Part shown: positions 1 to 64,000 of the stretch, piece after piece
Layout: every line of letters starts with the position of its first letter
Numbering within the stretch: position 1 is the first letter of the stretch
Assembly: GCA_016928975.1 (NCBI GenBank)
Contig: JAFGJR010000147.1
Location: forward strand, 93,413 to 157,412
Direction: 5' to 3'
DNA length: 64,000 nt
Source of the DNA: Sedimentisphaerales bacterium
GTDB taxonomy: Bacteria > Planctomycetota > Phycisphaerae > Sedimentisphaerales > SG8-4
Notes under the pieces: generated by a model
Databases searched by the model: none
Told to the model about the DNA's origin: nothing
The model's input: only the letters and a program-made list of their open reading frames with translations
Made by a program: the position numbers and the translations under genes

Positions 1-1043
1 AGCAGATCCTTCGACAGGAGCCGGACGCTGGTATTCACTTCTTCCACAGCACGCGCCCGGTCGATGAACATATCCTGGGAAAGACGAAGTTCGCGCGGAC
101 GCCATTGCCGGCGATTGGCCTGTCCGCCCATCCGGTGAAGCTCTTGCGCTTCTGCTCCACGTTCCGGCGAAGCTACCTGCTGGCCAGGAGCATCCTCGCC
201 GATCATCCCAATCCGGTTGTGATCGGCGCCGGCGGCTTCGTGGCGGCGCCGGTGTGCCTGGCCGGGCGGCGGATGGGTGTCCCGGTAGCGCTGTTGAACG
301 TCGATCTGGCGCCGGGCCGGGCGAACAGACTGGCCGGACGCTGGGCGGACGAGATCTTCGTGCAATTCGCCGAGGGCCGGGACCACTTCCATCGCAGCCG
401 GGCGACGATCCATGTCGTTGGTTGCCCTTTGCGAAGCGGCTTTGTCCACCCGCAGCCGGAGGCGGCGATTCGGGACCTGGGCCTCGACCCGGACAAGAAG
501 GTCCTGCTCATCACCGGCGCATCGAGCGGCTCGCAGAGCATCAACGAAGCGGTCTGCCGCCTGCTGGACCAACTGGCGGGATTCGCCGACTCCTGGCAGA
601 TCGTGCACCTGACGGGCCTGGAAAACTACGAATCGGTCCTGAACCGGTACAAAGACGCGCGCATAACCCACAAGGTCGTGAACTACTACGAAGGGATGCC
701 CGACCTGCTGGCAGCGGCGGACCTGGTGATCGGCCGCAGTGGGGCGGTCGGCGTCGCGGAATATGCGGCCGCCGGCGTCCCGAGCATCTGCATGCCCTAT
801 CCCCACCACAAGGACATGCACCAGTACCTCAACGCCGGTAAGCTCGTCGAGGCCGGCGCCGCGATTATCGTGGACGACCTCCCCGATGTCCAGAACCGCA
901 CCGAGTGGCTCTGGGAAGAGCTGGAGTCCCTCATGAAAGACGACGCAGCCCGTCAGGAAATGTCCAAAGCCTGCAAGCGCGTCGCCAGGCCCCACGCCGC
1001 CGAAACCATCGCCAGCCGCCTGTTGGAATTGGCCGGTGGATAG
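1..1043 (+). CDS. murG: MurG, UDP-GlcNAc:lipid-II precursor GlcNAc transferase (5' truncated by window edge)
   Basis: The reading frame is open from base 3 and continues off the left edge, so the start and the N-terminal glycine-rich lipid-substrate loop are missing. About 346 codons remain of a family usually near 360. MurG transfers GlcNAc from UDP-GlcNAc to undecaprenyl-PP-MurNAc-pentapeptide on the inner face of the cytoplasmic membrane to make lipid II. Visible landmarks are VIGAGGF, the nucleotide-side loop ITGASSGSQSIN, and the C-terminal donor-binding stretch GRSGAVGVAEYAAAGVPS followed by PYPHHKDMHQ. An internal TTG at 105 could be mistaken for a start, but the homologous sequence extends upstream of it (FARTPLPAIGLS). 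Assignment to the MurG family is secure; nothing about its operon partners is visible. Confidence 0.93.
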   Translation, partial: QILRQEPDAGIHFFHSTRPVDEHILGKTKFARTPLPAIGLSAHPVKLLRFCSTFRRSYLLARSILADHPNPVVIGAGGFVAAPVCLAGRRMGVPVALLNVDLAPGRANRLAGRWADEIFVQFAEGRDHFHRSRATIHVVGCPLRSGFVHPQPEAAIRDLGLDPDKKVLLITGASSGSQSINEAVCRLLDQLAGFADSWQIVHLTGLENYESVLNRYKDARITHKVVNYYEGMPDLLAAADLVIGRSGAVGVAEYAAAGVPSICMPYPHHKDMHQYLNAGKLVEAGAAIIVDDLPDVQNRTEWLWEELESLMKDDAARQEMSKACKRVARPHAAETIASRLLELAGG

Positions 1044-1187
1044 GTCGTATCCGTCGCGGTGGGTGTGCGGTTCCCGTGGTTGGGATTGGCGACTTGCATT
1101 TCCAGGCGATTACACCTACAATATGCAACAAGCGGTGATGTCGCAGGTCTTAGGCAAGTGCCTAACGACCGTCGCATCGCGCCCCTT

Positions 1188-1340
1188 TCAGTCGTGGTGA
1201 GGGGATTTGGCGTGAGAAGACATGCGAAGCTCCTTGAACGCATTCTCAGCGGACGGGCCGATGCGAATATCCGGTTTTCCGGCCTCGAAGATCTTCTGGC
1301 GCGTCGATCCCACCTCGTCAACAATGGAGTCTTTCGCCAT
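1188..1340 (-). CDS. small hypothetical protein, possible antitoxin-type remnant (50 aa)
   Basis: A 50-codon minus-strand ORF starts at ATG 1340, with a GGAGG ribosome-binding sequence (1350-1354 on the plus strand) nine bases upstream. It begins MAKDSIVDEVGSTRQKIFEA, like the short proteins often encoded beside PIN or HicA-type toxins (typical opening M-x-K-D-P-I-V-E-E-V-R). Those proteins usually run to about 65-80 residues. Here the C-terminal half is antisense to the hicA fragment and looks unlike the family. I read it as a 5' gene fragment joined tail-to-tail with the hicA fragment. It may still be translated, given its good ribosome-binding site. Confidence 0.4.
   Translation of the reverse strand: MAKDSIVDEVGSTRQKIFEAGKPDIRIGPSAENAFKELRMSSHAKSPHHD
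1212..1298 (+). pseudogene. hicA toxin fragment (N-terminal relic)
   Basis: Read from the GTG at 1212, the frame gives HAKLLERILSGRADANIRF and then SGLEDLL. This is very close to the conserved N-terminus of HicA mRNA-interferase toxins. The match stops abruptly near 1298: the following residues lack the GSHH motif with the catalytic histidine, and no other frame restores it. It is therefore a truncated relic and cannot encode an active toxin. The break coincides with the 5' part of a small minus-strand ORF running the other way (see 1188-1340). Family recognition is from memory of HicA sequences; the truncation is seen directly. Confidence 0.6.
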
Positions 1341-1344
1341 GATC

Positions 1345-1434
1345 CTAATCCTCCAAGGATTCCAGAATCTCCTCCGGCGTCACGATCAGAGGAGTTGAGC
1401 GACTCAGCTCAGCGTTTACCCTGAGCCATTCCTT
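1345..1434 (-). pseudogene. C-terminal remnant of an unidentified minus-strand gene
   Basis: Directly upstream of the 50-aa ORF on the same strand, one frame reads WLRVNAELSRSTPLIVTPEE and ends ILESLED-stop at 1345-1347, next to the ribosome-binding site of the next ORF. The ending (IVTPEEIL near the stop) resembles C-termini of PIN-type toxin proteins. No start or upstream domain is present, so this could be the tail of a deleted toxin gene. The evidence is weak: a 30-codon stretch with gene-like composition and a gene-like junction. Confidence 0.22.
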
Positions 1435-1487
1435 GCATGGCAGCCATTGTAGAGAAAGGCCCAGGAAAAGGCAAGCGGACGTCGATC

Positions 1488-1516
1488 TTGACAGGGGCTT
1501 GTTCCGACGGTAACAT
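1488..1516 (+). promoter_or_regulatory. sigma70-type promoter of the toxin-antitoxin pair (predicted leaderless)
   Basis: A perfect TTGACA (1488-1493), a 17-base spacer and TAACAT (1511-1516; 4 of 6 to consensus). Only six bases separate the -10 box from the antitoxin ATG at 1523, which puts the expected transcription start at or beside the A of the start codon. There is no ribosome-binding site in front of that ATG. Confidence 0.6.
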
Positions 1517-1522
1517 GAAGAT

Positions 1523-1750
1523 ATGAAGACTATGGAAGAAATCCGAAGAGAAGCGATGGCGCTGTCGGCCGGCGAGCGGGCGAGCCTGGCCCACGATTTG
1601 ATCCTGAGTCTCGAAGACCCTGAGGCCTATGAGCTTAGCCCTGAACAGGAGGCCGAGATTCGCAGGCGTGTCCGCAAAGTCAAGAGTGGCAAAGCGGTGG
1701 GCCGTCCGGCTGCGGAGGTGCTGGCCGAGATTGAGGCCAGGCTGAAATGA
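1523..1750 (+). CDS. addiction-module antitoxin (75 aa)
   Basis: A short charged helical protein opening MKTMEEIRREAMALSAGERA, with LILSLEDPEAYELSPEQEAE and then a basic stretch RRRVRKVKSGKAVGRP. This matches the putative addiction-module component family that partners RelE/ParE toxins; it would bind its toxin and probably autorepress. Its stop overlaps the toxin start (ATGA at 1747-1750), which implies translational coupling. The start at 1523 lies about seven bases after a -10 box, so the mRNA may be leaderless; the alternative ATG at 1532 is possible. Family assignment is good; the specific DNA target is unknown. Confidence 0.8.
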   Translation: MKTMEEIRREAMALSAGERASLAHDLILSLEDPEAYELSPEQEAEIRRRVRKVKSGKAVGRPAAEVLAEIEARLK

Positions 1751-2076
1751 CCCCCATCACCATCCTTCACGAGGCCGAGATCGAGTTATGGGAAGCGGTG
1801 CAGTTCTACGAAAGTAGATGTGCTGGGCTCGGCCTGGACTTCGAGGGAGAGGTCAAGACTGCGGTGGACGCTATCCGGCAGTCTCCTGGTCGGTGGCCGC
1901 TCCAGAAGGACGGCACACGCAGGTACTTAACCCACCGGTTTCCCTACTTCGTCATCTACCTTGTGCACGAAGGTCACGTCTGGATCATCGCGTTTGCCCA
2001 TTGCAGGAGAAAGCCAGGGTACTGGTCTGAGCGTACCAAGAGGGCGAGGACTCGACGTGGACAGCAACGCGAGTAG
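1747..2076 (+). CDS. RelE/ParE-family toxin (109 aa)
   Basis: The size and fold pattern are those of RelE/ParE toxins: an N-terminal helix (HEAEIELWEAVQFYESRCAG), a central helix (LGLDFEGEVKTAVDAIRQSP), and C-terminal strands RRYLTHRFPYFVIYLVHEGH and VWIIAFAHCRRKPGYW. The R-Y-L...F-P-Y...I-Y motif and the closing H-x-R-R-x-P-x-Y-W are typical of the subgroup paired with the antitoxin family encoded just upstream. The RelE subgroup cleaves ribosome-bound mRNA and the ParE subgroup poisons gyrase; the sequence alone does not settle which applies. The two genes overlap by four bases. The basic C-terminal tail (TKRARTRRGQQRE) is longer than usual. Confidence 0.85.
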   Translation: MTPITILHEAEIELWEAVQFYESRCAGLGLDFEGEVKTAVDAIRQSPGRWPLQKDGTRRYLTHRFPYFVIYLVHEGHVWIIAFAHCRRKPGYWSERTKRARTRRGQQRE

Positions 2077-2130
2077 TCAATGTCGCGACCATCTTTGCGA
2101 AGGTCTGAACCGTTGTGACTTTGCGCCGAG

Positions 2131-3060
2131 CTACTTGTTGATGTTCGCCGTGATTGGCGGCTGTGCTTTCGCTCGCTTGTAGGCGTCGAAGATCGTGGCG
2201 ATGTTGGCTTTCTCGGTGTCTCCGGTGTGGACGACGACTCGGTAGCGGAGGATCAGGTTCCGGGCTTTGGGGAGGGTGAATTCTTCGAGCCAGTTCATGG
2301 GGGTGGGGGAGAAGAAGCCGTAATCGCGCGTGAACCACTTGGCGGGATACCAGCGATTGGTGGGGTGCTGGAGGATGGCGAGGCCTTCGGTGACGCCGGA
2401 GCGCGAGCCGTAATAGTCGCACCACGGCGATTCGACGGCGAACGTGCCTTTTTCTGCGGTCTGGCCTTCGGCGTTGATCAGTGTGCCGCCTGCCGTGACA
2501 GCCAGCTCGGGCACGACGCGGGCGGCGAACAACGAGTGGTTCGTCTTGAGAATCCGGATGTCCACCAGCGGCTCCACAGTGATCGTGAAGTCGATGAAGC
2601 GCAGGCTGTCACTGGGAGCGGTGATGACGATCTGCCGCCGGTCGCGGATGATCGGGTCTTTGCCCGGCTGCTTCCAGAGGGTCTCGTCAGTGAAGACGAC
2701 TTGGCTGCCTGAGGATTCGACGATCTTCGGGCCCTGGGAGATGATCTGGCCGCGATCGCTGCTCTCCTGCCAGTAATTGCCTCCGTTGACGCGGTCGCAG
2801 CCGAAAAAGAGGGAGTAATGGTGCGGGTAGGGCTGCGAGGTCTCGGTCGTGACCGACTTGCCCGAGGCCGGGCCGTTGACCGGCCAGAAGTAAGGGTACT
2901 TCTGGGACGCGTCGAACTTGTAGCCGGCGAACAACTGCCCGTCCACCATGACGACAACCTGGTTCCCTTCGATCTTCGCGTGTACTGTGCCCGCAGTGGC
3001 CTGGGCGGAAACCGCGAGAAGAACGAATGCTGCTGCCGGCAAAACGGTTCGAAGGTGCAT
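2131..3060 (-). CDS. secreted DUF6807 (PmoA-like) protein
   Basis: The ATG at 3060 is preferred over the in-frame TTG at 3075 because a TTGGAG ribosome-binding site sits nine bases upstream of it. It gives a clean signal peptide (MHLRTVLPAAAFVLLAVSAQ, cleavage near ATA-G). The body matches the DUF6807 family of planctomycete and Bacteroidetes exported proteins: FAGYKFDASQKYPYFWPVNG near the N-terminus, PHHYSLFFG, GLAILQHPTNRWYPAKWF and DYGFFSPTPMNW. The biochemical function is unestablished; such genes often sit among carbohydrate-degradation genes. It follows the gamma-glutamyltransferase gene by 52 bases on the same strand and is probably co-transcribed. Confidence 0.8.
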   Translation of the reverse strand: MHLRTVLPAAAFVLLAVSAQATAGTVHAKIEGNQVVVMVDGQLFAGYKFDASQKYPYFWPVNGPASGKSVTTETSQPYPHHYSLFFGCDRVNGGNYWQESSDRGQIISQGPKIVESSGSQVVFTDETLWKQPGKDPIIRDRRQIVITAPSDSLRFIDFTITVEPLVDIRILKTNHSLFAARVVPELAVTAGGTLINAEGQTAEKGTFAVESPWCDYYGSRSGVTEGLAILQHPTNRWYPAKWFTRDYGFFSPTPMNWLEEFTLPKARNLILRYRVVVHTGDTEKANIATIFDAYKRAKAQPPITANINK

Positions 3061-3112
3061 TGTCGTGTACTCCAAGAAAGTCAGCGATCAGATCTGTGCA
3101 TTCTACATTCGA

Positions 3113-4876
3113 TCAATACCCGATGGCACAGCCGTCCTTGCGGGGGTCGGAGGCCCCGAAGTAACGCAACGGGTCGTCCTGGCGCCAGATGCCCTGGTAG
3201 CCCCCGAAGGCGCCTATGTTGGGGCGGACCTTGTGGCCCATGTAGGCCAGTTTCAACTTCACGTCATCGGCGATGCCTCGCTCGAAGCCGACGGTGCCGG
3301 AGCCGGTCATCTTGATTCCGGTAGGAGTGGAGCTTTCGGCGTGCTCGACGCGGGGCTGCTCGCCCGCCTGCTGCGGGGACATGCCGAAGTCGAGGAGGTT
3401 CATCAGGACCTGCACGTGTCCCTGGGGCTGGAAATCGCCGCCCATGACGCCGAAGGAAAAGACCGGGTCACCGCCTTTGGTGACGAAGGCGGGGATGATC
3501 GTGTGGAAGGGTCGCTTGTGCGGCTCGAGACAGTTCAGATGCTTCGGGTCGAGTGCGAAGAGCTGGCCGCGATTCTGGAGGCAGAAGCCCAGACCATCGG
3601 GGACATAGCCGGAGCCCCAGCCGTGGAAGATGCTCTGGATGAGCGAGACCATGTTGCCGTCCTTGTCGGCGGCGGTCATGTAGATCGTGTCGGAGGAGCC
3701 CCTGATCCGGCCGGGCGACACCTGCTGAGCGGCCCGGCTGCGGTCGATCAGCTTGACGCGCTCAGCGGCGTACTCCTTTGAGATCAGTTGTTGCAGCGGC
3801 ACCCTGGCGAAGTCCATATCCGCGTAATATACGGCCCGGTCTTCGAAGGCCAGCTTCTTGGCCTCGATGAACAGGTGCAGGTGCTCCGCCGAGTTCGGCG
3901 CCAGGGAACCGATGTCGAAGTGCTCCAGCAGGTTGAGCATCTGCAGCGCCGCGATGCCCTGTCCATTCGGCGGAAGCTCCCACACGTCGTAGCCCCGGTA
4001 GCTTGTGCTGACGGGCTCGACCCAGTCGGCCTTGTGATCGCGGAAATCGCGCAGGCCGAATTTTCCCCCGCTGGCCTGCGAGAATCTCACGATGCGCTCG
4101 GCAGGCTCGCCCTGGTAGAAGACCGCTGGCCCCTGGCGGGCGAGCAGCTCGCAGACGTCGGCAAGCGCCGGGTTGCGGAAGATGGCCCCGTAGTACATGG
4201 GCTTGCCGTCCGGCAGGTAGGTGCTGCGCAATCCGGGCGTCTCGGCCGAGCCGAACGACCAGGAGTGTGCGATGATCGGCGAGACGGGGAAGCCTTCCCT
4301 CGCGTGTTGGATTACAGGTTCCAGGAGTCTGGCAAAGGGGAGCCTGCCGAATCGTTCGTGCAGGGCGGCCCAGCCGCTGACACAACCCGGAACGCTCCAC
4401 GCCAGGGGGCTGTAGGTCGGGACCTGTGTGAGCCCCATGTCCCGCGCCTGTTGGAGGTTCCAGTCATATGGGGAGCGGCCGCTGGCGTTGAGGCCGAACA
4501 GCCGACGATCCCTCTCGCTCCAGACGATGGCGAACAGGTCGCCACCGATTCCACACGACATCGGCTCGACCAGCCCGATCATGGCGTTGGCGGCAATGGC
4601 CGCATCGGCCGCAGTGCCGCCGGCCTGGAGGACATCGACGCCTGCCATGCTTGCCAACGGCTGGCTGGTGCAGACCATGCCGTTGCGCGAGATGACGGTC
4701 GAGCGATTCCGATTCCTGTGGGACAGCAGCCCGGTGCTTCGCGGCGGGCGGCCTGCTGCCGGGTCGGCCCCACGGGAAATGGGATAGAAGGGGGCGGAGA
4801 CCAAGGTCGCCGTGCCCATTCCAACAATATGAAGGAAGTCTCGTCGTCTCATAGGCCCTCTGCAATGTCGGCTCAT
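3113..4876 (-). CDS. ggt: gamma-glutamyltransferase family protein, Tat-exported
   Basis: A 587-residue protein with a twin-arginine leader (MRRRDFLHIVGMGTATLVSA, from residue 9). GGT enzymes hydrolyse or transfer the gamma-glutamyl group of glutathione and related compounds in the periplasm after self-cleavage. Landmarks are GMVCTSQPLAS, AGGTAADAAIA, CGIGGDLFAIVW, the oxyanion-side motif PPNGQGIAALQMLN, and the processing/nucleophile region SSDTIYMTAADKDGNMVSL. Thr397 is the likely N-terminal nucleophile of the small subunit. Classical GGTs have Thr-Thr-His there; this one has Thr-Ile-Tyr, so substrate preference may differ (a cephalosporin-acylase-like or other branch is possible). The start overlaps the upstream gene's stop by four bases (ATGA), favouring 4876; the alternative ATG is at 4852. 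Confidence 0.9.
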   Translation of the reverse strand: MSRHCRGPMRRRDFLHIVGMGTATLVSAPFYPISRGADPAAGRPPRSTGLLSHRNRNRSTVISRNGMVCTSQPLASMAGVDVLQAGGTAADAAIAANAMIGLVEPMSCGIGGDLFAIVWSERDRRLFGLNASGRSPYDWNLQQARDMGLTQVPTYSPLAWSVPGCVSGWAALHERFGRLPFARLLEPVIQHAREGFPVSPIIAHSWSFGSAETPGLRSTYLPDGKPMYYGAIFRNPALADVCELLARQGPAVFYQGEPAERIVRFSQASGGKFGLRDFRDHKADWVEPVSTSYRGYDVWELPPNGQGIAALQMLNLLEHFDIGSLAPNSAEHLHLFIEAKKLAFEDRAVYYADMDFARVPLQQLISKEYAAERVKLIDRSRAAQQVSPGRIRGSSDTIYMTAADKDGNMVSLIQSIFHGWGSGYVPDGLGFCLQNRGQLFALDPKHLNCLEPHKRPFHTIIPAFVTKGGDPVFSFGVMGGDFQPQGHVQVLMNLLDFGMSPQQAGEQPRVEHAESSTPTGIKMTGSGTVGFERGIADDVKLKLAYMGHKVRPNIGAFGGYQGIWRQDDPLRYFGASDPRKDGCAIGY

Positions 4877-5745
4877 GGAGTGGCCGGTGACTGTGTGCCG
4901 GGCACATCGGGTGGAGGACTGGGTGTCTGGAGCGCCGGCGATTCTTGGACGGATCGCGGCTGGTCCACGGCGAACTTGGCGCGGACTCGCTCGAGCATCT
5001 GGGCCTTCCTCTCCACTCGCCAGACGAGCAGGGTGGATGGCGGACGCGTGTTGTCCTTGAAGGTGATGGTGATGCGTCCGAAGCCGAGGAGTCGCTCGAG
5101 GAAGTCACTCGTGTCCACCTTCGTGTTGTAGTCCTCGCGGCCGACCTGCTCGCCGGCCTCGGTCGGCCCGCGGTGAAAGTCGAGGCAGTTGGGAGTGATG
5201 GCCACGTAGTAGAACAATCCCCGCAGCCACGAGACGAAGATCGTGAGGATCCCGATGATCGCGATGAGGAGGTAGCCAGTCGCGCTAATCGAGAACGCCA
5301 GGTGTTTGAACAGACCGAGGAAGGCGAGCACCAGGCCGAGCAGGTGCAGCCAGAGCAAAAGGAACCCGATGACCGCGCCAGCCAGCAGAAGCATCTTGAC
5401 ATTGATGTCGTACTCCTCGATCAGGAAGTTGAGGAAGAAGATGACGAACCACAAGCCGCCCACGAGCTTGGGATCAATCCCGGCGAAGATTCGCCAGTCG
5501 GACTCCCTCAGGAACATCAAGAAGCACGCGATGAAGGCGGCCGCGATCGTCGGGACATAGAGAACCTTCGGCGTCCAACCGAAAATGACGAGCCAGTCGT
5601 TGAGGTCCGGGTCGTCGCGGAGAATCCTCTCCGTGGCGATTCGTGTGCGCAGCGTCTTGCGCACGACGAACCAGATGCCGACGGCGCCAATGACGACTGC
5701 CAGCGCGATATACAGGGCGATCATCCCATTCGAAGTCCAATGCAT
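4873..5745 (-). CDS. polytopic membrane protein with C-terminal PH-like domain
   Basis: This 290-residue protein is not recognised with certainty. An N-terminal transmembrane segment (MIALYIALAVVIGAVGIWFV) is followed by a soluble stretch, then about five more hydrophobic helices between residues 60 and 180. Next is a soluble domain beginning YYVAITPNCLDFHRGPTEAG with DFLERLLGFGRITITFKDN, which has the character of a bacterial PH domain: a strand-rich unit that describes a kinetic or structural field beneath a membrane. The last 40 residues are proline-rich and low complexity. It is first in an apparent operon with the gamma-glutamyltransferase (ATGA overlap) and the DUF6807 gene. Function unknown. 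Confidence 0.62.
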   Translation of the reverse strand: MHWTSNGMIALYIALAVVIGAVGIWFVVRKTLRTRIATERILRDDPDLNDWLVIFGWTPKVLYVPTIAAAFIACFLMFLRESDWRIFAGIDPKLVGGLWFVIFFLNFLIEEYDINVKMLLLAGAVIGFLLLWLHLLGLVLAFLGLFKHLAFSISATGYLLIAIIGILTIFVSWLRGLFYYVAITPNCLDFHRGPTEAGEQVGREDYNTKVDTSDFLERLLGFGRITITFKDNTRPPSTLLVWRVERKAQMLERVRAKFAVDQPRSVQESPALQTPSPPPDVPGTQSPATP

Positions 5746-6471
5746 AATCGTGCCTCCAAGTATGCAGAGACGGCCGGCTCACACGAGCCCACACGCCATT
5801 GTACAGCGCACGGCTGTGTGCAACCAGCCCCTCGCCAAAGAGCACCGAGAGGTGGCGTGCCATCTGGCGGTAGTGGGAAGCAAGACGTTTCGGGACGTCG
5901 TGCTTCGTGCCGGCCTTCAGACCGTGCCGATCGTATGAGCCAGTGCTGGCGGAATGGGTGTGGCTTGCGGATGTGGGTGCTGTGGCCAACGGCGTTCTCT
6001 GCACTGATCGGGGCGTTTCGGGCTGCGGAACAGGGGGCATCCGGTGGGTTGACGCGGGGTGGCTGTGGAGGGGCCCGGCATCGTATTGCGGCGTTTTGTA
6101 CAGGAACGCGAGGTGCGAATGCGGCGGAAGTGCGTGTCGTGGCGAGTGACGCTGCAAAAATATTTTTCGGGCGTCGGCGCATTCGTGTCGAGAGCGGGCA
6201 ACGGCCTGCAGGGAAGCTACCAGTACTGATAACGAAGGGTCGTATGCGGCGAATCGGGAGGGGTCGGGCGTGGAGGCGGCAGTGGGCCAGTTGCTGGCGA
6301 TGAGGGTGTGGAGATCGGTGGGTCCGGACACGCAGGAAAAGTGCAGAAGGAAGCGGGCGGGGGTCGATAATAAGGCCGAATTTGGGGAGGTGCTTGGGAG
6401 CCAATTCCGTGGCACGCAATCTGGGAACAGGGATGACAGCAGGATTCGACAAGGAACCAGGAGTAATGGGT
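5746..6471. other. intergenic region upstream of the autotransporter, no gene recognised
   Basis: These 726 bases lie between divergent genes. Open frames exist on both strands but lack ribosome-binding sites and recognisable protein character. One AT island in otherwise GC-rich sequence forms a perfect 12-base palindrome (AAAAATATTTTT, 6156-6167). A GATAAT at about 6366 could be a -10 box for the autotransporter, but I see no matching -35. The AGGAG at 6459-6463 is the autotransporter ribosome-binding site. Confidence 0.5.
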
Positions 6472-9400
6472 ATGTCAACGCTACAGGGATCAGTTCGCAA
6501 CGTTCTGGGATTCATGGTGATTGTCGCGGTGGTGATGTTGGCTGCGGGGTCGGCATCAGGGTACATCACGGTGAGCGGCAGCACGACGCCGGTCTATGGC
6601 GCGATGGGACCGGACCCGTGGTTATTGACCAGCGACCTGACGGTGGGATCGGCGGCGGGCACGACGACGATGACTGTCGGCGCGGGCTCGAATGTCTTCG
6701 TCATCGACGCGATGTCGTTCATTGGGTCGCCGGACTTGACGGGGATTGTGGCGACATTGAATGTGCAGGATGACAACTCGGGCTTTCTGACGGCGGGATT
6801 GCGGGTGGGGCCGTATGCGGAGGGGTACCTCAACGTGACGAATGGTGGCGTCATGGTGTCGGGCGAGAGCTTGGTAGGCGGCAACCTGGAGAGGAACGAG
6901 CTGGACCAGGTGACCGGGTGGACCAGCGGCGAGGGGACGGCGAGCGTCTCCGGTGCGTCCTCGCGTTGGGACAGCAGTTGGTTGTTCGTGGGTGTCTCGG
7001 GCCATGGAGCATTGGACGTGAACGAAGGTGGCACTGTGAATGTCACCGGCCTGGAGGACAGTTCGCTGCTGGTGGGGGCGGCGGCAGACGGAACGGGCGA
7101 GGTGAGCGTGGCTGGCGGTAGCACCCTGTCGGTGGACAAGGATCTCACCTTGGGTGTATGGGGAGAAGGAACGCTGAGCGTGAACGGCGCGAGCCAGGTG
7201 AGCTCGCTGAATGGCAGGCTCGGTGCGGAGGATACGTCGGACTGGGACGACGAGCCGTACCTGGAGTCCCTGGGTCACGCGACCGGCACGGGCACGGCGA
7301 CGATTTCGGGCGGCTCACAGTGGAATATCGGCGACACGCTGATTGTGGGCGGCTGGGGCACGGGCGATCTGTTGATCGACGGCAACGCGGAGGTGACCGT
7401 AGGCAAGAAAGCGTACATCGGGGGTATGCCGATCACGCTGGGGCCGGAGGAGACGTTCTCCCGTGATATGCTTCCCAGCGGGACGGGCACCGCGACGGTG
7501 ACCGGCGGTGGCACGCTGACGGTCGTCGGGGGTGACACACTGTTTGTGGGGTACTCCGGGACGGGGACGCTGGACGTCAACAACGGGGGCGACGTAGTGT
7601 CGCCATCGGTCATATTGGGAGGGGCGCCGGATTCCAGCGGCACGGTGACGGTCTCCGGCAGCGGCTCCACGCTGACGTCAACGTACGAGATCAATGTCGG
7701 CGCGTGGGGCGCGGGAGAGTTGACCGTGTCCGATGGCGGCAGTGTTTCCACGGAAGAGCTCCTGATCGGTGGGCTCGACGCGAGTGACGTGAATGATCTG
7801 CCGGAGGAAGTGTTGGAGGATTTCGGCGAGGCGACCGGGCCGGGCATAGTGACTGTCACGGGGCCATTGTCATCTCTCGATGCCGCGGAAAGGATCTACG
7901 TGGGCAACTACGGCCAGGGAACGCTGGACGTGAATGATGGCGGGTCCGTCACCGCCGGGGAGATGGCGGTGGGCGTGGCGCCGGGCAGTCACGGGATTGT
8001 GAATATCTATGACCCGGGTTCGCACGTGGAGATCGATGAGGATGCCGGGGTGGAAGAGCCGGGGTACTATCCCGGCGTGATGATCGTCGGCGGCTACGGG
8101 CTGGGCGAAGTGACCGTGTCGGGCGAGGGGCAGCTCACCGTGGACGATGTGCTGTATGTGGGCGGCTATGCGCCTGAGGAGCTGGACTTCAATTCCGCGG
8201 AGGTCGGCTATGACCCGAACGGCACGGGCACCGTGACGATCACGGGCGCAGGCTCGACGCTGACGGGCGATGTGCTGTCCATCGGGTACAGCGGCCAGGG
8301 GACCCTGCAGATTCTCAACGACGCAAATGTCACGAGCGGAGCCGCCCTCGTTGGAGTGACCGCCGACGGACGGGGCGACGTCCTCGTGGATAACGCGGAC
8401 AACTCCTGGGTGAACACGGGATCGGTTGCGGTAGGCGTGTACGGCGTCGGCACGCTGACCGTCCAGAATGGCGGGCATGTCGATATCAACGATATCTTGT
8501 TCATCGGCGGCTATGAGCCGAACGCGATCGAGGGTGACACCTTCGGCTACGCGTACGATCCTAATGGGACCGGCACGGTGACGGTGACTGGCTCCGGGTC
8601 TCGCGTGCAGGCCTACGGCGTAGGCGTAGGTGTTGCCGGTGATGGCACCCTGGAGATCTTCAACGGCGGCCGGGTCGAGGGCCAGGTCGTCGGCGTCGGC
8701 ATTGAGAGCGGTGGCACCGGCTCGGTGGTCGTGGACGGCACCGGCTCGACCCTGCAACTCAGCGGTGGGGACCCGCTGCCCGACGAACTCACCACAGACG
8801 GCGAGGGCAGCGTGGTCATTTCCAACGGCGGCACCGTGAATCTCGGCGGCCTCAATGCCGTACTGGCCGTGGGCGGCGATACCATCGTCGGATCGGAAGG
8901 GCAAGGCACGATGATCGTGACCGCCGGCGATGTGGTCACTGAGGGGCTCTATATCGGCGGCTCCTATGCCGGCGACATCGTGGCCCTGAATGGAGGTGCG
9001 GCCCCCACCGGTGCAGTCACTATCACAGGCTCGAACTCGTCCCTGGAGGTCACCGGTGATTTCCCGATGATCGTAGGGTACTCGGGGACCGGCGTGCTGG
9101 ACGTGAATGCCGGCGGAGAGGTCACGACGGGCTCGATGGTGATTGGCGGCGGTCCAGATGTGACTGGCACGGTGACTGTCAACGCCGGCACCGTGTCGGC
9201 GGACCACGAGATCATCGCGGGCGCCTGGGGCTATGGCGAGATGTTCATCTTGAATGGCGGCGCCGTCACCACCGGTAGCCTGTCCATCGGTGGCTTCGAC
9301 GACAGCAATGCGCCGTCGGATCTCCTGGAGCAGTTCGGCGACCCCAACGGCTCCGGCGCGGTGGCCATCGTCGGCACCGGCTCGTCGGTACAAGTCGTTG

Positions 9401-12400
9401 GCGAAGAGACTCTCTATGTGGGATACACCGGCAGCGGCACGCTGGATGTCAACGATGGCGGATACCTTGCCAGCGAAACCGCCGGCATCGGCGTGGAGGC
9501 CGGCAGCACGGGTGCCGTTACGGTGACCGGCTACAGTGCCTGGGACTTCGATTTCAGCTCAAGGCCGATTCGCGTCGGCCCCGGGAGTCCATCGACCTGG
9601 GACAACTCCGGCTCCGCGTATGTGGGCGGCAACGGCAATGGTTCCCTGACCGTCGCGAACGGCGGCAGAGTCAACATCGGCGAGAACCTCTATATCGGCG
9701 GGTATGACCCTCGCGACTTCGACATAGTCCCCGGTCTCGTGGGGGACCTGCCGACCGGCACGGGCACGGTGAGAGTGACCGGCGACAGCTCGCTTCTGGA
9801 TGTCACCGGCATGCCAACGATCTACGTCGGCTACTCCGGCGACGGCACACTGGACGTGAATGATGGTGCGCAGGTCAACACGGACACCCTGGTTGTTGGC
9901 GGCGGTCCGGGTGTGACCGGCACAGTGACTGTTCATGATGCCAATTCGACGATATCGGTGACCAACGGCACGGTCGTGGGGGCCTGGGGCATCGGTGATG
10001 TGAACGTCTCTGATAGCGGCACTCTGACGACAGGCGGGTTGTACATCGGCGGTTTCAATCCCGATGGGCCCGGCGTCGATCCGGCACTGCTCGCCGAACT
10101 CGGCGATCCCAATGGGACGGGCACCGTGACCATTACCGGGGCCGGTTCTTCGCTCCAGGTGACCGGGGAGGACACGCTGGTTGTCGGAGCGGGCGGCACG
10201 GGACACTTGATTGTTTCTAACGGCGCCGATGCGAACTCGATGGACACCTTCATCGGCGGCTACCTGACGTTTGACTACAACGACACGACCGAGATGGACG
10301 ATGTACAGTCTCACGCCGGCACTGGCGACGCGCTGGTGACCGGCGCGGGCTCGACCTCGCGAAACGACATCCTGGTCGTGGGCACTGGCGGAAGCGGCAC
10401 TCTGGACGTCACCAGCGGCGGCCAGGTCGGCAACTACCTGGGCATCGTGGGCTTCGGCGCCGATGCGGCTGGCCGGGTCACGGTCAGCGGGCCGAACTCT
10501 GTCTGGGCCAACGCGGCCGGCGACACCAGCGAAGGCGACCCCTATAACGGCACACTGATCGTCGGTGGCTGGGGCAACGGCGACCTCATGGTCTCCAACG
10601 GCGCCCAGGTGAGCGCCGTCACCGCCTACATCGGCGGCTTCGATCTGGCGGAGTTGGGCGACGATGGGACGCCGACCAACTGGGGCCCGGACGTCCCTGC
10701 CGGCGCCGGCACGGTCACAGTGACCGGAACGGGTTCCGCCCTGGCTGCCACAGGCGGCAATTCGCTCTACGTCGGCTACTCCGGTAACGGGACCCTGAAT
10801 GTTCTCAACGGTGGTTGGGTCGAGACCAACGCCGCCATCGTTGGCGCCCTGGCGGACAGCAACGGCCTGGTCGTTGTCGATGGCACTGGTTCGACCTTGT
10901 CGATCGCCGGGGCCGCCGCTGAACCCAATGCAGCCGCGCAAGGACAGGGCGAGGTCATCATCCGCAACGGCGGTCTGGTCCGGGTCAAGGACCCCAATGG
11001 CTTGCTGGTTGTCGGTGGCAGCGTCACAGTCGGGTCGGAGGGGCAGGGCACGATGACCGTGTCGAACAGTGCGGTTGTGAACTCGCAGCGCGGGGTGATC
11101 GGAGGTTACGATCCCGAATACGAGAACCTCGCGGACTACTTCGATCCGAACAACGTCCTGAAGACAGGCACCGGCACGGCGACTGTCACCGGCGCAGGCT
11201 CTACCTGGCAGACGAACAATATAATGGTGGGCTTCTCGGGTGATGGCACGCTCTCCGTCGCCAGTGGCGGTCAAGTGCTTTCCGAATCCGCGTTCATCGG
11301 TGTGGTGCCGGACGTGAATGGTGTCGTCCAGGTCAATGGCGACGGTTCAATTTGGACGAACCAGAACGGCCTCGTCGTGGGCGGCTGGGGCAATGGTGTG
11401 CTGACCATTTTGGATGGCGCTGAGGTCTCTGCCGCTGACATATACATCGGCGGCATGCCTTATAGCGCATTGGGCGAAGGTGAAGGCAGCTACGATCCTG
11501 AGTCTCTCCCCACGGGCGCCGGCACGGTGACCGTCGATGGGCTGGGCTCTGTCTTGCAGGTCACTGTGCCCGACAGTCTCTACGTAGGCTACTACGGCAC
11601 CGGTATCCTGGACGTCAATGATGGTGGGCGCGTCGAAAGCGACACCGCCGGAATCGCTGCCATGCCCGGAAGCACCGGCGCCGTCACGGTCGAGGGCGAA
11701 GCCATTGTTGAAGAGGGCGAATTCGGTGCTCTCCAGATCGACGGCGGCACGTCTTCCATGTGGGACAATAGCGGCTCACTATTTGTCGGGGGGTACGGCG
11801 ACGGCTCCCTGATGATCCGCGACGCTGGCGTCGTGGATGTCATGGGCACCGTTTATGTCGGAGGCTTCGATCCCAGCCAGTTCGGCATCGACACGGAGGC
11901 CGTCGGGTACGAACCCAATGGCACGGGGGCCGTGACGGTGTCCGACTCGATTCTGGGTGTCGGCGGTCCGCTGTACGTCGGCTATGGTGGAGAAGGCACG
12001 CTCACAATCGAGGCCGGCGCCCAGGTGACAACCACCAGTCCGGGCACGGCGTACATCGGCTACGGTGCCGACAGCACGGGCAGTGTCACCGTTACGGGCG
12101 AAGGCTCTCGCTGGACCGAATCCGGACCGATCTATGTGGGACTCTACGGCACAGGCACCTTGCTGATTGCCGACGGCGCAGAGGTAGACTCCTGGAAAGG
12201 CAAGATCGCCCGGCAGGAAGGCAGTGAAGGTACCGCGACGGTCACCGGTGCGGGCTCGCTGTGGGATATCGGCAACGACCTGTATGTCGGCGGCGGTTCC
12301 TCGTCCGCCGGCGGGACGGGAGTGCTGGCGGTGAATGACGGCGGGCTCGTCTGCGTCGGCGGGGAAGTCATCGTCTGGCCGACCGGCACGGTCACCGGCG

Positions 12401-14004
12401 ACGGCACCGTCACCATCTTGCAGCCAACGACGCTTCACAACTACGGCACAATCTCTCCGGGCGACGATGGCATCGGAACCCTGACGGTCAACGGCAACGT
12501 GGTCTTCGAGCCCAACTCGGTCTACTATGTCGAGATTGCAGGCAGCAACAGCGACCGGCTCGAGGTCAACGGCGACGTGACGCTCAATGGCGGCACCGTC
12601 CAGGTCGCCTCCCGAGGGACCGTCATCGGCGAACAGCTCTACGAGATCATCGCCGCCGATGCGGTGACGGGTGAATTCAGTGGTCCGCCCGATACGGCGT
12701 TGCTGAGCTTCGCGGTCGATGCGAATCTGGGATATGACCCGAATTCGGTCTGGCTGCACATCTTCGCGACCAACTTCGACGATTCGAGCGTCGCTCGCAC
12801 GTACAACCAGAGGCAGGTGGCGGGAGCCCTCCAGGAGATCGCCAACCAGGAACAAGACAACCCCATCACCACGGCTCTTCAGCAGGTGCCGGGGCAGAAC
12901 GTGGACGACATTCGCCATGCCTACGACGAGCTGAGCGGTCAGACGCGACCGCCACTGGGCACACTGACGGCCGCCGGCACCTCGAAATTCCTGAGCACAG
13001 TCGCCAGCCGTATGCAGACCCTGCAAACGGGCCTGGTCGGGACGTTCACCGATTCCGGCCTGCTGGCGATGGCCGGCCCGGATACCACGATCGACGGCGG
13101 ACGCACCTATGACACCGATCCGCAGGGACGGACGTTCACTGTCGGAAAAGGCTCCGCCGTTCTGGGTGACGTGCCCTGGGGCCTCTGGGGCCGGGGCTAC
13201 GGCATCTATGGGGACCGCGAAACCAGCTTCGAGGTGCCGGGCTACACCTACAGCGTTGTGGGCGGAACCGCAGGTCTGGATTACCAGTTCACCGACACGC
13301 TCCTCGGTGGTCTCGTGGTTGGCATAGCCGATGGGCACGTGAACTTCGCCGAATCGCAGGACAACACCGAGTTCGACGCCCGGTACGTCGGGTTCTATGG
13401 CAGCGCGATGTGGGACAAGTGGTACCTGGATGGGGCCGGCACAATCGCCCGACTCGAGTATGACACGGAACGATTCGTGAGCCTGTTGGGTGAGCGGCTG
13501 TCCGGCAGCTTCAACGGCTACGAGCTGGCCGCCTATGCCGAAGTTGGGCAGAAGTGGCAGATGACCCCCGATCTCCTCTTGCAGCCCCTGATCTCCGTAC
13601 AATACTCGTGGCTGACGCTCTCGGATTACACGGAGACCGGCGGGACCAGCGCCCTGTCATTCGACGAGCAGACGCATGAGTCGGTGAAGGGCTCGCTCGG
13701 CGCCCGGCTGACAAAGTCGCTGATCGAGACGGCGGGCGATTTCCAGGCCAGGGTCCAGTTACGCGGCCGGTGGGTCCATGAGTTTGGGGATGATCGTGCC
13801 AGCGTGGATACGTCGTTCGCCAGCAATCCGGCGACGGTGTTCAACGTTCGCGACGACAAGACCGATCGTGACAGTGCGGTCCTGGGCATCGGCCTGCACA
13901 GCGATCTGAGCAAGCACACCCGGTTCTACGTGGACTACGATACGCGTCTCAACAGCGATGAGACGATCCACGTCGTCAGCGGCTCGCTCCAGTATCGCTG
14001 GTAA
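6472..14004 (+). CDS. giant type Va autotransporter (about 2,510 aa)
   Basis: The start is placed at ATG 6472, eight bases after AGGAG (6459-6463); the ATG at 6466 is too close to that site. Residues 1 to about 27 form a signal peptide (MSTLQGSVRNVLGFMVIVAV, then MLAAGSASG). The passenger is built of about 30 repeats of the T5SS/PEP-CTERM-associated type (VGYSGTGTLDVNDGG followed by an IGG and GTGTVTVTGAGS). After a spacer (STVASRMQTLQTGLVG) comes a C-terminal beta-barrel of about 280 residues with alternating aromatic strands, e.g. PWGLWGRGYGIYGDRET and YVGFYGSAMWDKWYLDGAG. The protein ends in an aromatic (SGSLQYRW), as barrels folded by the BAM complex do. It would display the passenger on the cell surface, perhaps for adhesion. 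No protease or lipase motif was seen in the passenger. Confidence 0.9.
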   Translation: MSTLQGSVRNVLGFMVIVAVVMLAAGSASGYITVSGSTTPVYGAMGPDPWLLTSDLTVGSAAGTTTMTVGAGSNVFVIDAMSFIGSPDLTGIVATLNVQDDNSGFLTAGLRVGPYAEGYLNVTNGGVMVSGESLVGGNLERNELDQVTGWTSGEGTASVSGASSRWDSSWLFVGVSGHGALDVNEGGTVNVTGLEDSSLLVGAAADGTGEVSVAGGSTLSVDKDLTLGVWGEGTLSVNGASQVSSLNGRLGAEDTSDWDDEPYLESLGHATGTGTATISGGSQWNIGDTLIVGGWGTGDLLIDGNAEVTVGKKAYIGGMPITLGPEETFSRDMLPSGTGTATVTGGGTLTVVGGDTLFVGYSGTGTLDVNNGGDVVSPSVILGGAPDSSGTVTVSGSGSTLTSTYEINVGAWGAGELTVSDGGSVSTEELLIGGLDASDVNDLPEEVLEDFGEATGPGIVTVTGPLSSLDAAERIYVGNYGQGTLDVNDGGSVTAGEMAVGVAPGSHGIVNIYDPGSHVEIDEDAGVEEPGYYPGVMIVGGYGLGEVTVSGEGQLTVDDVLYVGGYAPEELDFNSAEVGYDPNGTGTVTITGAGSTLTGDVLSIGYSGQGTLQILNDANVTSGAALVGVTADGRGDVLVDNADNSWVNTGSVAVGVYGVGTLTVQNGGHVDINDILFIGGYEPNAIEGDTFGYAYDPNGTGTVTVTGSGSRVQAYGVGVGVAGDGTLEIFNGGRVEGQVVGVGIESGGTGSVVVDGTGSTLQLSGGDPLPDELTTDGEGSVVISNGGTVNLGGLNAVLAVGGDTIVGSEGQGTMIVTAGDVVTEGLYIGGSYAGDIVALNGGAAPTGAVTITGSNSSLEVTGDFPMIVGYSGTGVLDVNAGGEVTTGSMVIGGGPDVTGTVTVNAGTVSADHEIIAGAWGYGEMFILNGGAVTTGSLSIGGFDDSNAPSDLLEQFGDPNGSGAVAIVGTGSSVQVVGEETLYVGYTGSGTLDVNDGGYLASETAGIGVEAGSTGAVTVTGYSAWDFDFSSRPIRVGPGSPSTWDNSGSAYVGGNGNGSLTVANGGRVNIGENLYIGGYDPRDFDIVPGLVGDLPTGTGTVRVTGDSSLLDVTGMPTIYVGYSGDGTLDVNDGAQVNTDTLVVGGGPGVTGTVTVHDANSTISVTNGTVVGAWGIGDVNVSDSGTLTTGGLYIGGFNPDGPGVDPALLAELGDPNGTGTVTITGAGSSLQVTGEDTLVVGAGGTGHLIVSNGADANSMDTFIGGYLTFDYNDTTEMDDVQSHAGTGDALVTGAGSTSRNDILVVGTGGSGTLDVTSGGQVGNYLGIVGFGADAAGRVTVSGPNSVWANAAGDTSEGDPYNGTLIVGGWGNGDLMVSNGAQVSAVTAYIGGFDLAELGDDGTPTNWGPDVPAGAGTVTVTGTGSALAATGGNSLYVGYSGNGTLNVLNGGWVETNAAIVGALADSNGLVVVDGTGSTLSIAGAAAEPNAAAQGQGEVIIRNGGLVRVKDPNGLLVVGGSVTVGSEGQGTMTVSNSAVVNSQRGVIGGYDPEYENLADYFDPNNVLKTGTGTATVTGAGSTWQTNNIMVGFSGDGTLSVASGGQVLSESAFIGVVPDVNGVVQVNGDGSIWTNQNGLVVGGWGNGVLTILDGAEVSAADIYIGGMPYSALGEGEGSYDPESLPTGAGTVTVDGLGSVLQVTVPDSLYVGYYGTGILDVNDGGRVESDTAGIAAMPGSTGAVTVEGEAIVEEGEFGALQIDGGTSSMWDNSGSLFVGGYGDGSLMIRDAGVVDVMGTVYVGGFDPSQFGIDTEAVGYEPNGTGAVTVSDSILGVGGPLYVGYGGEGTLTIEAGAQVTTTSPGTAYIGYGADSTGSVTVTGEGSRWTESGPIYVGLYGTGTLLIADGAEVDSWKGKIARQEGSEGTATVTGAGSLWDIGNDLYVGGGSSSAGGTGVLAVNDGGLVCVGGEVIVWPTGTVTGDGTVTILQPTTLHNYGTISPGDDGIGTLTVNGNVVFEPNSVYYVEIAGSNSDRLEVNGDVTLNGGTVQVASRGTVIGEQLYEIIAADAVTGEFSGPPDTALLSFAVDANLGYDPNSVWLHIFATNFDDSSVARTYNQRQVAGALQEIANQEQDNPITTALQQVPGQNVDDIRHAYDELSGQTRPPLGTLTAAGTSKFLSTVASRMQTLQTGLVGTFTDSGLLAMAGPDTTIDGGRTYDTDPQGRTFTVGKGSAVLGDVPWGLWGRGYGIYGDRETSFEVPGYTYSVVGGTAGLDYQFTDTLLGGLVVGIADGHVNFAESQDNTEFDARYVGFYGSAMWDKWYLDGAGTIARLEYDTERFVSLLGERLSGSFNGYELAAYAEVGQKWQMTPDLLLQPLISVQYSWLTLSDYTETGGTSALSFDEQTHESVKGSLGARLTKSLIETAGDFQARVQLRGRWVHEFGDDRASVDTSFASNPATVFNVRDDKTDRDSAVLGIGLHSDLSKHTRFYVDYDTRLNSDETIHVVSGSLQYRW
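6799..12390 (+). repeat. about 30 tandem protein-level repeats in the autotransporter passenger
   Basis: By eye I count 30 units of pattern hxVGxxGxGxLxVxxGGxVxxxxxxIG, each followed by a variable linker containing GTGTVTVTGxGSxL. Unit spacing alternates, because Y-S-G units and W-G units tend to pair. The DNA copies have diverged, so this is an old array, not a slippage tract. Blocks of units are themselves duplicated: units near 8,700-9,750 match units near 10,780-11,920 in order, an offset of roughly 2.15 kb. Confidence 0.85.
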
Positions 14005-14042
14005 CAGAACATCCACGCCATTCGGATTTCCACAGCACACCT

Positions 14043-14070
14043 CCGGGGCCGGTCAGAAGCCGGCCCCCGG
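14043..14070. terminator. hairpin between convergent genes
   Basis: GGGGCCGG (14045-14052), a seven-base loop and CCGGCCCC (14060-14067) form a perfect eight-pair stem. It lies between the stop of the autotransporter (14004) and the stop of the convergent minus-strand gene (14092). No long U-run follows on either strand, so it is a weak intrinsic or Rho-assisted terminator, possibly serving both directions. Confidence 0.55.
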
Positions 14071-14091
14071 TCATTTCATGTTGCTGCCTTC

Positions 14092-17000
14092 TCAGCGTAC
14101 ATAGAACTTGATCTCGGCAATTTTCTGGTCCCCCGGGGGCAACGAACTGATGTCAACGTTCAAGCCCGAAAGAGTGAAGGAGACCATGTTCTCGCCGGGA
14201 GAGAGTGTGCCACTTGGCGGGGTCGCAGTCCAGGTGCCGCCGACTGCCGTGATGCCGGCAACTTCCAGCTTATATTCCGTCTGGCCCTGCGGGACGAATG
14301 GGAAACTCATAGTGTAGGTGACCGTAACAGGGGAACCGGGCGGGGGGCTCGGAATGGTCATGTGAACCGGAAAGGTTGTGATCAACACCCAAGTCGGCCC
14401 GGTGTCCGGTCCCTTCGAGACGGTCAGGTTCACGGCGGAGCCGACGGCGACGGTAGCACCGCCGAGCGGGTTCTGGCTGATCACTCGTCCGGCGGCCACC
14501 GCGCTGCTGTACGCCTGGCTGATTGTGCCTACGACCAGTCCGGCACTCGTGATCGCCGACTGCGCCCAACTCTGTGTCTGACTGACCACGTTGGGAACGA
14601 CAACAGACGCTGGTGGAAGCCCACTCTGCCCCGAGTATGTCGCGACGAGGGTCAGGCCGGCGTAGGCATGGTAGCCGCGAAGCATCACATACCAGGTGCC
14701 TGGAGCGGGATTGTTGATCTCCACCGTCTCCTCGCTTCCAGCCCGGTAGGGGCGATAGTCGTAGTCCGTCGTTGTCGGTTTGGCGCCCTTCTTCACGTAG
14801 AGATCGGCGTCTCCCGTGCCTCCAGAAATCTCAATCTTCAGGGACCCCTGCGCGGCGGGCACTTCGATCTTGTAGAAACTCTCACTCCCGGCCGCGCCCG
14901 CGAGGTTGGACAGGGGCACGCCGCTCTGTAGAGTCGTTGTCGTGTCGGACCCGGTGGAATATGTCGCCACCAGCGTCAGGCCCGAGTATGCTTCGGGCCC
15001 GCGAATCATGACGTACCAGGTCTCTGCGCTGGGATTGGCAATCTCCACCTTCTCGGCGTTCCCGGCCACGTGGGGGCAATAGTCATAGCTCGACGTTGTG
15101 GGTTTGGCGCCTTTCTTCACGTAGAGGTCAGCGTCTCCCGTGCCTCCGTAGATCTCGATCTTGAGGAGCGTTTGTCCGGCGGGGACTTCGATCTTGTAGA
15201 ACTTCTCATTGCTGGCAGCGCCCGCGAGGTTGACCACAGGCACGCCGCTCGTCAGGGGTATGATAGGCGGAACCACGCCCTGCGACGAATATGTCGCCAC
15301 CAGTGTCAGGGCGGAGAATGTGCGGACACCCTGGACCATGATGAACCACATGCCCGCGGTGGGGTTGGGAATCGTGACGGTTTCCTCGTTGCCCGGCACG
15401 TAGGGTCGGTGGTCATAGTCCGACTCGGTGGGCACGGCGCCGTATTTCACGTAGAGATCGGCGTCGCCCGTCCCACCCGAGATTTGGACCACCAGTTGCG
15501 TCGCGTTGGCCGGGACGTCGATCTGGAAGAATTGCTCGCTGCCGGGCGCGCCGGACACGGGCGTCGTGGGCACTGAGCTTTCGAGCGTCACGATGGTCAC
15601 GCCCGGCCCGGCGGGCGACTTGCTCGCCTCGCCGGTCCCGCCGTAGGCGCCCAGGTTGATCCGTCCGCCGTTGGGGTTTGGCTCGAATCGCCAGTCGTCT
15701 TCGGGGTCGCCCCCATCGACGCACGTGCTCGTGCAGGCGTCGTCGGTCCACGCTCCCGCGTGGTACCGTCCGAACTCCGACAGCAGGTGATAGTCGCCGT
15801 GTGTCCAGACGGCGCCGCCTGTGTCCGGTTCCACGGGGACAGTCGCGTCCTGCGAATCCACCCAGCGTCCCGGCTCGGCGAAGTTGGGGTCGGCATTCAT
15901 GTTGGTGCCCGCCGATGCGCCGCCCTGGATGTTGCAGTACTGAAGGGCAGGAGCAGTGCCGGAGAGGACGTGGATCTGGTCCGGCGTATTGCCCCAGACG
16001 ATGCAGTTGGTAAGCGTCAGGGTGCTCTGCTCGCTGGAGATGGCGCCGCCCAAGTCGTCGCTGTAGTTGTCCACAATCGTGCAGTTCTGGAAGATGGCGC
16101 TACTGCGGTAGGCATCCACGGCCCCTCCGCCGTAGCGAGTGGTCCGGTTGCCGGCGATGACGCAGTTGGCGATGGTCGGGCTGCTTCGGTCGCAGAGAAT
16201 GGCACCCCCGGAGCGGGCAGCGCCGCCGAGGATGGTGAAGCCGCGCAGGGTGCAGGTTGGCCCTTCCCCACTGTCGAAGACGACCACCGGTCCCATGCCG
16301 TCGCCGTCCAGGATGGTGTTGTCGATGGCGCCGAGGGCCTCTGGACTGCCTGGATTAGCGCCGGCTAAGCTGGTTGAGGGTGATGGCCTTGCCTGACAGA
16401 TCGATGGAGCCGGTATAGACGCCCGGCAGGACGATTACCGTCTGGCCGTTCGAGGCGGCGTCGATGGCCTGCTGGATGGAGTCGTATGGATGCTGTTCGC
16501 TGCCGTCTTCCGCCGGGTCGCTCACGCTCGGATTGTCCGGCCCGGGGTCGCCTGGCGCATCGTCATCGACGTAGAGGACCCCGCCGCCGGCGCCGGGCTG
16601 GATGGTGAGCGTGACGGTCCGCGTGGTGGTCCCGGCCCCATTGGTCTTGTTCGTGAAGGTGATGGTGTCGCTGTACGTGCCCTGGGCAAGGCTGTTGGCG
16701 GCGGCGTTGATCGCCACCGCGACCGAAACGCTGGCCCCGGTGGCCAGGGTCCCGTTGGCCGGGTTGACCGTCACCCAGTCCTGGGTCGTGGTCGCCTGCC
16801 AGTCCAGCGAGGCGGTTCCGGTGTTTGTGAGGGTGTACGGCGTCTGGGAAGGCGTGAACGGCCCACCCGGCGGGCCGGAATACGCAGCGGCGTCCGGCGG
16901 GGTGACGGTCAGGGACCCACCGGCGACCGGGCCGGTGCTGCCCTGGACCGTCAGGCGATAGCCTTCCTTGTAGGCGGTGTTGTTGCTCTCATCAGTCTCC

Positions 17001-17782
17001 TGCACCTGGTTGTCCGCGTCGATGATCCAGCCGATGTAGTAGGTCCCGTTGGGCACCGTGGCCGGAAAGGCCACGCTCCAGGGAAGACCCGATGCACCGC
17101 CCGCCTCGATGGAGCTGTAGTCCTGTCGGCCGAGGAGACAGTCGCTCGTCGTGATGCTCGTATCCGCCGAGGCATAGTAATCGACGTGAAACGCCCTGCA
17201 ACGGTACCCGCCGCGATTGAGTATCTGCGTCTCGATCTCGAACGGCTGGCCCGGCGCGATCGTTGTCGGTGCAAAGCGCCGCGTTGCCTCGCCCCCGTCC
17301 ACAAGGTCGGGCCAAATCGTTGGCCGCTCATCATATAAGAGGGCTATGCCTGGATTGTTGCTTATTATGAGCGGTATGTAGTACACGTATGCCGCCTCGT
17401 CCAGTGGATTCAACAGGATGTCCAGAACATGAAGGTTCTTCAGTCCACTCAGTGCGCTGACGTCGGTGATGCGGTTAGCTTCAAGGACCAGAGTGTGGAG
17501 CTCAGTTAGTCCCGCCAGGGGGCTGATGTCGCTGATCGTGCCCAGCACGGCATATAGGATTTCGAGGTTCGTGGCGTACTGGAGGCCCGTCAGACTGCCG
17601 ATGCCCCCCACTTCAAGCTTCGTTAGCGACAGCATTTGGGTGGGCGTCGGGTTTGTGACGCCCAGCCTTACCTCGACAGCGTGCTTCAGATCGGGATCTG
17701 TGAAATAGACCGGGTCTTCAGCCCGCAAGGGTTGGGTGGCGGTGGCCAGCAGGACCGCCACGAGCATCATCGTCCGCTTCAT
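14092..17782 (-). pseudogene. secreted multidomain LRR/CARDB/beta-helix/PPC/PASTA protein, split by a +1 frameshift
   Basis: The start is ATG 17782, with GAGGAG seven bases upstream and a signal peptide (MKRTMMLVAVLLATATQPLRA). Domain order: internalin-like leucine-rich repeats (LTKLEVGGIGSLTGLQYATN, LHTLVLEANRITDVSALSGL); a CARDB domain (PFEIETQILNRGGYRCRAF); a BACON-like domain (WQATTTQDWVTVNPANGTLA); a right-handed beta-helix (YDSIQQAIDAASNGQTVIVL); three PPC domains (GGTGDADLYVKYGAVP, GGTGDADLYVKKGAKP twice); a PASTA-like unit (VVVPNVVSQTQSWAQSAI); and a beta-sandwich tail. Near 16372 one extra base breaks the frame. The first part stops at 16355 after GKAITLNQLSRR, while the other frame continues SLAGANPGSPEALGAIDNT without a gap. 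Removing one C:G pair restores about 1,230 codons. This is either a genuine frameshift or a sequencing error. Confidence 0.85.
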
Positions 17783-17904
17783 GGTTTTCTCCTCTTCCGT
17801 TTCCTTATATGTTCTGAGGGTTCGTGGGCCGGGGCCTGCCCGAAGATGGTCGGACCCGCGTGCATCGAAGCCGATAGGCCTGCGCGATGCGCCCCACGAT
17901 TGCA

Positions 17905-17933
17905 ATTGTAATAGGTGGTCGCCCGGAAGTCAA
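17905..17933 (-). promoter_or_regulatory. sigma70-type promoter for the LRR/beta-helix gene
   Basis: Reading the minus strand: TTGACT (17933-17928), a 17-base spacer and TACAAT (17910-17905), five of six matches in each box. The expected start near 17898 leaves a leader of about 115 bases before ATG 17782. The -35 box overlaps the stop codon of the upstream HAD gene, so the two genes are probably separately transcribed. Confidence 0.6.
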
Positions 17934-18625
17934 GATTGGCGGTCGGACAGGATGTCCATGAGCCGGTCGATCCTGTCGGTCCGGACTCTTGGGGCGGCAC
18001 TGGGGAGCGGTACGTCTGAAACCTGCCTGTGCAGGCCGCGATGGCGCAGGAGTTGGATGGTCAGCATGCCGAGCTGATTGGGGGCGATGAAGTCTTTTGC
18101 CTCGTTGTCGGCGACATAGGCCATCTGCCCCGGCGAGGCGTGGAGGATTTCGATCAATCTCTCAAAGCCGCGAGGGGACGGCTTCCAGAACTGGCGGCCC
18201 AGCTCCTCCGTGTACACGATGGCCGCGAAGTAGGGTTCGATGCCCAGCGCCTGGACCTTGAGTCGTTGCGTGGGCAGGTAGCCGTCGGTCAGGAGTGCGA
18301 GCGTGTATCTGCCTTTCAGCGCATCGAGCATGGCCAGGCTGTCGGCGGGCAGCGTGAGCGTGGGCGTGTGCGTGCGGTAAACCTCGACCAGTCTGCCAAT
18401 GACGTTCCGATCATGGGGGACGCCAAGCCGGTCCAGGGCAATGTTGAAGGTCGTGGTATGGTTGCCGGCGATGAAGCAGTCCCAGAGCGTTGCGAAGACA
18501 TGCTCCGGCGAGTGCCTGTCCGATAACGTGGCGATGAGCTGAGCCGCCGCCCGGAATCCGCTACGGCAGAAGTCGATCTCGTCATACAGTGTGTCGTCGA
18601 GATCGAAAACCACGGTGGTTATCAT
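17930..18625 (-). CDS. HAD-superfamily hydrolase (probable phosphatase)
   Basis: This 231-residue protein has the HAD motifs in order. Motif I is VVFDLDDTLYDE (Asp nucleophile and acid/base Asp), motif II is LALLTDGY (Thr), and the lysine/aspartate region is QFWKPSPRGFERLIE followed by AYVADNEAKDFIAPNQLGM. The cap insert is alpha-helical (C1 type), as in small-molecule phosphatases of the PGMB or YjjG kind. Substrate unknown. It is divergent from the UbiA-type gene, and its start codon lies inside an AT-rich inverted repeat shared by the two promoters. Confidence 0.85.
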   Translation of the reverse strand: MITTVVFDLDDTLYDEIDFCRSGFRAAAQLIATLSDRHSPEHVFATLWDCFIAGNHTTTFNIALDRLGVPHDRNVIGRLVEVYRTHTPTLTLPADSLAMLDALKGRYTLALLTDGYLPTQRLKVQALGIEPYFAAIVYTEELGRQFWKPSPRGFERLIEILHASPGQMAYVADNEAKDFIAPNQLGMLTIQLLRHRGLHRQVSDVPLPSAAPRVRTDRIDRLMDILSDRQS

Positions 18626-18683
18626 TTACGATTCACCAGTTGCGATTTATGATTGTCCTTTGGTCGTGCTCCCAATCGTAAAT
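18624..18683. repeat. inverted repeat with AT-rich motif between divergent genes
   Basis: ATTTACGATT (18624-18633) and its exact reverse complement AATCGTAAAT (18674-18683) flank a third related copy, TGCGATTTATG (18641-18651). The first copy overlaps the HAD start codon. The 11-base TGCGATTTATG recurs on the minus strand at 58557-58567, at the start of the lpxK reading frame. The motif family is far more AT-rich than its surroundings. Confidence 0.55.
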
Positions 18684-18709
18684 CAGAAGTCGTGAGTGGT
18701 AAACTGAAA

Positions 18710-19603
18710 ATGGATTTGTTGCGAATCCTTCGCCCGGTCCACTGGATCAAGAATGTCTTCGTGTTCGCCGCGTTGATCTTCGGCCGGCGGCTCTTCGGGC
18801 CCGCGGAGGAGACCCTCTGGGCCTTCGTCCATGCAGCCGGAGCGTTCGTCTGCTTCTCGCTCGCGTCTTCGGCGATGTACATCTTCAACGACATTGAAGA
18901 CCGCAAGACCGACAGTATTCATCCGGAGCGCCGCGACCGGCCCATCGCCGGCGGTCGCATGACTGTCCGGACGGCTTCCCTCGTCGCCGCGGTCTGTGGC
19001 GTGCTCGCTCTGGCGGGCAGTCTGCCGGTTTCGCCTTCGCTGACATTGATCGTGCTGGCCTACATGGTCCTGATGGTGTTCTACTCCCTGGGTTTGAAGC
19101 ACGTCATGATCCTGGACTGCGCGATCATCGCGGCCGGCTTCTGCCTGCGGGCGGTGGCGGGCGCGGTGGCGATCGACGTATTCATCTCGCCTTGGCTGGT
19201 GATTTGCACGTTTGCTTTGACGCTGTTCATGGCCTTCAGCAAGCGCCGCGGCGAGATCGCTCTGCTCCAGGCCAACAGCGAGGCCTTCCGTAAGACGCTG
19301 GGCGAGTACACGCCCGAGCTGCTCGCGCACATGCTGGACGTCAGCAGCGTCCTGGCGGTCGCGTGTTTTCTCCTGTACACGATGGATTTTCGAACCCGGG
19401 AGCTGTTCGGCACGAATGATCTTGTATATACGACGCCGCTGGTACTGTATTGTATTTTCCGGTTCAGCGCGTTGACCCAGAAGGGCGTCTATTCGGACCC
19501 GGTGAAGCTGATTCTTCGGGATCGTCCGTTTGAGATCGGCTTTGTGCTCTGGGTCGTCTTGTGCATCGCGATCATCTATGGCAAGGGGCTTACGGCGTTC
19601 TGA
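18710..19603 (+). CDS. UbiA-family prenyltransferase, decaprenyl-phosphate phosphoribosyltransferase-like
   Basis: A polytopic membrane protein of 297 residues from ATG 18710. The frame is open upstream to 18653, but the extra codons come from the AT-rich repeat. The Asp-rich cation/diphosphate motif FNDIEDRKTDSIHPERRDRP matches the branch that transfers phosphoribose from PRPP to polyprenyl phosphate; the second motif region is YSLGLKHVMILDCAIIAAG. Other signatures are RPVHWIKNVFVFAALIFG at the N-terminus and FMAFSKRRGEIALL. In actinobacteria this step leads to decaprenyl-phosphoryl-arabinose; in other phyla the final product is not known. The adjacent HAD phosphatase could remove the 5'-phosphate that such a pathway leaves (inference). 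rluB follows after three bases. Confidence 0.85.
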   Translation: MDLLRILRPVHWIKNVFVFAALIFGRRLFGPAEETLWAFVHAAGAFVCFSLASSAMYIFNDIEDRKTDSIHPERRDRPIAGGRMTVRTASLVAAVCGVLALAGSLPVSPSLTLIVLAYMVLMVFYSLGLKHVMILDCAIIAAGFCLRAVAGAVAIDVFISPWLVICTFALTLFMAFSKRRGEIALLQANSEAFRKTLGEYTPELLAHMLDVSSVLAVACFLLYTMDFRTRELFGTNDLVYTTPLVLYCIFRFSALTQKGVYSDPVKLILRDRPFEIGFVLWVVLCIAIIYGKGLTAF

Positions 19604-19606
19604 GAC

Positions 19607-20386
19607 ATGGCAAAAGAGAGATTACAGAAGGTGATGGCATCGGCGGGAGTGGCCTCGCGCAGGCAATGCGAGGAGCTGATCCTGCAAGGCATGGTCGGCG
19701 TCAACGGCCGCATTGTCGATACACTGCCAGCCTTTGTGGATCCCCAGACGGACGTCATCACGGTGGGCGGCCAGCGGCTTCAGCAACGCAAGCTCGTGTA
19801 CTTTCTGCTGAACAAACCCAAGGGCGTGATCTGCACGAGCGACGATCCGCAGGGCCGGCCGAAAGCGACGGATCTTGTGCCGCCTGTGGAGCGGGTCTTC
19901 TGCGTCGGGCGGCTCGACGCCGATACGACCGGGTTGATCCTGCTGACGAACGACGCCGAGCTGACGGATATACTGACCCATCCCAGGTACAAAGTCCCCA
20001 AGACCTACGTGGCGAGGGTGGCCGGACGCGTCGAGCGGGAGGTCGTGGCGAAGCTGAGAAAAGGTGTCTGGCTGGCAGAGGGCAGGACAACGGAGGCGGA
20101 TGTGAAGGTCTTGAAGAGCGGCCGCAATGAGTCGCTTGTCGAGGTCACGATCAGGCAAGGTCTGAACCGGCAGGTTCGGCGGATGCTCGCCAAAGTCGGA
20201 TTGCCGGTGCAAGCCCTCAAAAGAACTCGCATTGGTCCTCTGAAACTGGAGGGCCTGGGCGTGGGCAAGTTCCGGCCGTTGACGAAGGGGGAAGTAGCTG
20301 CGCTCAGACGGGCCGCGGCGAAGACGGGAGGCGCTCGTGACACGGCTCGTACACCGCATGCCCGCGGCCAGACAGGGCACAGGTGA
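19607..20386 (+). CDS. rluB: 23S rRNA pseudouridine synthase, RluB/RsuA family
   Basis: Residues 1 to about 60 form an S4 RNA-binding domain (ERLQKVMASAGVASRRQCEE). The catalytic domain follows with YFLLNKPKGVICTSDDPQGR, the catalytic-aspartate motif GRLDADTTGLILLTND, PKTYVARVAGRV and the closing EVTIRQGLNRQVRRMLAKVG. These mark the RsuA/RluB/E/F family; the length and the S4 domain fit RluB, which modifies U2605 of 23S rRNA in E. coli. It begins three bases after the UbiA-like gene and is likely co-transcribed with it. The final 30 residues (GGARDTARTPHARGQTGHR region) are a basic tail beyond the conserved fold. Confidence 0.92.
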   Translation: MAKERLQKVMASAGVASRRQCEELILQGMVGVNGRIVDTLPAFVDPQTDVITVGGQRLQQRKLVYFLLNKPKGVICTSDDPQGRPKATDLVPPVERVFCVGRLDADTTGLILLTNDAELTDILTHPRYKVPKTYVARVAGRVEREVVAKLRKGVWLAEGRTTEADVKVLKSGRNESLVEVTIRQGLNRQVRRMLAKVGLPVQALKRTRIGPLKLEGLGVGKFRPLTKGEVAALRRAAAKTGGARDTARTPHARGQTGHR

Positions 20387-20731
20387 TGGAAGGACACTTC
20401 GGTCCGGCGTCCTCTTGGCACACATGGTCTGGCACGCGGGGCACAAGACCTGTGTCGGGGCAGGGCGAGCGAGAATGAGGCAAATTCCCCTATCTCGGAC
20501 CGCGCTTTCGCTCGGAACAAGCCCCTGTTCTGGATGGGGTTTGTGGCCACATGGCGTCCGATAATATTGTCTTGGCCTCGGGATGTGGCCCCGGGCATGC
20601 CCAGAAACGAGTTGTCGCCCCGGAAAAGGGGGGTGCCGATGCCGCCAGGAGCGTCTGCTTGGACCTTCTCACGTCAGACTGTGGGACGATGGAAAGCTCG
20701 GTAATTTCACGTCGGCAGGGTGGTGAAGTAG
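20387..20731. other. intergenic region, no gene recognised
   Basis: About 345 bases between rluB and the next promoter. Short open frames on both strands lack ribosome-binding sites. A CCCC-GGAAAA-GGGG hairpin lies near 20,620, too small and without a U-run to call a terminator. Nothing else is supported. Confidence 0.4.
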
Positions 20732-20760
20732 TTGCATTGAGCCGATGGTAATGGTATAAG
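20732..20760 (+). promoter_or_regulatory. sigma70-type promoter of the chorismatase-like gene
   Basis: TTGCAT (20732-20737), a 17-base spacer and TATAAG (20755-20760). The expected start near 20767 precedes the GTG at 20771 by only a few bases but gives a normal leader of about 43 bases to the TTG at 20810. The same unusual TTGCAT -35 element occurs at two other promoters in this window. Confidence 0.5.
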
Positions 20761-20809
20761 GAAGAGACGTGTGTCACAATTTGGCAGAAGGCAGGCAGGA
20801 GCCGCAGCG

Positions 20810-21916
20810 TTGACGAGAGTCCAGAAACGAGCCGAAAATGGCTTGAGCATTACGACGTTGAGCCGAGATTCCGTTCAGGAATACTTCATCACGTTGACAC
20901 CTGAGGGTGATGAATCTCCCGAATCGCTGTTTGGACGGCTGGGGGATGCCGTACGTGGGCTTCGCGGCGACGTGATCTCCGTGGAGTCTCTCGGAATGTC
21001 CGCCGCTGATAGGAAGAGTCTGGATTCGCTGGCGCGGGCGCTCGGCGGCCCGGATGCGCCGGTGGGATGGGTGGAGAACACGCGAACGGACAATCTCTGC
21101 GGCGTTCACTTGTGGGCTATCTCCGGGGCCAAAACTGTCCCGGTGCACCTTGGCGGCCGGCGGATAGGAACCGTCTTTGAGGACCGATCTGCCCGCTATC
21201 TGCGCCTGGTGGGCCTGCTACCGAGTGACCCGGCCTGCCCCCAGCCTCAGCAGGCCGAGACGATTCTCGAGCAGATGGAGGCGGCCCTGGCGGATCAACA
21301 TCTGACCTTCGCCAATGTGTTGCGGACGTGGTTCTACAACAATGATATCCTCGCCTGGTACCGCGAATTCAATGGCGTTCGCAATGCCTTTTTCCGGGAG
21401 CGAGGCGTCTTCAACGCCATGATGCCGGCCAGCACGGGCGTGGCGGGACGCAACGCGATCGAGGCCGCTCTCATCTCCGGCCTGATCGCCGTCGAGGCCA
21501 AGGATCCGGCGGTGAAGGCCTTCGCGGTGCCTTCGCCTTTGCAGTCGTCTGCCGCCGATTACGGCAGCAGCTTCAGCCGGGCGGTGGAACTCGATCTGCC
21601 GGATCACCGGCGGCTTTACGTCTCCGGGACGGCCAGCATCGACCGTTCCGGCAAGACCGTCTTCATCGGAGACTGTCGCGCCCAGGTCAAGCAGACGATG
21701 GAGGTTGTGCAGGCCATTCTGCGGTCCCGGGGCATGGACTGGACGGATGTCACGCGCGCCCTGGCATACTTCAAGAGGGCTCCCGATGCGTTCCTCTTCG
21801 ATGCGTACCGCAAGGAAGCCGGGCTGCCTTCGTTCCCGGCGATCGTGGTCGAGAACGACATCTGCCGGGACGAGCTCCTGTACGAGATTGAGGTGGACGC
21901 GATAAAGACGAAGTGA
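20810..21916 (+). CDS. chorismatase-like protein (FkbO/Hyg5/XanB2 relative, Rid fold)
   Basis: Two starts compete: GTG 20771 (381 aa) and TTG 20810 (368 aa). I prefer TTG because AGGAG lies eight bases before it and the promoter's predicted start lies just upstream of 20771. Chorismatases hydrolyse chorismate to dihydroxycyclohexadiene carboxylate or hydroxybenzoates. Family marks: ILAWYREFNGVRNAFFRERG, PASTGVAGRNAIEAAL, AVPSPLQSSAADYGSSFSRA, RRLYVSGTASID, and the closing ENDICRDELLYEIEVDA. That last motif has the Cys and Glu positions associated with the active site. The C-terminal third has the RidA/YjgF fold, so automated annotation may say Rid family. The neighbouring SGNH/TPR gene begins around its stop, suggesting an operon. 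Confidence 0.75.
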   Translation: MTRVQKRAENGLSITTLSRDSVQEYFITLTPEGDESPESLFGRLGDAVRGLRGDVISVESLGMSAADRKSLDSLARALGGPDAPVGWVENTRTDNLCGVHLWAISGAKTVPVHLGGRRIGTVFEDRSARYLRLVGLLPSDPACPQPQQAETILEQMEAALADQHLTFANVLRTWFYNNDILAWYREFNGVRNAFFRERGVFNAMMPASTGVAGRNAIEAALISGLIAVEAKDPAVKAFAVPSPLQSSAADYGSSFSRAVELDLPDHRRLYVSGTASIDRSGKTVFIGDCRAQVKQTMEVVQAILRSRGMDWTDVTRALAYFKRAPDAFLFDAYRKEAGLPSFPAIVVENDICRDELLYEIEVDAIKTK

Positions 21917-21996
21917 CGGCCGAAGGGATGCGGCTGGACGCTCGTTCATGCCACGCCGGCTTTCCCGTACGGCCGGGCACGTCAGGGGTCCGATCC

Positions 21997-24198
21997 ATGT
22001 CATCAAAACGACGCAGACGACCTCCTCGACCCGCGGCAGGCACAAAACCGCAGGACAGACCGAGGAATCGCGGGCCTGTCCGCGGCGTGCGGTTGTGGTT
22101 GTTTCGCCTCCTCGCGGTTGTCGGCCTGCCGCTCGCCGTCCTGTGCTTGCTGGAACTGGCTCTCCGCGTCGTGGGATACGGATATTCGCCAAGGGTGACG
22201 GTGCCATGCAAGGTCAACGGCGTGGCGCATCGCGGCGACAACCTCTATTTCAGCCGGCGGTTCTTCCCGACCATGCTGGCCCGCGAGTTCGAGCCCTTCG
22301 TGTTCCCGACCCGAAAAGCGCCGGGGACGTACCGGATCTTCGTGTTGGGTGCGTCCGCCGCCCAGGGGGTGCCGAATCATGCGTTTCGATTCGGGCGAAT
22401 CCTGGAGGCCATGCTCCAGGAACGGTTTGCGGATGCGCACTTTGAGGTCGTCACGGCGGCGATGGCCGCGATCAATTCCCATGTGGTCGTGGAGGTGGCC
22501 AGAGAGTGTGCTCGATACGAGCCTGACTTGTTTGTCGTCTATCTGGGCAACAACGAGGTCGTCGGACCCTACGGCCCGGGAACCGTGCTGACGCCGGCGC
22601 TGTCCAATCTGCATCTGATCCGGATGGGTATCGCCGCTCGAAGGACCCGGATCGGACAATTGGTCTCCAGTCTGGCACAGATGCGTGGGCTGCCCGGCGG
22701 CGGGCCCAAGTACTGGCAGGGCATGGAGATGTTCGTCGGCCAGCAGGTGCGAGCGGACGATCCCCGCCTGAACGTGGTCTATAAGCATTTCCGACGGAAT
22801 CTGGAGGACATCTGCCATGCCGCCTCCGGCGCAGGGGCACAGACGGTCCTCTGCACGGTGGGGACGAATCTACGGGACTGCCCGCCGTTTGCATCGTCGC
22901 ACAAGCCGGAGCTGACCACAGAGCAGCAGAGCCGTTGGGATCAGCTCTATCAGCAGGGTGTGCAGTACGAAGCCGAGGGGGAATATGCCCGGGCGATCCA
23001 GTCGTACCTCGATGCCGCCGGGCTCGACGACTCGTATGCTGAGCTGCAATTTCGCCTGGGACACTGCCACTGGCAGCTCGGCGAGTATGAGAAAGCGGCA
23101 GAGGACTTCACGCGGGCCCGGGACATCGATGTGCTGCGTTTTCGCGCCGATACGCGGGTCAATGAAGTCGTCCACGCTGTAGCAGCTCAGCGTCGTGAGC
23201 AGGGCGTTCACCTTGCCGACGTGGCCGGGGCGCTTGCGGCCGAAAGCCCGCATGGCTTGCCCGGCGAGGAGCTCTTCCACGAGCACGTGCACATGACCTT
23301 CGAGGGCAACTATGTCGTGGCCAGGACCGTGTTCGATCGGGTGGAGCTGATGTTGAGCGAACGGCTCAAGGCGACACGGCAGGGGGAATCGCCCACATTG
23401 CAGCGGTGTGCTGCCCGGCTGATGTACACGGACTGGAGCCGCCATCAGTCTCTGGACATCGTCGTGACCATGTTTCTGGCCAAGCCGCCGTTTACAGGGC
23501 AGCTCTACCATGAAGAGCATGTCGCTGTTCTTGAGCAAAAGGTGAAGGAGCTGAAGAAGCGGCTTTCGCCCGATGCACTGCGGGCAATCGCGGAGCAATA
23601 TCGTGCGGCCATCGCCCAGGCGCCCAATGACTGGCGACTGCACTGGGACTACGGAAAGCTCCTGGCGGAGGACTTGAAGCAGTATGATGCGGCGCTGGCG
23701 GAGTACCAGACGGTCGTACAACTGCTGCCGCACTCCTATACGGGCTACAACTCCCTGGGTGCCGTGCTGAGGGCAAAGGGGGATTTACGTGCGGCGATGA
23801 CTGAATACGGGAAAGTGCTGCGCATGAAGCCGACGGCCGGCGACGCTCACTACCATCTCGGATGGTGTTTCCAGCAACAAGGCAGAAGTGACGACGCCTG
23901 TAGCCACTACCGCCAGGCGATTCGCTTCACGCCGGATTGCGTACCGGCTTATCTCGGCCTGGGCGAGCTGCTGTTCAAGGGCGGTAAGCTGAAGGAGGCT
24001 CTCGATGTCTGCCGGGCGGGCGTCGCTATTGTCCCGAAGAACCCGCTGCTGCATTCCAACATTGGCGTAGCCCTGATCAAGATGGGCCAGCGCCAGGAGG
24101 GAGCCCAGGAAATCCGCACCGCCCTGCAACTGGATCCCAACTCCCCACAGATCCGCAGAGTGGCCGAGACGCTGCTCGGACCGCAGGCGATCCACTGA
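21997..24198 (+). CDS. membrane-anchored SGNH/GDSL hydrolase with TPR repeats (SxtL-like context)
   Basis: ATG 21997 is favoured (AGGGG eight bases upstream; basic head MSSKRRRRPPRPAAG). GTG 21913, overlapping the previous stop, is the alternative. A transmembrane segment follows (LWLFRLLAVVGLPLAVLCLL). SGNH blocks are visible: FVLGASAAQG (catalytic Ser), VVYLGNNEVVGPYG (block III, Asn) and EHVHMTFEGNYVVA (block V His). Between and after these lie TPR-like helices, e.g. YEAEGEYARAIQSYLDAAG and, at the C-terminus, AYLGLGELLFKGGKLKEALD. The hydrolase part may act as an esterase or acyltransferase on a membrane-proximal substrate. It converges, six bases apart, on a DUF5989/SxtJ/carbamoyltransferase operon, as a GDSL gene accompanies sxtI-sxtK in saxitoxin loci. 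Confidence 0.8.
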   Translation: MSSKRRRRPPRPAAGTKPQDRPRNRGPVRGVRLWLFRLLAVVGLPLAVLCLLELALRVVGYGYSPRVTVPCKVNGVAHRGDNLYFSRRFFPTMLAREFEPFVFPTRKAPGTYRIFVLGASAAQGVPNHAFRFGRILEAMLQERFADAHFEVVTAAMAAINSHVVVEVARECARYEPDLFVVYLGNNEVVGPYGPGTVLTPALSNLHLIRMGIAARRTRIGQLVSSLAQMRGLPGGGPKYWQGMEMFVGQQVRADDPRLNVVYKHFRRNLEDICHAASGAGAQTVLCTVGTNLRDCPPFASSHKPELTTEQQSRWDQLYQQGVQYEAEGEYARAIQSYLDAAGLDDSYAELQFRLGHCHWQLGEYEKAAEDFTRARDIDVLRFRADTRVNEVVHAVAAQRREQGVHLADVAGALAAESPHGLPGEELFHEHVHMTFEGNYVVARTVFDRVELMLSERLKATRQGESPTLQRCAARLMYTDWSRHQSLDIVVTMFLAKPPFTGQLYHEEHVAVLEQKVKELKKRLSPDALRAIAEQYRAAIAQAPNDWRLHWDYGKLLAEDLKQYDAALAEYQTVVQLLPHSYTGYNSLGAVLRAKGDLRAAMTEYGKVLRMKPTAGDAHYHLGWCFQQQGRSDDACSHYRQAIRFTPDCVPAYLGLGELLFKGGKLKEALDVCRAGVAIVPKNPLLHSNIGVALIKMGQRQEGAQEIRTALQLDPNSPQIRRVAETLLGPQAIH

Positions 24199-24204
24199 CC
24201 GGCG

Positions 24205-24414
24205 TCAGAATAGGGGATAAATGAACACGGCGGCGCCGGAACCTCCCAGGAGCACGAGCACACAGAGCAGCAACAGAACGATGATGATCGGTAGTAGCCA
24301 CCACTTCTTGTTATGCTTGAGGAAGTACCAGAATTCCGCAATCAGCGATGGTCGCTTCGCCTGCGCGAGCTCGCCGAACTGGGCTGATTTCTTGTTCTGA
24401 CGGTTCGATGACAT
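24205..24414 (-). CDS. DUF5989 family small membrane protein (SxtK-like)
   Basis: 69 residues: a polar head (MSSNRQNKKSAQFGELAQAK), the conserved RPSLIAEFWYFLKHNKKWWL, then one transmembrane helix (LPIIIVLLLLCVLVLLGG) and a short tail ending FIYPLF. This is the DUF5989 pattern, nearly always encoded next to an SxtJ-like protein and a NodU/CmcH-type carbamoyltransferase. Function unknown; its conservation implies a role with those two at the membrane. It is last of three minus-strand genes, 14 bases after the SxtJ gene. Confidence 0.85.
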   Translation of the reverse strand: MSSNRQNKKSAQFGELAQAKRPSLIAEFWYFLKHNKKWWLLPIIIVLLLLCVLVLLGGSGAAVFIYPLF

Positions 24415-24428
24415 CCTGGAGTCCTATC

Positions 24429-24848
24429 TTACGTCTGGTGAAAGTACCTGTCAAGATTGGCCGCCGGCTTGCGGGGTATCCAGTAGCTGTCGGCGGTGCG
24501 ATCCAGCCTGCGATGCAGCGCATCCCTGCCAATCAGACGAAACACCAGTGCCAGTGGCGTCAGCAGGAGAAAGTAGAACGCGGCCAGCAGGACGAAGCTT
24601 ACGACGAACCCGATGGGCAGCCCCACGGCGCTCAGGATGACGTAGACGATTCTCGCCGCGCGAGGCGAGATCAGGCTGGTCAGCAGAATCGCTGCGCCGG
24701 CCGCCACGGCCGCGATCGCCCAGACGATCGCCAGCCCCCAGATCAGCACGAAGACGCCTGCCAGGACCAGCGACGCCGCCAGGGCGCTGAATCCGAAGAC
24801 ACGCAATTGTTGCTTGCCGGGGTTCCAGTTTATCTCAATCAGTGACAT
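24429..24848 (-). CDS. SxtJ-family membrane protein
   Basis: 139 residues from ATG 24848; the upstream in-frame TTG at 24869 is less likely. It opens MSLIEINWNPGKQQLRVFG, the typical SxtJ N-terminus, followed by three to four hydrophobic helices and the conserved tail LALVFRLIGRDALHRRLDRT followed by DSYWIPRKP. In the saxitoxin cluster sxtJ sits between the carbamoyltransferase sxtI and sxtK, and its role is unproven. Here the order carbamoyltransferase-SxtJ-DUF5989 is the same, with stops and starts 15 to 20 bases apart, so the three are an operon. Confidence 0.85.
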   Translation of the reverse strand: MSLIEINWNPGKQQLRVFGFSALAASLVLAGVFVLIWGLAIVWAIAAVAAGAAILLTSLISPRAARIVYVILSAVGLPIGFVVSFVLLAAFYFLLLTPLALVFRLIGRDALHRRLDRTADSYWIPRKPAANLDRYFHQT

Positions 24849-24865
24849 TGCAGCTCTACCCCTTG

Positions 24866-26695
24866 TCAATCCGGTTGGAACCGGGCCTTGTACTCGTCGA
24901 TCTCATGCTGTCTTGCCTGCGGCTGCTCCCGTTTGTAGAGGATCTGGTTCTCCAGCACGAGCACATCCATGTTCGTCGCCAGGAAGCACCGATAGGCATC
25001 CTCCGGCGAGCAGACGATCGGCTCGCCGCGGATATTGAAGCTCGTGTTGATGATCACAGGACAGCCAGTTTTCTGTTTGAATGCCGACATCAGTCTGTGC
25101 AACCTGGGGTGCCGCTCGGCGTCCACCGTCTGAACCCGGGCGGAGTAGTCCACGTGGGTGATGGCCGGGACAACGCTTCGTTTGACCTTCAGCTTGTCCA
25201 GCCCCTTTGCCGCCGAAGGCAGGGAATCCGTGCGTTTGTCCTCCCGGATCGGGGCGACGAGCAACATGTAGGGGCTGTCCTCCTGGGGGCGCATCTGGAA
25301 GTACTCCGCCACGTCGTCCCGCAGCACGCAGGGGGCGAAGGGCCGGAACGACTCGCGGAACTTGATCTTGAGATTCATCACCGACTGCATTTCCTGGCTT
25401 CGGGCATCCCCAATGATACTGCGGCTGCCAAGCGCTCGCGGCCCGAACTCCATCCGCCCCTGGAACCAGCCGATGACTTTCCCCTCGTCGATCAGATCGG
25501 CCACCTTCGCGATCAGCGCCGGCTCGTCCGCGTAGGCATGGTATTTGGCGTTGCGAGCGTCGAGGAATTGGCGGATCTGCTCGTCATTGTATGCCGGGCC
25601 GAGTAATGACGCTCGCTGCTTGTCGCGTCCCTCGACTTGCCTGGGGTTGCCCAGGAGCTGATGCCAGACGAACAGGGCGGCCCCCAGCGCCCCGCCCGCG
25701 TCGCCGGCCGCCGGCTGAATCCACAGGTTCTCGAACGGCGTCTCGCGCAGGATCCGGCCGTTGGCGACGCAGTTCAAAGCCACGCCGCCGGCCAGGGCGA
25801 GATTCTTCATGCCGGTCTGTTGGTGAACATGGCGAGTTGCTCGCAGCATGGCCTCCTCCGTGACGGCCTGGATGGAAGCGGCGACATCCATCTCCCTCTG
25901 CGTCAGAGGGCTCTCCGGCCTGCGAGGCGGACCGCCAAAGAGCTGCTCGAACCGGCGATTGGTCATCACCATCGTGTGGCAGTACCCGAAGCAGGACATG
26001 TTCAGCCGCAGCGAACCGTCCGGCTTGAGGTCGATCAGCTCGTCCATGATCAGGTCGTAGTATTTCGGCTCGCCGTAGGGGGCCAACCCCATCAGTTTGT
26101 ACTCGCCCGAATTGACCTTGAACCCTGTGAAGTACGTGAACGCGGAGTAGAGAAGGCCAAGCGAATGGGGGAAGTCCAGCTCGTGACTCAACTGCACCTG
26201 ATTGCCGCGACCGATACCGAAACTGGCCGTGGCCCATTCGCCCACGCCGTCCATAGTCAAGATAGCCGCCTCTTCGAAGGGCGAGGGGAAGAACGCACTG
26301 GCGGCATGGGATTCGTGATGCTCGGCGAAAACGTATCGGCCCTTGTAGCGGTGGTCCAGGGCTTCATCCATTTCGCGGGGCAGGTGCAGTTTCTGCTTGA
26401 GCCACACCGGCATGCCCGCCAGAAACTGGCCGAAGCCGCGTGGGGCATAGGCCAGGTAGGTTTCGATCAACCGCTCGAACTTGAGCAGCGGTTTCTCATA
26501 GAACACCACGTGGTCGAGCTTCTCCGGGGTGATTCCTGCGGCGTGGAGGCAATAGTCGACGGCGTGCAACGGGAACCGGCTGTCATGTTTGATGCGGCTG
26601 AACCGCTCCTCCTGAGCGGCCGCGACGATCTCGCCGTCACGCACGAGCGCCGCGGCGCTGTCATGGTAGAAGGCCGAGATTCCCAGGATGTTCAT
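24866..26695 (-). CDS. O-carbamoyltransferase, NodU/CmcH/SxtI family
   Basis: 609 residues, start ATG 26695 with AGGAG five bases upstream. The N-terminal Kae1-like domain opens MNILGISAFYHDSAAALVRD, with EERFSRIKHD, the metal-site histidines in AEHHESHAASAFF and MDGVGEWATASF, then GEYKLMGLAPYG. The C-terminal YrdC-like carbamoyl-adenylating domain contains LALAGGVALNCVANGRI, GRMEFGPRALGSRSI, the closing NTSFNIRGEPIVCSPEDAYR and FLATNMDVLVL. The family makes carbamoyl-adenylate from carbamoyl phosphate and ATP and passes it to a hydroxyl acceptor (saxitoxin, cephalosporin, Nod factor, glycans). The acceptor here is unknown. It is first in the carbamoyltransferase-SxtJ-DUF5989 operon. Confidence 0.93.
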   Translation of the reverse strand: MNILGISAFYHDSAAALVRDGEIVAAAQEERFSRIKHDSRFPLHAVDYCLHAAGITPEKLDHVVFYEKPLLKFERLIETYLAYAPRGFGQFLAGMPVWLKQKLHLPREMDEALDHRYKGRYVFAEHHESHAASAFFPSPFEEAAILTMDGVGEWATASFGIGRGNQVQLSHELDFPHSLGLLYSAFTYFTGFKVNSGEYKLMGLAPYGEPKYYDLIMDELIDLKPDGSLRLNMSCFGYCHTMVMTNRRFEQLFGGPPRRPESPLTQREMDVAASIQAVTEEAMLRATRHVHQQTGMKNLALAGGVALNCVANGRILRETPFENLWIQPAAGDAGGALGAALFVWHQLLGNPRQVEGRDKQRASLLGPAYNDEQIRQFLDARNAKYHAYADEPALIAKVADLIDEGKVIGWFQGRMEFGPRALGSRSIIGDARSQEMQSVMNLKIKFRESFRPFAPCVLRDDVAEYFQMRPQEDSPYMLLVAPIREDKRTDSLPSAAKGLDKLKVKRSVVPAITHVDYSARVQTVDAERHPRLHRLMSAFKQKTGCPVIINTSFNIRGEPIVCSPEDAYRCFLATNMDVLVLENQILYKREQPQARQHEIDEYKARFQPD

Positions 26696-27237
26696 ATGGT
26701 CTCCTGACGCTGTACATCTGCCGGCCGACTTAAGCCGCAGGCGCTGGCCTCAACGGCAGTAGTCTGGCCACACACCGGGCAAGTTCTTCTGCCCGATAGA
26801 ATGGCGGATCGGCCCCAAGAATGCAAGCCCATAGGCGTTTCCCGGATGTCCCATAAGGGGTGGTTGGAGCTTCCGCATTGCCTCCCCACAGAGGTCTGTC
26901 AGGCAGTGTATGACCTGCCCTGCCAGGGGCAGCGCCGTGATCGCCGAACAACGGGCCACTGATACAGCGATGCTGTTCGACGTCGTATCCACGATCCCCG
27001 GAGACATTAGTCCATCAGTGCCTGCCCGCCCAGGTGAGTCGCTGGATTTCTCTTATCAGCGCAGCATTTATCCTTTTCTTCTTGCCTGTTGGCTTGTTTC
27101 CCAGTATCGTGCGAACTGTAAGTAGCGAAGGCGAGGACGGGTGCTCAGACGCGAAGAAAACGAGGCCTTGAGCTTGACAGCGTGTGATTTCGTGCCGCTC
27201 GACGCGGGGTCTCTTACATCAAGAAATGGAGGTGACT
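26696..27237. other. intergenic region between divergent genes, no gene recognised
   Basis: 542 bases. A TTGACA at about 27,175 has no acceptable -10 box at 15-19 bases. A weak TTGTTT/TGTAAG pair with 17-base spacing near 27,090-27,120 is the only other plus-strand candidate. Minus-strand frames near 26,700-27,000 have no ribosome-binding site. Nothing further is supported. Confidence 0.4.
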
Positions 27238-28302
27238 ATGGACTTCAGAGTCTGGCGCAATGCCTTAGCGTGTATGTTGGGGGGACTCATCGTGTCGGGG
27301 TGTGGTGGTGGTCGTGGGAAACCACCGAGTTTTCGCGAGGTTCAGAGACTGGAGCCCGTGGTATCCGAGAAGGCCGGGTACACAGTTGAGCCGCGAACCG
27401 TCCGTGCGTGGATTGAAGACATAGAGCGGGAGGCGATGGGCGCGTCCAACATAGTCAAGCTTGGCAACAACCAGTCGATTGGAGGAATCGCAATATCCCC
27501 CGATGGCAGCACGCTCGTGTTCTCGGTGATCGAGACCGTCAGGGATGAGCTGGGCAATGCCAAGCAGGTGGCGAGCATCCGGTCGATCAAAACTGAAGGC
27601 GGTGGGATCACCCAGGTCACGAGCGGCCAATGGCTTGACGCTTTTCCAACATTCAGTTCTGATGACTACGTGTACTTCTGCTCTAACAGGCTCCGCCAGC
27701 ATAGCCCTGACATCTTTCGGATCTCCAGCAAACAGATGGGTGCCGTGGCGGTCATCCGTCAGACTCCAGAGGGGAGCAACTACCAACCCTCTGTCTCAGC
27801 CGGAGGCGTGATTGCGTTCACGTACAGGCCGGGCTATCCTGGTGGCTCCAACCAGGTGTGGACTCTGGGAGGCGAAAGTCAGTATCCCACCCAGTTGCGA
27901 GAGGGAAGCATGCCGACCATCTCTCCAGATGGAGAACAAATTGTCTATATTGGCCCTGACGGACAACTGTGGAAGGTTCCGATCCACGGACAGAATCCTG
28001 TCCTCCTCACGAGTAGTGCAATTCAGATACGCGGCAAGAAGCATCCCGCATGGAGCCCGGATGGAGAATGTATTCTGTTTGCCTCCGACGAGGGCAAGGA
28101 CAGCAAGAACCAGCCCAACTATGATATCTGGATGATGCGCGAAGACGGCACGGGCATGCGACAGCTTACAACGAATGGCTCCGTCGATGACTACCCCGTG
28201 GTCTCTCCGGACGGCAGGTACGTGTACTTCGTCTCGAATAGAGGATTCATGGAAGGGATTTGGCGGATTCCATTCCCGCAGGCCGACGCAGAACAACCAT
28301 AG
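27238..28302 (+). CDS. TolB-like beta-propeller lipoprotein (PD40 repeats)
   Basis: ATG 27238 follows a near-perfect GGAGGTGACT ribosome-binding site. The N-terminus is a lipoprotein signal (MDFRVWRNALACMLGGLIVS, lipobox VSGC, lipidated Cys at residue 21). The mature part has about six WD40-like/PD40 blades of the TolB kind: IGGIAISPDGSTLVFSV, DAFPTFSSDDYVYFCSN, YQPSVSAGGVIAFTY, MPTISPDGEQIVYIG, KHPAWSPDGECILFAS and DYPVVSPDGRYVYFVSN. It lacks the N-terminal TolB domain and no tol-pal genes are nearby, so it is better called TolB-like than TolB. It is probably outer-membrane-anchored, with an unknown binding partner. Confidence 0.85.
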   Translation: MDFRVWRNALACMLGGLIVSGCGGGRGKPPSFREVQRLEPVVSEKAGYTVEPRTVRAWIEDIEREAMGASNIVKLGNNQSIGGIAISPDGSTLVFSVIETVRDELGNAKQVASIRSIKTEGGGITQVTSGQWLDAFPTFSSDDYVYFCSNRLRQHSPDIFRISSKQMGAVAVIRQTPEGSNYQPSVSAGGVIAFTYRPGYPGGSNQVWTLGGESQYPTQLREGSMPTISPDGEQIVYIGPDGQLWKVPIHGQNPVLLTSSAIQIRGKKHPAWSPDGECILFASDEGKDSKNQPNYDIWMMREDGTGMRQLTTNGSVDDYPVVSPDGRYVYFVSNRGFMEGIWRIPFPQADAEQP

Positions 28303-28590
28303 GTGCCGCGGACCGCTCACTGGTATTCCGTTGGGTACGGGACTCCGAACACTGATCACGTGTCTGGTGGCGGAGTTGTCTGGTGATTCCGCGCAGCGTT
28401 TCGATCAGGCACAATGTTGTTTGCGACAATGACTTGTCACAGAATGATCGTGTGGAAGACAGGCCCTGCGAGGTAGCCTGCTCCGACAAAACACAGTGGA
28501 CAAGCGTTGCATCGACAAGCTGGCGTTTGACGCGGCCCCCCGCCCTTGGGAAGGTACCCTGATTTTTCCTCTTGGTGGGCCAGGTGATTG
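28303..28590. other. intergenic region before the rpmB promoter, no gene recognised
   Basis: 288 bases without a convincing ORF or hairpin terminator for the upstream lipoprotein gene. Minus-strand frames here have no ribosome-binding site. Confidence 0.4.
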
Positions 28591-28618
28591 TTGCAAAATG
28601 CTGCCGGCGAGGTAAAAT
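28591..28618 (+). promoter_or_regulatory. sigma70-type promoter of rpmB
   Basis: TTGCAA (28591-28596), a 16-base spacer and TAAAAT (28613-28618; five of six). The expected start near 28625 gives a leader of about 69 bases that includes the self-complementary CGCCGGCCGGCG, a possible structured leader. Confidence 0.65.
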
Positions 28619-28693
28619 ACATGTTTCGCGCCCGCCGGCCGGCGGTTGCGCGACAGACGATAATTCGTTGCAGATGGAATGCAGGAGCAGTTT

Positions 28694-28960
28694 ATGTCGA
28701 GAGAGTGCTATTTCACAGGCAAGAAGACGGTTTTCGGGAGGAGCATCTCCCGCCGTGGTAAGGCCAAGCGGCTGGGCGGCGTCGGCAAGAAGGTCACTGG
28801 CATCAGCCACAGGCAGTTCAAGCCGAACATTCAGAAGGTCCGCGCCGTTGTGGACGGCAAGGTGGTCCGCGTGCGCGTCTCCGCCAAGGCCATTCGCATG
28901 GGGCTGATCCAGAAGCCGCTCAAGCGCAGCTACAAGGCAGCCCCGGGGCAGGCCGGCTGA
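28694..28960 (+). CDS. rpmB: 50S ribosomal protein bL28
   Basis: 88 residues from ATG 28694; AGGAG lies six bases upstream, and the in-frame start at 28679 is upstream of that site. The family signature is present: CYFTGKKTVFGRSISRRG, then GISHRQFKPNIQKVRAVVDG and the C-terminal RVRVSAKAIRMGLIQKP. The CxxC zinc pair of some bL28 proteins is reduced to a single Cys, as in the zinc-independent form. It has its own promoter (28591-28618) and an intrinsic terminator immediately downstream, so it is a single-gene transcription unit. Confidence 0.95.
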   Translation: MSRECYFTGKKTVFGRSISRRGKAKRLGGVGKKVTGISHRQFKPNIQKVRAVVDGKVVRVRVSAKAIRMGLIQKPLKRSYKAAPGQAG

Positions 28961-28994
28961 CCGGCGGACGGGGCTTCACCGATTGCCTTTCTCA

Positions 28995-29025
28995 GCGGGG
29001 CGGTCTTGACGCCTCGCTTTTTCTT
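28995..29025 (+). terminator. intrinsic terminator of rpmB
   Basis: GCGGGGCG (28995-29002) pairs with CGCCTCGC (29010-29017) around a seven-base loop with one G-U pair, and is followed at once by TTTTTCTT (29018-29025). It is the clearest Rho-independent terminator in the window. It separates rpmB from the gat operon, whose first ATG is 29041. Confidence 0.85.
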
Positions 29026-29040
29026 TGCATCAGGCCATAT

Positions 29041-29346
29041 ATGGATCAGAAGATCGATGCTCAGCAGGTTCGCAAGGTAGCCAGGCTGGCTCGTCTGGAG
29101 CTGACCGATGCGGAAATCGAGGAGTTCACCGGCCAGCTCGGAGCCATCCTTCAGTATGTGGAGAAGATGAATGAGCTGGACACGCGGGACGTTGAGCCTT
29201 TGGCCCACTGCCTGCCCATCAGCAACGTCCTTCGCGCCGATGAAATCCGTGAATCGCTGGGGACTGAGAGGACACTGGCTAACGCCCCGCAACGGGATGA
29301 CTCCTTCTTCAAGGTTCCAAAGATCCTCGATGACAGTTCCGCGTAG
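29041..29346 (+). CDS. gatC: Asp/Glu-tRNA amidotransferase subunit C
   Basis: 101 residues with the GatC pattern: IDAQQVRKVARLARLELTDA, EEFTGQLGAILQYVEKMNEL, DTRDVEPLAHCLP and NVLRADEIRESL. GatC clamps GatA and GatB together in the GatCAB complex, which converts mischarged Glu-tRNA(Gln) and Asp-tRNA(Asn). It starts right after the rpmB terminator. An esterase gene separates it from gatA, an uncommon arrangement. Confidence 0.93.
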   Translation: MDQKIDAQQVRKVARLARLELTDAEIEEFTGQLGAILQYVEKMNELDTRDVEPLAHCLPISNVLRADEIRESLGTERTLANAPQRDDSFFKVPKILDDSSA

Positions 29347-29369
29347 ATCTCGTAGGGGAGACGAAGTAT

Positions 29370-30137
29370 ATGAGAGTCGCTCATTCAATGTATCTGACGC
29401 CGGTTGTTTTCTTGAGCATTGGGGCCCTGTCGGGATGGAGCATGGGAGCTGAACGAACGGCCGAGAGTGGGCGGCAGAGCGAACAGACGTTCCAGAAAGA
29501 AGTAACCAGGACGGTGAGTCTGCGATACCTGCTGTATCTGCCCACTCGTTACGGCGAGAACAGGGAACAGAAGTGGCCGTTGATCCTGTTTTTGCACGGG
29601 GCGGGCGAGCGGGGGAACGATCTCGAATTGGTGAAGAAGCACGGCCCACCGAAGCTGATCGGGCAAGGCACGGCGTTCCCGTTTGTCATCGTGTCGCCAC
29701 AGTGTCCGGCGGACCTGTGGTGGACGGAGATGCTCGACGGGCTTGTCTCGCTGCTTGACGAAGTCCAGTCCAGGTATGCGGTGGACCCGGATCGCGTCTA
29801 CCTGACGGGCTTGAGCATGGGTGGGTTCGGCACGTGGGCGCTGGGCTGTCGCCACCCGGAGCGGTTCGCCGCGATCGCACCGATCTGCGGCGGCGGCGAG
29901 TGGTTCCTGGCCAACAGGCTCAAGACCGTGCCAGTCTGGGCCTTTCACGGAGCCAAGGACCAGGTCGTCGCGCCAAGGGAATCGACCGAGATGGTGGACG
30001 CTCTGAAACGGGCGGGCGCTGACGTGCAACTGACGGTCTACCCGGAGGCGCAGCACGATTCGTGGACCCAGACGTACAACAATCCGAAGCTCTATGAGTG
30101 GTTCCTCGGCCACCGCAGGAATACAGGGAGCAGGTAG
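29370..30137 (+). CDS. secreted alpha/beta hydrolase (phospholipase/carboxylesterase type)
   Basis: 255 residues, ATG 29370 with GGGGAG upstream and a signal peptide (MRVAHSMYLTPVVFLSIGAL, cleavage near GWSMGA-E). The catalytic machinery of a dienelactone-hydrolase/Esterase_phd fold is visible: oxyanion loop LILFLHGAGERGND, nucleophile elbow GLSMGGFGTW, acid in FHGAKDQVVAP and His in YPEAQHDSWTQT. The substrate is not predictable; relatives act on acetylated or feruloylated polysaccharides or short esters. It sits between gatC and gatA with short gaps (23 and 9 bases) and so would be co-transcribed with the amidotransferase genes despite being exported. Confidence 0.88.
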   Translation: MRVAHSMYLTPVVFLSIGALSGWSMGAERTAESGRQSEQTFQKEVTRTVSLRYLLYLPTRYGENREQKWPLILFLHGAGERGNDLELVKKHGPPKLIGQGTAFPFVIVSPQCPADLWWTEMLDGLVSLLDEVQSRYAVDPDRVYLTGLSMGGFGTWALGCRHPERFAAIAPICGGGEWFLANRLKTVPVWAFHGAKDQVVAPRESTEMVDALKRAGADVQLTVYPEAQHDSWTQTYNNPKLYEWFLGHRRNTGSR

Positions 30138-30146
30138 TCCGGATTT

Positions 30147-31619
30147 ATGCCCGTGGATGAGCTGACAGCGATTGAACTGCGGGACGGCATCGCCGCCGGA
30201 CAGATCAGCAGTGTCGAGGCGACGCAGGGGGTGCTGGAGCGAATCCGTCATATCGACTCAACGGTCGGCGCCTACTTGGCTGTGTTCGATGATCGGGCCT
30301 TGCAGGCGGCGAAGGACGTGGATCGACGGGTTGCTGCGCGCGAACCGGTCGGGCCATTGGCCGGCGTGCCACTGGCCATCAAGGACGTCCTGTGTACTGC
30401 CTTCGGTGCTACGACCTGCGGCTCTCGCATTCTCAAGAGCTTTCATTCCCCCTATGACGCTACGGCGGTTCGCAAGCTCCTGGCCGCCGATGCTATCATC
30501 CTCGGCAAGACCAATATGGACGAGTTCGCCATGGGCTCGAGCACGGAGAACTCCGGGCTGCAAAGGACCGTCAATCCGTGGGATCCGTCGCGCGTGCCCG
30601 GGGGCAGCAGCGGAGGGTCTGCGGCGGCGGTGGCGGCTCGACTTTGCCTCGCGGCATTGGGCTCCGACACCGGCGGCTCGATTCGCCAGCCCGCCAGTTT
30701 CTGCGGCGTGGTGGGGCTCAAACCTACGTACGGGCGCATATCCCGGTACGGGCTGGTCGCATACGGCTCCAGCCTCGACCAGATCGGGCCACTGGCGACG
30801 ACGGTAGCCGATGCGGCCATGCTGCTGAACGTGATTGCCGGACACGACCCGTCGGACAGCACCAGTGTGAACGAGCAGTTGGCGCCTGTAGATGATTGCC
30901 TGGCGCGGCTCGATGCACCTGTCCAGGGGCTTCGGATCGGCGTGGCTCCGAGCTTCAACGCCGGTGCCGCGCCGGCGGTTCGACAGGCGGTCGATGCCGC
31001 CATCGGGAGTTACCGCGACGCCGGCGCTGCGATCGTCGAAGTGGCGATGCCACATCTCGACTACGCCATCGCGGCCTACTATGTCATCGCGACCGCTGAG
31101 GCGTCGAGCAATCTCGCTCGCTATGACGGCGTCCACTACGGCTATCGGACACCGAACCCGGCGGATTGCATTGAGGTCTACACCAGGTCACGCGAGGAGG
31201 CGTTCGGCAAAGAGGTCAAACGTCGAATCATGCTCGGGACCTACGCGCTTTCCAGCGGCTACTACGACGCCTACTACCTCAAGGCGCTGAAAGTGCGCAA
31301 TCTCATCCGCGGTGACTTCGTCCGGGCGTTTGAGCAGTGCGATTGCATCATGATGCCCGTGGCGCCGACGACCGCCTTCAAGATCGGCGAGAAGGTGGAC
31401 GACCCACTGAAGATGTACCTGTCGGACATCTACACGATCGCGGTCAACCTGGCGGGGATTCCCGGGATCAGCGTCCCCTGTGGATTCGATGAGACCGGCC
31501 TGCCGATCGGCCTGCAAATCCTGACGCCGGCCTTCAGTGAGGCCAAGCTGCTGCGGATCGCGCGCATGTACGAGGCTCAGACGGATTGGCACAAGAGGAG
31601 GCCCGCGATCTGCGGATAG
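30147..31619 (+). CDS. gatA: Asp/Glu-tRNA amidotransferase subunit A
   Basis: 490 residues, the usual GatA length. The amidase-signature elements are intact: catalytic Lys in GVPLAIKDVLCT, the Gly/Ser-rich loop PGGSSGGSAAAVAARLC with the cis-Ser, and the nucleophile Ser in GSDTGGSIRQPASFCGVVG. GatA releases ammonia from glutamine or asparagine for channelling to GatB. It follows the esterase gene by nine bases and precedes gatB by seven. Confidence 0.95.
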   Translation: MPVDELTAIELRDGIAAGQISSVEATQGVLERIRHIDSTVGAYLAVFDDRALQAAKDVDRRVAAREPVGPLAGVPLAIKDVLCTAFGATTCGSRILKSFHSPYDATAVRKLLAADAIILGKTNMDEFAMGSSTENSGLQRTVNPWDPSRVPGGSSGGSAAAVAARLCLAALGSDTGGSIRQPASFCGVVGLKPTYGRISRYGLVAYGSSLDQIGPLATTVADAAMLLNVIAGHDPSDSTSVNEQLAPVDDCLARLDAPVQGLRIGVAPSFNAGAAPAVRQAVDAAIGSYRDAGAAIVEVAMPHLDYAIAAYYVIATAEASSNLARYDGVHYGYRTPNPADCIEVYTRSREEAFGKEVKRRIMLGTYALSSGYYDAYYLKALKVRNLIRGDFVRAFEQCDCIMMPVAPTTAFKIGEKVDDPLKMYLSDIYTIAVNLAGIPGISVPCGFDETGLPIGLQILTPAFSEAKLLRIARMYEAQTDWHKRRPAICG

Positions 31620-31626
31620 CGTACAG

Positions 31627-33090
31627 ATGAGTGACCTGTCCTACAAGGTGATTGTCGGCCTGGAGATTCATGTGCAGCTCAGCACGCGGACGAAGATGTT
31701 CTGCGGCTGCGCGTTGAGCTTCGGCGAGGAGCCAAACAGCCGGGTGTGTCCGGTGTGTCTCGGTCTGCCTGGGGCTCTGCCGGCGATGAACCAGCGGGCC
31801 GTCGAGTCCGCGATGCTGGCCGCGATGGCTTTGAACTGCGAGGTGGCGACGTTCACCAAGTGGGATCGCAAGAGCTACTACTACCCCGACCTGCCGAAGA
31901 ATTACCAGATCAGCCAGTATGACTTGCCCCTTGGTGGTCCTGGATACATTGAGATCCCGCTGGAAGGCGGCGCCACGAAACGCATCCGCATCCGGCGTGT
32001 CCACCTGGAAGAGGACGCGGGCAAGAACGTGCATACGGCGGGCAACTATTCCCAGGTGGACCTGAACCGCGCCGGCACGCCCCTGCTGGAAATCGTCACA
32101 GAACCGGACATGAACAGTCCCGATCAGGTGCGAGCACTGGCCGTTGAGCTGCAACGGATCGTCCGCTACCTCGGCATCTCCGAGGCAGACATGCAGAAGG
32201 GCCACATGCGGTTCGAGCCGAATGTGAACCTCATCATGGAACGAGAGGGCCGGCAGTTCAGGACCCCGATTGCCGAGGTCAAGAATCTCAACAGCTTTCG
32301 CGCCCTGGAGCGCAGCGTCGCCTACGAAGTCCGCCGGCAGCTCGATGACTTTCTCGAAACTGGCCGCACCATGCAGATGGGCAACAAGTCCACTCGCGGC
32401 TGGGACGATGTGCATGAGGCCACCGTCCTGCAGCGAGAGAAGGAGGAGGCCCACGATTACCGCTATTTCCCTGATCCCGACCTGGTCCCGGTGACCATGA
32501 CGCCGCAAGGGCTGGAGGAGATTCGGTCGCGGCTCTGCGAGCTGCCGCTTCAGAGACAGGTTCGGTACGTTCGCGAGTACGGCTTGACCGAGTATGACGC
32601 CGGGGTCTTGACGACGGACCGCTCGACAGCCGATTTCTTCGAGCAGGCCGTACGCGGGGGTGGCAATCCGAAACGCGTCTGCAACCTGCTCACGCAGGTC
32701 GGGCTGAAACTGGCCAACGAGCGAGGCCGGGACTTGCCCGGCCTGGGCGTGACGCCCGGCGATGTGGCGGAGCTGGCCAAGATGGTCGACACGGGAGCCG
32801 TCAGCGCGTCGGCCGCTAACACGATCCTTGTCGCGATGGCCGAGACGGGCAAGAAGCCCGATGTGCTCGCGCAGGAGCTGAACCTCATTCAGAAAAGCGA
32901 CGCCGGCGAATTGGAAGCCGTGATCGACGAAGTCCTGGCGGCCAACCCCACTGCCGTAGCCGACGTTACCGGCGGCGGGAAGAAGAGCCAGAAGGCCCGC
33001 GGATTCCTGCTGGGCCAGGTCATGCAGAAGACCAAGGGGCAGGCTAATCCGAAGATTGCCGCCGAGATCCTCAACAAGAAGCTCAGTTGA
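31627..33090 (+). CDS. gatB: Asp/Glu-tRNA amidotransferase subunit B
   Basis: 487 residues from ATG 31627 (MSDLSYKVIVGLEIHVQL); in-frame codons upstream overlap gatA and are not counted. GatB motifs: CPVCLGLPGALPAMN with the zinc-site Cys residues, RKSYYYPDLPKNYQISQYD, HLEEDAGKN, NRAGTPLLEIVTEPD and, later, KRYFPDPD-like HDYRYFPDPDLVPV. The C-terminal YqeY-like tail is present (ANPTAVADVTGGGKKSQKA). GatB phosphorylates the tRNA-bound Glu or Asp and accepts ammonia from GatA. Confidence 0.95.
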   Translation: MSDLSYKVIVGLEIHVQLSTRTKMFCGCALSFGEEPNSRVCPVCLGLPGALPAMNQRAVESAMLAAMALNCEVATFTKWDRKSYYYPDLPKNYQISQYDLPLGGPGYIEIPLEGGATKRIRIRRVHLEEDAGKNVHTAGNYSQVDLNRAGTPLLEIVTEPDMNSPDQVRALAVELQRIVRYLGISEADMQKGHMRFEPNVNLIMEREGRQFRTPIAEVKNLNSFRALERSVAYEVRRQLDDFLETGRTMQMGNKSTRGWDDVHEATVLQREKEEAHDYRYFPDPDLVPVTMTPQGLEEIRSRLCELPLQRQVRYVREYGLTEYDAGVLTTDRSTADFFEQAVRGGGNPKRVCNLLTQVGLKLANERGRDLPGLGVTPGDVAELAKMVDTGAVSASAANTILVAMAETGKKPDVLAQELNLIQKSDAGELEAVIDEVLAANPTAVADVTGGGKKSQKARGFLLGQVMQKTKGQANPKIAAEILNKKLS

Positions 33091-33116
33091 ACGCCCTGCC
33101 TATGAAAGGATTGGCG

Positions 33117-33461
33117 ATGAAGGTGGAGAACAGTGCCAGGATCACGAAGAAGCCTGTGAATATTCCAGGGGCCGAAAGGGTGGAAATCCGCGTTCTGATC
33201 TCCAAAGACGACGGTGCACCGACTTTCGCGATGCGAATGTTCGAGGTCCAGCCCGGTGGCCAGACCCCGTTGCACCGTCACCCCCACGAGCACGAGGTCT
33301 TCGTCCTCGAAGGGGCGGGCCTCTTCGTCCACGAGGGCAAAAGTCACCCATTCGCCCGAGAGGACGTGATCTTTGTCCCGGGCAACGACGAGCACTGCTT
33401 CAAGAACACCGGCAACTCCCTCCTGCGTTTCCTGTGCCTCGTCCCCCTCTCCGGCGCATGA
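33117..33461 (+). CDS. small cupin-domain protein
   Basis: 114 residues from ATG 33117, with AAAGGA eight bases upstream; ATG 33102 is the alternative. Single-domain beta-barrel cupin: motif 1 PLHRHPHEHEVFVLEGAGLF supplies three His and a Glu for metal, and motif 2 FVPGNDEHCFKNTGN supplies the fourth His. Such proteins range from sugar-binding regulators to dioxygenases; no activity can be assigned. It lies 26 bases after gatB and is the last gene of the run. Confidence 0.85.
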   Translation: MKVENSARITKKPVNIPGAERVEIRVLISKDDGAPTFAMRMFEVQPGGQTPLHRHPHEHEVFVLEGAGLFVHEGKSHPFAREDVIFVPGNDEHCFKNTGNSLLRFLCLVPLSGA

Positions 33462-33535
33462 GCAAAGCCCGCAGGGCGTGCGAAGGGCTGCACACCCTGC
33501 GGCTACGCATTTCATGCCCGCGATAGCGGGGGATC

Positions 33536-34831
33536 TCAATCGACCTTCTTACCGACGGCCTCGCGAGCGCCTCTCGGCGTGGTGAACTCGCCCTTGAGAG
33601 TCTTGCCGTCGAGCTTGCCCTGGAACTCCATCGGGACTTCATTGTCGTTGAACCTCATCATCACCTTGAAGGTGACTTGATCGCCGTTCACTTTCAGGTC
33701 AGTGACCGGGAACTCGTTGTCCCGCATGGAGTAGGTTCCAGTCATGTCCGGTTTGATCTTCAGGGTGTTCGTTCGCGTTCCCTGCTGCGTCTCGCGGGTG
33801 AACTCCCACATGCCAACAATGGACGATGCGGGGGCAGCGGCAGGAGCAGCGACCGGCGGAAGCCTCTTACCGGTGATCTCGCTCGTGCCTCTGTCCGAGG
33901 TCATCTGCCCCTTGAGTGTCTGGCCTTCCACCTTGCCCTTGAAGTCCATGTGAAAGCGCTGGTCTTCGGGACCGAACTCCACGGCGAACGTCAGTTGGCC
34001 GTTCTCGAACTTGATGTCCTTCATTGGAATCTCGCTGAAGAACTCGTACCGGCCGCTGAGGTCCGGGTTGATGGTCATCAACGTGGTCCACGTGCCCATA
34101 TCGGAGACCGAGGTCAGCTCCCACTTGCCGATGATCCCGGCGCCCAGGCGGGTCGCATTGACGGGTATCTCGCCCATTTGGCTTTTGGTGACGCCGGTGA
34201 GCTTGTCGCCCTGTACCGTGCCGACGAAGGTCATGTTCATCTCTCGGTCGTTGAAATTGACCGTCCGATCGAACGTGAGCTTGCCCTCCTGGAATTGGAC
34301 GTTGGAAACCACGCTCTCGCCTCGTTCACTGACCCACTTGGCGTCGAGCGCGCCGTCCGGCTTCTCGGAGACCGTCAGCTTGGCCGTCATGTCCCGGTCT
34401 CGCACGGCGTACTTGAGGTCCCAGACCCCGCCAGCAGGAGACATCGGTCTTCTCTTGGCTCCGGTGACGTTGGAATCGCCCTGGTCACTGGACAGGGCAC
34501 CCGTGAGCTTGCCGTCCTTCAACGTTCCTCTGAATTCCAGGATCATGTCCCCGTCTGGCGTCGGGATGGTTCGCGTGAACGTCAGTTGCCCGTTCTCCAA
34601 TTTGACTTTCGACAAGCTGCTCGCCCCCCACTTGGCGGTCAGAGGTCCATCGGGCTTCCTCTCGAGCGTCAAGGTGCTGTGCATCGGACCCCACGGGGAA
34701 TCCGCGGTGACTGCCCATTCGCCTGTGATATCGTCGGCCGCCAGGACTCGTGGGACCCCGACTGCCAGCGCAAGCAAGACCGCCGCAACCAGACATTTCG
34801 CCGCACTTACATGATGTACCGCGCAATTCAT
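33536..34831 (-). CDS. secreted protein of four approximately 100-residue repeats, paralogue A
   Basis: 431 residues from ATG 34831 (GGGAGG eight bases upstream), with a signal peptide ending GVPRVLA-ADD. Four tandem units follow, each opening with a G-x-W strand (ITGEWAVTADSP, GGVWDLKYAVRD, IIGKWELTSVSD, IVGMWEFTRETQ). They contain x-L-T-F and F-x-G-x-x-x-G-x-x-L-x-G strands and close with a G-x-x-x-x-x-G-K/R turn. The pattern suggests lipocalin-like or small beta-barrel domains. Not assigned to a named family. Its partner at 34958-36259 has the same architecture; the pair is a tandem duplication. A 10-pair inverted repeat separates them. Confidence 0.75.
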   Translation of the reverse strand: MNCAVHHVSAAKCLVAAVLLALAVGVPRVLAADDITGEWAVTADSPWGPMHSTLTLERKPDGPLTAKWGASSLSKVKLENGQLTFTRTIPTPDGDMILEFRGTLKDGKLTGALSSDQGDSNVTGAKRRPMSPAGGVWDLKYAVRDRDMTAKLTVSEKPDGALDAKWVSERGESVVSNVQFQEGKLTFDRTVNFNDREMNMTFVGTVQGDKLTGVTKSQMGEIPVNATRLGAGIIGKWELTSVSDMGTWTTLMTINPDLSGRYEFFSEIPMKDIKFENGQLTFAVEFGPEDQRFHMDFKGKVEGQTLKGQMTSDRGTSEITGKRLPPVAAPAAAPASSIVGMWEFTRETQQGTRTNTLKIKPDMTGTYSMRDNEFPVTDLKVNGDQVTFKVMMRFNDNEVPMEFQGKLDGKTLKGEFTTPRGAREAVGKKVD

Positions 34832-34863
34832 GACAAATCCTCCCAAAAAGGACCTCTCAACTG

Positions 34864-34889
34864 ATCCGGGTCACCCGGCTGACCCGGAT
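34864..34889 (-). terminator. perfect inverted repeat between the tandem paralogues
   Basis: ATCCGGGTCA (34864-34873), a six-base loop and TGACCCGGAT (34880-34889), ten uninterrupted pairs. It lies 69 bases beyond the stop of paralogue B and about 33 bases before the start of paralogue A. No U-run follows on the minus strand, so it may be a weak terminator, an mRNA-stability stem or a dyad operator. Confidence 0.5.
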
Positions 34890-34957
34890 ACGATTCGTCG
34901 GGTGTGCCGTGCACACCTCATCCCTGCGAGCACGTCAGCCGCCACCGTGCAGAGGTG

Positions 34958-36259
34958 CTAATCGACTTTCTTGCCGGTGGCTTCGCGGGCGCCTCTCTCG
35001 CTGATGAACTCGCCCTTGAGGGTCTTGCCTTCGAGCTTGCCCTTGAAGTCCATCGAGAATTCGTTTTCGTTGAACCTCATGGTCACCTTGAAGGTTACCT
35101 CGTCGCCATTGACCCTCAGGTCCGTCACCGGGGATTCCCTATCCCGCCTGGCATAGGTCCCGGTCATATCGGGCTTGATCTTCAGGGTACTCGTCCGGGT
35201 CCCCCGCTGGGTCTCCTGAGTGAACTCCCATGTGCCGACAATCGATGACGCGGAGGCGGCTGCCGCCGCAGCGCCTGGAGCGGGCAGCAGCTTCTTGCCG
35301 GTGATTTCGCTGGTGCCTCGTTCGGAGGTCATCTGGCCCTTGAGTGTGCCGTCTTGTAGAGCGCCCTTGAAATCGCTCCTGAAGGTCCGGTCGCCGAAGC
35401 TGGACTCGACGATGAACGTCACTTGGTTGCCTTCGAGCTTGAGATCCTTGATGGGGATCTCACTGAAGAAGAACTCATAGCGGCCGCTCAGGTCGGGGTT
35501 GATCGTCATCAGGAGGTTGCGCGTGCCCCGCTCTGAAACGGCGGTCAGAATCCACTTGCCGATGAGCGCGCCGCCGAGCCGGGTCCCGGTGACGGGCACC
35601 TCGCCCATGTCGCTCGTGAATGCGCCGGTCAGCTTGTCGCCTTGGACTGCGCCGGCGAAGGTCAGCTTGAATTCCTGGTCGTTGAACCGCACCACGCGGT
35701 CGAAGGTGAGCTTGCCATCCTGGATCTTGACGTTGGAGACCACGCTCTCGCCCATCTGGCTGGTGTACTTGGCATCCAGCGTGCCGTCAGGTTTCTGGGA
35801 GATCGTCAATTTCGCGGTGACGTCCCGGTCGCCGACCGTGTACTGGAGGTCCCACATGCCGGCGGCGGGGGAGGTCGGTTTCGCCTTGACGCCGTTAGCC
35901 TCGAATTCGCCGCGATCGCTCGACCACTGGCCGACGAGCTTGCCGGCTTTCACTGTGCCGGCGAAGTTCGACGTGGACTCATTGTCCCCAAACCGCATGG
36001 TCCGCGTGAAGGTGAACTTGTCACCTTCGAACTTGACGTTGGACAAGTCAGAGGCGCCCCATTTGCCGCTGAGCGTGCCGTCGGGGTTCTTCGTGACCAT
36101 CAGCGTGGCAAATGCCTGGTTTCCGTTGAAATCCATCGTCATGTTCCAGTCGCCGAGGACGTCCTGGGCCCACAGCGGCGACGCCCAGCCTGCAAGAAGG
36201 AGTAGGGCGACCACAAACAGATACCTTGCCGTGCTCGTGCGATGTGTTGCGTGATTCAT
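34958..36259 (-). CDS. secreted protein of four approximately 100-residue repeats, paralogue B
   Basis: 433 residues from ATG 36259, preceded by AGGAGGATCACC, with a signal peptide (MNHATHRTSTARYLFVVALL, cleavage near SPLWA-QDV). Four units align one-to-one with paralogue A: VLGDWNMTMDFN, AAGMWDLQYTVG, LIGKWILTAVSE and IVGTWEFTQETQ. Unit-specific phrases are shared (LTFDRVVRFNDQEFKLTF against LTFDRTVNFNDREMNMTF). Therefore the four-unit array existed before the gene duplicated. Probably periplasmic or extracellular; function unknown. Its promoter candidate is at 36383-36410. Confidence 0.75.
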   Translation of the reverse strand: MNHATHRTSTARYLFVVALLLLAGWASPLWAQDVLGDWNMTMDFNGNQAFATLMVTKNPDGTLSGKWGASDLSNVKFEGDKFTFTRTMRFGDNESTSNFAGTVKAGKLVGQWSSDRGEFEANGVKAKPTSPAAGMWDLQYTVGDRDVTAKLTISQKPDGTLDAKYTSQMGESVVSNVKIQDGKLTFDRVVRFNDQEFKLTFAGAVQGDKLTGAFTSDMGEVPVTGTRLGGALIGKWILTAVSERGTRNLLMTINPDLSGRYEFFFSEIPIKDLKLEGNQVTFIVESSFGDRTFRSDFKGALQDGTLKGQMTSERGTSEITGKKLLPAPGAAAAAASASSIVGTWEFTQETQRGTRTSTLKIKPDMTGTYARRDRESPVTDLRVNGDEVTFKVTMRFNENEFSMDFKGKLEGKTLKGEFISERGAREATGKKVD

Positions 36260-36382
36260 GGTGATCCTCCTAAATACGCGGCTGAATTGATGAGACCGAC
36301 CCCGCTGCCCCGCAATGCAGGCCATGACGTGTGCCGGCATTCAACAACCCTTTCAAGCATGATGACCCCAGGCCACCACCCC

Positions 36383-36410
36383 ATCATAGCTCCGACGGTC
36401 GCCCCTGCAA
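36383..36410 (-). promoter_or_regulatory. candidate promoter of paralogue B
   Basis: On the minus strand TTGCAG (36410-36405), a 16-base spacer and TATGAT (36388-36383). The -10 is good (five of six) and the -35 is weak (three of six). The predicted leader is about 117 bases. Confidence 0.35.
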
Positions 36411-36741
36411 GGGCCACCTGCAAGATTCGGGCATCTGGCGCCAAATCGACCTGGTAGATTGGCCTGGCCCTCGTGCTCGGGTCAGCTACATGCATTGGCG
36501 TAACTGCTGTAACCACCGACAGTTAGCACCGAATCAGGATGTACAGGCCGCCTTGTCGTGCGAGGCAGAAGCTGGCCGGTGTCGCGCTGGACCTGCCGCC
36601 CGGTGGGCGCGAGACCATAGGTTGCCCCACGGATGCGACTGCAATATGCGGCGCATGGGGGGCGTTTGACCTGCCCGCTCGGACTTTTGGACATCGAGTC
36701 ACGTTTCGCGCCGCCACGTTTGTATTTTCTGGATGTCGAAA

Positions 36742-36770
36742 TTGCATTTTCATGGTCCAGACCTTATGAT
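36742..36770 (+). promoter_or_regulatory. sigma70-type promoter of the beta-helix/lectin gene
   Basis: TTGCAT (36742-36747), a 17-base spacer and TATGAT (36765-36770). The predicted leader is about 210 bases to ATG 36987. The -35 is identical to that at 20732 and 60417. Confidence 0.5.
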
Positions 36771-36986
36771 AGGACAGGATGATGGAGCGCAGCGGCTCTG
36801 GAGGCCGCGAAGACACCGTGAGGATGGTTTGGACACGGCCCTGTTCCGCTGCGAGAAGTCAGTCTGCGCTGGCTCCCATCCCGTCTGTTGGCTGCTGACG
36901 GCCTCGGCGGTGCAAAGAGGCAAAGGACCCGACCTCTGATCTGCCGATCCTGCTCACATGCCGGGTCCCTGGAAGGAGTGGTCACC

Positions 36987-39707
36987 ATGAAGTTGTCGAA
37001 CAGCGTGAGGATTCCCTTGCAAGGCACAGGCGCACTGGGCGTCATGGTCTCGCTGATATTATTCCATGCCATCGCTGCCACAGGTCGCACTGGAGATCTG
37101 CCGGCCGTGGAGGGCCAGCGGTCACCGCTTCTGTCCGGGTCGGCTGAGCCTCCTGTTGTCTATGTGGATCGGGATGCCAGCGGGGCGAAGAGCGGACAGT
37201 CCTGGCGTGACGCATTCAAGACCATCCAGGAAGGGATTGACGCCGCTGCCTGGGCGGGTCCAGGGGGCAGCTATGCAGAGGTCTGGGTGGCGGAGGGAAG
37301 ATACGATGAACGTCGCCTCGCAGGCATGGTCGGCGGCCACGGCCAGATTCTCGGCTCTCTGACCCTGATGCCCGGCGTGGCCGTCTACGGAGGATTCGAC
37401 GGCACGGAGACCTGCAGGGACGATCGTGACTGGTTCGCCCATGAGACGATCATCGACGGCTCCACGTCCCGAGGAGGCTACCCCGCATACCACGTCGTCC
37501 TGGGTGCTGATGATGCCATTCTGGATGGCTTCACGATCACAGGCGGGAACGCCAGCTACGCCTACGAGTCATCCGGGGGAGGTATGCTCAATAGCTATTG
37601 CTCACCCGTTGTGGCCAACTGTACGTTCCTTCGCAACAAGGCCTCCGACAACGGCGGCGGTGGCATCGCAAACGTCAAGGCTTCACCACGGATCATCAAC
37701 TGCCGCTTCTATGGCAACGACGGTGGTTGGCACGCCGGTGGGATCTACGACCACGAGTCGTCGTCGGAAATCGTGAACTGCTTATTCGTCGGGAACCAGG
37801 CGGACGAGGGCGGCGCCATGCTGTGTCGTCAGCCTGCTGCGACAAGAGTGATCAACTGTACCTTCGTCTGCAACCAGGCCATCGGGGGTGGGTGCCTCTT
37901 CTCGGGGCTGGGGGGCGATTCCGTACGTCAGATCAGCTTCCTGAATTCCGTTCTCTGGGCAGACGAGGCCACCAAGGGAGGTGACGAGGTGATGGGCCGC
38001 ACCGATATCGTATCGTTCTCCCACTGTTCCATCGAAGAGGGGATCAACGGTCCAGGGTTCTCAGGGAACCAGGCCATCGACGCCGGCTCGAATCGTGACG
38101 AGAATCCGCGTTTTGTGCGGATGCCGGATCCCGGAGCGGATGGGACGTGGGGAACCGCAGACGACGACTACGGCGACCTGCGTCTCACCGAGGATTCGAC
38201 GCTGATCAACAAGGGCGATGACGACGTCCTGCCCGCGGACGTGACGACGGATGTCGCTCGCCATCCCCGCATCATGCTCGGGTACGTGGACCTGGGGGCA
38301 TATGAGTATATCGGGACGACAGATTTGTGGGCGGTGACGCTCTATCGAGGATGGGACGATCTGCCCGATGGGGCGGCGGTTGAGCCGGGCGAGGCGATTC
38401 GCATCGGGTCGCACACCCTCACACCAAGTCCGTTGCTCTATGTCGAGGCGTCGTTCAGCAACGGGGATTCGACCCGTGCGCTCGAGCTGAATGCCGGCGG
38501 CCTTGCTTACGATGTCCTGTGGCACCCGACGAGGCCCGGCTCACTGCCGGACGGTCGCATTGAGATCACCGTCTGTGCGGCGGAGTGTGAGGGCTGCACT
38601 CCCGGCCGGTGCGTCACCCGCTGGGTTACGATGACCGGCCAGACCGACAAGGCAGATCTGGTTGGCAACGACTTCTCCGCGTCGGCCTGCTCTCTCAATT
38701 GGGGCGATACGATACAGATCGATTTCACGGTCCTCAACCAGGGGGCCGCCGCCGCAGGCGCCACGAAAACCGCTTTCTACCTTTCTCGGGATTCTGTCTT
38801 CTGGACGGAGGGCGACGTCTGGCTGGCACAGGCGGACATCCCCTTGTTGGAGGCAGGGGGCCTGTATCGGAGCCAGGTATCAGTGCAACTCCCCGCCGCG
38901 CCGCCTGACGGCTTTCAAGCGCCCGGAACCTGCTACGTGGGCATGGTCGTCGACACCACAGGAAGCGTCCCGGAGGACTTCGAGCATAACAACATGAACC
39001 GGGGCGAGGGAGCCGATATGGCCAAAGTGACGCTGGGCCAACCAGCCCCGGTCACGATCTTCAACATCAGATCCTTTGCGAACCGCGGTATCGTCAACCT
39101 CGTGGGCTCGGCGCTCATCACGGGCGGACGGCTGCGTCTCACCGATGCGCAGGACTGGCTTGCCGGCGGCGCCTGGTATGAGCAGGATGTTCTGGTGCGC
39201 CATGGTTTTGAGACTGTGTTCGATTTCCAGGTGGACCGCGACGGCGCCGACGGTTTCGCGTTTGTCATTCAGAACGTCGGCACAGCAGCCTTAGGAACCA
39301 ACTCGTACAACCAGGGTTACGACATTCCGAACTCGATCGCCATCGAATTTGACACGTGGTACAACCCCGAGATCGGAGACCCGAGCGAAAACCACGTCAG
39401 CGTGCAGACGCAAGGCCCGCAGAAGAACAGCCCGGACCACAGGTTCTCCCTCGGGTGCACCTCTGGCGTTCCTTTTCTCTCCGACAATCGGCGCCATACT
39501 GCCAAGATCTCGTACGCACCCGGCCAGCTCCGTGTCTTCGTGGATGACATGGAGCAACCCATTCTGGCGGTCCCCATGACCCTGGAGCCCTGGCTGTCTT
39601 CCACGGATGGATGGGCGTTTGTCGGTTTCACGGCATCAACAGGAGGAGCCTCGGAGATCCACGACATCCTATCGTGGTCATTGGCAGTGAACAGCGCGTC
39701 CTACTGA
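36987..39707 (+). CDS. secreted beta-helix/CARDB/L-type-lectin protein
   Basis: 906 residues from ATG 36987, with GGAAGGAG eight bases upstream; the frame is open to 36888 but without support. The signal peptide is MKLSNSVRIPLQGTGALGVM followed by VSLILFHAIAATG. Domains: a right-handed beta-helix of the choice-of-anchor Q type (VVYVDRDASGAKSGQSWRDA; repeated strands such as VANCTFLRNKASDNGGGGIA, IINCRFYGNDGG, IVNCLFVGNQADEGGAMLCR) to about residue 400. A CARDB domain follows (ADLVGNDFSASACSLNWGDT, EDFEHNNMNRGE). The C-terminal L-type lectin domain has DGFAFVIQNVGTAALG and SIAIEFDTWYNP, with Asp and Asn at the usual Ca/sugar positions. It probably binds or modifies polysaccharide outside the cell. 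No lyase triad was identified. Confidence 0.85.
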   Translation: MKLSNSVRIPLQGTGALGVMVSLILFHAIAATGRTGDLPAVEGQRSPLLSGSAEPPVVYVDRDASGAKSGQSWRDAFKTIQEGIDAAAWAGPGGSYAEVWVAEGRYDERRLAGMVGGHGQILGSLTLMPGVAVYGGFDGTETCRDDRDWFAHETIIDGSTSRGGYPAYHVVLGADDAILDGFTITGGNASYAYESSGGGMLNSYCSPVVANCTFLRNKASDNGGGGIANVKASPRIINCRFYGNDGGWHAGGIYDHESSSEIVNCLFVGNQADEGGAMLCRQPAATRVINCTFVCNQAIGGGCLFSGLGGDSVRQISFLNSVLWADEATKGGDEVMGRTDIVSFSHCSIEEGINGPGFSGNQAIDAGSNRDENPRFVRMPDPGADGTWGTADDDYGDLRLTEDSTLINKGDDDVLPADVTTDVARHPRIMLGYVDLGAYEYIGTTDLWAVTLYRGWDDLPDGAAVEPGEAIRIGSHTLTPSPLLYVEASFSNGDSTRALELNAGGLAYDVLWHPTRPGSLPDGRIEITVCAAECEGCTPGRCVTRWVTMTGQTDKADLVGNDFSASACSLNWGDTIQIDFTVLNQGAAAAGATKTAFYLSRDSVFWTEGDVWLAQADIPLLEAGGLYRSQVSVQLPAAPPDGFQAPGTCYVGMVVDTTGSVPEDFEHNNMNRGEGADMAKVTLGQPAPVTIFNIRSFANRGIVNLVGSALITGGRLRLTDAQDWLAGGAWYEQDVLVRHGFETVFDFQVDRDGADGFAFVIQNVGTAALGTNSYNQGYDIPNSIAIEFDTWYNPEIGDPSENHVSVQTQGPQKNSPDHRFSLGCTSGVPFLSDNRRHTAKISYAPGQLRVFVDDMEQPILAVPMTLEPWLSSTDGWAFVGFTASTGGASEIHDILSWSLAVNSASY

Positions 39708-39743
39708 CTGGACCTGTCGGGAGGACCTGTGACTTCAGAGAGC

Positions 39744-40415
39744 TCAAGGGCTTGTGTGCTTCCGGCGAATCTTCGCTTCTGTGCCGGCCAGGAGCCTCTG
39801 GATGTTCTCACGGTGAAGGGCGATGACCAGCAGGGGGATGAGCGTGGCTGCGACGAGAAGGGGCCAGAGAGTGGCGGCTCGCCAGTGCGGCTGGACGAGG
39901 ACGCCGACAATCAACGAGACCGGGAATACCAGCGCGGCGCAGATCGAAGCCAACGAAATGTATCGCCAGGTCAGGACGGTTGCCACCCACACAGCGAAGG
40001 CGATCAGGGCGCTGATCGTGAAGTACGGCCACAGACCCAGGGCGACGCCGAAGCTGGTGGAGACGGCTTTGCCGCCTTTGAAACCCAGGTAGATGGGAAA
40101 GATGTGGCCCAGGATGGCGGCGACTCCAACGAGCAGCCATCCGGTGGTGAGCAACGGACCGCGGACAGTCTGGGCAACGTACGGCATGGCAAAGACGCCG
40201 TAGGTGAGCATGGGAACCAGGCCCTTGAGCACGTCGAGGACGAAACAGGTGTAGCCCCATCTTCTGCCCAGCGCGCGGGATACGTTAGTCGCCCCGATGT
40301 TGCCGGAGCCGATAGCGCGCAGATCCTTGCCATGCGCACGGGCGATGATCACGCCGAATGGGATGGAGCCGACCAGGTACGCGATAACGACCGCAGGCAG
40401 AAGGACCGTCCACAT
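39744..40415 (-). CDS. plsY: glycerol-3-phosphate acyltransferase PlsY
   Basis: 223 residues from ATG 40415 (MWTVLLPAVVIAYLVGSIPF); the longer open frame to 40664 runs through the promoter and is not coding. PlsY acylates glycerol-3-phosphate from acyl-phosphate in the inner membrane, the first step of phospholipid synthesis. The three conserved loops are present: SIPFGVIIARAHGKDLRAIG with SGNIGATNVSRALG, the glycine-rich GFKGGKAVSTSFGVAL, and the C-terminal HRENIQRLLAGTEAKI. Its leader carries a strong hairpin (40447-40475) downstream of its promoter. Confidence 0.94.
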   Translation of the reverse strand: MWTVLLPAVVIAYLVGSIPFGVIIARAHGKDLRAIGSGNIGATNVSRALGRRWGYTCFVLDVLKGLVPMLTYGVFAMPYVAQTVRGPLLTTGWLLVGVAAILGHIFPIYLGFKGGKAVSTSFGVALGLWPYFTISALIAFAVWVATVLTWRYISLASICAALVFPVSLIVGVLVQPHWRAATLWPLLVAATLIPLLVIALHRENIQRLLAGTEAKIRRKHTSP

Positions 40416-40446
40416 CTTTGTCTTTTCTCCAACCGGACCGGCTCGA

Positions 40447-40475
40447 CGGGACAACCTGCCACGCGAGTTGTCCCG
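40447..40475 (-). promoter_or_regulatory. inverted repeat in the plsY 5' leader
   Basis: CGGGACAAC (40447-40455) and its exact complement GTTGTCCCG (40467-40475) around an 11-base loop; GCTC on the left and GAGC on the right extend the stem past a bulge. It begins about seven bases after the predicted plsY start of transcription and ends 31 bases before the start codon. It could be an mRNA hairpin or a protein-binding dyad shared with the divergent gene. Confidence 0.55.
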
Positions 40476-40488
40476 AGCGCCCACGCAG

Positions 40489-40517
40489 ATTCTATTGCGG
40501 AACTTGACAATGGGCAA
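40489..40517 (-). promoter_or_regulatory. sigma70-type promoter of plsY
   Basis: On the minus strand TTGCCC (40517-40512), a 17-base spacer and TAGAAT (40494-40489), four and five of six matches. The predicted leader is about 67 bases. Confidence 0.5.
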
Positions 40518-40566
40518 GTGACCGGGGTGCATCGCAACACGCGATAGTGTCTGCCGCGACTGTCGG

Positions 40567-40595
40567 TTGACAATCGCGCCTTCGTGGGCTCTAAT
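40567..40595 (+). promoter_or_regulatory. strong sigma70-type promoter, predicted leaderless transcript
   Basis: A perfect TTGACA (40567-40572), a 17-base spacer and TCTAAT (40590-40595; five of six). The next ATG is 40603, seven bases beyond the -10 box, so transcription should start at or one base before it. There is no ribosome-binding site. Confidence 0.7.
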
Positions 40596-40602
40596 CTGCG
40601 AT

Positions 40603-42276
40603 ATGCCAGTGACGAACGAATCCGGGACCCTCAATGGGGGCAAACGGGATAGCGGCATCTGCACGGCGACCGGCCAACATGAAACGGGACGCTCTTTTTC
40701 TTCACGCTGCCGCGAGGGACGACTTGTGTCGTTCCAGGTGCATGCAGGGGGACCGCGTCCGACTCAGTACGTTGGGCAGATCGACGCCTGCATGTGTGTT
40801 GATGGGCAGGTTCCTGCCCTCGATGCGATTCTCGATCCACCGGTCGATGGCGAGTCGCCTGATGCCGACGGCGCATACCGCGTGCAATGGGCAGGCCATG
40901 ACGTGGTCGTCAGACGATACGTCTACGCAGGCCTCTTTCATTCGGTGGGCCGCATAATGAAGGGCTCTCTCGCCCGTCGCGCCTGGAACAAGGGACACCG
41001 ACTGCTGGAGCTGGGTGTTCCGACCCCGTGGCCTGTTGCGTGCATCGATGAGTACCAAGGCCTGCTGCTGTGCCGATCCTACCTGGTGACCGAGCACGTG
41101 GACGGGCGTCGGATTGACGAGTTGCTGAAAGACCCGAGCGTGCCATCTGGCGTCAAGCGACGGGTCATCCGCCAGGTCCTGAAGCTCATTCGTAGGTTGA
41201 ACACACATGGCATCCATCACGGCGACGTGAGACATACGGGCGTCATGTGCCAAGACGGGAGGGTCGTGCTAACGAATCTGGACGGCGTGGCGATTCACAG
41301 CCTCCCGTGGCTCCACCGGCGATGGTGGGGCCGGGGCGTTGCAGGGCTCCTGGAGCGAATCCTCGCGTGGCTGGCGGCAGGGGACGGGGCCTGTGAGGTG
41401 AACGACGCGACTCACACAGACGACCGCCGGCATCACACGCCGGACTTCATGTCTCTCTCACTACCGGCCATCGGGGGCGTGCTGTGGGTGAGCCCGGACG
41501 TTCGCGACCAGGAGATGGAAGAGGCTCTCTCCGCTGGGCCACAGGCTCTCGCGGAGCGCTTTCAGGCGGAACCCGTTCAATCATCGCAGGCCTCCCGCGT
41601 ATGGCGGTTCGCGGCAGTCTTTCATGGCGAGAGAGTGGGTGTGTATCTGAAGGAGTACCTGGATCGGTCAGCTCTCGATCGGATCAAGCTGGTGGTGCGC
41701 CCCGACCGGGCGATGCGTGCGCTGCGAGCCTCGCGGATGCTCGTCGAGCATGGTTTTCGCGCGCCCGAGGTGATCGCCGTCGGCCGTGGCCGGGCAAGCA
41801 CAGTGGCACGACGCTCCACGTGCTTCATGATCACTCGTGAGGTCACAGATGCCGTGCCGATCTACAACTATCTGACCCCCGATCCGGTTGAACCGGCCCC
41901 GTGCTCGTTGCGGCAGAGGCGAGAGCTGCTTCGGCAGCTTGGTCACATGGTCGGCCGGATGCACAGCGAGGGCATCGTCCACGGAGACCTCAGGCCGGGC
42001 AATGTGCTGGCGCGAAGGACAGATGGCCGATGGGAGTTCTTTCTCCTGGACAATGAACGCACTCGCAGGCCGCTGCGCCTCTATGGCTTTCTGCGGAGGA
42101 AGAACCTCGTCCAGATCAACATGTTCCCGCGAGGCGTCTCGCGGACCGACCGGCTTCGGTTCTTCTGTGCCTATGTGCTCCTGAATCCACTTGTGTGCCT
42201 CCATCGGCGACAATGGGCCGACAGAGTCATGACCGTCACACATCGCCGCATGCGGAAGAAGGGCTGGATCGTCTAA
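40603..42276 (+). CDS. tandem LPS-core kinase fusion: inactive N-terminal and intact C-terminal Kdk/Waa-type domains
   Basis: 557 residues from ATG 40603. Both halves have the fold of LPS core and small-molecule kinases (KdkA/WaaP/InaA type). Domain 1 (about 60-260) aligns with the stand-alone kinase at 46706, but the ATP-site Lys is Arg104 (HDVVVRRY), the catalytic-loop Asn is Gly213 (HGDVRHTGVM) and the metal-binding Asp is Asn225 (VVLTNLDG). Only the HGD Asp208 survives. Domain 2 (about 335-540) keeps Lys350 (GVYLKEYL), HGDLRPGNVLA (Asp462, Asn467) and LLDNERTR (Asp483). I infer a pseudokinase fused to an active kinase, probably phosphorylating Kdo or heptose in the core. The promoter predicts a leaderless mRNA. 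The 3' end overlaps the convergent methyltransferase gene by four bases. Confidence 0.82.
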   Translation: MPVTNESGTLNGGKRDSGICTATGQHETGRSFSSRCREGRLVSFQVHAGGPRPTQYVGQIDACMCVDGQVPALDAILDPPVDGESPDADGAYRVQWAGHDVVVRRYVYAGLFHSVGRIMKGSLARRAWNKGHRLLELGVPTPWPVACIDEYQGLLLCRSYLVTEHVDGRRIDELLKDPSVPSGVKRRVIRQVLKLIRRLNTHGIHHGDVRHTGVMCQDGRVVLTNLDGVAIHSLPWLHRRWWGRGVAGLLERILAWLAAGDGACEVNDATHTDDRRHHTPDFMSLSLPAIGGVLWVSPDVRDQEMEEALSAGPQALAERFQAEPVQSSQASRVWRFAAVFHGERVGVYLKEYLDRSALDRIKLVVRPDRAMRALRASRMLVEHGFRAPEVIAVGRGRASTVARRSTCFMITREVTDAVPIYNYLTPDPVEPAPCSLRQRRELLRQLGHMVGRMHSEGIVHGDLRPGNVLARRTDGRWEFFLLDNERTRRPLRLYGFLRRKNLVQINMFPRGVSRTDRLRFFCAYVLLNPLVCLHRRQWADRVMTVTHRRMRKKGWIV

Positions 42277-43397
42277 GTCTCGTTGGCGGCGGACGTCCTG
42301 TCCCGCGCGGGGCCACCGTGCATCGAATCCGGGTGAGATGATGGTTGTGGACGAAGGTCTTCAGGTCGGTGATCTTTGTGTTCTTCTTCCTGCCGATTCA
42401 GACGGGCCGTGCTTTGCCGTCTGCCTTCTTTGCTTCTTCCCAAGAGATACCTGTTGCCTTTGGGCAGATGTTCGATCAGAATATCCGTCCATTCGATGTC
42501 ATCTCGGCGTTCCGACCACTGTCGAAAGAATGCGACGTTGTCGGTCCCTGCGAATCCTGCCTGATAGGCAATCAAAAACGTCTGGAACGGAGCAATCAAG
42601 TCCAGAACGATGTGGCGCAGGTGGACGGGCGACTCGCTCAGGGACCAGGTCGCGACGAAAATGGCATTTCGCAGCCTGGTGGAATCGGAGAGGGCACTTT
42701 GCAGCACTTGTAGGTCCCCGGTGCACAGGGTGCCGCCGCATCCCTCGCGGAATGACTCCGGGGTGAGGATTGTGGCATCTGTCAGTTGTAGATAGAACTG
42801 CTGGAGAGCGGAGTACACCGGGAGGTCGTAGAGCAGGTATCTGCCTTGAAAGCCGAGTCGATGAGCGAGACGGCACATACTCCCGTAGCCACCGCCAAAC
42901 TCAAATATGAGGTTTGCCTCTTTCACTGACAGTCCCGTCGTTTCCTCGAATTTTGCCCAATGATATGCATGGTGAATGCAGTTGCCACTGCTCTGAGGGT
43001 ACTTCCAGTAAGGGGTTGGATGTCCAGCGGGCAACTCCTGAATCACGTGCTCCCAACGATCCTGCCAGTCGGGACGGTTCTGAAGGTACTCCAGCTCCGG
43101 CGTCACGTAGGGAGCCTGGCCAACGAACATCGTCTTGTGAATCACGTCCCAACGGAGAAACCTCCTGGGATCGTCCCCAGAGGCGAGCTTCTCGAGCTGA
43201 ACGGCGTTGTCCAGCCATTCATTTTCGACAGAAGCGCCGTCTCCCGCCCGGCTGCGCCCAAGTGCCTGCAGAGCACGCCGGAACTCCTCCACGAGCACCA
43301 ACTCCCTCTGTGAGGGCGGTGCGAGCGGCTTGTCATATCGGGCTGCGATGTGCGCGATGATGGCGCGATTGACTTTCTTCTTCAACTTTTTGAACAT
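42273..43397 (-). CDS. putative sugar O-methyltransferase
   Basis: 374 residues opening MFKKLKKKVNRAIIAHIAAR, with the SAM-binding glycine motif in LIFEFGGGYGSMCRLAHRLG and the preceding YWKYPQSSGNCIHHAYHWAK region. These resemble the putative sugar O-methyltransferase family found in O-antigen and capsule loci. The C-terminal 60 residues are polar and of low complexity (ARLNRQEEEHKDHRPEDLRP), unlike the enzyme core. It lies at the end of a minus-strand run with three glycosyltransferase-type genes. The acceptor sugar is unknown. Confidence 0.7.
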   Translation of the reverse strand: MFKKLKKKVNRAIIAHIAARYDKPLAPPSQRELVLVEEFRRALQALGRSRAGDGASVENEWLDNAVQLEKLASGDDPRRFLRWDVIHKTMFVGQAPYVTPELEYLQNRPDWQDRWEHVIQELPAGHPTPYWKYPQSSGNCIHHAYHWAKFEETTGLSVKEANLIFEFGGGYGSMCRLAHRLGFQGRYLLYDLPVYSALQQFYLQLTDATILTPESFREGCGGTLCTGDLQVLQSALSDSTRLRNAIFVATWSLSESPVHLRHIVLDLIAPFQTFLIAYQAGFAGTDNVAFFRQWSERRDDIEWTDILIEHLPKGNRYLLGRSKEGRRQSTARLNRQEEEHKDHRPEDLRPQPSSHPDSMHGGPARDRTSAANET

Positions 43398-43421
43398 GAT
43401 TCTTCTTTGCCCCGAGTCATC

Positions 43422-44357
43422 TTATCCAATCCGTTTGCCGCTCTGCTCGAGCCGCAGGTACTCACCGCCCACATGAGTGGCCCTGGGTTTATGATCGCGC
43501 AGGAAGCCGATGTCAAGTCTGTAACCCTGTCTGAATTTCTCGTTGAGGGCCTCGACCGTTCGTTCCTCGGAGCCATCGACGGCGTTCTCGACGGTGGTGT
43601 TCACCCGGTTGACTTGAATGGCGCTGACACAGAGTCTCTGAAAGAGCAGGTAGGGCGGCAACTGTCTCTTGTGTGTCTTGCACCACCGATAACAATAGCC
43701 CTCGTACGTGTTCGGGTTGTGGTATGTGTTGCAGTACGCTCGCAGATCCTTCATCGAGCTGAAACATTGCAGTATGCGTGCGAGCGGCGATTCAAAGAGC
43801 AGGTGTCGGAGGAACGGATGCTCCGTGGCCACAGGCTGCAGGACCCGGCGCACAAGCGCTGCCTCATAGAAGGTGCCGTCCAGTTCAAACGGGTACCTGG
43901 CCGTCCGATCTTGTGCTTTTTTCCAGTTGACCCGGTAAACAGGCTGCCCGTCGATTTCGAGGCGGTCATACGCGTTGGTGGCCGGTAGTGTCGCGGGGTC
44001 CAGCCGCATGGAGAAACCGAACACGGCCTGCGGATACGCGTGGAAGGCCTTCTCCACAAGGGTGAGATCGACGCCGTCGAAATACACCACGTCGTCTGTG
44101 CCGAATAGTACGTAAGGCGTCTCCAAATCCATCAGCAGGTCGTACAGGTCATCGTGGAAATTCTCTTCGGTGACACGCCTGATATGGGGGAACGCCGAGA
44201 ACACCTCTTCGTATTGCTCGTCGAACTTGTCTCTCTTGTACAGGACGTACGTCTGCATGGCGTCTCGCGGGAAACAAGCATACAGGCTCGCGAGATAGGC
44301 ATGTAGCTGCAGCGGGCGGTTCATCGTGAACACAATGTTGCTTACGGTTGTGGCCAT
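43422..44357 (-). CDS. glycosyltransferase-like protein (GT-A fold)
   Basis: 311 residues from ATG 44357; GTG 44375 is an alternative. The N-terminal Rossmann-like start TTVSNIVFTMNRPLQLHAYL and the acidic metal/nucleotide motif YVLFGTDDVVYFDGVDL (a D-D variant of DXD) suggest a GT-A nucleotide-sugar transferase. Further blocks are FGFSMRLDPATLPATNAYDR, NWKKAQDRTARYPFELDG and YCNTYHNPNTYEGYC. It resembles uncharacterised glycosyltransferases of polysaccharide loci; donor and acceptor unknown. It is closely packed with the GT2 gene upstream and the methyltransferase downstream. Confidence 0.6.
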   Translation of the reverse strand: MATTVSNIVFTMNRPLQLHAYLASLYACFPRDAMQTYVLYKRDKFDEQYEEVFSAFPHIRRVTEENFHDDLYDLLMDLETPYVLFGTDDVVYFDGVDLTLVEKAFHAYPQAVFGFSMRLDPATLPATNAYDRLEIDGQPVYRVNWKKAQDRTARYPFELDGTFYEAALVRRVLQPVATEHPFLRHLLFESPLARILQCFSSMKDLRAYCNTYHNPNTYEGYCYRWCKTHKRQLPPYLLFQRLCVSAIQVNRVNTTVENAVDGSEERTVEALNEKFRQGYRLDIGFLRDHKPRATHVGGEYLRLEQSGKRIG

Positions 44358-44380
44358 GATTGGGTCCGTGAACACACAGA

Positions 44381-45331
44381 CTACTCGAACCTGCTCGGCC
44401 CGATGGGCTCTCCCAGACGGTCCGGCATCTTCCAGGATGGCTCGGGGTCATCGCGGCTGCGCAACATCTTCGCCTGGAGCCAGCCGAGATACAGTCGTGG
44501 ATCGCACGGCCAGTAGTGGATGGCTCGCCGATACAGAGCCAATGCCGCCGTCTTCGCGCCTTTGGCTCTGCGATCCTCGGCGACGGCCCGGTACGCGTGG
44601 CTGAGTCGGCGCCGTGCCGTGCACGGGCGGACGACCTCACGCCCACCCAGATCGAAGTAGAATCGCTCCAACGAGATCGCGCGCGAGCAATTGACTCCCT
44701 CGGTCTCGGAGAGACTGTCCTTGCTCATCACGTGGAATGCCTCGATGTCGGGTACGAAGAGGAGCTGCGTGTGCACAGAGAGCCGAAGGAAGGCATCGCT
44801 GTCCTCCGAGCTCCTGCTCAGACGTTCATCGAAGAAGAACCGCGCCCAAGCCGACGCCCGAAAGAGCGTAGCCGAGGGCCAGATGAACCCCCGCTGGAAA
44901 AGGTCCTCGGCAAGCCGGCCGCTCTTGCCCGCAGGACGATGGTAGGATTTGACCTGCTGCCCATCCGGCCGGACCAGCGTGATCGCGCTGTAGGCTCCGC
45001 CAAACGCAGGCTGTGCGTCCAGATGCAGCAGCATCATCTCCAGATAGCGAGGAGGCCAGAAATCGTCGGAATCGAGGAAAGCGACGTACTGTCCCTTGGC
45101 TCTGGCCAATCCGAGATTCCTGGCGCCGGCGGGCCCGCCATTTGACCGGAAGACGTATCGGATCCGCTTGTCGCTCATGCCTCGGACGACCTCAGCCGTG
45201 TCATCGGTCGAGCCGTCGTCAACGACAATCACCTCGAGATCAGTCTGTGTCTGAGCCGTCACGCTATCGATGGCTCGCGTGACCATCTCACGGCGGTTGT
45301 AGGTCGGAATAATGACACTCACCTTGACCAT
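44381..45331 (-). CDS. family 2 glycosyltransferase
   Basis: 316 residues from ATG 45331 (MVKVSVIIPTYNRREMVTRA). The frame is open a further 94 codons upstream, into the neighbouring gene, and that part is not GT2-like. Canonical GT2 elements: VSVIIPTYNR, LEVIVVDDGSTDDTAEVVRG, GARNLGLARAKGQYVAFLDS with D-S-D-D as the DXD motif, and the later SSEDSDAFLRLSVHTQLLFV acceptor-side E-D. Probably cytoplasmic, adding a sugar to the core or O-chain. The C-terminal 70 residues look helical. Confidence 0.9.
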   Translation of the reverse strand: MVKVSVIIPTYNRREMVTRAIDSVTAQTQTDLEVIVVDDGSTDDTAEVVRGMSDKRIRYVFRSNGGPAGARNLGLARAKGQYVAFLDSDDFWPPRYLEMMLLHLDAQPAFGGAYSAITLVRPDGQQVKSYHRPAGKSGRLAEDLFQRGFIWPSATLFRASAWARFFFDERLSRSSEDSDAFLRLSVHTQLLFVPDIEAFHVMSKDSLSETEGVNCSRAISLERFYFDLGGREVVRPCTARRRLSHAYRAVAEDRRAKGAKTAALALYRRAIHYWPCDPRLYLGWLQAKMLRSRDDPEPSWKMPDRLGEPIGPSRFE

Positions 45332-45345
45332 ATGCTCATTGCTTG

Positions 45346-46506
45346 TCAGGCGAGGCCCTCGCGTCGACCTCGGACTTGCTCCATCGCATTTTCGTACACG
45401 GCTCTGAGCTTCTCCCGAACCATGTCGTGTGAATAACACTGTCGGATTCTTTGCTGGGCCATCACTCCGATGGTGGTCCGTTCCTCGTCGGACAGGCGGG
45501 CCATACGGATCATCTCTTGAGCGAGGGCCGCAGCGTCCCGGGATGGCACCAGGAATTCGCCGTTGCCCGGACGGAACACTTCGGGAATTCCGCCGACATC
45601 GGTCGCGATACAAGGGAGTCCCGCCGCCATCGCCTCCAGAAGGGCCCGCGGCATGCCCTCGGCCACGGACGACAGCACAAAGACATCCAGCCCGCGGTAC
45701 AGCTCGGCGATCCCAGACCGGTGGCCCAGGAAGCGAATGGCCTGGCGGCAGACCATCCGCATCGCCTGCTGCTCCAGATCCGCCTTGCTGGGGCCGTCCC
45801 CCAGCAGGACGAGCTGTGCCGAGGGCATGTGCGCCTTGACGATAGCGAACGCCTCCAGAAGGTACGACAGGCCTTTCGTCGGCGCCAGTCGGCCAACGGT
45901 TCCAAACACGAAGTCATCGGCGCACAGGCCCAGATTGGCTCTGGCTTGTTGACGCGAGGTCGAGACGCCTGCGAACCGTTCGTAGTTCACGGAGTTCTCA
46001 AGGACCAGGAGCTTCGCGGGGTCCACTCGCCAATTGGTCCGCATTACGTCCATTCGCACGGCGTCCGCGACACAGATCACTTTTGTGGCACGGCGAAAGA
46101 CGAACATATTCGCGAGTTTGCGGCGCACGTTCCTCGCGCGGCGCAGGCCATGCACCTGGGCCAGAACCACCGGCGTCCCGGCGAGCGTACCCGCCAGCGC
46201 GCCATAAAGGCTCGCCTTGTGATTGTGGCAATGGAGCACGTCCACCTGGTTCGATTTGAGAAGGTGCGCCAGCCTGGAGAGCAAGGCTGGGTGAAAGAAG
46301 CGGAGAGTGCCGTTGTCCGGCAGGCGGAACACCTGGTGACCTGCCTGCTCCATCCACGTGGGCGCGCACCCGGGGTCGCTCAGAAGGATGAAAATGACCT
46401 CAAAACGACCCGGATCGAGCGCAACCATCAACTCCTCCACCGAGGTGACGGCACCGCCGTACGCCTTGGTGAGTGATGCGATCTTGATTCTGTCCTGCCG
46501 TGACAA
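45346..46506 (-). CDS. family 4 glycosyltransferase
   Basis: 386 residues. The start appears to be TTG 46506 (L-S-R-Q-D-R-I-K-I-A); no ATG precedes the conserved first strand. GT-B fold of family GT4: N-terminal SLTKAYGGAVTSVEELMVAL, DVLHCHNHKASLYGALAGTL, then the donor-side VFGTVGRLAPTKGLSYLLEA, QLVLLGDGPSKADLEQQA and the E-x7-E motif VAEGMPRALLEAMAAGLPCI. Membrane-associated retaining hexosyltransferase of LPS or polysaccharide assembly. Next on the strand, 14 bases away, is the GT2 gene. Confidence 0.9.
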   Translation of the reverse strand: MSRQDRIKIASLTKAYGGAVTSVEELMVALDPGRFEVIFILLSDPGCAPTWMEQAGHQVFRLPDNGTLRFFHPALLSRLAHLLKSNQVDVLHCHNHKASLYGALAGTLAGTPVVLAQVHGLRRARNVRRKLANMFVFRRATKVICVADAVRMDVMRTNWRVDPAKLLVLENSVNYERFAGVSTSRQQARANLGLCADDFVFGTVGRLAPTKGLSYLLEAFAIVKAHMPSAQLVLLGDGPSKADLEQQAMRMVCRQAIRFLGHRSGIAELYRGLDVFVLSSVAEGMPRALLEAMAAGLPCIATDVGGIPEVFRPGNGEFLVPSRDAAALAQEMIRMARLSDEERTTIGVMAQQRIRQCYSHDMVREKLRAVYENAMEQVRGRREGLA

Positions 46507-46705
46507 GCGCCAACGCCGACAACCGGCTCTCCGTGCCCTCTACATGCGTCGTTTGGATAACAACAGGCGGCATCCTACTCGCAGCTCTGACTGCTGTCAA
46601 GAAGGCCATACCAGGAGCGGTCAGCAGTCAGCACGGGCGACAAGCTTGACTTGTTGCAGGGAAACGACGAAGATGCTGCCACCGGAACGCATAGGCAGGC
46701 ATTTG

Positions 46706-47407
46706 ATGGACACACACAACTTGAAACGGACTTTGCCTGAGACCGGGTGGCTGAACGCGCCCGGATGCAGGGGGGCCTTTGACCGGTGGTTTGCCGACGA
46801 GCAGTCGATGCTCGTGCTGGTTCAGAGAGTGGACACGCTGATGCAGGAAGGGCAGGTCCTGAAGGATGACGCCCCATCCTTCATCAGTCGCGTGCTCTGG
46901 AATGGCCACGACACGGTGATCAAGAGATACAACCACCGGGGCTTCTGGCACTCGGTTCGCCATACGATCCGAGGCTCGCGAGCCCGGCGCAACTGGCTCC
47001 ATGCGCAGCGGCTCCTCGCCTTGCAGATAGCGACGCCAGAGCCGCTGGCTTATGTGGATCAGTACCGGGGACCGCTCCTGTGGCAATCCTACTTCGTCGC
47101 GCAGTACGTGCCGGGCCCGTGCGTCCACGAGATCCTGCGGGACACCATGGTCCCCGAGGCGCAGAAGCAGGAGATTCACAGACGGGTCCTGGGCCTGTTG
47201 CGCACGCTGGCCGAGCACGGTATCAGCCACGGCGACATGAAACACACGAATATCCTGTACGATGGAACCCGCCTGGTGCTGATGGACCTCGACGGCATGC
47301 GGGTCAACCGAACCGGCTGGCTTCGCCGGTACCGCTGCCGACGCGACGTCAAGCGCTACCTGCGCGACCTGGGGGGCCGCATGCGATGCTCGGAAGGTTC
47401 ACTCTGA
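46706..47407 (+). CDS. LPS core kinase (KdkA/InaA-type), intact
   Basis: 233 residues from ATG 46706 (GGCAGGC upstream; ATG 46673 is an alternative). All kinase positions are present: Lys73 in HDTVIKRYN, catalytic loop HGDMKHTNILYDG (Asp177, Asn182) and metal site LVLMDLDGM (Asp194). It is the closest relative in the window of the inactive first domain of the fusion kinase at 40603, sharing FHSV/FWHSV, SRARRNW/SLARRAW and HGISHGD/HGIHHGD. It would phosphorylate a core sugar at the inner membrane. It is followed after 16 bases by a methyltransferase gene on the same strand. Confidence 0.82.
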   Translation: MDTHNLKRTLPETGWLNAPGCRGAFDRWFADEQSMLVLVQRVDTLMQEGQVLKDDAPSFISRVLWNGHDTVIKRYNHRGFWHSVRHTIRGSRARRNWLHAQRLLALQIATPEPLAYVDQYRGPLLWQSYFVAQYVPGPCVHEILRDTMVPEAQKQEIHRRVLGLLRTLAEHGISHGDMKHTNILYDGTRLVLMDLDGMRVNRTGWLRRYRCRRDVKRYLRDLGGRMRCSEGSL

Positions 47408-47423
47408 TCCGAGGCTCCAGCGA

Positions 47424-48092
47424 ATGAGCGATATGACGCAACTGATAGCCGGACGCACCATCCGAGATCGGATGGAGATCATCGGTCCGCTCGTGCGTGA
47501 CCGCAAGACCCTGGACCTCGGCGTGGTCGACAGCCGCCGCAGCCGGCAGGACACTGCCGAGCGTCTGGAGAAGTCGCCGGGTCTGCTATTCCGTCGCATC
47601 TGTGAGATCAACCCGGACACCGTAGGGATCGACATTGACGAGAGGGGCGTCGAGATCCTCCGACAGCAGGGCTTTCATACACGGACTGCCGACGCGATGG
47701 TCATGGATTTGGGCGAGCGGTATGACGTGATCGTCGCCGGCGAGATCATCGAACACCTGGCGAATCCGGGCCTGTTTCTGTGCAACATGGCAAGACATCT
47801 TACGCCCAAGGGAACGCTGGTCCTGACAACGCCGAATCCGTTTTATGTGGGCCAGGTCCGCAAGATCTGGCGTTATGGCCGGCCGCAGGTGCACGAGGAG
47901 CACATCTGCTGGTTTGATCCGATCACGCTGTGTCGCCTCTGCCGGGTGTCGCGCTTGAACGCGTATGCGGTGTATTGGATCAAGTCCCACGGCCGCAAGG
48001 CCTGGAAGACTTGGCCGGGGCTGTTCCGGGGGTATTTTTCCGAGTCGTTCCTGCTGCTGGCGAGGCCGGCCGGCCCGGAGCTATGCGGATAG
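47424..48092 (+). CDS. class I SAM-dependent methyltransferase
   Basis: 222 residues. The SAM fold is visible: motif I region KTLDLGVVDSRRSRQDTAER (glycine motif degenerate), acidic ribose-binding end of strand 2 TVGIDIDERGVEILRQQGF, motif II YDVIVAGEIIEHLANPGLFL and LTPKGTLVLTTPNPFYVGQV. This fits the Methyltransf_11/23 group acting on sugars or lipid-linked intermediates. It pairs with the upstream kinase gene; its 3' end overlaps the convergent waaP by 12 bases. Confidence 0.8.
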   Translation: MSDMTQLIAGRTIRDRMEIIGPLVRDRKTLDLGVVDSRRSRQDTAERLEKSPGLLFRRICEINPDTVGIDIDERGVEILRQQGFHTRTADAMVMDLGERYDVIVAGEIIEHLANPGLFLCNMARHLTPKGTLVLTTPNPFYVGQVRKIWRYGRPQVHEEHICWFDPITLCRLCRVSRLNAYAVYWIKSHGRKAWKTWPGLFRGYFSESFLLLARPAGPELCG

Positions 48093-48884
48093 CTTCCTGC
48101 GCAGAGCGAAGGCGACGCGTTCGACGCGCGGCCAGAACCGTCCGTGCTGTCGGAGCGCGCCGCGCAGCGGCATCCGCTCGTACGCTCTGATGAAGCGCAG
48201 TCGGTCAGTCCTGGTCAGGCCGACATCCATGGCTGAGAAATACAGGCCGGCCAGATCCTTGATGATCCATCGCTTCGGCGTGCGACGTCGCAGTTGGGCC
48301 CGATGCAAGTCAATGAGGTGAAGGTGCAGGTCGCCCGGGTCCAACCGCTCGCAGCCTCGCGAGGTATCCAGGCGAAAATGACACAGGTAGCAGTCTCGAT
48401 GATTCATGCCGTGCGCGTGCATGCGTTGCACAATGGAGGCGACTTGCTCCGTCAATGCCTTTCGAAGGGCAAAGGGCGGCGGCTGTGATTTCCATGCCGC
48501 ACACAGATCCTCCAGGGTCGTTGTGCCTTTGAGCTCCTCCGTGATCAGGAACGATCGAATACGTGCCGGACTGCTTCCTACCTGTCCGAATGCCACCGGG
48601 GTCATCGTGCGAATGCCGATCCGCCGCAAGAGGTCTATCGCTTGCCACTCGCTGCGCGCTCCCAGGATAGGAAGTCTCAGATAGAGCAGGTTCTTGATGA
48701 TCTCACGCCAGCCGACGCCGCAGTGGATCTTTGCGAAGTAGTGGCGTCCGTCAACGGCGAAGCGGACAGTTCTGCGAGATTTCATCCGGCGAAAGACCTC
48801 GCCGTCGAGGCGCTCGGCCTGGTCAAAGGGGTCCCGTCCCCTCCACAAGGTGTCAAAGACACTCGATAGCCAAATCTGTCTCAT
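48081..48884 (-). CDS. waaP: LPS core heptose(I) kinase WaaP (RfaP)
   Basis: 267 residues. WaaP phosphorylates the first core heptose, which stabilises the outer membrane through cation bridging. The signature is unusually clear: HYFAKIHCGVGWREIIKNLL (Lys52), then LRLPILGARSEWQAI, the catalytic loop MNHRDCYLCHFRLD (Asp164) and LHLIDLHRAQLR (Asp192). The length equals the enterobacterial enzyme. It follows waaG by 49 bases on the same strand, the same order as in proteobacterial waa operons. Its stop overlaps the methyltransferase gene on the other strand. Confidence 0.92.
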   Translation of the reverse strand: MRQIWLSSVFDTLWRGRDPFDQAERLDGEVFRRMKSRRTVRFAVDGRHYFAKIHCGVGWREIIKNLLYLRLPILGARSEWQAIDLLRRIGIRTMTPVAFGQVGSSPARIRSFLITEELKGTTTLEDLCAAWKSQPPPFALRKALTEQVASIVQRMHAHGMNHRDCYLCHFRLDTSRGCERLDPGDLHLHLIDLHRAQLRRRTPKRWIIKDLAGLYFSAMDVGLTRTDRLRFIRAYERMPLRGALRQHGRFWPRVERVAFALRRKLSA

Positions 48885-48933
48885 AGATCAGACGCCGGAG
48901 ATTCGCAGCCCCGAGAGCCAAAGTTGTATCATA

Positions 48934-50082
48934 TCAGGTCAGCCGGTCGCGTGCCACCGTCTCGATAACCTCCAGGGCGGCATCCACCATGCCGTACAAA
49001 TCGCTGCGCTGCGCGAATTCCGCTCCACGACGCCCGTAGCCGTTCAAGTTGGCGTCCTCAAGGGCCGACCGCACAGTGCCGTCGAACAGATCCTGGCTGA
49101 AGGGCTCAAGGATCACCCAGCCGGCGCGTGCCTGCTCAATGTAGTGGGCGTAGCCGCAGACGCCACTGGCGACCACGGGAAGCCCGGAAGCCAGCGCTTC
49201 GAGCAGAACCGTCCCGGTGTTCTCACAGCGGGCCGGATGGAGGAGCAGATCGGCCGAAAGCAGGATTTGTGGTACGTCATCCCGGGGGCCGAGAAACATC
49301 ACGTGGCTGGCCACGCCAAGCCGCCGGGCCAACCGGGCATAGGGGCGCTTTCGCCCATTGCCTGCCACGTAGAGCCAGGTCCTTGCCCGCAGGGCCTCCG
49401 GCAGGCGGGACAGCGCGAGAATGGACCGATCCAGGCCCTTCGTGCGGAATCCGGAACCCAGTTGCAGCAGGAGCCTGTCGCTCTCAGCGAGGCCGCAGTC
49501 TTGGCGGAATGCCCGGCGAACCGCCGGGGCGTCCGGGCCGGCCATGCGATCCCTCGCGACATTCGGCGGCAGGCGGTGGATACGATCCTCCGGCGTTCCG
49601 TAGTGCTGCACGTACAGCGCTTCCTGAATCTTCGAGAGCATAAGGATATGCGTCCGGGAGTCTTTTCCGAAGACCGCCTCCTCAAAGGCCTGGTACCGCC
49701 GGTAGCGGGGCAGCCAGCGATAGAGGCGGCTGTGCTGCTCTCGGACCTTGGCCTCGTAACAGCCGTCAGCGGCATAGTAGACGTCCAGACCGGGCATCTT
49801 GTTGAAGCCGACGACACAGGCGGCCGGGTTCTCGACAAGCCGGCGGACAAGCCACGCGTGGTACCGGCTGGTGGCCCCGTGGTTGGTCAGGGCCCTGGGC
49901 CGGCACGTGTGGACGCGCAGTGACGGGGGCACGGCGCCTCGCCATGAGGTGGTGTACACGTCGATCGTGTAGCCTCGCAACTGACAAGCCAGGGCAATGT
50001 GCAGCATGTCCCTCTGTAGCCCGCCGTGCGGGAAGTACTTGAACAGGCAGAACGCCAGGACCTTGTTCTGTTCACGTCGCAT
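48934..50082 (-). CDS. waaG: LPS core glucosyltransferase WaaG (RfaG)
   Basis: About 382 residues from ATG 50082 (GGTGG eight bases upstream; in-frame TTG 50106 also possible). GT4 enzyme that adds the first outer-core hexose to heptose II. Diagnostic: VLAFCLFKYFPHGGLQRDML at the N-terminus and VGFNKMPGLDVYYAADGCYE, both nearly identical to E. coli WaaG phrases; then LLLQLGSGFRTKGLDRSILA, YVAGNGRK and the E-x7-E region HPARCENTGTVLLEALASGL. Binds the cytoplasmic face of the inner membrane. Placed between the radical-SAM gene and waaP in one minus-strand run. Confidence 0.92.
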   Translation of the reverse strand: MRREQNKVLAFCLFKYFPHGGLQRDMLHIALACQLRGYTIDVYTTSWRGAVPPSLRVHTCRPRALTNHGATSRYHAWLVRRLVENPAACVVGFNKMPGLDVYYAADGCYEAKVREQHSRLYRWLPRYRRYQAFEEAVFGKDSRTHILMLSKIQEALYVQHYGTPEDRIHRLPPNVARDRMAGPDAPAVRRAFRQDCGLAESDRLLLQLGSGFRTKGLDRSILALSRLPEALRARTWLYVAGNGRKRPYARLARRLGVASHVMFLGPRDDVPQILLSADLLLHPARCENTGTVLLEALASGLPVVASGVCGYAHYIEQARAGWVILEPFSQDLFDGTVRSALEDANLNGYGRRGAEFAQRSDLYGMVDAALEVIETVARDRLT

Positions 50083-50106
50083 GTTGAACGCCACCGCACC
50101 TGACAA

Positions 50107-51624
50107 TCATGCCTCGGCAAGGAAGTAGTCGGAAATCACGCCCATGAACCGGTTGTATTTGATCGCGTAGTGCGACAGCCCCTGGGAGCAGAATCGCCGT
50201 GAGTATTCCGCATCCCGCTGCCGCAGACCCTCTGCCACGCGAGGCCACTCGGCCTCACTCATCTGTAAGATCTCATCCGCCCTGGCCCGGTAGAAGTCCG
50301 CAGTCGGCAGATCGGAATGTGCGTTCACGAACCAGGGCATGATCCGGCCGATCTTCTTCAGCAGGAAGTTGTGCTCGGGGCCGAATTCAAGGCATGAGTC
50401 ATCGGTAAAGTTGTGGAGCCGTTCCATCTTCTCCTTGTCGATATACCCGCCTTCGAGGCTGATCTGGTGGGCCCGCGTGCCGGGGAAAGGAAAGAAATAC
50501 GTCCAGCGAAACCGTCCGGGCCTGGCCCGTCCGAGCAGGCGGATCGTGTCGAACACATCCTCTCTGCCTTCGTGGGGAAAACCGAGGATGACGAACACGG
50601 AGCTGTGCATCCCGTGGCGATGGACAGCCGCAATGGCCTCGACGATGCTGTCGTTGGTCATGTGGCGGTTGAGGATCGTCCGACGGATCGTCGGGCTGCC
50701 GGACTCCACGCCGAACTTGACGATCCGGCAGTTCGCCGCCGCCAGCAGACTCGCGCACTCGTCGTCGAAGAAACCCACGTGCGCATTGACGACGAACGGG
50801 ATCGTCGTCACCTTGCGATAGGCGCCGCAGAACTCGCGAACGTATGCCTTGTCGAACGTGAACAGGTCGTCGTCAAAGATGAACATGCGGATATTGCGGT
50901 AGTTCTTGAGCAGGTACTCGATTTCCTCGATCATCTGTGCGACACTGAACCGGCGGATGTAGTTCAGGCCCGCGAATCCGGAGTGCAGGTCCTCCTTGTA
51001 CGCTTCCACCATGACGTGATTGAAGCAATAGGTGCACGAGAAGGGACATCCGCGCGACGCCATCAGGCCGACCCAGCCTTGCTTGATATCGATGAGCCGC
51101 TGGAGGTCCATGCTCTCATAATCCTTCAATGGCAGCGTAGTCAGTTCCGGCAGGGGCCCGACGGGATTGACCCTGATCCGGTCGTCCTGCCTGTAAGCCA
51201 GGTTTGGCATGTCCTGCACGCTCCGGCCTCGCTCCAGTGCATTCACGAACCGGGGGAATGCGTTTTCGCACTCGCCGCGAAAGACGTAGTCAAACAGCGC
51301 GGTCCTGAGAATCTCCTCGGCGTTCGCCAGCGCATGTATGCCGCCGAGAACGAATGGGATCTTGAATCGCGGCCTGGCCCATTTGGCCAGGGTCTGCGTG
51401 TACGCCCACTGGTTCGTCACTACGGAAAACGCCAGGATGTCCGGCTGCTCGCACGCGATCCGGTCGACGAACTGCGACTCGGTGGGCAGCGGCGCGATTT
51501 CCTCGCACAGTTGCCAGAAGGCTACGTGGTGCCCGGTCCTTCTCAGGACCGCGGCCATGTGGGCGACGCCGTAGTTGAAGCCCACCTGGGAGTCTGTTGA
51601 CGGATAGATGAAGAGTACCTTCAT
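50107..51624 (-). CDS. B12-binding-domain radical SAM protein
   Basis: 505 residues. The N-terminal cobalamin-binding-type domain (MKVLFIYPSTDSQVGFNYGV, PDILAFSVVTNQWAYTQTLA, IPFVLGGIHALANAEEIL) precedes the radical-SAM core with the 4Fe-4S motif ASRGCPFSCTYCFNH (CxxxCxxC), FIFDDDLFTFDK and KFGVESGSPTIRR. The N-terminal domain lacks an obvious D-x-H-x-x-G, so B12 may be bound base-off or not at all. Members modify lipids, sugars or antibiotics. The gene overlaps its upstream neighbour (ATGA, 51621-51624) and ends one base before the waaG frame, so it is embedded in the LPS core operon and may alter a core sugar or lipid A. This role is inference. Confidence 0.85.
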   Translation of the reverse strand: MKVLFIYPSTDSQVGFNYGVAHMAAVLRRTGHHVAFWQLCEEIAPLPTESQFVDRIACEQPDILAFSVVTNQWAYTQTLAKWARPRFKIPFVLGGIHALANAEEILRTALFDYVFRGECENAFPRFVNALERGRSVQDMPNLAYRQDDRIRVNPVGPLPELTTLPLKDYESMDLQRLIDIKQGWVGLMASRGCPFSCTYCFNHVMVEAYKEDLHSGFAGLNYIRRFSVAQMIEEIEYLLKNYRNIRMFIFDDDLFTFDKAYVREFCGAYRKVTTIPFVVNAHVGFFDDECASLLAAANCRIVKFGVESGSPTIRRTILNRHMTNDSIVEAIAAVHRHGMHSSVFVILGFPHEGREDVFDTIRLLGRARPGRFRWTYFFPFPGTRAHQISLEGGYIDKEKMERLHNFTDDSCLEFGPEHNFLLKKIGRIMPWFVNAHSDLPTADFYRARADEILQMSEAEWPRVAEGLRQRDAEYSRRFCSQGLSHYAIKYNRFMGVISDYFLAEA

Positions 51625-53240
51625 TGGGGTCGTGCCATGGGCTCCGTTGCATCGTTCTTCGCTGGCTCCCGTGTTGGCTTGTCGCGACGCCGGGCCGCAG
51701 GCACTTCCCGAACGCGAGCGTGGAGCTTGTAGTCCCTGCTGGCCCGTTCCTGCATGATTCGCGAGATAATCTCATCTACGGCGACATGCTCCGGGTCAGC
51801 CAGCGTGTTGACGTGAACGATCCTGCAATCGGTGTCGCCGCATGCGCTCCAGCGGCGCACGAAATTCTCATTGTTGCTGCCGGCGAACACCGTCACCGTC
51901 GGTGTCCGCGTGGCGGCGGCGATATGTTGGCACGCGGAGTCATACCCGATGTACTCGTCGCTTCGCGCAATCATCGCGGCCATCTGACCGATCGTAGACT
52001 CGACGGCGATGACCCCGTGGGACGGCACGGCGGAATCCATGTTTGCGAAGGAGGTCTCCACGGCTGCAAATCCATGCTCCCGAAGGTCCGCTGCCAGCAG
52101 AGCCGTGCGCTCCAGCTCGTCGGCGCCAAAGCCACTGTCGAGGAGAATCACCGTGCCGGGAATGGCGACGAGTGTTCGCAGCAGCCGTTTCTCAAATTCC
52201 AGGCCCACGCGCTTGCGCGGATTCTGGCCGACCCCCAGGTTGATCGTGATGATCCGCCGCGCGCCGCCCGCCCGCAGCGCATCGACTTTCCTGCCGGCTT
52301 CGCGTCTGAATGCGTCCGGCACCCACACTGCGGGATAGCAGAAGACATCCGTCCCAAACACGTCTCGCATCCAGTCGTTCGTCCACTCGGCCATGCACCT
52401 GCCGTTGGCGGACAACATGTGGTGTCGCGTGTTCAGGAACAGGTAGCGATCGCCTCGCGTCAGCGGCAGGACGCCGAGTTGCGAGATGCGCGAATCAGGA
52501 TCGATCACGAGGAGGCTTTCCTCGCCGCCGCCAGCCGCTTCCTCTCGCAAGACTTCCAGTGTCGCGTGCCAACTGGCAAATCGTTCGAACAGCCCTCCGC
52601 GCCGGGCGTAGCTGAGTTCTCGAATCCGTACGTCCGCGTTACCGCCGAACAGGCCGGAGAGCTTGTGGCTGCCGACGATGACAATCTCTGCCGCCGGAAA
52701 CAGTCGTCGCAGATGCTGAATCATCACGCTGAGGATGGCGACGTCCGCGCCGAGGGTCACGCGGGACAACAGCAGGATCTTGCGTGGCGGCCTACGCTTG
52801 TCGCAGCGATACTGTCGCAGGTGGGTGGCGATCGCCCGCTGGTACAACTGGTCGGAGGACGTGACGCCGAACTCGGTCAATTGCCGGTCGAGGCTTCTGC
52901 CCGCCGGGATTGTCCGGCAGTGCGAGATCACCTGGCACATGACTCGACTGTATACCTCGACGGGCAAGTCCTCGAAGTCGTCGCAGAGCTTCTCCACGAT
53001 GATCTCGAACAGCGCGCCAGAGGCGATGCTATTCAGGTCGGCCTTCGAGTGGAACGTTGCCATCTCGCAGAGCAGGCCGATGTACTCAGCCACATATGCG
53101 CCGCTCTGGAAGTAGCTGTCAATGAAGGAGAAGGCGACTTGCCGGGCGAGGTGATTCAGCTCACTGGGATTCGTCTGCCCCTCTCTAAGTCTGAGCCATC
53201 GGTTCCTGTAGAGCGAAGGGTCCATATCATCTGCACGCAT
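51621..53240 (-). CDS. GT9-like (heptosyltransferase-family) protein with N-terminal extension
   Basis: 539 residues, about 190 more than a typical heptosyltransferase. Residues 1 to about 150 form a helical domain of unknown type (NHLARQVAFSFIDSYFQSGA, GALFEIIVEKLCDDFEDLPV). From about 155 the GT-B fold begins (KILLLSRVTLGADVAILSVM, AEIVIVGSHKLSGLFGG). The C-terminal donor half includes ITINLGVGQNPRKRVGLEFE, VILLDSGFGADE and YDSACQHIAAATRTPTVTVF, matching the S/T-D-T-G-x-x-H-x-A-x-A-x-x-x-P region of GT9 proteins. ATG 53240 (overlapping waaF by 14 bases) is preferred to 53225. It is a candidate second heptosyl- or hexosyltransferase; donor unproved. Confidence 0.65.
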   Translation of the reverse strand: MRADDMDPSLYRNRWLRLREGQTNPSELNHLARQVAFSFIDSYFQSGAYVAEYIGLLCEMATFHSKADLNSIASGALFEIIVEKLCDDFEDLPVEVYSRVMCQVISHCRTIPAGRSLDRQLTEFGVTSSDQLYQRAIATHLRQYRCDKRRPPRKILLLSRVTLGADVAILSVMIQHLRRLFPAAEIVIVGSHKLSGLFGGNADVRIRELSYARRGGLFERFASWHATLEVLREEAAGGGEESLLVIDPDSRISQLGVLPLTRGDRYLFLNTRHHMLSANGRCMAEWTNDWMRDVFGTDVFCYPAVWVPDAFRREAGRKVDALRAGGARRIITINLGVGQNPRKRVGLEFEKRLLRTLVAIPGTVILLDSGFGADELERTALLAADLREHGFAAVETSFANMDSAVPSHGVIAVESTIGQMAAMIARSDEYIGYDSACQHIAAATRTPTVTVFAGSNNENFVRRWSACGDTDCRIVHVNTLADPEHVAVDEIISRIMQERASRDYKLHARVREVPAARRRDKPTREPAKNDATEPMARPQ

Positions 53241-54270
53241 TCAGCAATCGCTCCGCCGCCATGAACACTTCGGCCGGCCGGATGTCTTTCATACATTCAT
53301 GCCCCCGGGGGCAGACTCTCAAGTGACAGGGCGAGCAGTCCATCTCCCTTCGCAGGACCACGGTGCGCTCCAGGTTGGCGTTGGTATACCGCGGGTCCGT
53401 AGGCCCCGTGATCACGACCGCCGGGACATCCAACGCCACTGCGTAATGTCGCGGACCTGTATCGTTCGTAATGAACAGGTTGCATCGTTTCACCATCGGT
53501 TTGAGCATCTCCAGGTCGATCCTGTCCGGCCGGCTGTCGATGACAGGGGCCCGCGTCCGATCCAGAATGGCCTGGAGGATCTGGTCCTCGCCCGGCCCGC
53601 CGAACAGAATGATCTTTGCGTGGAGGTTCCCGTAGCACAGATCGGCCACCTCGGCAAAGTACTCCGGAGGCCAGCACTTGGACGACCCGAAGCTGGCACC
53701 GGGATTCAAGCCAACCAGGAGGTCGTTTTCTCCGACGCCGTACTTGCGAAGCAGGGCCTCTCCACGCTGATGAAGCTCCTGCCCGACATACAGCCGCGGC
53801 CTCGGCTGCTCCGGCACCCGGAAGCCAAGCCAGCGGCAAACCTCCAGATAATACTCGATCATCGGGGTCGGGACAATCCCCTGCCCGTTGCGCAGCGGCG
53901 TCGGGCCGCCAGACAGGAGCACGTCTCGCCACTCGCGGCGGTATCCGTACAGCTTCCGGACGCCGCTCAGACGCATCGTCAACGCGGAATGCCACGAGTT
54001 CGTCAGGAGGATCGCGGCGTCCGGAGACCAGGCTCGAAGCCGCCCCCGCATCCGGCGAAAATCGGCCCACCACGCATCACTGCCGTCCACGAGCCCGTCG
54101 AACCACGGGCTGTCGGCCACGATGCCCCACGCGTTTCGCTTGAGCACTCCAACGATCCTGGCACGAGGCAGATTGGCGCGCAGACAATCGAAGACGGGCG
54201 TAGCCATGACGATGTCGCCCACCCAGTTCGGGCAGCGTACAGCCAGCGTCTTGATTTCTGCAAGTCTCAT
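53227..54270 (-). CDS. waaF: ADP-heptose:LPS heptosyltransferase II (WaaF/RfaF)
   Basis: 347 residues from ATG 54270. GT9 enzyme that adds heptose II to the inner core. Signature: LAVRCPNWVGDIVMATPVFD at the N-terminus, AILLTNSWHSALTMRLSGVR, GLNPGASFGSSKCWPPEYFA, LFGGPGEDQI and LFITNDTGPRHYAVALDVPA followed by GPTDPRYTNAN. The C-terminal CSPCHLRVCPRGHECM is the typical Cys-rich tail of WaaF relatives. Upstream lies gmhB (about 50 bases), downstream the GT9-like gene (overlap). Confidence 0.93.
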   Translation of the reverse strand: MRLAEIKTLAVRCPNWVGDIVMATPVFDCLRANLPRARIVGVLKRNAWGIVADSPWFDGLVDGSDAWWADFRRMRGRLRAWSPDAAILLTNSWHSALTMRLSGVRKLYGYRREWRDVLLSGGPTPLRNGQGIVPTPMIEYYLEVCRWLGFRVPEQPRPRLYVGQELHQRGEALLRKYGVGENDLLVGLNPGASFGSSKCWPPEYFAEVADLCYGNLHAKIILFGGPGEDQILQAILDRTRAPVIDSRPDRIDLEMLKPMVKRCNLFITNDTGPRHYAVALDVPAVVITGPTDPRYTNANLERTVVLRREMDCSPCHLRVCPRGHECMKDIRPAEVFMAAERLLNACR

Positions 54271-54321
54271 GCCATCACCCACGACGTCGGCCGCCCGGGC
54301 CGGCTCAGTCGGCAGCCATTT

Positions 54322-55308
54322 TCATCGGCGCCAGTTCATAATGTAGAAAGTCAACGCCATCCCTTGCAGCACGGCGGCAAAACCCAGTGCCACAAGCACG
54401 TTCTGATTCGGCTCACGTGAGTTCATCAGCAGCCATAATGCGACGAGCAGACAGAATGGGACGAAGACTTGCAGGATGCCCGCCAGCAGCCTCGTCAGAG
54501 AGAACTCGTCGAACACCTCTCTTTTCTGTAGGAGCCTGAGTTGCTCCAGGATGCCTCCGAGCAACTGCTCCACGGCGTCATCTTCGGCGGGGAGCTGATT
54601 CTCTGTCGAGGATGCCTTCATCGGCGAGCCGCCCGACGCTTCGTCTTGCTGTGGCAATTCGCTCTCTGGGGGCGGTACGACCGGTGCCGGCTCGCTCCTG
54701 TTGGCAAACACAGGCACGATGCGAGCGTCCTGTGCGGATCGATGGTACTTCTTGATGATATTCACGGCTTCCCTCATATTCACAGCAACATGATCCGGCG
54801 TGTTTCGGTCGGTAGTTTCCCAGCTCGTATGAGCGGAGCTGATGAGAATCGTTTTGCACCCCGCGCTTCGGCCCGCCTCCACATCGCGGAGATTGTCTCC
54901 GACCATCCAGGACTTCGCCAGATCGAGATCCAGATCAGTCGCCGCCGCCAGCAGCATGCCGGGCCTGGGCTTGCGCCAATCGCTGTCCTTACGGTACTTG
55001 AGCACTGCCCCATCCGGATGGTACGGGCAGTAGTAGATCGCGTCGAGTGATGCGCCGTTGCGGCAGACTTCCTCTCGCAGCCGTCGGTGAATCTGTTCGA
55101 CAGTCTCCTCTGTGAGGATGCCCTTGGCCACAGCCGGCTGATTTGACACGACGATGGTCCTGTAGCCGAGCGACTGCACCTCCTTGATCGCGTCGGCCGC
55201 GCCGTCCAGCAACTCCACCTGGTCGGGGTGGCTGATGCAGCCCGGATCGCGGATCAGCGTTCCGTCCCGGTCGAAAAATACCGCCGTGCTCGACATGGCC
55301 TCCTGCAT
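54322..55308 (-). CDS. gmhB: D-glycero-D-manno-heptose 1,7-bisphosphate 7-phosphatase fused to a C-terminal membrane anchor
   Basis: 328 residues; GmhB alone is about 185. The N-terminal HAD-IIIA domain has TAVFFDRDGTLIRD (nucleophile Asp), TIVVSNQPAVAKGIL, the zinc-site region YYCPYHPDGA and KSWMVGDNLRDVEAGRSAGC. Between about 200 and 260 is a Pro/Glu-rich linker (EPAPVVPPPESELPQQDEAS), then an amphipathic helix and two transmembrane segments (LVALWLLMNSREPNQ region and VLVALGFAAVLQGMALTFYI). The enzyme removes the 7-phosphate in ADP-heptose synthesis. The anchor would hold it at the inner membrane. Start 55308 or 55296; AGGAGG lies inside the first codons, so the choice is unsure. Confidence 0.88.
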   Translation of the reverse strand: MQEAMSSTAVFFDRDGTLIRDPGCISHPDQVELLDGAADAIKEVQSLGYRTIVVSNQPAVAKGILTEETVEQIHRRLREEVCRNGASLDAIYYCPYHPDGAVLKYRKDSDWRKPRPGMLLAAATDLDLDLAKSWMVGDNLRDVEAGRSAGCKTILISSAHTSWETTDRNTPDHVAVNMREAVNIIKKYHRSAQDARIVPVFANRSEPAPVVPPPESELPQQDEASGGSPMKASSTENQLPAEDDAVEQLLGGILEQLRLLQKREVFDEFSLTRLLAGILQVFVPFCLLVALWLLMNSREPNQNVLVALGFAAVLQGMALTFYIMNWRR

Positions 55309-55342
55309 CCACTACATACTTGGGCTTCTGCAAAACGGAAAT

Positions 55343-55927
55343 TCATGTACAGAAACACTGTTCCACAAGATCGCAGATGATGTGGTACGCCAGTTGATGG
55401 ATCTCCTGGCTGCGTGCCGTCACCGGCGAATCTGCACACAAACATATATCGGCCAGCGCCTCCAGTTTGCTGTTCTTTTTGCCGGTGAAGGCTATGACGC
55501 GCGCGCCCTTGCGTTTAGCCACTTCGGCGGCTTTGACCACGTTGGGTGAGGCACCGCTGGTGGACAGGCCCCACAGGACATCTGCCGGTTTCAGGTGCGC
55601 CTCGGCCTGCCGGGCGAAGATCTCCTCGTAGGCGTAGTCGTTCGCGACACAGGTCAGGACCGAGGTATCCGTAGACAGAGCCACCGCCGGCAAGGGCCGC
55701 CGCTCTGTTCGGAAACGGCCCACCATCTCGCCGGCAATGTGCTGGGCGTCCGCGGCGGAGCCTCCGTTGCCGCAGAGATACAGGGTGCCGCCATTTCTGA
55801 ATGCCTCGACAATGGCCTCCGACGCGGCCATGAGGACGCCGGCCGCCTCCCGTTCGAACTCCGCGACCATCTTCTTGTGGATCTCCACCGCGTCGCGGAT
55901 CCTGCTCGGACTGATCTCACCCATCAC
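55343..55927 (-). CDS. gmhA: phosphoheptose isomerase
   Basis: 194 residues. GmhA converts sedoheptulose 7-phosphate to D-glycero-D-manno-heptose 7-phosphate. The SIS-domain signature is complete: TLYLCGNGGSAADAQHIAGE, GRFRTERRPLPAVALSTDTS, the Ser-rich WGLSTSGASPNVVKAAEVAK and SQEIHQLAYHIICDLVEQ with the active-site Glu/His. The GTG start at 55927 overlaps the hldE stop by four bases; ATG 55924 is also in frame. Third gene of the lpxK-hldE-gmhA-gmhB-waaF series. Confidence 0.95.
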   Translation of the reverse strand: MMGEISPSRIRDAVEIHKKMVAEFEREAAGVLMAASEAIVEAFRNGGTLYLCGNGGSAADAQHIAGEMVGRFRTERRPLPAVALSTDTSVLTCVANDYAYEEIFARQAEAHLKPADVLWGLSTSGASPNVVKAAEVAKRKGARVIAFTGKKNSKLEALADICLCADSPVTARSQEIHQLAYHIICDLVEQCFCT

Positions 55928-57432
55928 GTATCCGCCTTCAAGGCTTTCATCTTCTCAATTGTCGAAGTCGAGCTCCTGCCTTCGATCAACGGCGCGAGCA
56001 TCACCTTGCCGCCGTAGGATTCCACAAACTCCCAGCCGACCACGCCCTGCTTGTCGCGCCAGTCGCCGCCTTTGACCAGGACATCCGGCCTGACCTCTTT
56101 GACAAGACCGAGCACGCTCGGATCGTCGAAGATCGTGATCAGATCCACTGTCTCCAGGCCGGATAGGACGGCCGCACGGTCGTACTGGTTGTTGATCGGT
56201 CGGTCCGGCCCCTTGAGGGCGCGAACAGAGCCGTCGCTGTTGAGCCCGACGATGACCACGTCGCCCTGGGCCCGGCAAAACCGCAGGTAATCGATATGCC
56301 CGCGGTGGATCACGTCGAAGCAGCCGTTGGCGAACACGATGGTCTGGCCCCGGCTGCGACGCCATTTCAACTCCTCCAGCAGCGCATCGAGCGAGCGAAG
56401 CTTGGTGCTCCTGACGCCGTATTGCTCTGCGATCTCGTGCTCGATCTCTGAAACGGTTACTGTGACCGCCCCGAATTTGCCGACTTCAATGCCACCGGCG
56501 ATATTGGCCAGATGCACGGCGGTCAGATAGCTGCTGTCGCCCGCCAGGCTCACCGCCAGGGTCGCCAGGACCACATCCCCCGCACCGGTCACGTCATAGA
56601 CGCTCCGAGCCCGGGTGGGCACCAACTCATTCATGTCTTTCGTGGCCAGGCAGGCGCCTTCTCTGTCAAGCGTGACTACGACGGCCTCCAGTGCCAGATC
56701 ATCGAGCAGCCGTCGCGCAGCCCGTGCCGCATCGGAGGCGGTTTCAATGGCGAATCCAACAGCAGCAGCGGCTTCCTGGCGACTCGAAGTCAGCAGTGTG
56801 GCACCGCGGTATTGCGAGTACTCCCGTCCGATGGCCGGATCGACGAGCACCTTCCGACCTGCGCCCCGGGCCAGCGAGATCATCCGTCGGCAGAGCGCCG
56901 GACCCAGCAGGCCTTGATTACAGTCCTGCAAACACACGACGTCCGCCTGTGCGATGCTCTGCTCGTAATGCCTCAGGACCTGATCGCTGGCCGCCGAAGG
57001 CAAAGACTCAGACGCCTCCTGATCGATTCGCAACAACTGCTGCTTGTGCCTGTGCTGGGCCAAGCCGATCAGCCTTTGTTTTGTGGTAGTAAGGCGGCCG
57101 GGAACCTCGTGTAGGCCGGAGGTGTCGGCCCCATGTGTCGCCAGCTTCTCGCGGAGGATTTCGCCGTGGCCGTCTTGCCCGGTGACGCCGATGCACAGGG
57201 GCGTCGCGCCCAAGGCTGCCACACTGGCCGCCACGAATGCCGCGGCGCCGCATCGGTACTCCGTCTGCGTCACCTTCAAGACCGGCACGGGAGCTTCGGG
57301 GCTGATGCGCACGGCGTCGCCGTACACGTACACGTCCAGAGCAAAGTCGCCGACGACCACGATCTTCGGCGAGCCGAGATTCCCTATTGTTTTTAGCAGC
57401 GTTTCGTACATATGCGACAACTGAGCCGGCAC
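55924..57432 (-). CDS. hldE: bifunctional heptose-7-phosphate kinase / heptose-1-phosphate adenylyltransferase
   Basis: 502 residues with both classic HldE domains. The PfkB-type kinase (about 1-330) has KIVVVGDFALDVYVYGDAVR, RCGAAAFVAASVAALGA and the catalytic DVTGAGDVVLATLAVSLAG. The nucleotidyltransferase (about 355-500) has IVFANGCFDVIHRGHIDYLR (HxGH) and VIVGLNSDGSVRALKG with VLVKGGDW. It makes heptose 1,7-bisphosphate and later ADP-heptose. The kinase glycine loop is GAAAF rather than GGAAN, a small departure to note. GTG 57432 starts five bases after lpxK; MYETLL at 57411 is the alternative. Confidence 0.95.
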   Translation of the reverse strand: MPAQLSHMYETLLKTIGNLGSPKIVVVGDFALDVYVYGDAVRISPEAPVPVLKVTQTEYRCGAAAFVAASVAALGATPLCIGVTGQDGHGEILREKLATHGADTSGLHEVPGRLTTTKQRLIGLAQHRHKQQLLRIDQEASESLPSAASDQVLRHYEQSIAQADVVCLQDCNQGLLGPALCRRMISLARGAGRKVLVDPAIGREYSQYRGATLLTSSRQEAAAAVGFAIETASDAARAARRLLDDLALEAVVVTLDREGACLATKDMNELVPTRARSVYDVTGAGDVVLATLAVSLAGDSSYLTAVHLANIAGGIEVGKFGAVTVTVSEIEHEIAEQYGVRSTKLRSLDALLEELKWRRSRGQTIVFANGCFDVIHRGHIDYLRFCRAQGDVVIVGLNSDGSVRALKGPDRPINNQYDRAAVLSGLETVDLITIFDDPSVLGLVKEVRPDVLVKGGDWRDKQGVVGWEFVESYGGKVMLAPLIEGRSSTSTIEKMKALKADT

Positions 57433-57437
57433 AATGC

Positions 57438-58559
57438 CTACTTCCCGGGTTCCTGCAATCGCAGCATCTTACCATCGAGGACGCGGTCAATCAAGGCAGC
57501 CAGGCGCTCCGCCCCGGCCACGAACTCCATCTCGACGGCCAGGTACACCATCGGCGGATCACCCTGGGGCGGGATCAGACGCACGATCTTCGTCCAGTCC
57601 TTCTGAGTGGTGACGATGTATTCGGCGTTGCACTCCCGGGCTCGCCGGTGAATCTCGCGGAGACTGTCGTTCGTGTACGCATGGTGGTCATCGAAGCGTC
57701 GAGACGCGACGAGCATGCAGCCAACGCGTCGGATGGTATCGAAGAACGCCTCGGGGTTGCCCAGGCCGCAAAAAGCATACACCCGCTTGCCTCGCAACTC
57801 CTCCAGACCGATCTCCGTCCCGGCGCCGACCGCATCGACCGGCGCATGGATGGCCGTTGCGATAACCACATCCGGCTGGATTTGACGCACTTGGCCTTCG
57901 ATCTGTGCCAGCGTCTCCTCGGAGACCTGGTCGCAGCGGGTGATCACCACCGCGTTGGCCCGTTGCAATCCGATGAGCGGTTCACGCAGCAGCCCCCGCG
58001 GAAGCAGCCTGCCATAGCCGAACGGCAACGTGGCATCGATCGTTACGATGTCGAGGTCGCGGGCCAGCCGCCGATGCTGGAATCCGTCATCGAGGATCAG
58101 CACGTCCGCGCCGCGAGCAGTGATTGCCTGCCTCGCCCCGGCGACGCGGTTCGGATCTACAATGACGTTCACGTCCGGGCAGTTGGCGGCGAGCACGGCC
58201 GGCTCGTCGGACAGCTCGCCTTTTCGCGTCTTGTACCCCCGAGTGAGGACGGCGCACCGTCGCTGCTGCCGCCGCAGAACCCGGCACAGCCAGACCACCA
58301 GCGGCGTCTTGCCTGTGCCACCGACGGTCAGGTTGCCCACGCTGATTACCGTCGCGCTGACTCTGCGTGCCCGGAACAAGCCTCGCGAGTACAGGCTATT
58401 GCGCATGTGGACAACAAGTGAATATGGCCACGACAGTAACACCAATAGCAGACGCAGAAAGATGGCGCGAGGGCCCGACGTATGCCCGGACACGAGATTG
58501 CGATATGCTTCTTGATTCAACTGATGGTTCCCACTCTGGCTCTGCGATCTTCGATCCAT
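57438..58559 (-). CDS. lpxK: tetraacyldisaccharide 4'-kinase LpxK
   Basis: 373 residues from ATG 58559; a TTG at 58520 just before the usual family start (N-Q-E-A-Y-R) is equally possible, and the first residues look non-homologous. LpxK adds the 4' phosphate to the lipid A precursor. The N-terminal membrane helix AIFLRLLLVLLSWPYSLVV is followed by the Walker A VISVGNLTVGGTGKTPLVVW, then LTRGYKTRKGE, DVLILDDGFQHRRLARDLDI and FCGLGNPEAFFDTIRRVGC. First gene of the minus-strand LPS operon. Confidence 0.93.
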   Translation of the reverse strand: MDRRSQSQSGNHQLNQEAYRNLVSGHTSGPRAIFLRLLLVLLSWPYSLVVHMRNSLYSRGLFRARRVSATVISVGNLTVGGTGKTPLVVWLCRVLRRQQRRCAVLTRGYKTRKGELSDEPAVLAANCPDVNVIVDPNRVAGARQAITARGADVLILDDGFQHRRLARDLDIVTIDATLPFGYGRLLPRGLLREPLIGLQRANAVVITRCDQVSEETLAQIEGQVRQIQPDVVIATAIHAPVDAVGAGTEIGLEELRGKRVYAFCGLGNPEAFFDTIRRVGCMLVASRRFDDHHAYTNDSLREIHRRARECNAEYIVTTQKDWTKIVRLIPPQGDPPMVYLAVEMEFVAGAERLAALIDRVLDGKMLRLQEPGK

Positions 58560-58567
58560 AAATCGCA
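58557..58567 (-). repeat. second copy of the TGCGATTTATG motif
   Basis: On the minus strand TGCGATTTATG, identical over 11 bases to 18641-18651. The terminal ATG is the possible lpxK start. Flanking ATCGCAGA and GTAGATC look like diverged neighbours of the same AT-rich motif. Confidence 0.4.
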
Positions 58568-58576
58568 GACCGTAGA

Positions 58577-59146
58577 TCACAGTCCTACAAGCATGCTATC
58601 CGCGACCTCGCGAGCCTTCCCGGCCCCCAGCAGGATCTCCACGAGCTTGAGCGCAAACGCGATGGCGGTACCCGGACCCTGGCTGGTCACGCAGTGGCCG
58701 TCGACGACGACGGGCTCATCGGTCGCATAGGCCGGGTTCAGTCTATCGCGCATGGACGGGTAGCAGGTCGCCCGGGTCTTGTGCAGCAATCCGTGCGGCT
58801 GCAATACGACCGCCGGCGACGCGCAAATGGCGCCGTACAGGCGTCCCGCCTCCTTCTGTTGCTTGAGTTTCTCGATCAGCGGACCACAGTCTCTCAGGTG
58901 CTCGGCGCCCGGCATCCCCCCGGGCAGGGCGATGCAATCGTAGGTCTGATTCGTACAATCGCAGATCCTGGCGTCCGCCACCAGCTTCATACCCCGACTG
59001 GCAACGACGTGCAGAGACGTGGAATCGTGCGTTTCTACCGATGCGACGGTGACATCGGCGCCGGCCCGGCGCAGCGTATCGATGATGCACGCCGCCTCGA
59101 TCTCTTCCGTTCCATTCGCAATTGGAACCAGCACTCGCTTGGCCAT
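58577..59146 (-). CDS. DJ-1/PfpI family protein
   Basis: 189 residues, ATG 59146 with GGGAGG upstream. DJ-1 type: VLVPIANGTEEIEAACIIDT with the conserved Glu, DCIALPGGMPGAEHLRDCG, and the nucleophile Cys in the elbow YGAICASPAVVLQPHGLL; the closing SQGPGTAIAFALKLVEILLG is characteristic. Bacterial members (YajL-like) act as glyoxalases or protein/nucleotide deglycases; which activity applies here cannot be told. It is 17 bases upstream of lpxK on the same strand. Confidence 0.9.
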   Translation of the reverse strand: MAKRVLVPIANGTEEIEAACIIDTLRRAGADVTVASVETHDSTSLHVVASRGMKLVADARICDCTNQTYDCIALPGGMPGAEHLRDCGPLIEKLKQQKEAGRLYGAICASPAVVLQPHGLLHKTRATCYPSMRDRLNPAYATDEPVVVDGHCVTSQGPGTAIAFALKLVEILLGAGKAREVADSMLVGL

Positions 59147-59241
59147 AGTCGCCTCCCGGCAAAGGATGAAACACCAAGGATCAAAGGACGATCATCGAAG
59201 ACAAGCCCACGCATTCGACTCTTGCATTCTGATTCCTGCTG

Positions 59242-60318
59242 TCACTTGATCCTCTCGATGATGGCGTCGGCCATTTCGCTGGTCCCAACGGCGGTGGGGT
59301 CATTACGGTCGGCTTTCAGGTCGTAGGTGACTTGACCGCCCTCGGCAATCACCGCTGCCACGGCGTTCTCCAGCGTGTCCGCCTCGGCCGTGTTGCCGAG
59401 GTGTCTTAGCATGAGCACGCCGCTGAGGATCAGCGCCGTCGGATTCACCTTGTTCTGTCCTTTGTACTTCGGCGCGCTGCCGTGGGTCGCTTCGAAGATG
59501 GCGCCCTTGAGGCCGATATTAGCGCCCGGGGCGACGCCCAGCCCGCCGACGAGCCCGGCGCATAGATCACTGATGATGTCACCGTACAAATTTGGAAGAA
59601 CGAGCACATCGTACAACTCAGGCTTCTGCACAAGCTGCATGCACATGTTGTCCACAATACGATCTTCGAACTCGACATCGGGATAGTCTTTCGCCACTTG
59701 CCGGCTGACTTCGAGCCATAGCCCGTCGGAGAACTTCATGATGTTCGCCTTGTGCACGCTCGTGACCTTTCGTCGGCCGTACCTGCGGGCGTAGTCGAAT
59801 GCAAAGCGTACGATGCGGTCCGTCGCAGCGACGGAGATCGGCTTGATGCTGATGCCGGAGTCCGTCGTGATCTTGCGCTTGCTGTGGCGGTTCAGCCAGT
59901 CGATCAGCTCCAACGTATCACTCTGACTCTTCTGAAACTCGATGCCTGCGTAGATGTCCTCGGTGTTCTCTCGCACGATCACCAGGTCAATGTCCTCATA
60001 TCGGCTGCGGACGCCCTTGTAGCTCCGGCACGGCCGCAGGCACGCGTACAGATCCAGGCTCTGCCGCAAATATACGTTGATACTGCGAAAGCCTGTCCCC
60101 ACGGGCGTCGTGATGGGAGCTTTGAGAGCCACGCCATTCTTCTTGATCGACTCGACCGTCGTGTCTGGCAGTGGGGTGCCCAGCCGGGCCATCACGTCCT
60201 CGCCCGCCTCGGCGACTTCCCACTGGATCTTCACGCCGGTGGCATCGATACACCGCCGGGCCGCCTGGGCAATTTCCGGCCCGATGCCGTCCCCGGTTAT
60301 CAAGGTCACATTGATCAT
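59242..60318 (-). CDS. NAD-dependent isocitrate dehydrogenase (isocitrate/isopropylmalate dehydrogenase family)
   Basis: 358 residues. The substrate loop [20 protein letters not shown] has Ser-x-Asn in front of the first conserved Arg, as in isocitrate rather than isopropylmalate dehydrogenases. Other blocks: [52 protein letters not shown] (catalytic Lys), [20 protein letters not shown] and the NAD-site [20 protein letters not shown]. The short length fits the homodimeric or octameric NAD type. A strong promoter precedes it (60352-60380) with GGAG eight bases before ATG 60318. Substrate inferred from the loop; homoisocitrate remains possible. Confidence 0.88.
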
Positions 60319-60351
60319 CAGTCGTACTCCAAAGTCATGTCGGAAACCTGC

Positions 60352-60380
60352 ATGATACTACGCGTTCGGGCTTTGGTCAA
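60352..60380 (-). promoter_or_regulatory. sigma70-type promoter of the isocitrate dehydrogenase gene
   Basis: On the minus strand TTGACC (60380-60375), a 17-base spacer and TATCAT (60357-60352), five of six in both boxes. Leader about 27 bases. Confidence 0.65.
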
Positions 60381-60416
60381 CCTCCTGTTGTATTGCATCG
60401 TCGCCTCGTGAAGCAG

Positions 60417-60445
60417 TTGCATAGCCGGGCGTCCATCAGTACTAT
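60417..60445 (+). promoter_or_regulatory. candidate promoter of dctPQM
   Basis: TTGCAT (60417-60422), a 17-base spacer and TACTAT (60440-60445; four of six). Leader about 74 bases to ATG 60526. Confidence 0.4.
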
Positions 60446-60525
60446 GGGTACAGGTGGCCTGCCGAAGGAATGTCGCCGCTGGTGTCTTGGCCCGTCTGAT
60501 GGTGTCGTATTCAGGAGACCATGTA

Positions 60526-61572
60526 ATGATGAGATGGCGGAATGTGCTTGTCTGTACGCTCGCGATCACGATTCTCGTGGCGTTGTTCTCCGGTTGTCGG
60601 CGGTCGACGCCGGGACAGCCGCAGGTGATCAAGTTGTCCTACAGCATTTTCTTCCCACCGACACACGTTCAGTGCGTCACGGCCGATGCCTGGGCCCGCG
60701 AGATCGAGAAGCGCACTGACGGGCGAGTCGCGATCACGATCTACGCAGGCGGCGCGCTCACCCAAGCAGCGCAGTGCTACGAAGGTGTGGTCAACGGCAT
60801 CTCGGATCTGGGCATGAGCTGTCTTGCGTACACGCGAGGTCGATTCCCATTGCTCGAGGGTCTGGATCTGCCATTGGGATATCCGAATGGAACGACGGCG
60901 ACTCAGGTCGCCACGGAGCTGGCGGAGAAGTACAGGCCTGCGGAGATGGCGGATACGCACGTGCTATACCTGCACGCTCATGGGCCGGGACTGCTGGCCT
61001 CCAAGAAGCCGGTGAAGGTCCTGGAGGACATGAAGGGCGTGAAGGTCCGCGGGACGGGCCTTTCGCTGAAGATCGTGGAAGCCCTGGGCGGCACGCCGGT
61101 GGCGATGGCTCAGCCGGACACGTATGAAGCGTTGCAGAAGAATGTTGTCGATGCGACTCTGTGTCCGATTGAGACGCTCAAGGGCTGGAAGCAGGGCGAA
61201 GTCATCAGTTGTGTCACAGACGCCACGGCGGTCGGATACACAACGGCCATGTTCGTCGTGATGAACAAGCAGAAATGGGAGAAGTTGCCGGCGGATATCC
61301 AGAAAGTCTTCACCGAGGTCAGCCGCGAGTGGGTGCGCAAGCACGGCGAGGCATGGGACAAAGCCGACGCGGACGGCCGCGAATTCGTCAAGGGCCTGAA
61401 CCGGGAGATCGTCACGCTCTCGTCCGAGGAGCAGCATCGGTGGAAGCGGGCCGTGGAGCCGGTCCTGAACGCGTATGTTGTCGCCATGAAGGAGAAGGGA
61501 TTGCCGGGCGAGCAATTCCTCAAGGACGCACAGGAACTCATCGCCAGGTACTCCAAGCCGGTGGGCCAGTAA
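60526..61572 (+). CDS. dctP: TRAP transporter substrate-binding protein, DctP family (lipoprotein)
   Basis: 348 residues from ATG 60526, with AGGAG eight bases upstream. The N-terminus is a lipoprotein signal ([20 protein letters not shown], lipobox FSGC). DctP fold marks: [40 protein letters not shown], the conserved Arg region [20 protein letters not shown] and [20 protein letters not shown]. The substrate is usually a C4-dicarboxylate or other carboxylate anchored by that Arg; not determinable here. First of three genes encoding a complete TRAP system. Binding proteins of Gram-negative TRAP systems are more often free in the periplasm. Confidence 0.93.
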
Positions 61573-62100
61573 GTGGAACCAGCTTCGACTCAGACAGCCA
61601 CTCCTCGGCCGTTGTACGGGCGATACGTCTTCTGTCTGCGCTGGGTCGTCAACGTTCTGGCCGCGGTCGCCGGGCTGGCTATTGTGGCCATGATCCTCGT
61701 GACCTGCGTCGATGTGGTCGGGCGACGCCTTGGCCATCCCCTCAAGGGGACCTATGACATGGTCGAACTGCTCGGCGCCGTCATGATCGCCGGAGCGATG
61801 CCCTACACGACCGCCTGCAAAGGCCACGTCGCCATCGAGTTTCTCATCCAGGCATTGCCGTGTCGTGGACGCATCATCCTGGATTTGCTCGTGCGGGCGG
61901 CTTGCATGTCCATGTTTGGCTTTCTCACCTGGCGGTTCATCGAGTATGGACGAGAGCTTAAGGCCAGCGGCCAGGTGACGCTGACGCTGCAATGGCCGGT
62001 CTTTTGGCTGCCTTACTGGATGGCGATCTGCTGTGCCGTGATGATCCCGGTGCTTCTGTACCTGTGCATGCATCCCAGGAAGGAGTTGATGAAGCCGTGA
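61573..62100 (+). CDS. dctQ: TRAP transporter small permease, DctQ family
   Basis: 175 residues from GTG 61573, which immediately follows the dctP stop. Four transmembrane helices: VVNVLAAVAGLAIVAMILVT with CVDVVGRRLG after it, TYDMVELLGAVMIAGAMPYT, a third around LLVRAACMSMFGFLTWRFIE and a fourth around WMAICCAVMIPVLLYLC. The charged loop with TACKGHVAIEFL after helix 2 is typical of DctQ. It pairs with DctM in the membrane. Confidence 0.92.
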   Translation: MEPASTQTATPRPLYGRYVFCLRWVVNVLAAVAGLAIVAMILVTCVDVVGRRLGHPLKGTYDMVELLGAVMIAGAMPYTTACKGHVAIEFLIQALPCRGRIILDLLVRAACMSMFGFLTWRFIEYGRELKASGQVTLTLQWPVFWLPYWMAICCAVMIPVLLYLCMHPRKELMKP

Positions 62101-63398
62101 CGCCGGAACAGATCGGCATTGCAGGTTGTGTTGCACTGGTGCTGCTGTTGTGCAGCGGCATGCCGGTGGCGTTTGCCATGGCGATCGTGGGATTCGCCGG
62201 TTTTGCGGTGGTCGTGAGTCCGCACGCGGCGGTGAGTGTGCTGACGTTCGACCTCTACAAGACCTTCGCATCATACAGCCTGACGGTGATTCCGTTGTTC
62301 GTGCTGATGGGGCAGGTTGCGTTCCACGGCGGGATCAGCCGGCGTTTGTTTGGTGCGGCGTACCACTGGCTGGGCCCGCTGCCGGGCGGATTGGCCATGG
62401 CCACGGTCGGCGCCTGCACTGCATTTGGGGCCATCTGCGGTTCCGGACCGGCCACGACGGCCACGATGGCGCTGGTCGCCTTGCCGGAGATGAAGCGGTA
62501 CAAGTACAGCATGGAGATGGGCTGCGGGGCGGTGGCGGCGGGGGGCACGATCGGCATGATGATCCCGCCCAGTGTCGTCTTCATCGTCTACGCGATCATG
62601 ACGGAGCAGTCCATCGGGAAGCTGTTCATCGCAGGCATTGTGCCCGGCGTTTTGACGGCCCTGCTGTTCTGCCTCGTGATTTACGTGCAGTGCATTCGAC
62701 GCCCGGAGCTCGGGCCGCGAGCGCCTTCGTCCTCCTGGATGGCGAAAGTCCGTTCGCTGGGCGGCACGTGGGAAACGATGCTGTTGTTCGCAGGCGTCAT
62801 GGGCGGCATGTTCTGGGGCATCTTCACACCTACGGAAGGGGCGGCCATCGGGGCCGCCGGCACCGTCGGCATCACGGCCGTCCGGCGCCAATTCGGGCTG
62901 GCGATGCTCATCCAGTCCCTGCAGGAGACGCTGCGGACCTCGGTCATGGTGATGATCATCGTGGCCGGGGCGGTGGTCTTCGGCCACTTCCTGGCGGTCA
63001 CGCAGATTCCCTCGCAGATGGCGAGTTGGTTGGGGAGTCTTCCGCTGCCCTCCTGGGCGATTATGATGCTGATCGTTCTCTTCTATCTGATCGCCGGTAG
63101 TTTCGTGGACGCCTTGGCGCTTGTCCTGCTGACGATCCCGATCTTCTACCCCGTGGTGACCAACCTGGGCTTTGACCCGATCTGGTTCGGCGTGATGATC
63201 GTGCTGGTGACGGAAATGGGCGTGATCACGCCGCCGGTGGGCGTGTGCGTGTACGTCGTCAGCGGGATCGAGCGGGATGTACCGTTGCAGACCATCTTCC
63301 GGGGCGCCATGCCGTTTCTGTTAGCTATGGCTGTCGCGGCGATCCTTCTGATTGTGTTCCCTCGCTTGTGTCTGTTCCTGCCGAACCTCATCCACTGA
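62097..63398 (+). CDS. dctM: TRAP transporter large permease, DctM family
   Basis: 433 residues from GTG 62097, overlapping the dctQ stop (GTGA). In-frame codons back to 61992 are inside dctQ and are excluded. DctM landmarks: LLLCSGMPVAFAMAIVGFAG, TVIPLFVLMGQVAFHGGISR, FGAICGSGPATTATMALVAL, GTIGMMIPPSVVFIVYAIMT and, near the end, MGVITPPVGVCVYVVSGI. About 12 helices; it carries the sodium-coupled transport path. Confidence 0.95.
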   Translation: MTPEQIGIAGCVALVLLLCSGMPVAFAMAIVGFAGFAVVVSPHAAVSVLTFDLYKTFASYSLTVIPLFVLMGQVAFHGGISRRLFGAAYHWLGPLPGGLAMATVGACTAFGAICGSGPATTATMALVALPEMKRYKYSMEMGCGAVAAGGTIGMMIPPSVVFIVYAIMTEQSIGKLFIAGIVPGVLTALLFCLVIYVQCIRRPELGPRAPSSSWMAKVRSLGGTWETMLLFAGVMGGMFWGIFTPTEGAAIGAAGTVGITAVRRQFGLAMLIQSLQETLRTSVMVMIIVAGAVVFGHFLAVTQIPSQMASWLGSLPLPSWAIMMLIVLFYLIAGSFVDALALVLLTIPIFYPVVTNLGFDPIWFGVMIVLVTEMGVITPPVGVCVYVVSGIERDVPLQTIFRGAMPFLLAMAVAAILLIVFPRLCLFLPNLIH

Positions 63399-63500
63399 GT
63401 ACTCGGCGGCACTCACTTCTTTCGTCCGCCCTGCGAAGAAAACCTGTCAGCTTTATGTGTGACCTGCGTCTTTGATAGCGAAACCGCAGATCAGGAGCTC

Positions 63501-64000
63501 GTGTTGGACGCGGCGACAGAGAAGAATCTGATTGCCTTATGCAGAAATAGCGACAGGCAGGCGTATGCCGATCTGGTGCGGGCGCACTCCGGCCGCGTCT
63601 TTGCCATCTGCCTCGGCATGCTCGCCAACCGCCACGACGCGGAAGATGTCGCACAGCAGACGTTTCTGAGGGGCCTCATGCAGATACGCACGCTTCGCCA
63701 TACGGAACGGTTCGGGCCGTGGATCGCGGCGATCGCCAGGAACCTGTGTATTGATGCCACTCGCCGATCCGGCCGTTTGACGCCGCCGCTGGCTGACATC
63801 CAAGCCCAAGAGAGGACTATAGACAGCGAGGACAGTCGTCGCCTCGAAGCTGCCTTGGCCAAGTTAAGCAGTGACTATCGCGTTCCGTTGTTGTTATTCT
63901 ACTTCGATGGTCGCAGCACGGCGAGCATCGGCCAGACCCTGGGTATGTCGCAGGCCGCCGTGCAAACGCGCCTGAGCAGGGCTCGTAGGCAACTGCGTGA
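63501..64000 (+). CDS. ECF-type RNA polymerase sigma factor (3' truncated by window edge)
   Basis: GTG 63501 or TTG 63504 (AGGAG at 63493-63497 gives six-base spacing to TTG) opens a frame still open at the window end, 166 codons. Region 2: LCRNSDRQAYADLVRAHSGR followed by HDAEDVAQQTFLRGLMQIR, with the polymerase-binding D-A-E-D-V-x-Q-x-T-F motif. Region 4: LSSDYRVPLLLFYFDGRSTA, then SIGQTLGMSQAAVQTRLSRA with the helix-turn-helix. The size and lack of regions 1 and 3 place it in the ECF group. Planctomycete ECF factors often have long C-terminal extensions, which cannot be judged here. Confidence 0.92.
   Translation, partial: MLDAATEKNLIALCRNSDRQAYADLVRAHSGRVFAICLGMLANRHDAEDVAQQTFLRGLMQIRTLRHTERFGPWIAAIARNLCIDATRRSGRLTPPLADIQAQERTIDSEDSRRLEAALAKLSSDYRVPLLLFYFDGRSTASIGQTLGMSQAAVQTRLSRARRQLR

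Follow-up and report, generated by a model that had tools for sequence, protein, structure and literature searches.

The window, by which we mean the whole 64,000-nucleotide stretch of DNA that was analyzed, contains an open reading frame in which two kinase-like domains, referred to here as domain 1 (N-type) and domain 2 (C-type), are joined in tandem (Table 1). The PF06293 (Kdo/WaaP) profile matched two stretches of the encoded protein, with a score of 100 bits compared to a cut-off of 21.3. The ATG at 40603 was backed by similar starts in relatives (MPVTNES, MPLTNES, and MRCTNES); the database copy of the protein (P0002) has 494 amino acids and starts 63 residues downstream of this ATG. Codon composition was alike in the degenerate and the intact domains (GC3, 0.72 versus 0.74). 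Upstream of the locus, a 939-amino-acid open reading frame (36888 to 39707, plus strand) appeared by eye to encode a secreted protein with repeats and a lectin-like part.

The assignment of the gene to an LPS core locus, made in the preliminary description of this DNA from the sequence alone, was borne out by the LPS core and lipid A genes found nearby: RfaP, two GT9 genes, a HAD phosphatase, a PfkB-cytidylyltransferase fusion, and LpxK. Evidence that Planctomycetes make LPS, with lipid A genes that are essential, is given in one study (PMC10632474).

Table 1. Features of the window and, in the last three lines, degenerate N-type domains in other sequences, with positions in those sequences
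Feature	Position	Strand	Remarks
Tandem LPS-kinase-like protein, 557 aa	40603..42276	+	Open frame; degenerate in domain 1, intact in domain 2
Domain 1, N-type kinase fold, residues about 41-255	40723..41367	+	Predicted catalytically dead
Linker, residues about 256-300	41368..41502	+	Model of low confidence in part: pLDDT under 50 at 260-281
Domain 2, C-type WaaP-like kinase	41503..42273	+	K350, HGD460-462, N467, D483 intact
K104R, ATP-anchoring Lys position (= WaaP K51)	40912..40914	+	Codon AGA
K210R, catalytic-loop Lys (= WaaP Y165 position)	41230..41232	+	Lys in 98/101 N-type domains
N213G, second-metal ligand position (= WaaP H168)	41239..41241	+	Codon GGC
D225N, DFG-type metal Asp position (= WaaP D188)	41275..41277	+	Codon AAT
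Standalone intact N-type kinase, 233 aa	46706..47407	+	Proposed carrier of domain-1 activity
RfaP-type LPS core heptose(I) kinase	48081..48884	-	NF011703, 364 bits vs cut-off 170
Two GT9 (heptosyltransferase-like) genes	51621..54282	-	51621-53240 weak, 30.6 bits; 53227-54282 clear, 99 bits
HAD phosphatase, PfkB-cytidylyltransferase fusion (HldE-like), and LpxK genes	54322..58580	-	Part of the LPS core/lipid A locus
L089, degenerate N-type domain	1507-3024	+	Architecture C-N
L146, degenerate N-type domain	1435-2889	-	Architecture N behind another segment
L002 (= P0027), degenerate N-type domain	9872-11368	+	Architecture N-C

Catalytic residues of the two domains

Domain 1 was confirmed to align closely with the intact kinase encoded at 46706, with 45% identity over residues 93 to 239 (E = 1e-40 in a single comparison), and the three substitutions previously noted in it, K104R, N213G, and D225N, were all present (codons in Table 1). 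Further changes relative to relatives were K210R, R123L, R116G, and H108Y. A Lys in the first strand, present in 94 of the 97 N-type domains that could be counted (4 of the 101 domains, P0027 included, begin too near the end of the open reading frame), was lost as well. Around this strand domain 1 was four residues shorter in alignment A1, in which the fusion protein of the window is P0001, and the exact place of the shortening depends on the alignment. No Lys able to substitute for the lost one was seen nearby in the domain-1 sequence. The loss goes beyond chance, as K104, D208, N213, and D225 were each conserved in 98 of the 101 profile-covering N-type domains.

By sequence, a kinase is considered a pseudokinase if at least one of the catalytic Lys, the HRD Asp, and the DFG Asp is lost. 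Domain 1 is a pseudokinase by this definition, with the Lys and the DFG-type Asp gone and H-G-D present, and it also departs from the PF06293 catalytic-residue set (R104, G213, and N225, with HGD present). Its positions were matched to those of Pseudomonas aeruginosa WaaP by motif spacing, which placed N213 at H168, K210 at Y165, and D225 at D188; K104 corresponds to K51. In the WaaP study, no growth was obtained when K51A, H161A, D163A, Y165A, H168A, or D188N replaced the native protein (PMC6147952). Domain 1 is altered at four of these required positions, and its Asp-to-Asn change is identical to D188N. Because the matching WaaP changes K51A, H168A, and D188N each abolish growth, domain 1 is very probably catalytically inactive. 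The suggestion that the first half is a pseudokinase fused covalently to an intact LPS-type kinase is very probably correct.

The catalytic set of domain 2 was complete, with residues for the PF06293 Lys (K350), H-x-D (HGD460-462), Asn/His (N467), and DFG-type Asp (D483), and these were kept in 90/90 C-type domains that scored above 150 bits and covered 180 profile positions. The earlier statement that the second domain keeps all key residues held for this set but not quite for E78, the partner Glu of the catalytic Lys in WaaP, whose position is mostly Ala in C-type domains. When the position was located by hand count back from a shared Gly rather than by structural superposition, C-type domains (position 373; n = 90) had A in 77, S in 8, D in 3, T in 1, and G in 1, and N-type domains (position 127) had G, S, C, A, N, V, or L, being nonacidic in 101/101.

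Domain 2 was nearest to WaaP/RfaP, with a profile score of 57 bits, an E value of 1.4e-15 to 6dfl in a PDB sequence search with A1, and WaaP/RfaP as the best among the matches listed in a fold search (Foldseek). It has the Lys, H-x-D, and DFG-type Asp in common with WaaP (PF06293; NF011703; PDB 6dfl). However, it differs from WaaP in having Asn for His168, in belonging to a type with mostly Ala at the E78 position, and in being fused to a second kinase; the fusion scored below the RfaP cut-off (57 versus 170 bits), and the window contains a separate true RfaP at 48081. KdkA (NF002475), of the same PF06293 fold family, was matched weakly, with 51.1 bits by the fusion and 30.7 bits by the 46706 kinase, both far under the cut-off of 142. 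Because both cut-offs were failed, the fusion was filed under neither RfaP nor KdkA. The atypical kinases Bud32/PRPK and RIO differ in context from these LPS-locus genes, and the 46706 kinase scored 31.1 bits versus a Bud32 cut-off of 188. Database copies of P0004, P0008, P0010, and other such kinases carry the name tRNA threonylcarbamoyl transferase component Bud32, which is doubtful because the window protein scores far below the Bud32 cut-offs.

In a literature search with limited coverage of subscription journals, no paper among those listed was recognized as describing an LPS pseudokinase fusion. The words lipopolysaccharide, Kdo, Planctomycet, tandem, WaaP, and fused were all absent in a word search of PMC12599244, as were tandem, Planctomycet, and pseudokinase in one of PMC4702295. 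Among the papers listed, only PMC3281104, on a selenoprotein kinase-like domain, contains all three of the terms pseudokinase, lipopolysaccharide kinase, and WaaP.

Relatives of the fusion and the N-type domain family

A search of a set of 5.8 billion proteins, in which the 7,997 candidates sharing the most words were scored, yielded 28 matches: the window's own copy, 26 two-domain proteins that entered A1, and P0029, a 915-amino-acid heptosyltransferase-kinase fusion that was excluded from A1. A search with domain 1 only and an alignment-based search (7,996 candidates scored) found no additional N-C fusion. K104, D208, N213, and D225 were all kept in 25 of the 26 relatives, one of which (P0019) has Tyr for His206. 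The only degenerate relative was P0027 (MAG KBE65_06610, Phycisphaerae), with a Lys-to-Arg change and the HGD lost. In P0029, a GT9 heptosyltransferase is joined to two kinase stretches.

For a wider view, N-type domains were collected from a range of genomes, and 101 distinct ones spanning the profile entered a census; the incomplete L017 and L028 were dropped, and identical domains were counted once (L001 = P0005 and L002 = P0027). Intact domains made up 29/31 in the N-C architecture, 7/8 in C-N, 2/2 in N-C-N (both in P0019), 43/45 where the domain lies behind another long segment (a class assigned by open reading frame length), and 15/15 where it stands alone. The five failures were P0001, P0027, L089 (in which HGD has become HKA), the largely degenerate L146, and L163, which a contig end truncates. 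Degenerate domains numbered 4/85 in open reading frames longer than one domain (86 domains minus the truncated L163) versus 0/15 among standalone ones, which is not significant (p = 1.0).

According to the preliminary description, the pseudokinase-kinase arrangement was a layout in its own right, one that fusions with intact first-domain residues would speak against. Such fusions were the rule. The usual layout is kinase-kinase, with first-domain residues intact in 25/26 relatives in A1 and in 29/31 N-C domains, and the three substitutions were not conserved. A pseudokinase-kinase design of the family is rejected in view of these intact relatives. Because nearly all relatives found keep both halves, the fusion in the window looks like a local loss in a family of modular enzymes and not like a purpose-built regulatory design.

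The N-type domain has been shuffled among several settings: alone, N-C, C-N, N-C-N, and behind a third kinase-like half (L093, L099, L102, L103, L015, L019, L032, and P0019). The upstream half in L093, L099, L102, and L103 was recognized by eye as a third kinase type, with weak profile matches. The fusion open reading frame of L001 (9149 to 11596, plus strand) has an extra N-terminal segment of ∼370 residues with no Pfam match.

P0001 and P0027 have the N-C order and K104R in common; a Gly at 213 in P0027 depends on the placement of a 5-residue gap. When the two were held as sisters, the arrangement was not rejected for the N domain (p = 0.19) and was weakly rejected for the C domain (p = 0.04). 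In the C-domain tree, P0001 fell in a well-supported set (99/98) with the intact P0003, P0005, P0018, and P0020. It is possible that P0001 and P0027 share one loss that was kept. At least three domain losses are likely to have taken place, and possibly four.

The two domains of the fusion may also have different ancestries, the N domain being like those of P0004 and P0009 and the C domain like that of P0003. This mosaic origin was favored by site counts in five comparisons (e.g., 8:24 versus 57:10, p = 7e-9), with groups that were picked after the trees had been viewed. In AU tests, a grouping of the P0001 C domain with P0004 and P0009 was rejected (p = 7e-6) and a wider group was not (p = 0.098); for the N domain, P0001 with P0003 was not rejected (p = 0.27). 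These results are only suggestive of a difference in ancestry between the two domains.

A second N-type kinase in the window

Two N-type domains lie in the window: that of the fusion, which is very probably dead, and the intact 46706 kinase. In contrast, 15/15 genomes chosen for holding N-type domains had one N-type region each, standalone or fused; in G001, G003, and G306, a second match came from the C-type half of the fusion already counted. Of 89 genomes belonging to one family (that of G001), 58 had an N-type match, which was single in 56/58. The exceptions were G320, with a second, partial match, and G419, with two pieces on different contigs.

The standalone N-type kinases closest to the 46706 kinase were those of G283, G356, G439, and G437 (65 to 73%). 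In these four genomes, no domain-2 match was stronger than E = 1.1e-7, and in G437 and G283 the top one was the RfaP gene. The two-kinase fusion was present in G001 and G002. Judged by a housekeeping protein of the isopropylmalate dehydrogenase type, the window is at a similar distance from most of these genomes: the match was 88% to G356, 87% to G283, 86% to G001, 85% to G439, and 84% to G002, and only 37% to G437. The 46706 kinase grouped with the standalone kinases of G283 and G356 (support, 100/95), apart from the fusion. A recent duplication of domain 1 as the source of the 46706 kinase is ruled out by this grouping and by the position of the fusion domain inside the N-C clade.

In a simple reading, the two-kinase fusion occurs here in a lineage that has an N-type kinase of its own, which would make the fused N domain redundant, and redundancy with the 46706 kinase is proposed as the likely reason for the loss in the window genome. 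Redundancy does not hold as a general cause of such losses: G002 (the genome of P0027), G306, and G344 have degenerate N domains, and no second N-type match was found in their multicontig assemblies of unstated completeness.

Among the 89 genomes, RfaP scored over its cut-off in 9 and a C-type kinase (119 bits or more to domain 2) was found in 32. Only G002 had both, 8 genomes had RfaP only, 31 had a C-type kinase only, and 49 had neither, which is not significant as a sign of mutual avoidance (p = 0.15). The window is a further case with both RfaP over the cut-off and a C-type kinase. No association of dead N-type domains with a true RfaP is claimed: such domains occurred in 2/9 genomes with RfaP versus 1/44 without (p = 0.07), in a hand-compiled comparison that scored G344 as RfaP positive on a match cut by a contig end and under the cut-off and that left 5 of the 58 genomes (G238, G419, G009, G288, and G413) unscored.

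Constraint on domain 1 and its possible role

Near-invariant columns were defined from the 25 intact relatives in A1; the counts were redone on A1, and a 32-sequence realignment in which rows L003, L005, and L006 looked misaligned was set aside. In P0001, 13/55 of these columns were changed in domain 1 versus 0/59 in domain 2, and in P0027 25/55 and 1/59 were changed. The highest domain-1 deviation outside these two was that of P0019 (9/59). Substitutions seen only in the window lineage numbered 38 in 171 domain-1 columns versus 12 in 229 domain-2 columns. Within domain 1, P0001 kept 49/50 hydrophobic columns and 26/38 conserved polar or charged identities, the latter compared to 35/38 in the intact P0003. 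A substrate-binding role, as previously suggested for the first half, is disfavored because conserved Arg and His residues (H108Y, R116G, and R123L) were lost along with the ATP site.

AlphaFold2 predicted a kinase fold for domain 1, with a mean pLDDT of ≥80 in 17 of 22 ten-residue blocks (residues 41 to 260); pLDDT was low in blocks 81-90 and 231-260 and in block 201-210, which adjoins the catalytic loop. The whole model had a pLDDT of 79.9 and a pTM of 0.57. Its input alignment consisted of 26 relatives, 25 of them intact, which makes it weak evidence for the fold of this particular copy.

The most probable explanation is that the gene encodes an otherwise bifunctional tandem LPS kinase with one dead half, limited to this lineage, in which domain 1 has decayed and the lost activity probably comes from the 46706 kinase. 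This explanation builds on the residue losses, the intact relatives, the difference in rate between the domains, and the second intact copy. The fusion belongs to a planctomycete two-kinase family in which catalytic residues are normally present in both halves, and from the family and the locus we infer that its ancestor probably acted on two positions in the inner core of LPS, phosphorylating both. In the window lineage, domain 1 has lost its ATP and metal site and conserved basic residues, its hydrophobic core was retained, and domain 2, under full constraint, would be a working WaaP-like kinase. With an intact standalone N-type kinase 4.4 kb away probably supplying the lost activity, domain 1 would have been free to decay, and its role now may be no more than that of a tether or a support for the fold.

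It is also conceivable, though rather unlikely, that domain 1 is a selected pseudokinase, kept to allosterically activate, stabilize, or position domain 2. Consistent with this, domain 1 was retained rather than deleted, its hydrophobic columns were kept to a far greater extent than its conserved polar ones, and its fold is predicted to be intact by the model that leans on intact relatives. The four sequences with degenerate N-type domains (P0001, P0027, L089, and L146) all lie in open reading frames exceeding one domain (p = 1.0), the N-domain tree allows a single loss common to P0001 and P0027, and, according to the WaaP study, WaaP depends on bound acyl-ACP as a partner to be soluble and functional (PMC6147952). 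However, the loss is absent in 25/26 relatives, domain 1 has evolved faster than domain 2, and the downstream kinase forces in-frame retention of domain 1 anyway. Of 7 lineage-only changes at hydrophobic columns, 1 was to a nonhydrophobic residue versus 47% expected, which is not significant as a sign of selection on the core (p = 0.08). In JAK/TYK2 tandems, too, a dead domain precedes an intact kinase domain, and 4oli and 7t6f were among the Foldseek matches listed, as loose matches (rmsd, 21 to 25 over both domains). These proteins belong to a different kinase class, and among the planctomycete fusions a pseudokinase half is not characteristic of the family.

A broader proposal, which we regard as unlikely, is that planctomycete LPS kinases are reshuffled modules whose fused N-type domain became a supporting or regulating pseudokinase in at least three, and perhaps four, lineages, which would be a bacterial carbohydrate-kinase counterpart of the JAK tandems. 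What is documented here is a tandem LPS-type kinase family with interchangeable modules and natural cases of loss of function, and a comparison of genomes with an intact versus a dead first domain would separate the roles of the two halves. Should the dead domains have been retained for a function, they would be an unusual instance, in bacterial small-molecule kinases, of regulation by a pseudokinase; otherwise, the case would be a plain example of a bifunctional enzyme losing one of its halves to decay.

Continued kinase activity of domain 1 by an altered mechanism, using Arg for Lys and other metal ligands, is very unlikely. Domain 1 retains the catalytic Asp of the HGD motif and D227, the second Asp of its NLD motif, and some kinases without canonical residues, such as CASK, WNK, and SelO, are active. 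However, the Lys, Asn, and Asp of the nucleotide and metal sites were lost together, along with the first-strand Lys and with no other Lys nearby, and the three corresponding WaaP changes each failed to support growth (PMC6147952). An assembly or sequencing artifact, which might be considered because the source is possibly a metagenome assembly, is extremely improbable, as all 557 codons are open, the substituted codons are AGA, GGC, and AAT, the coding composition is normal, and the accelerated change is confined to domain 1.
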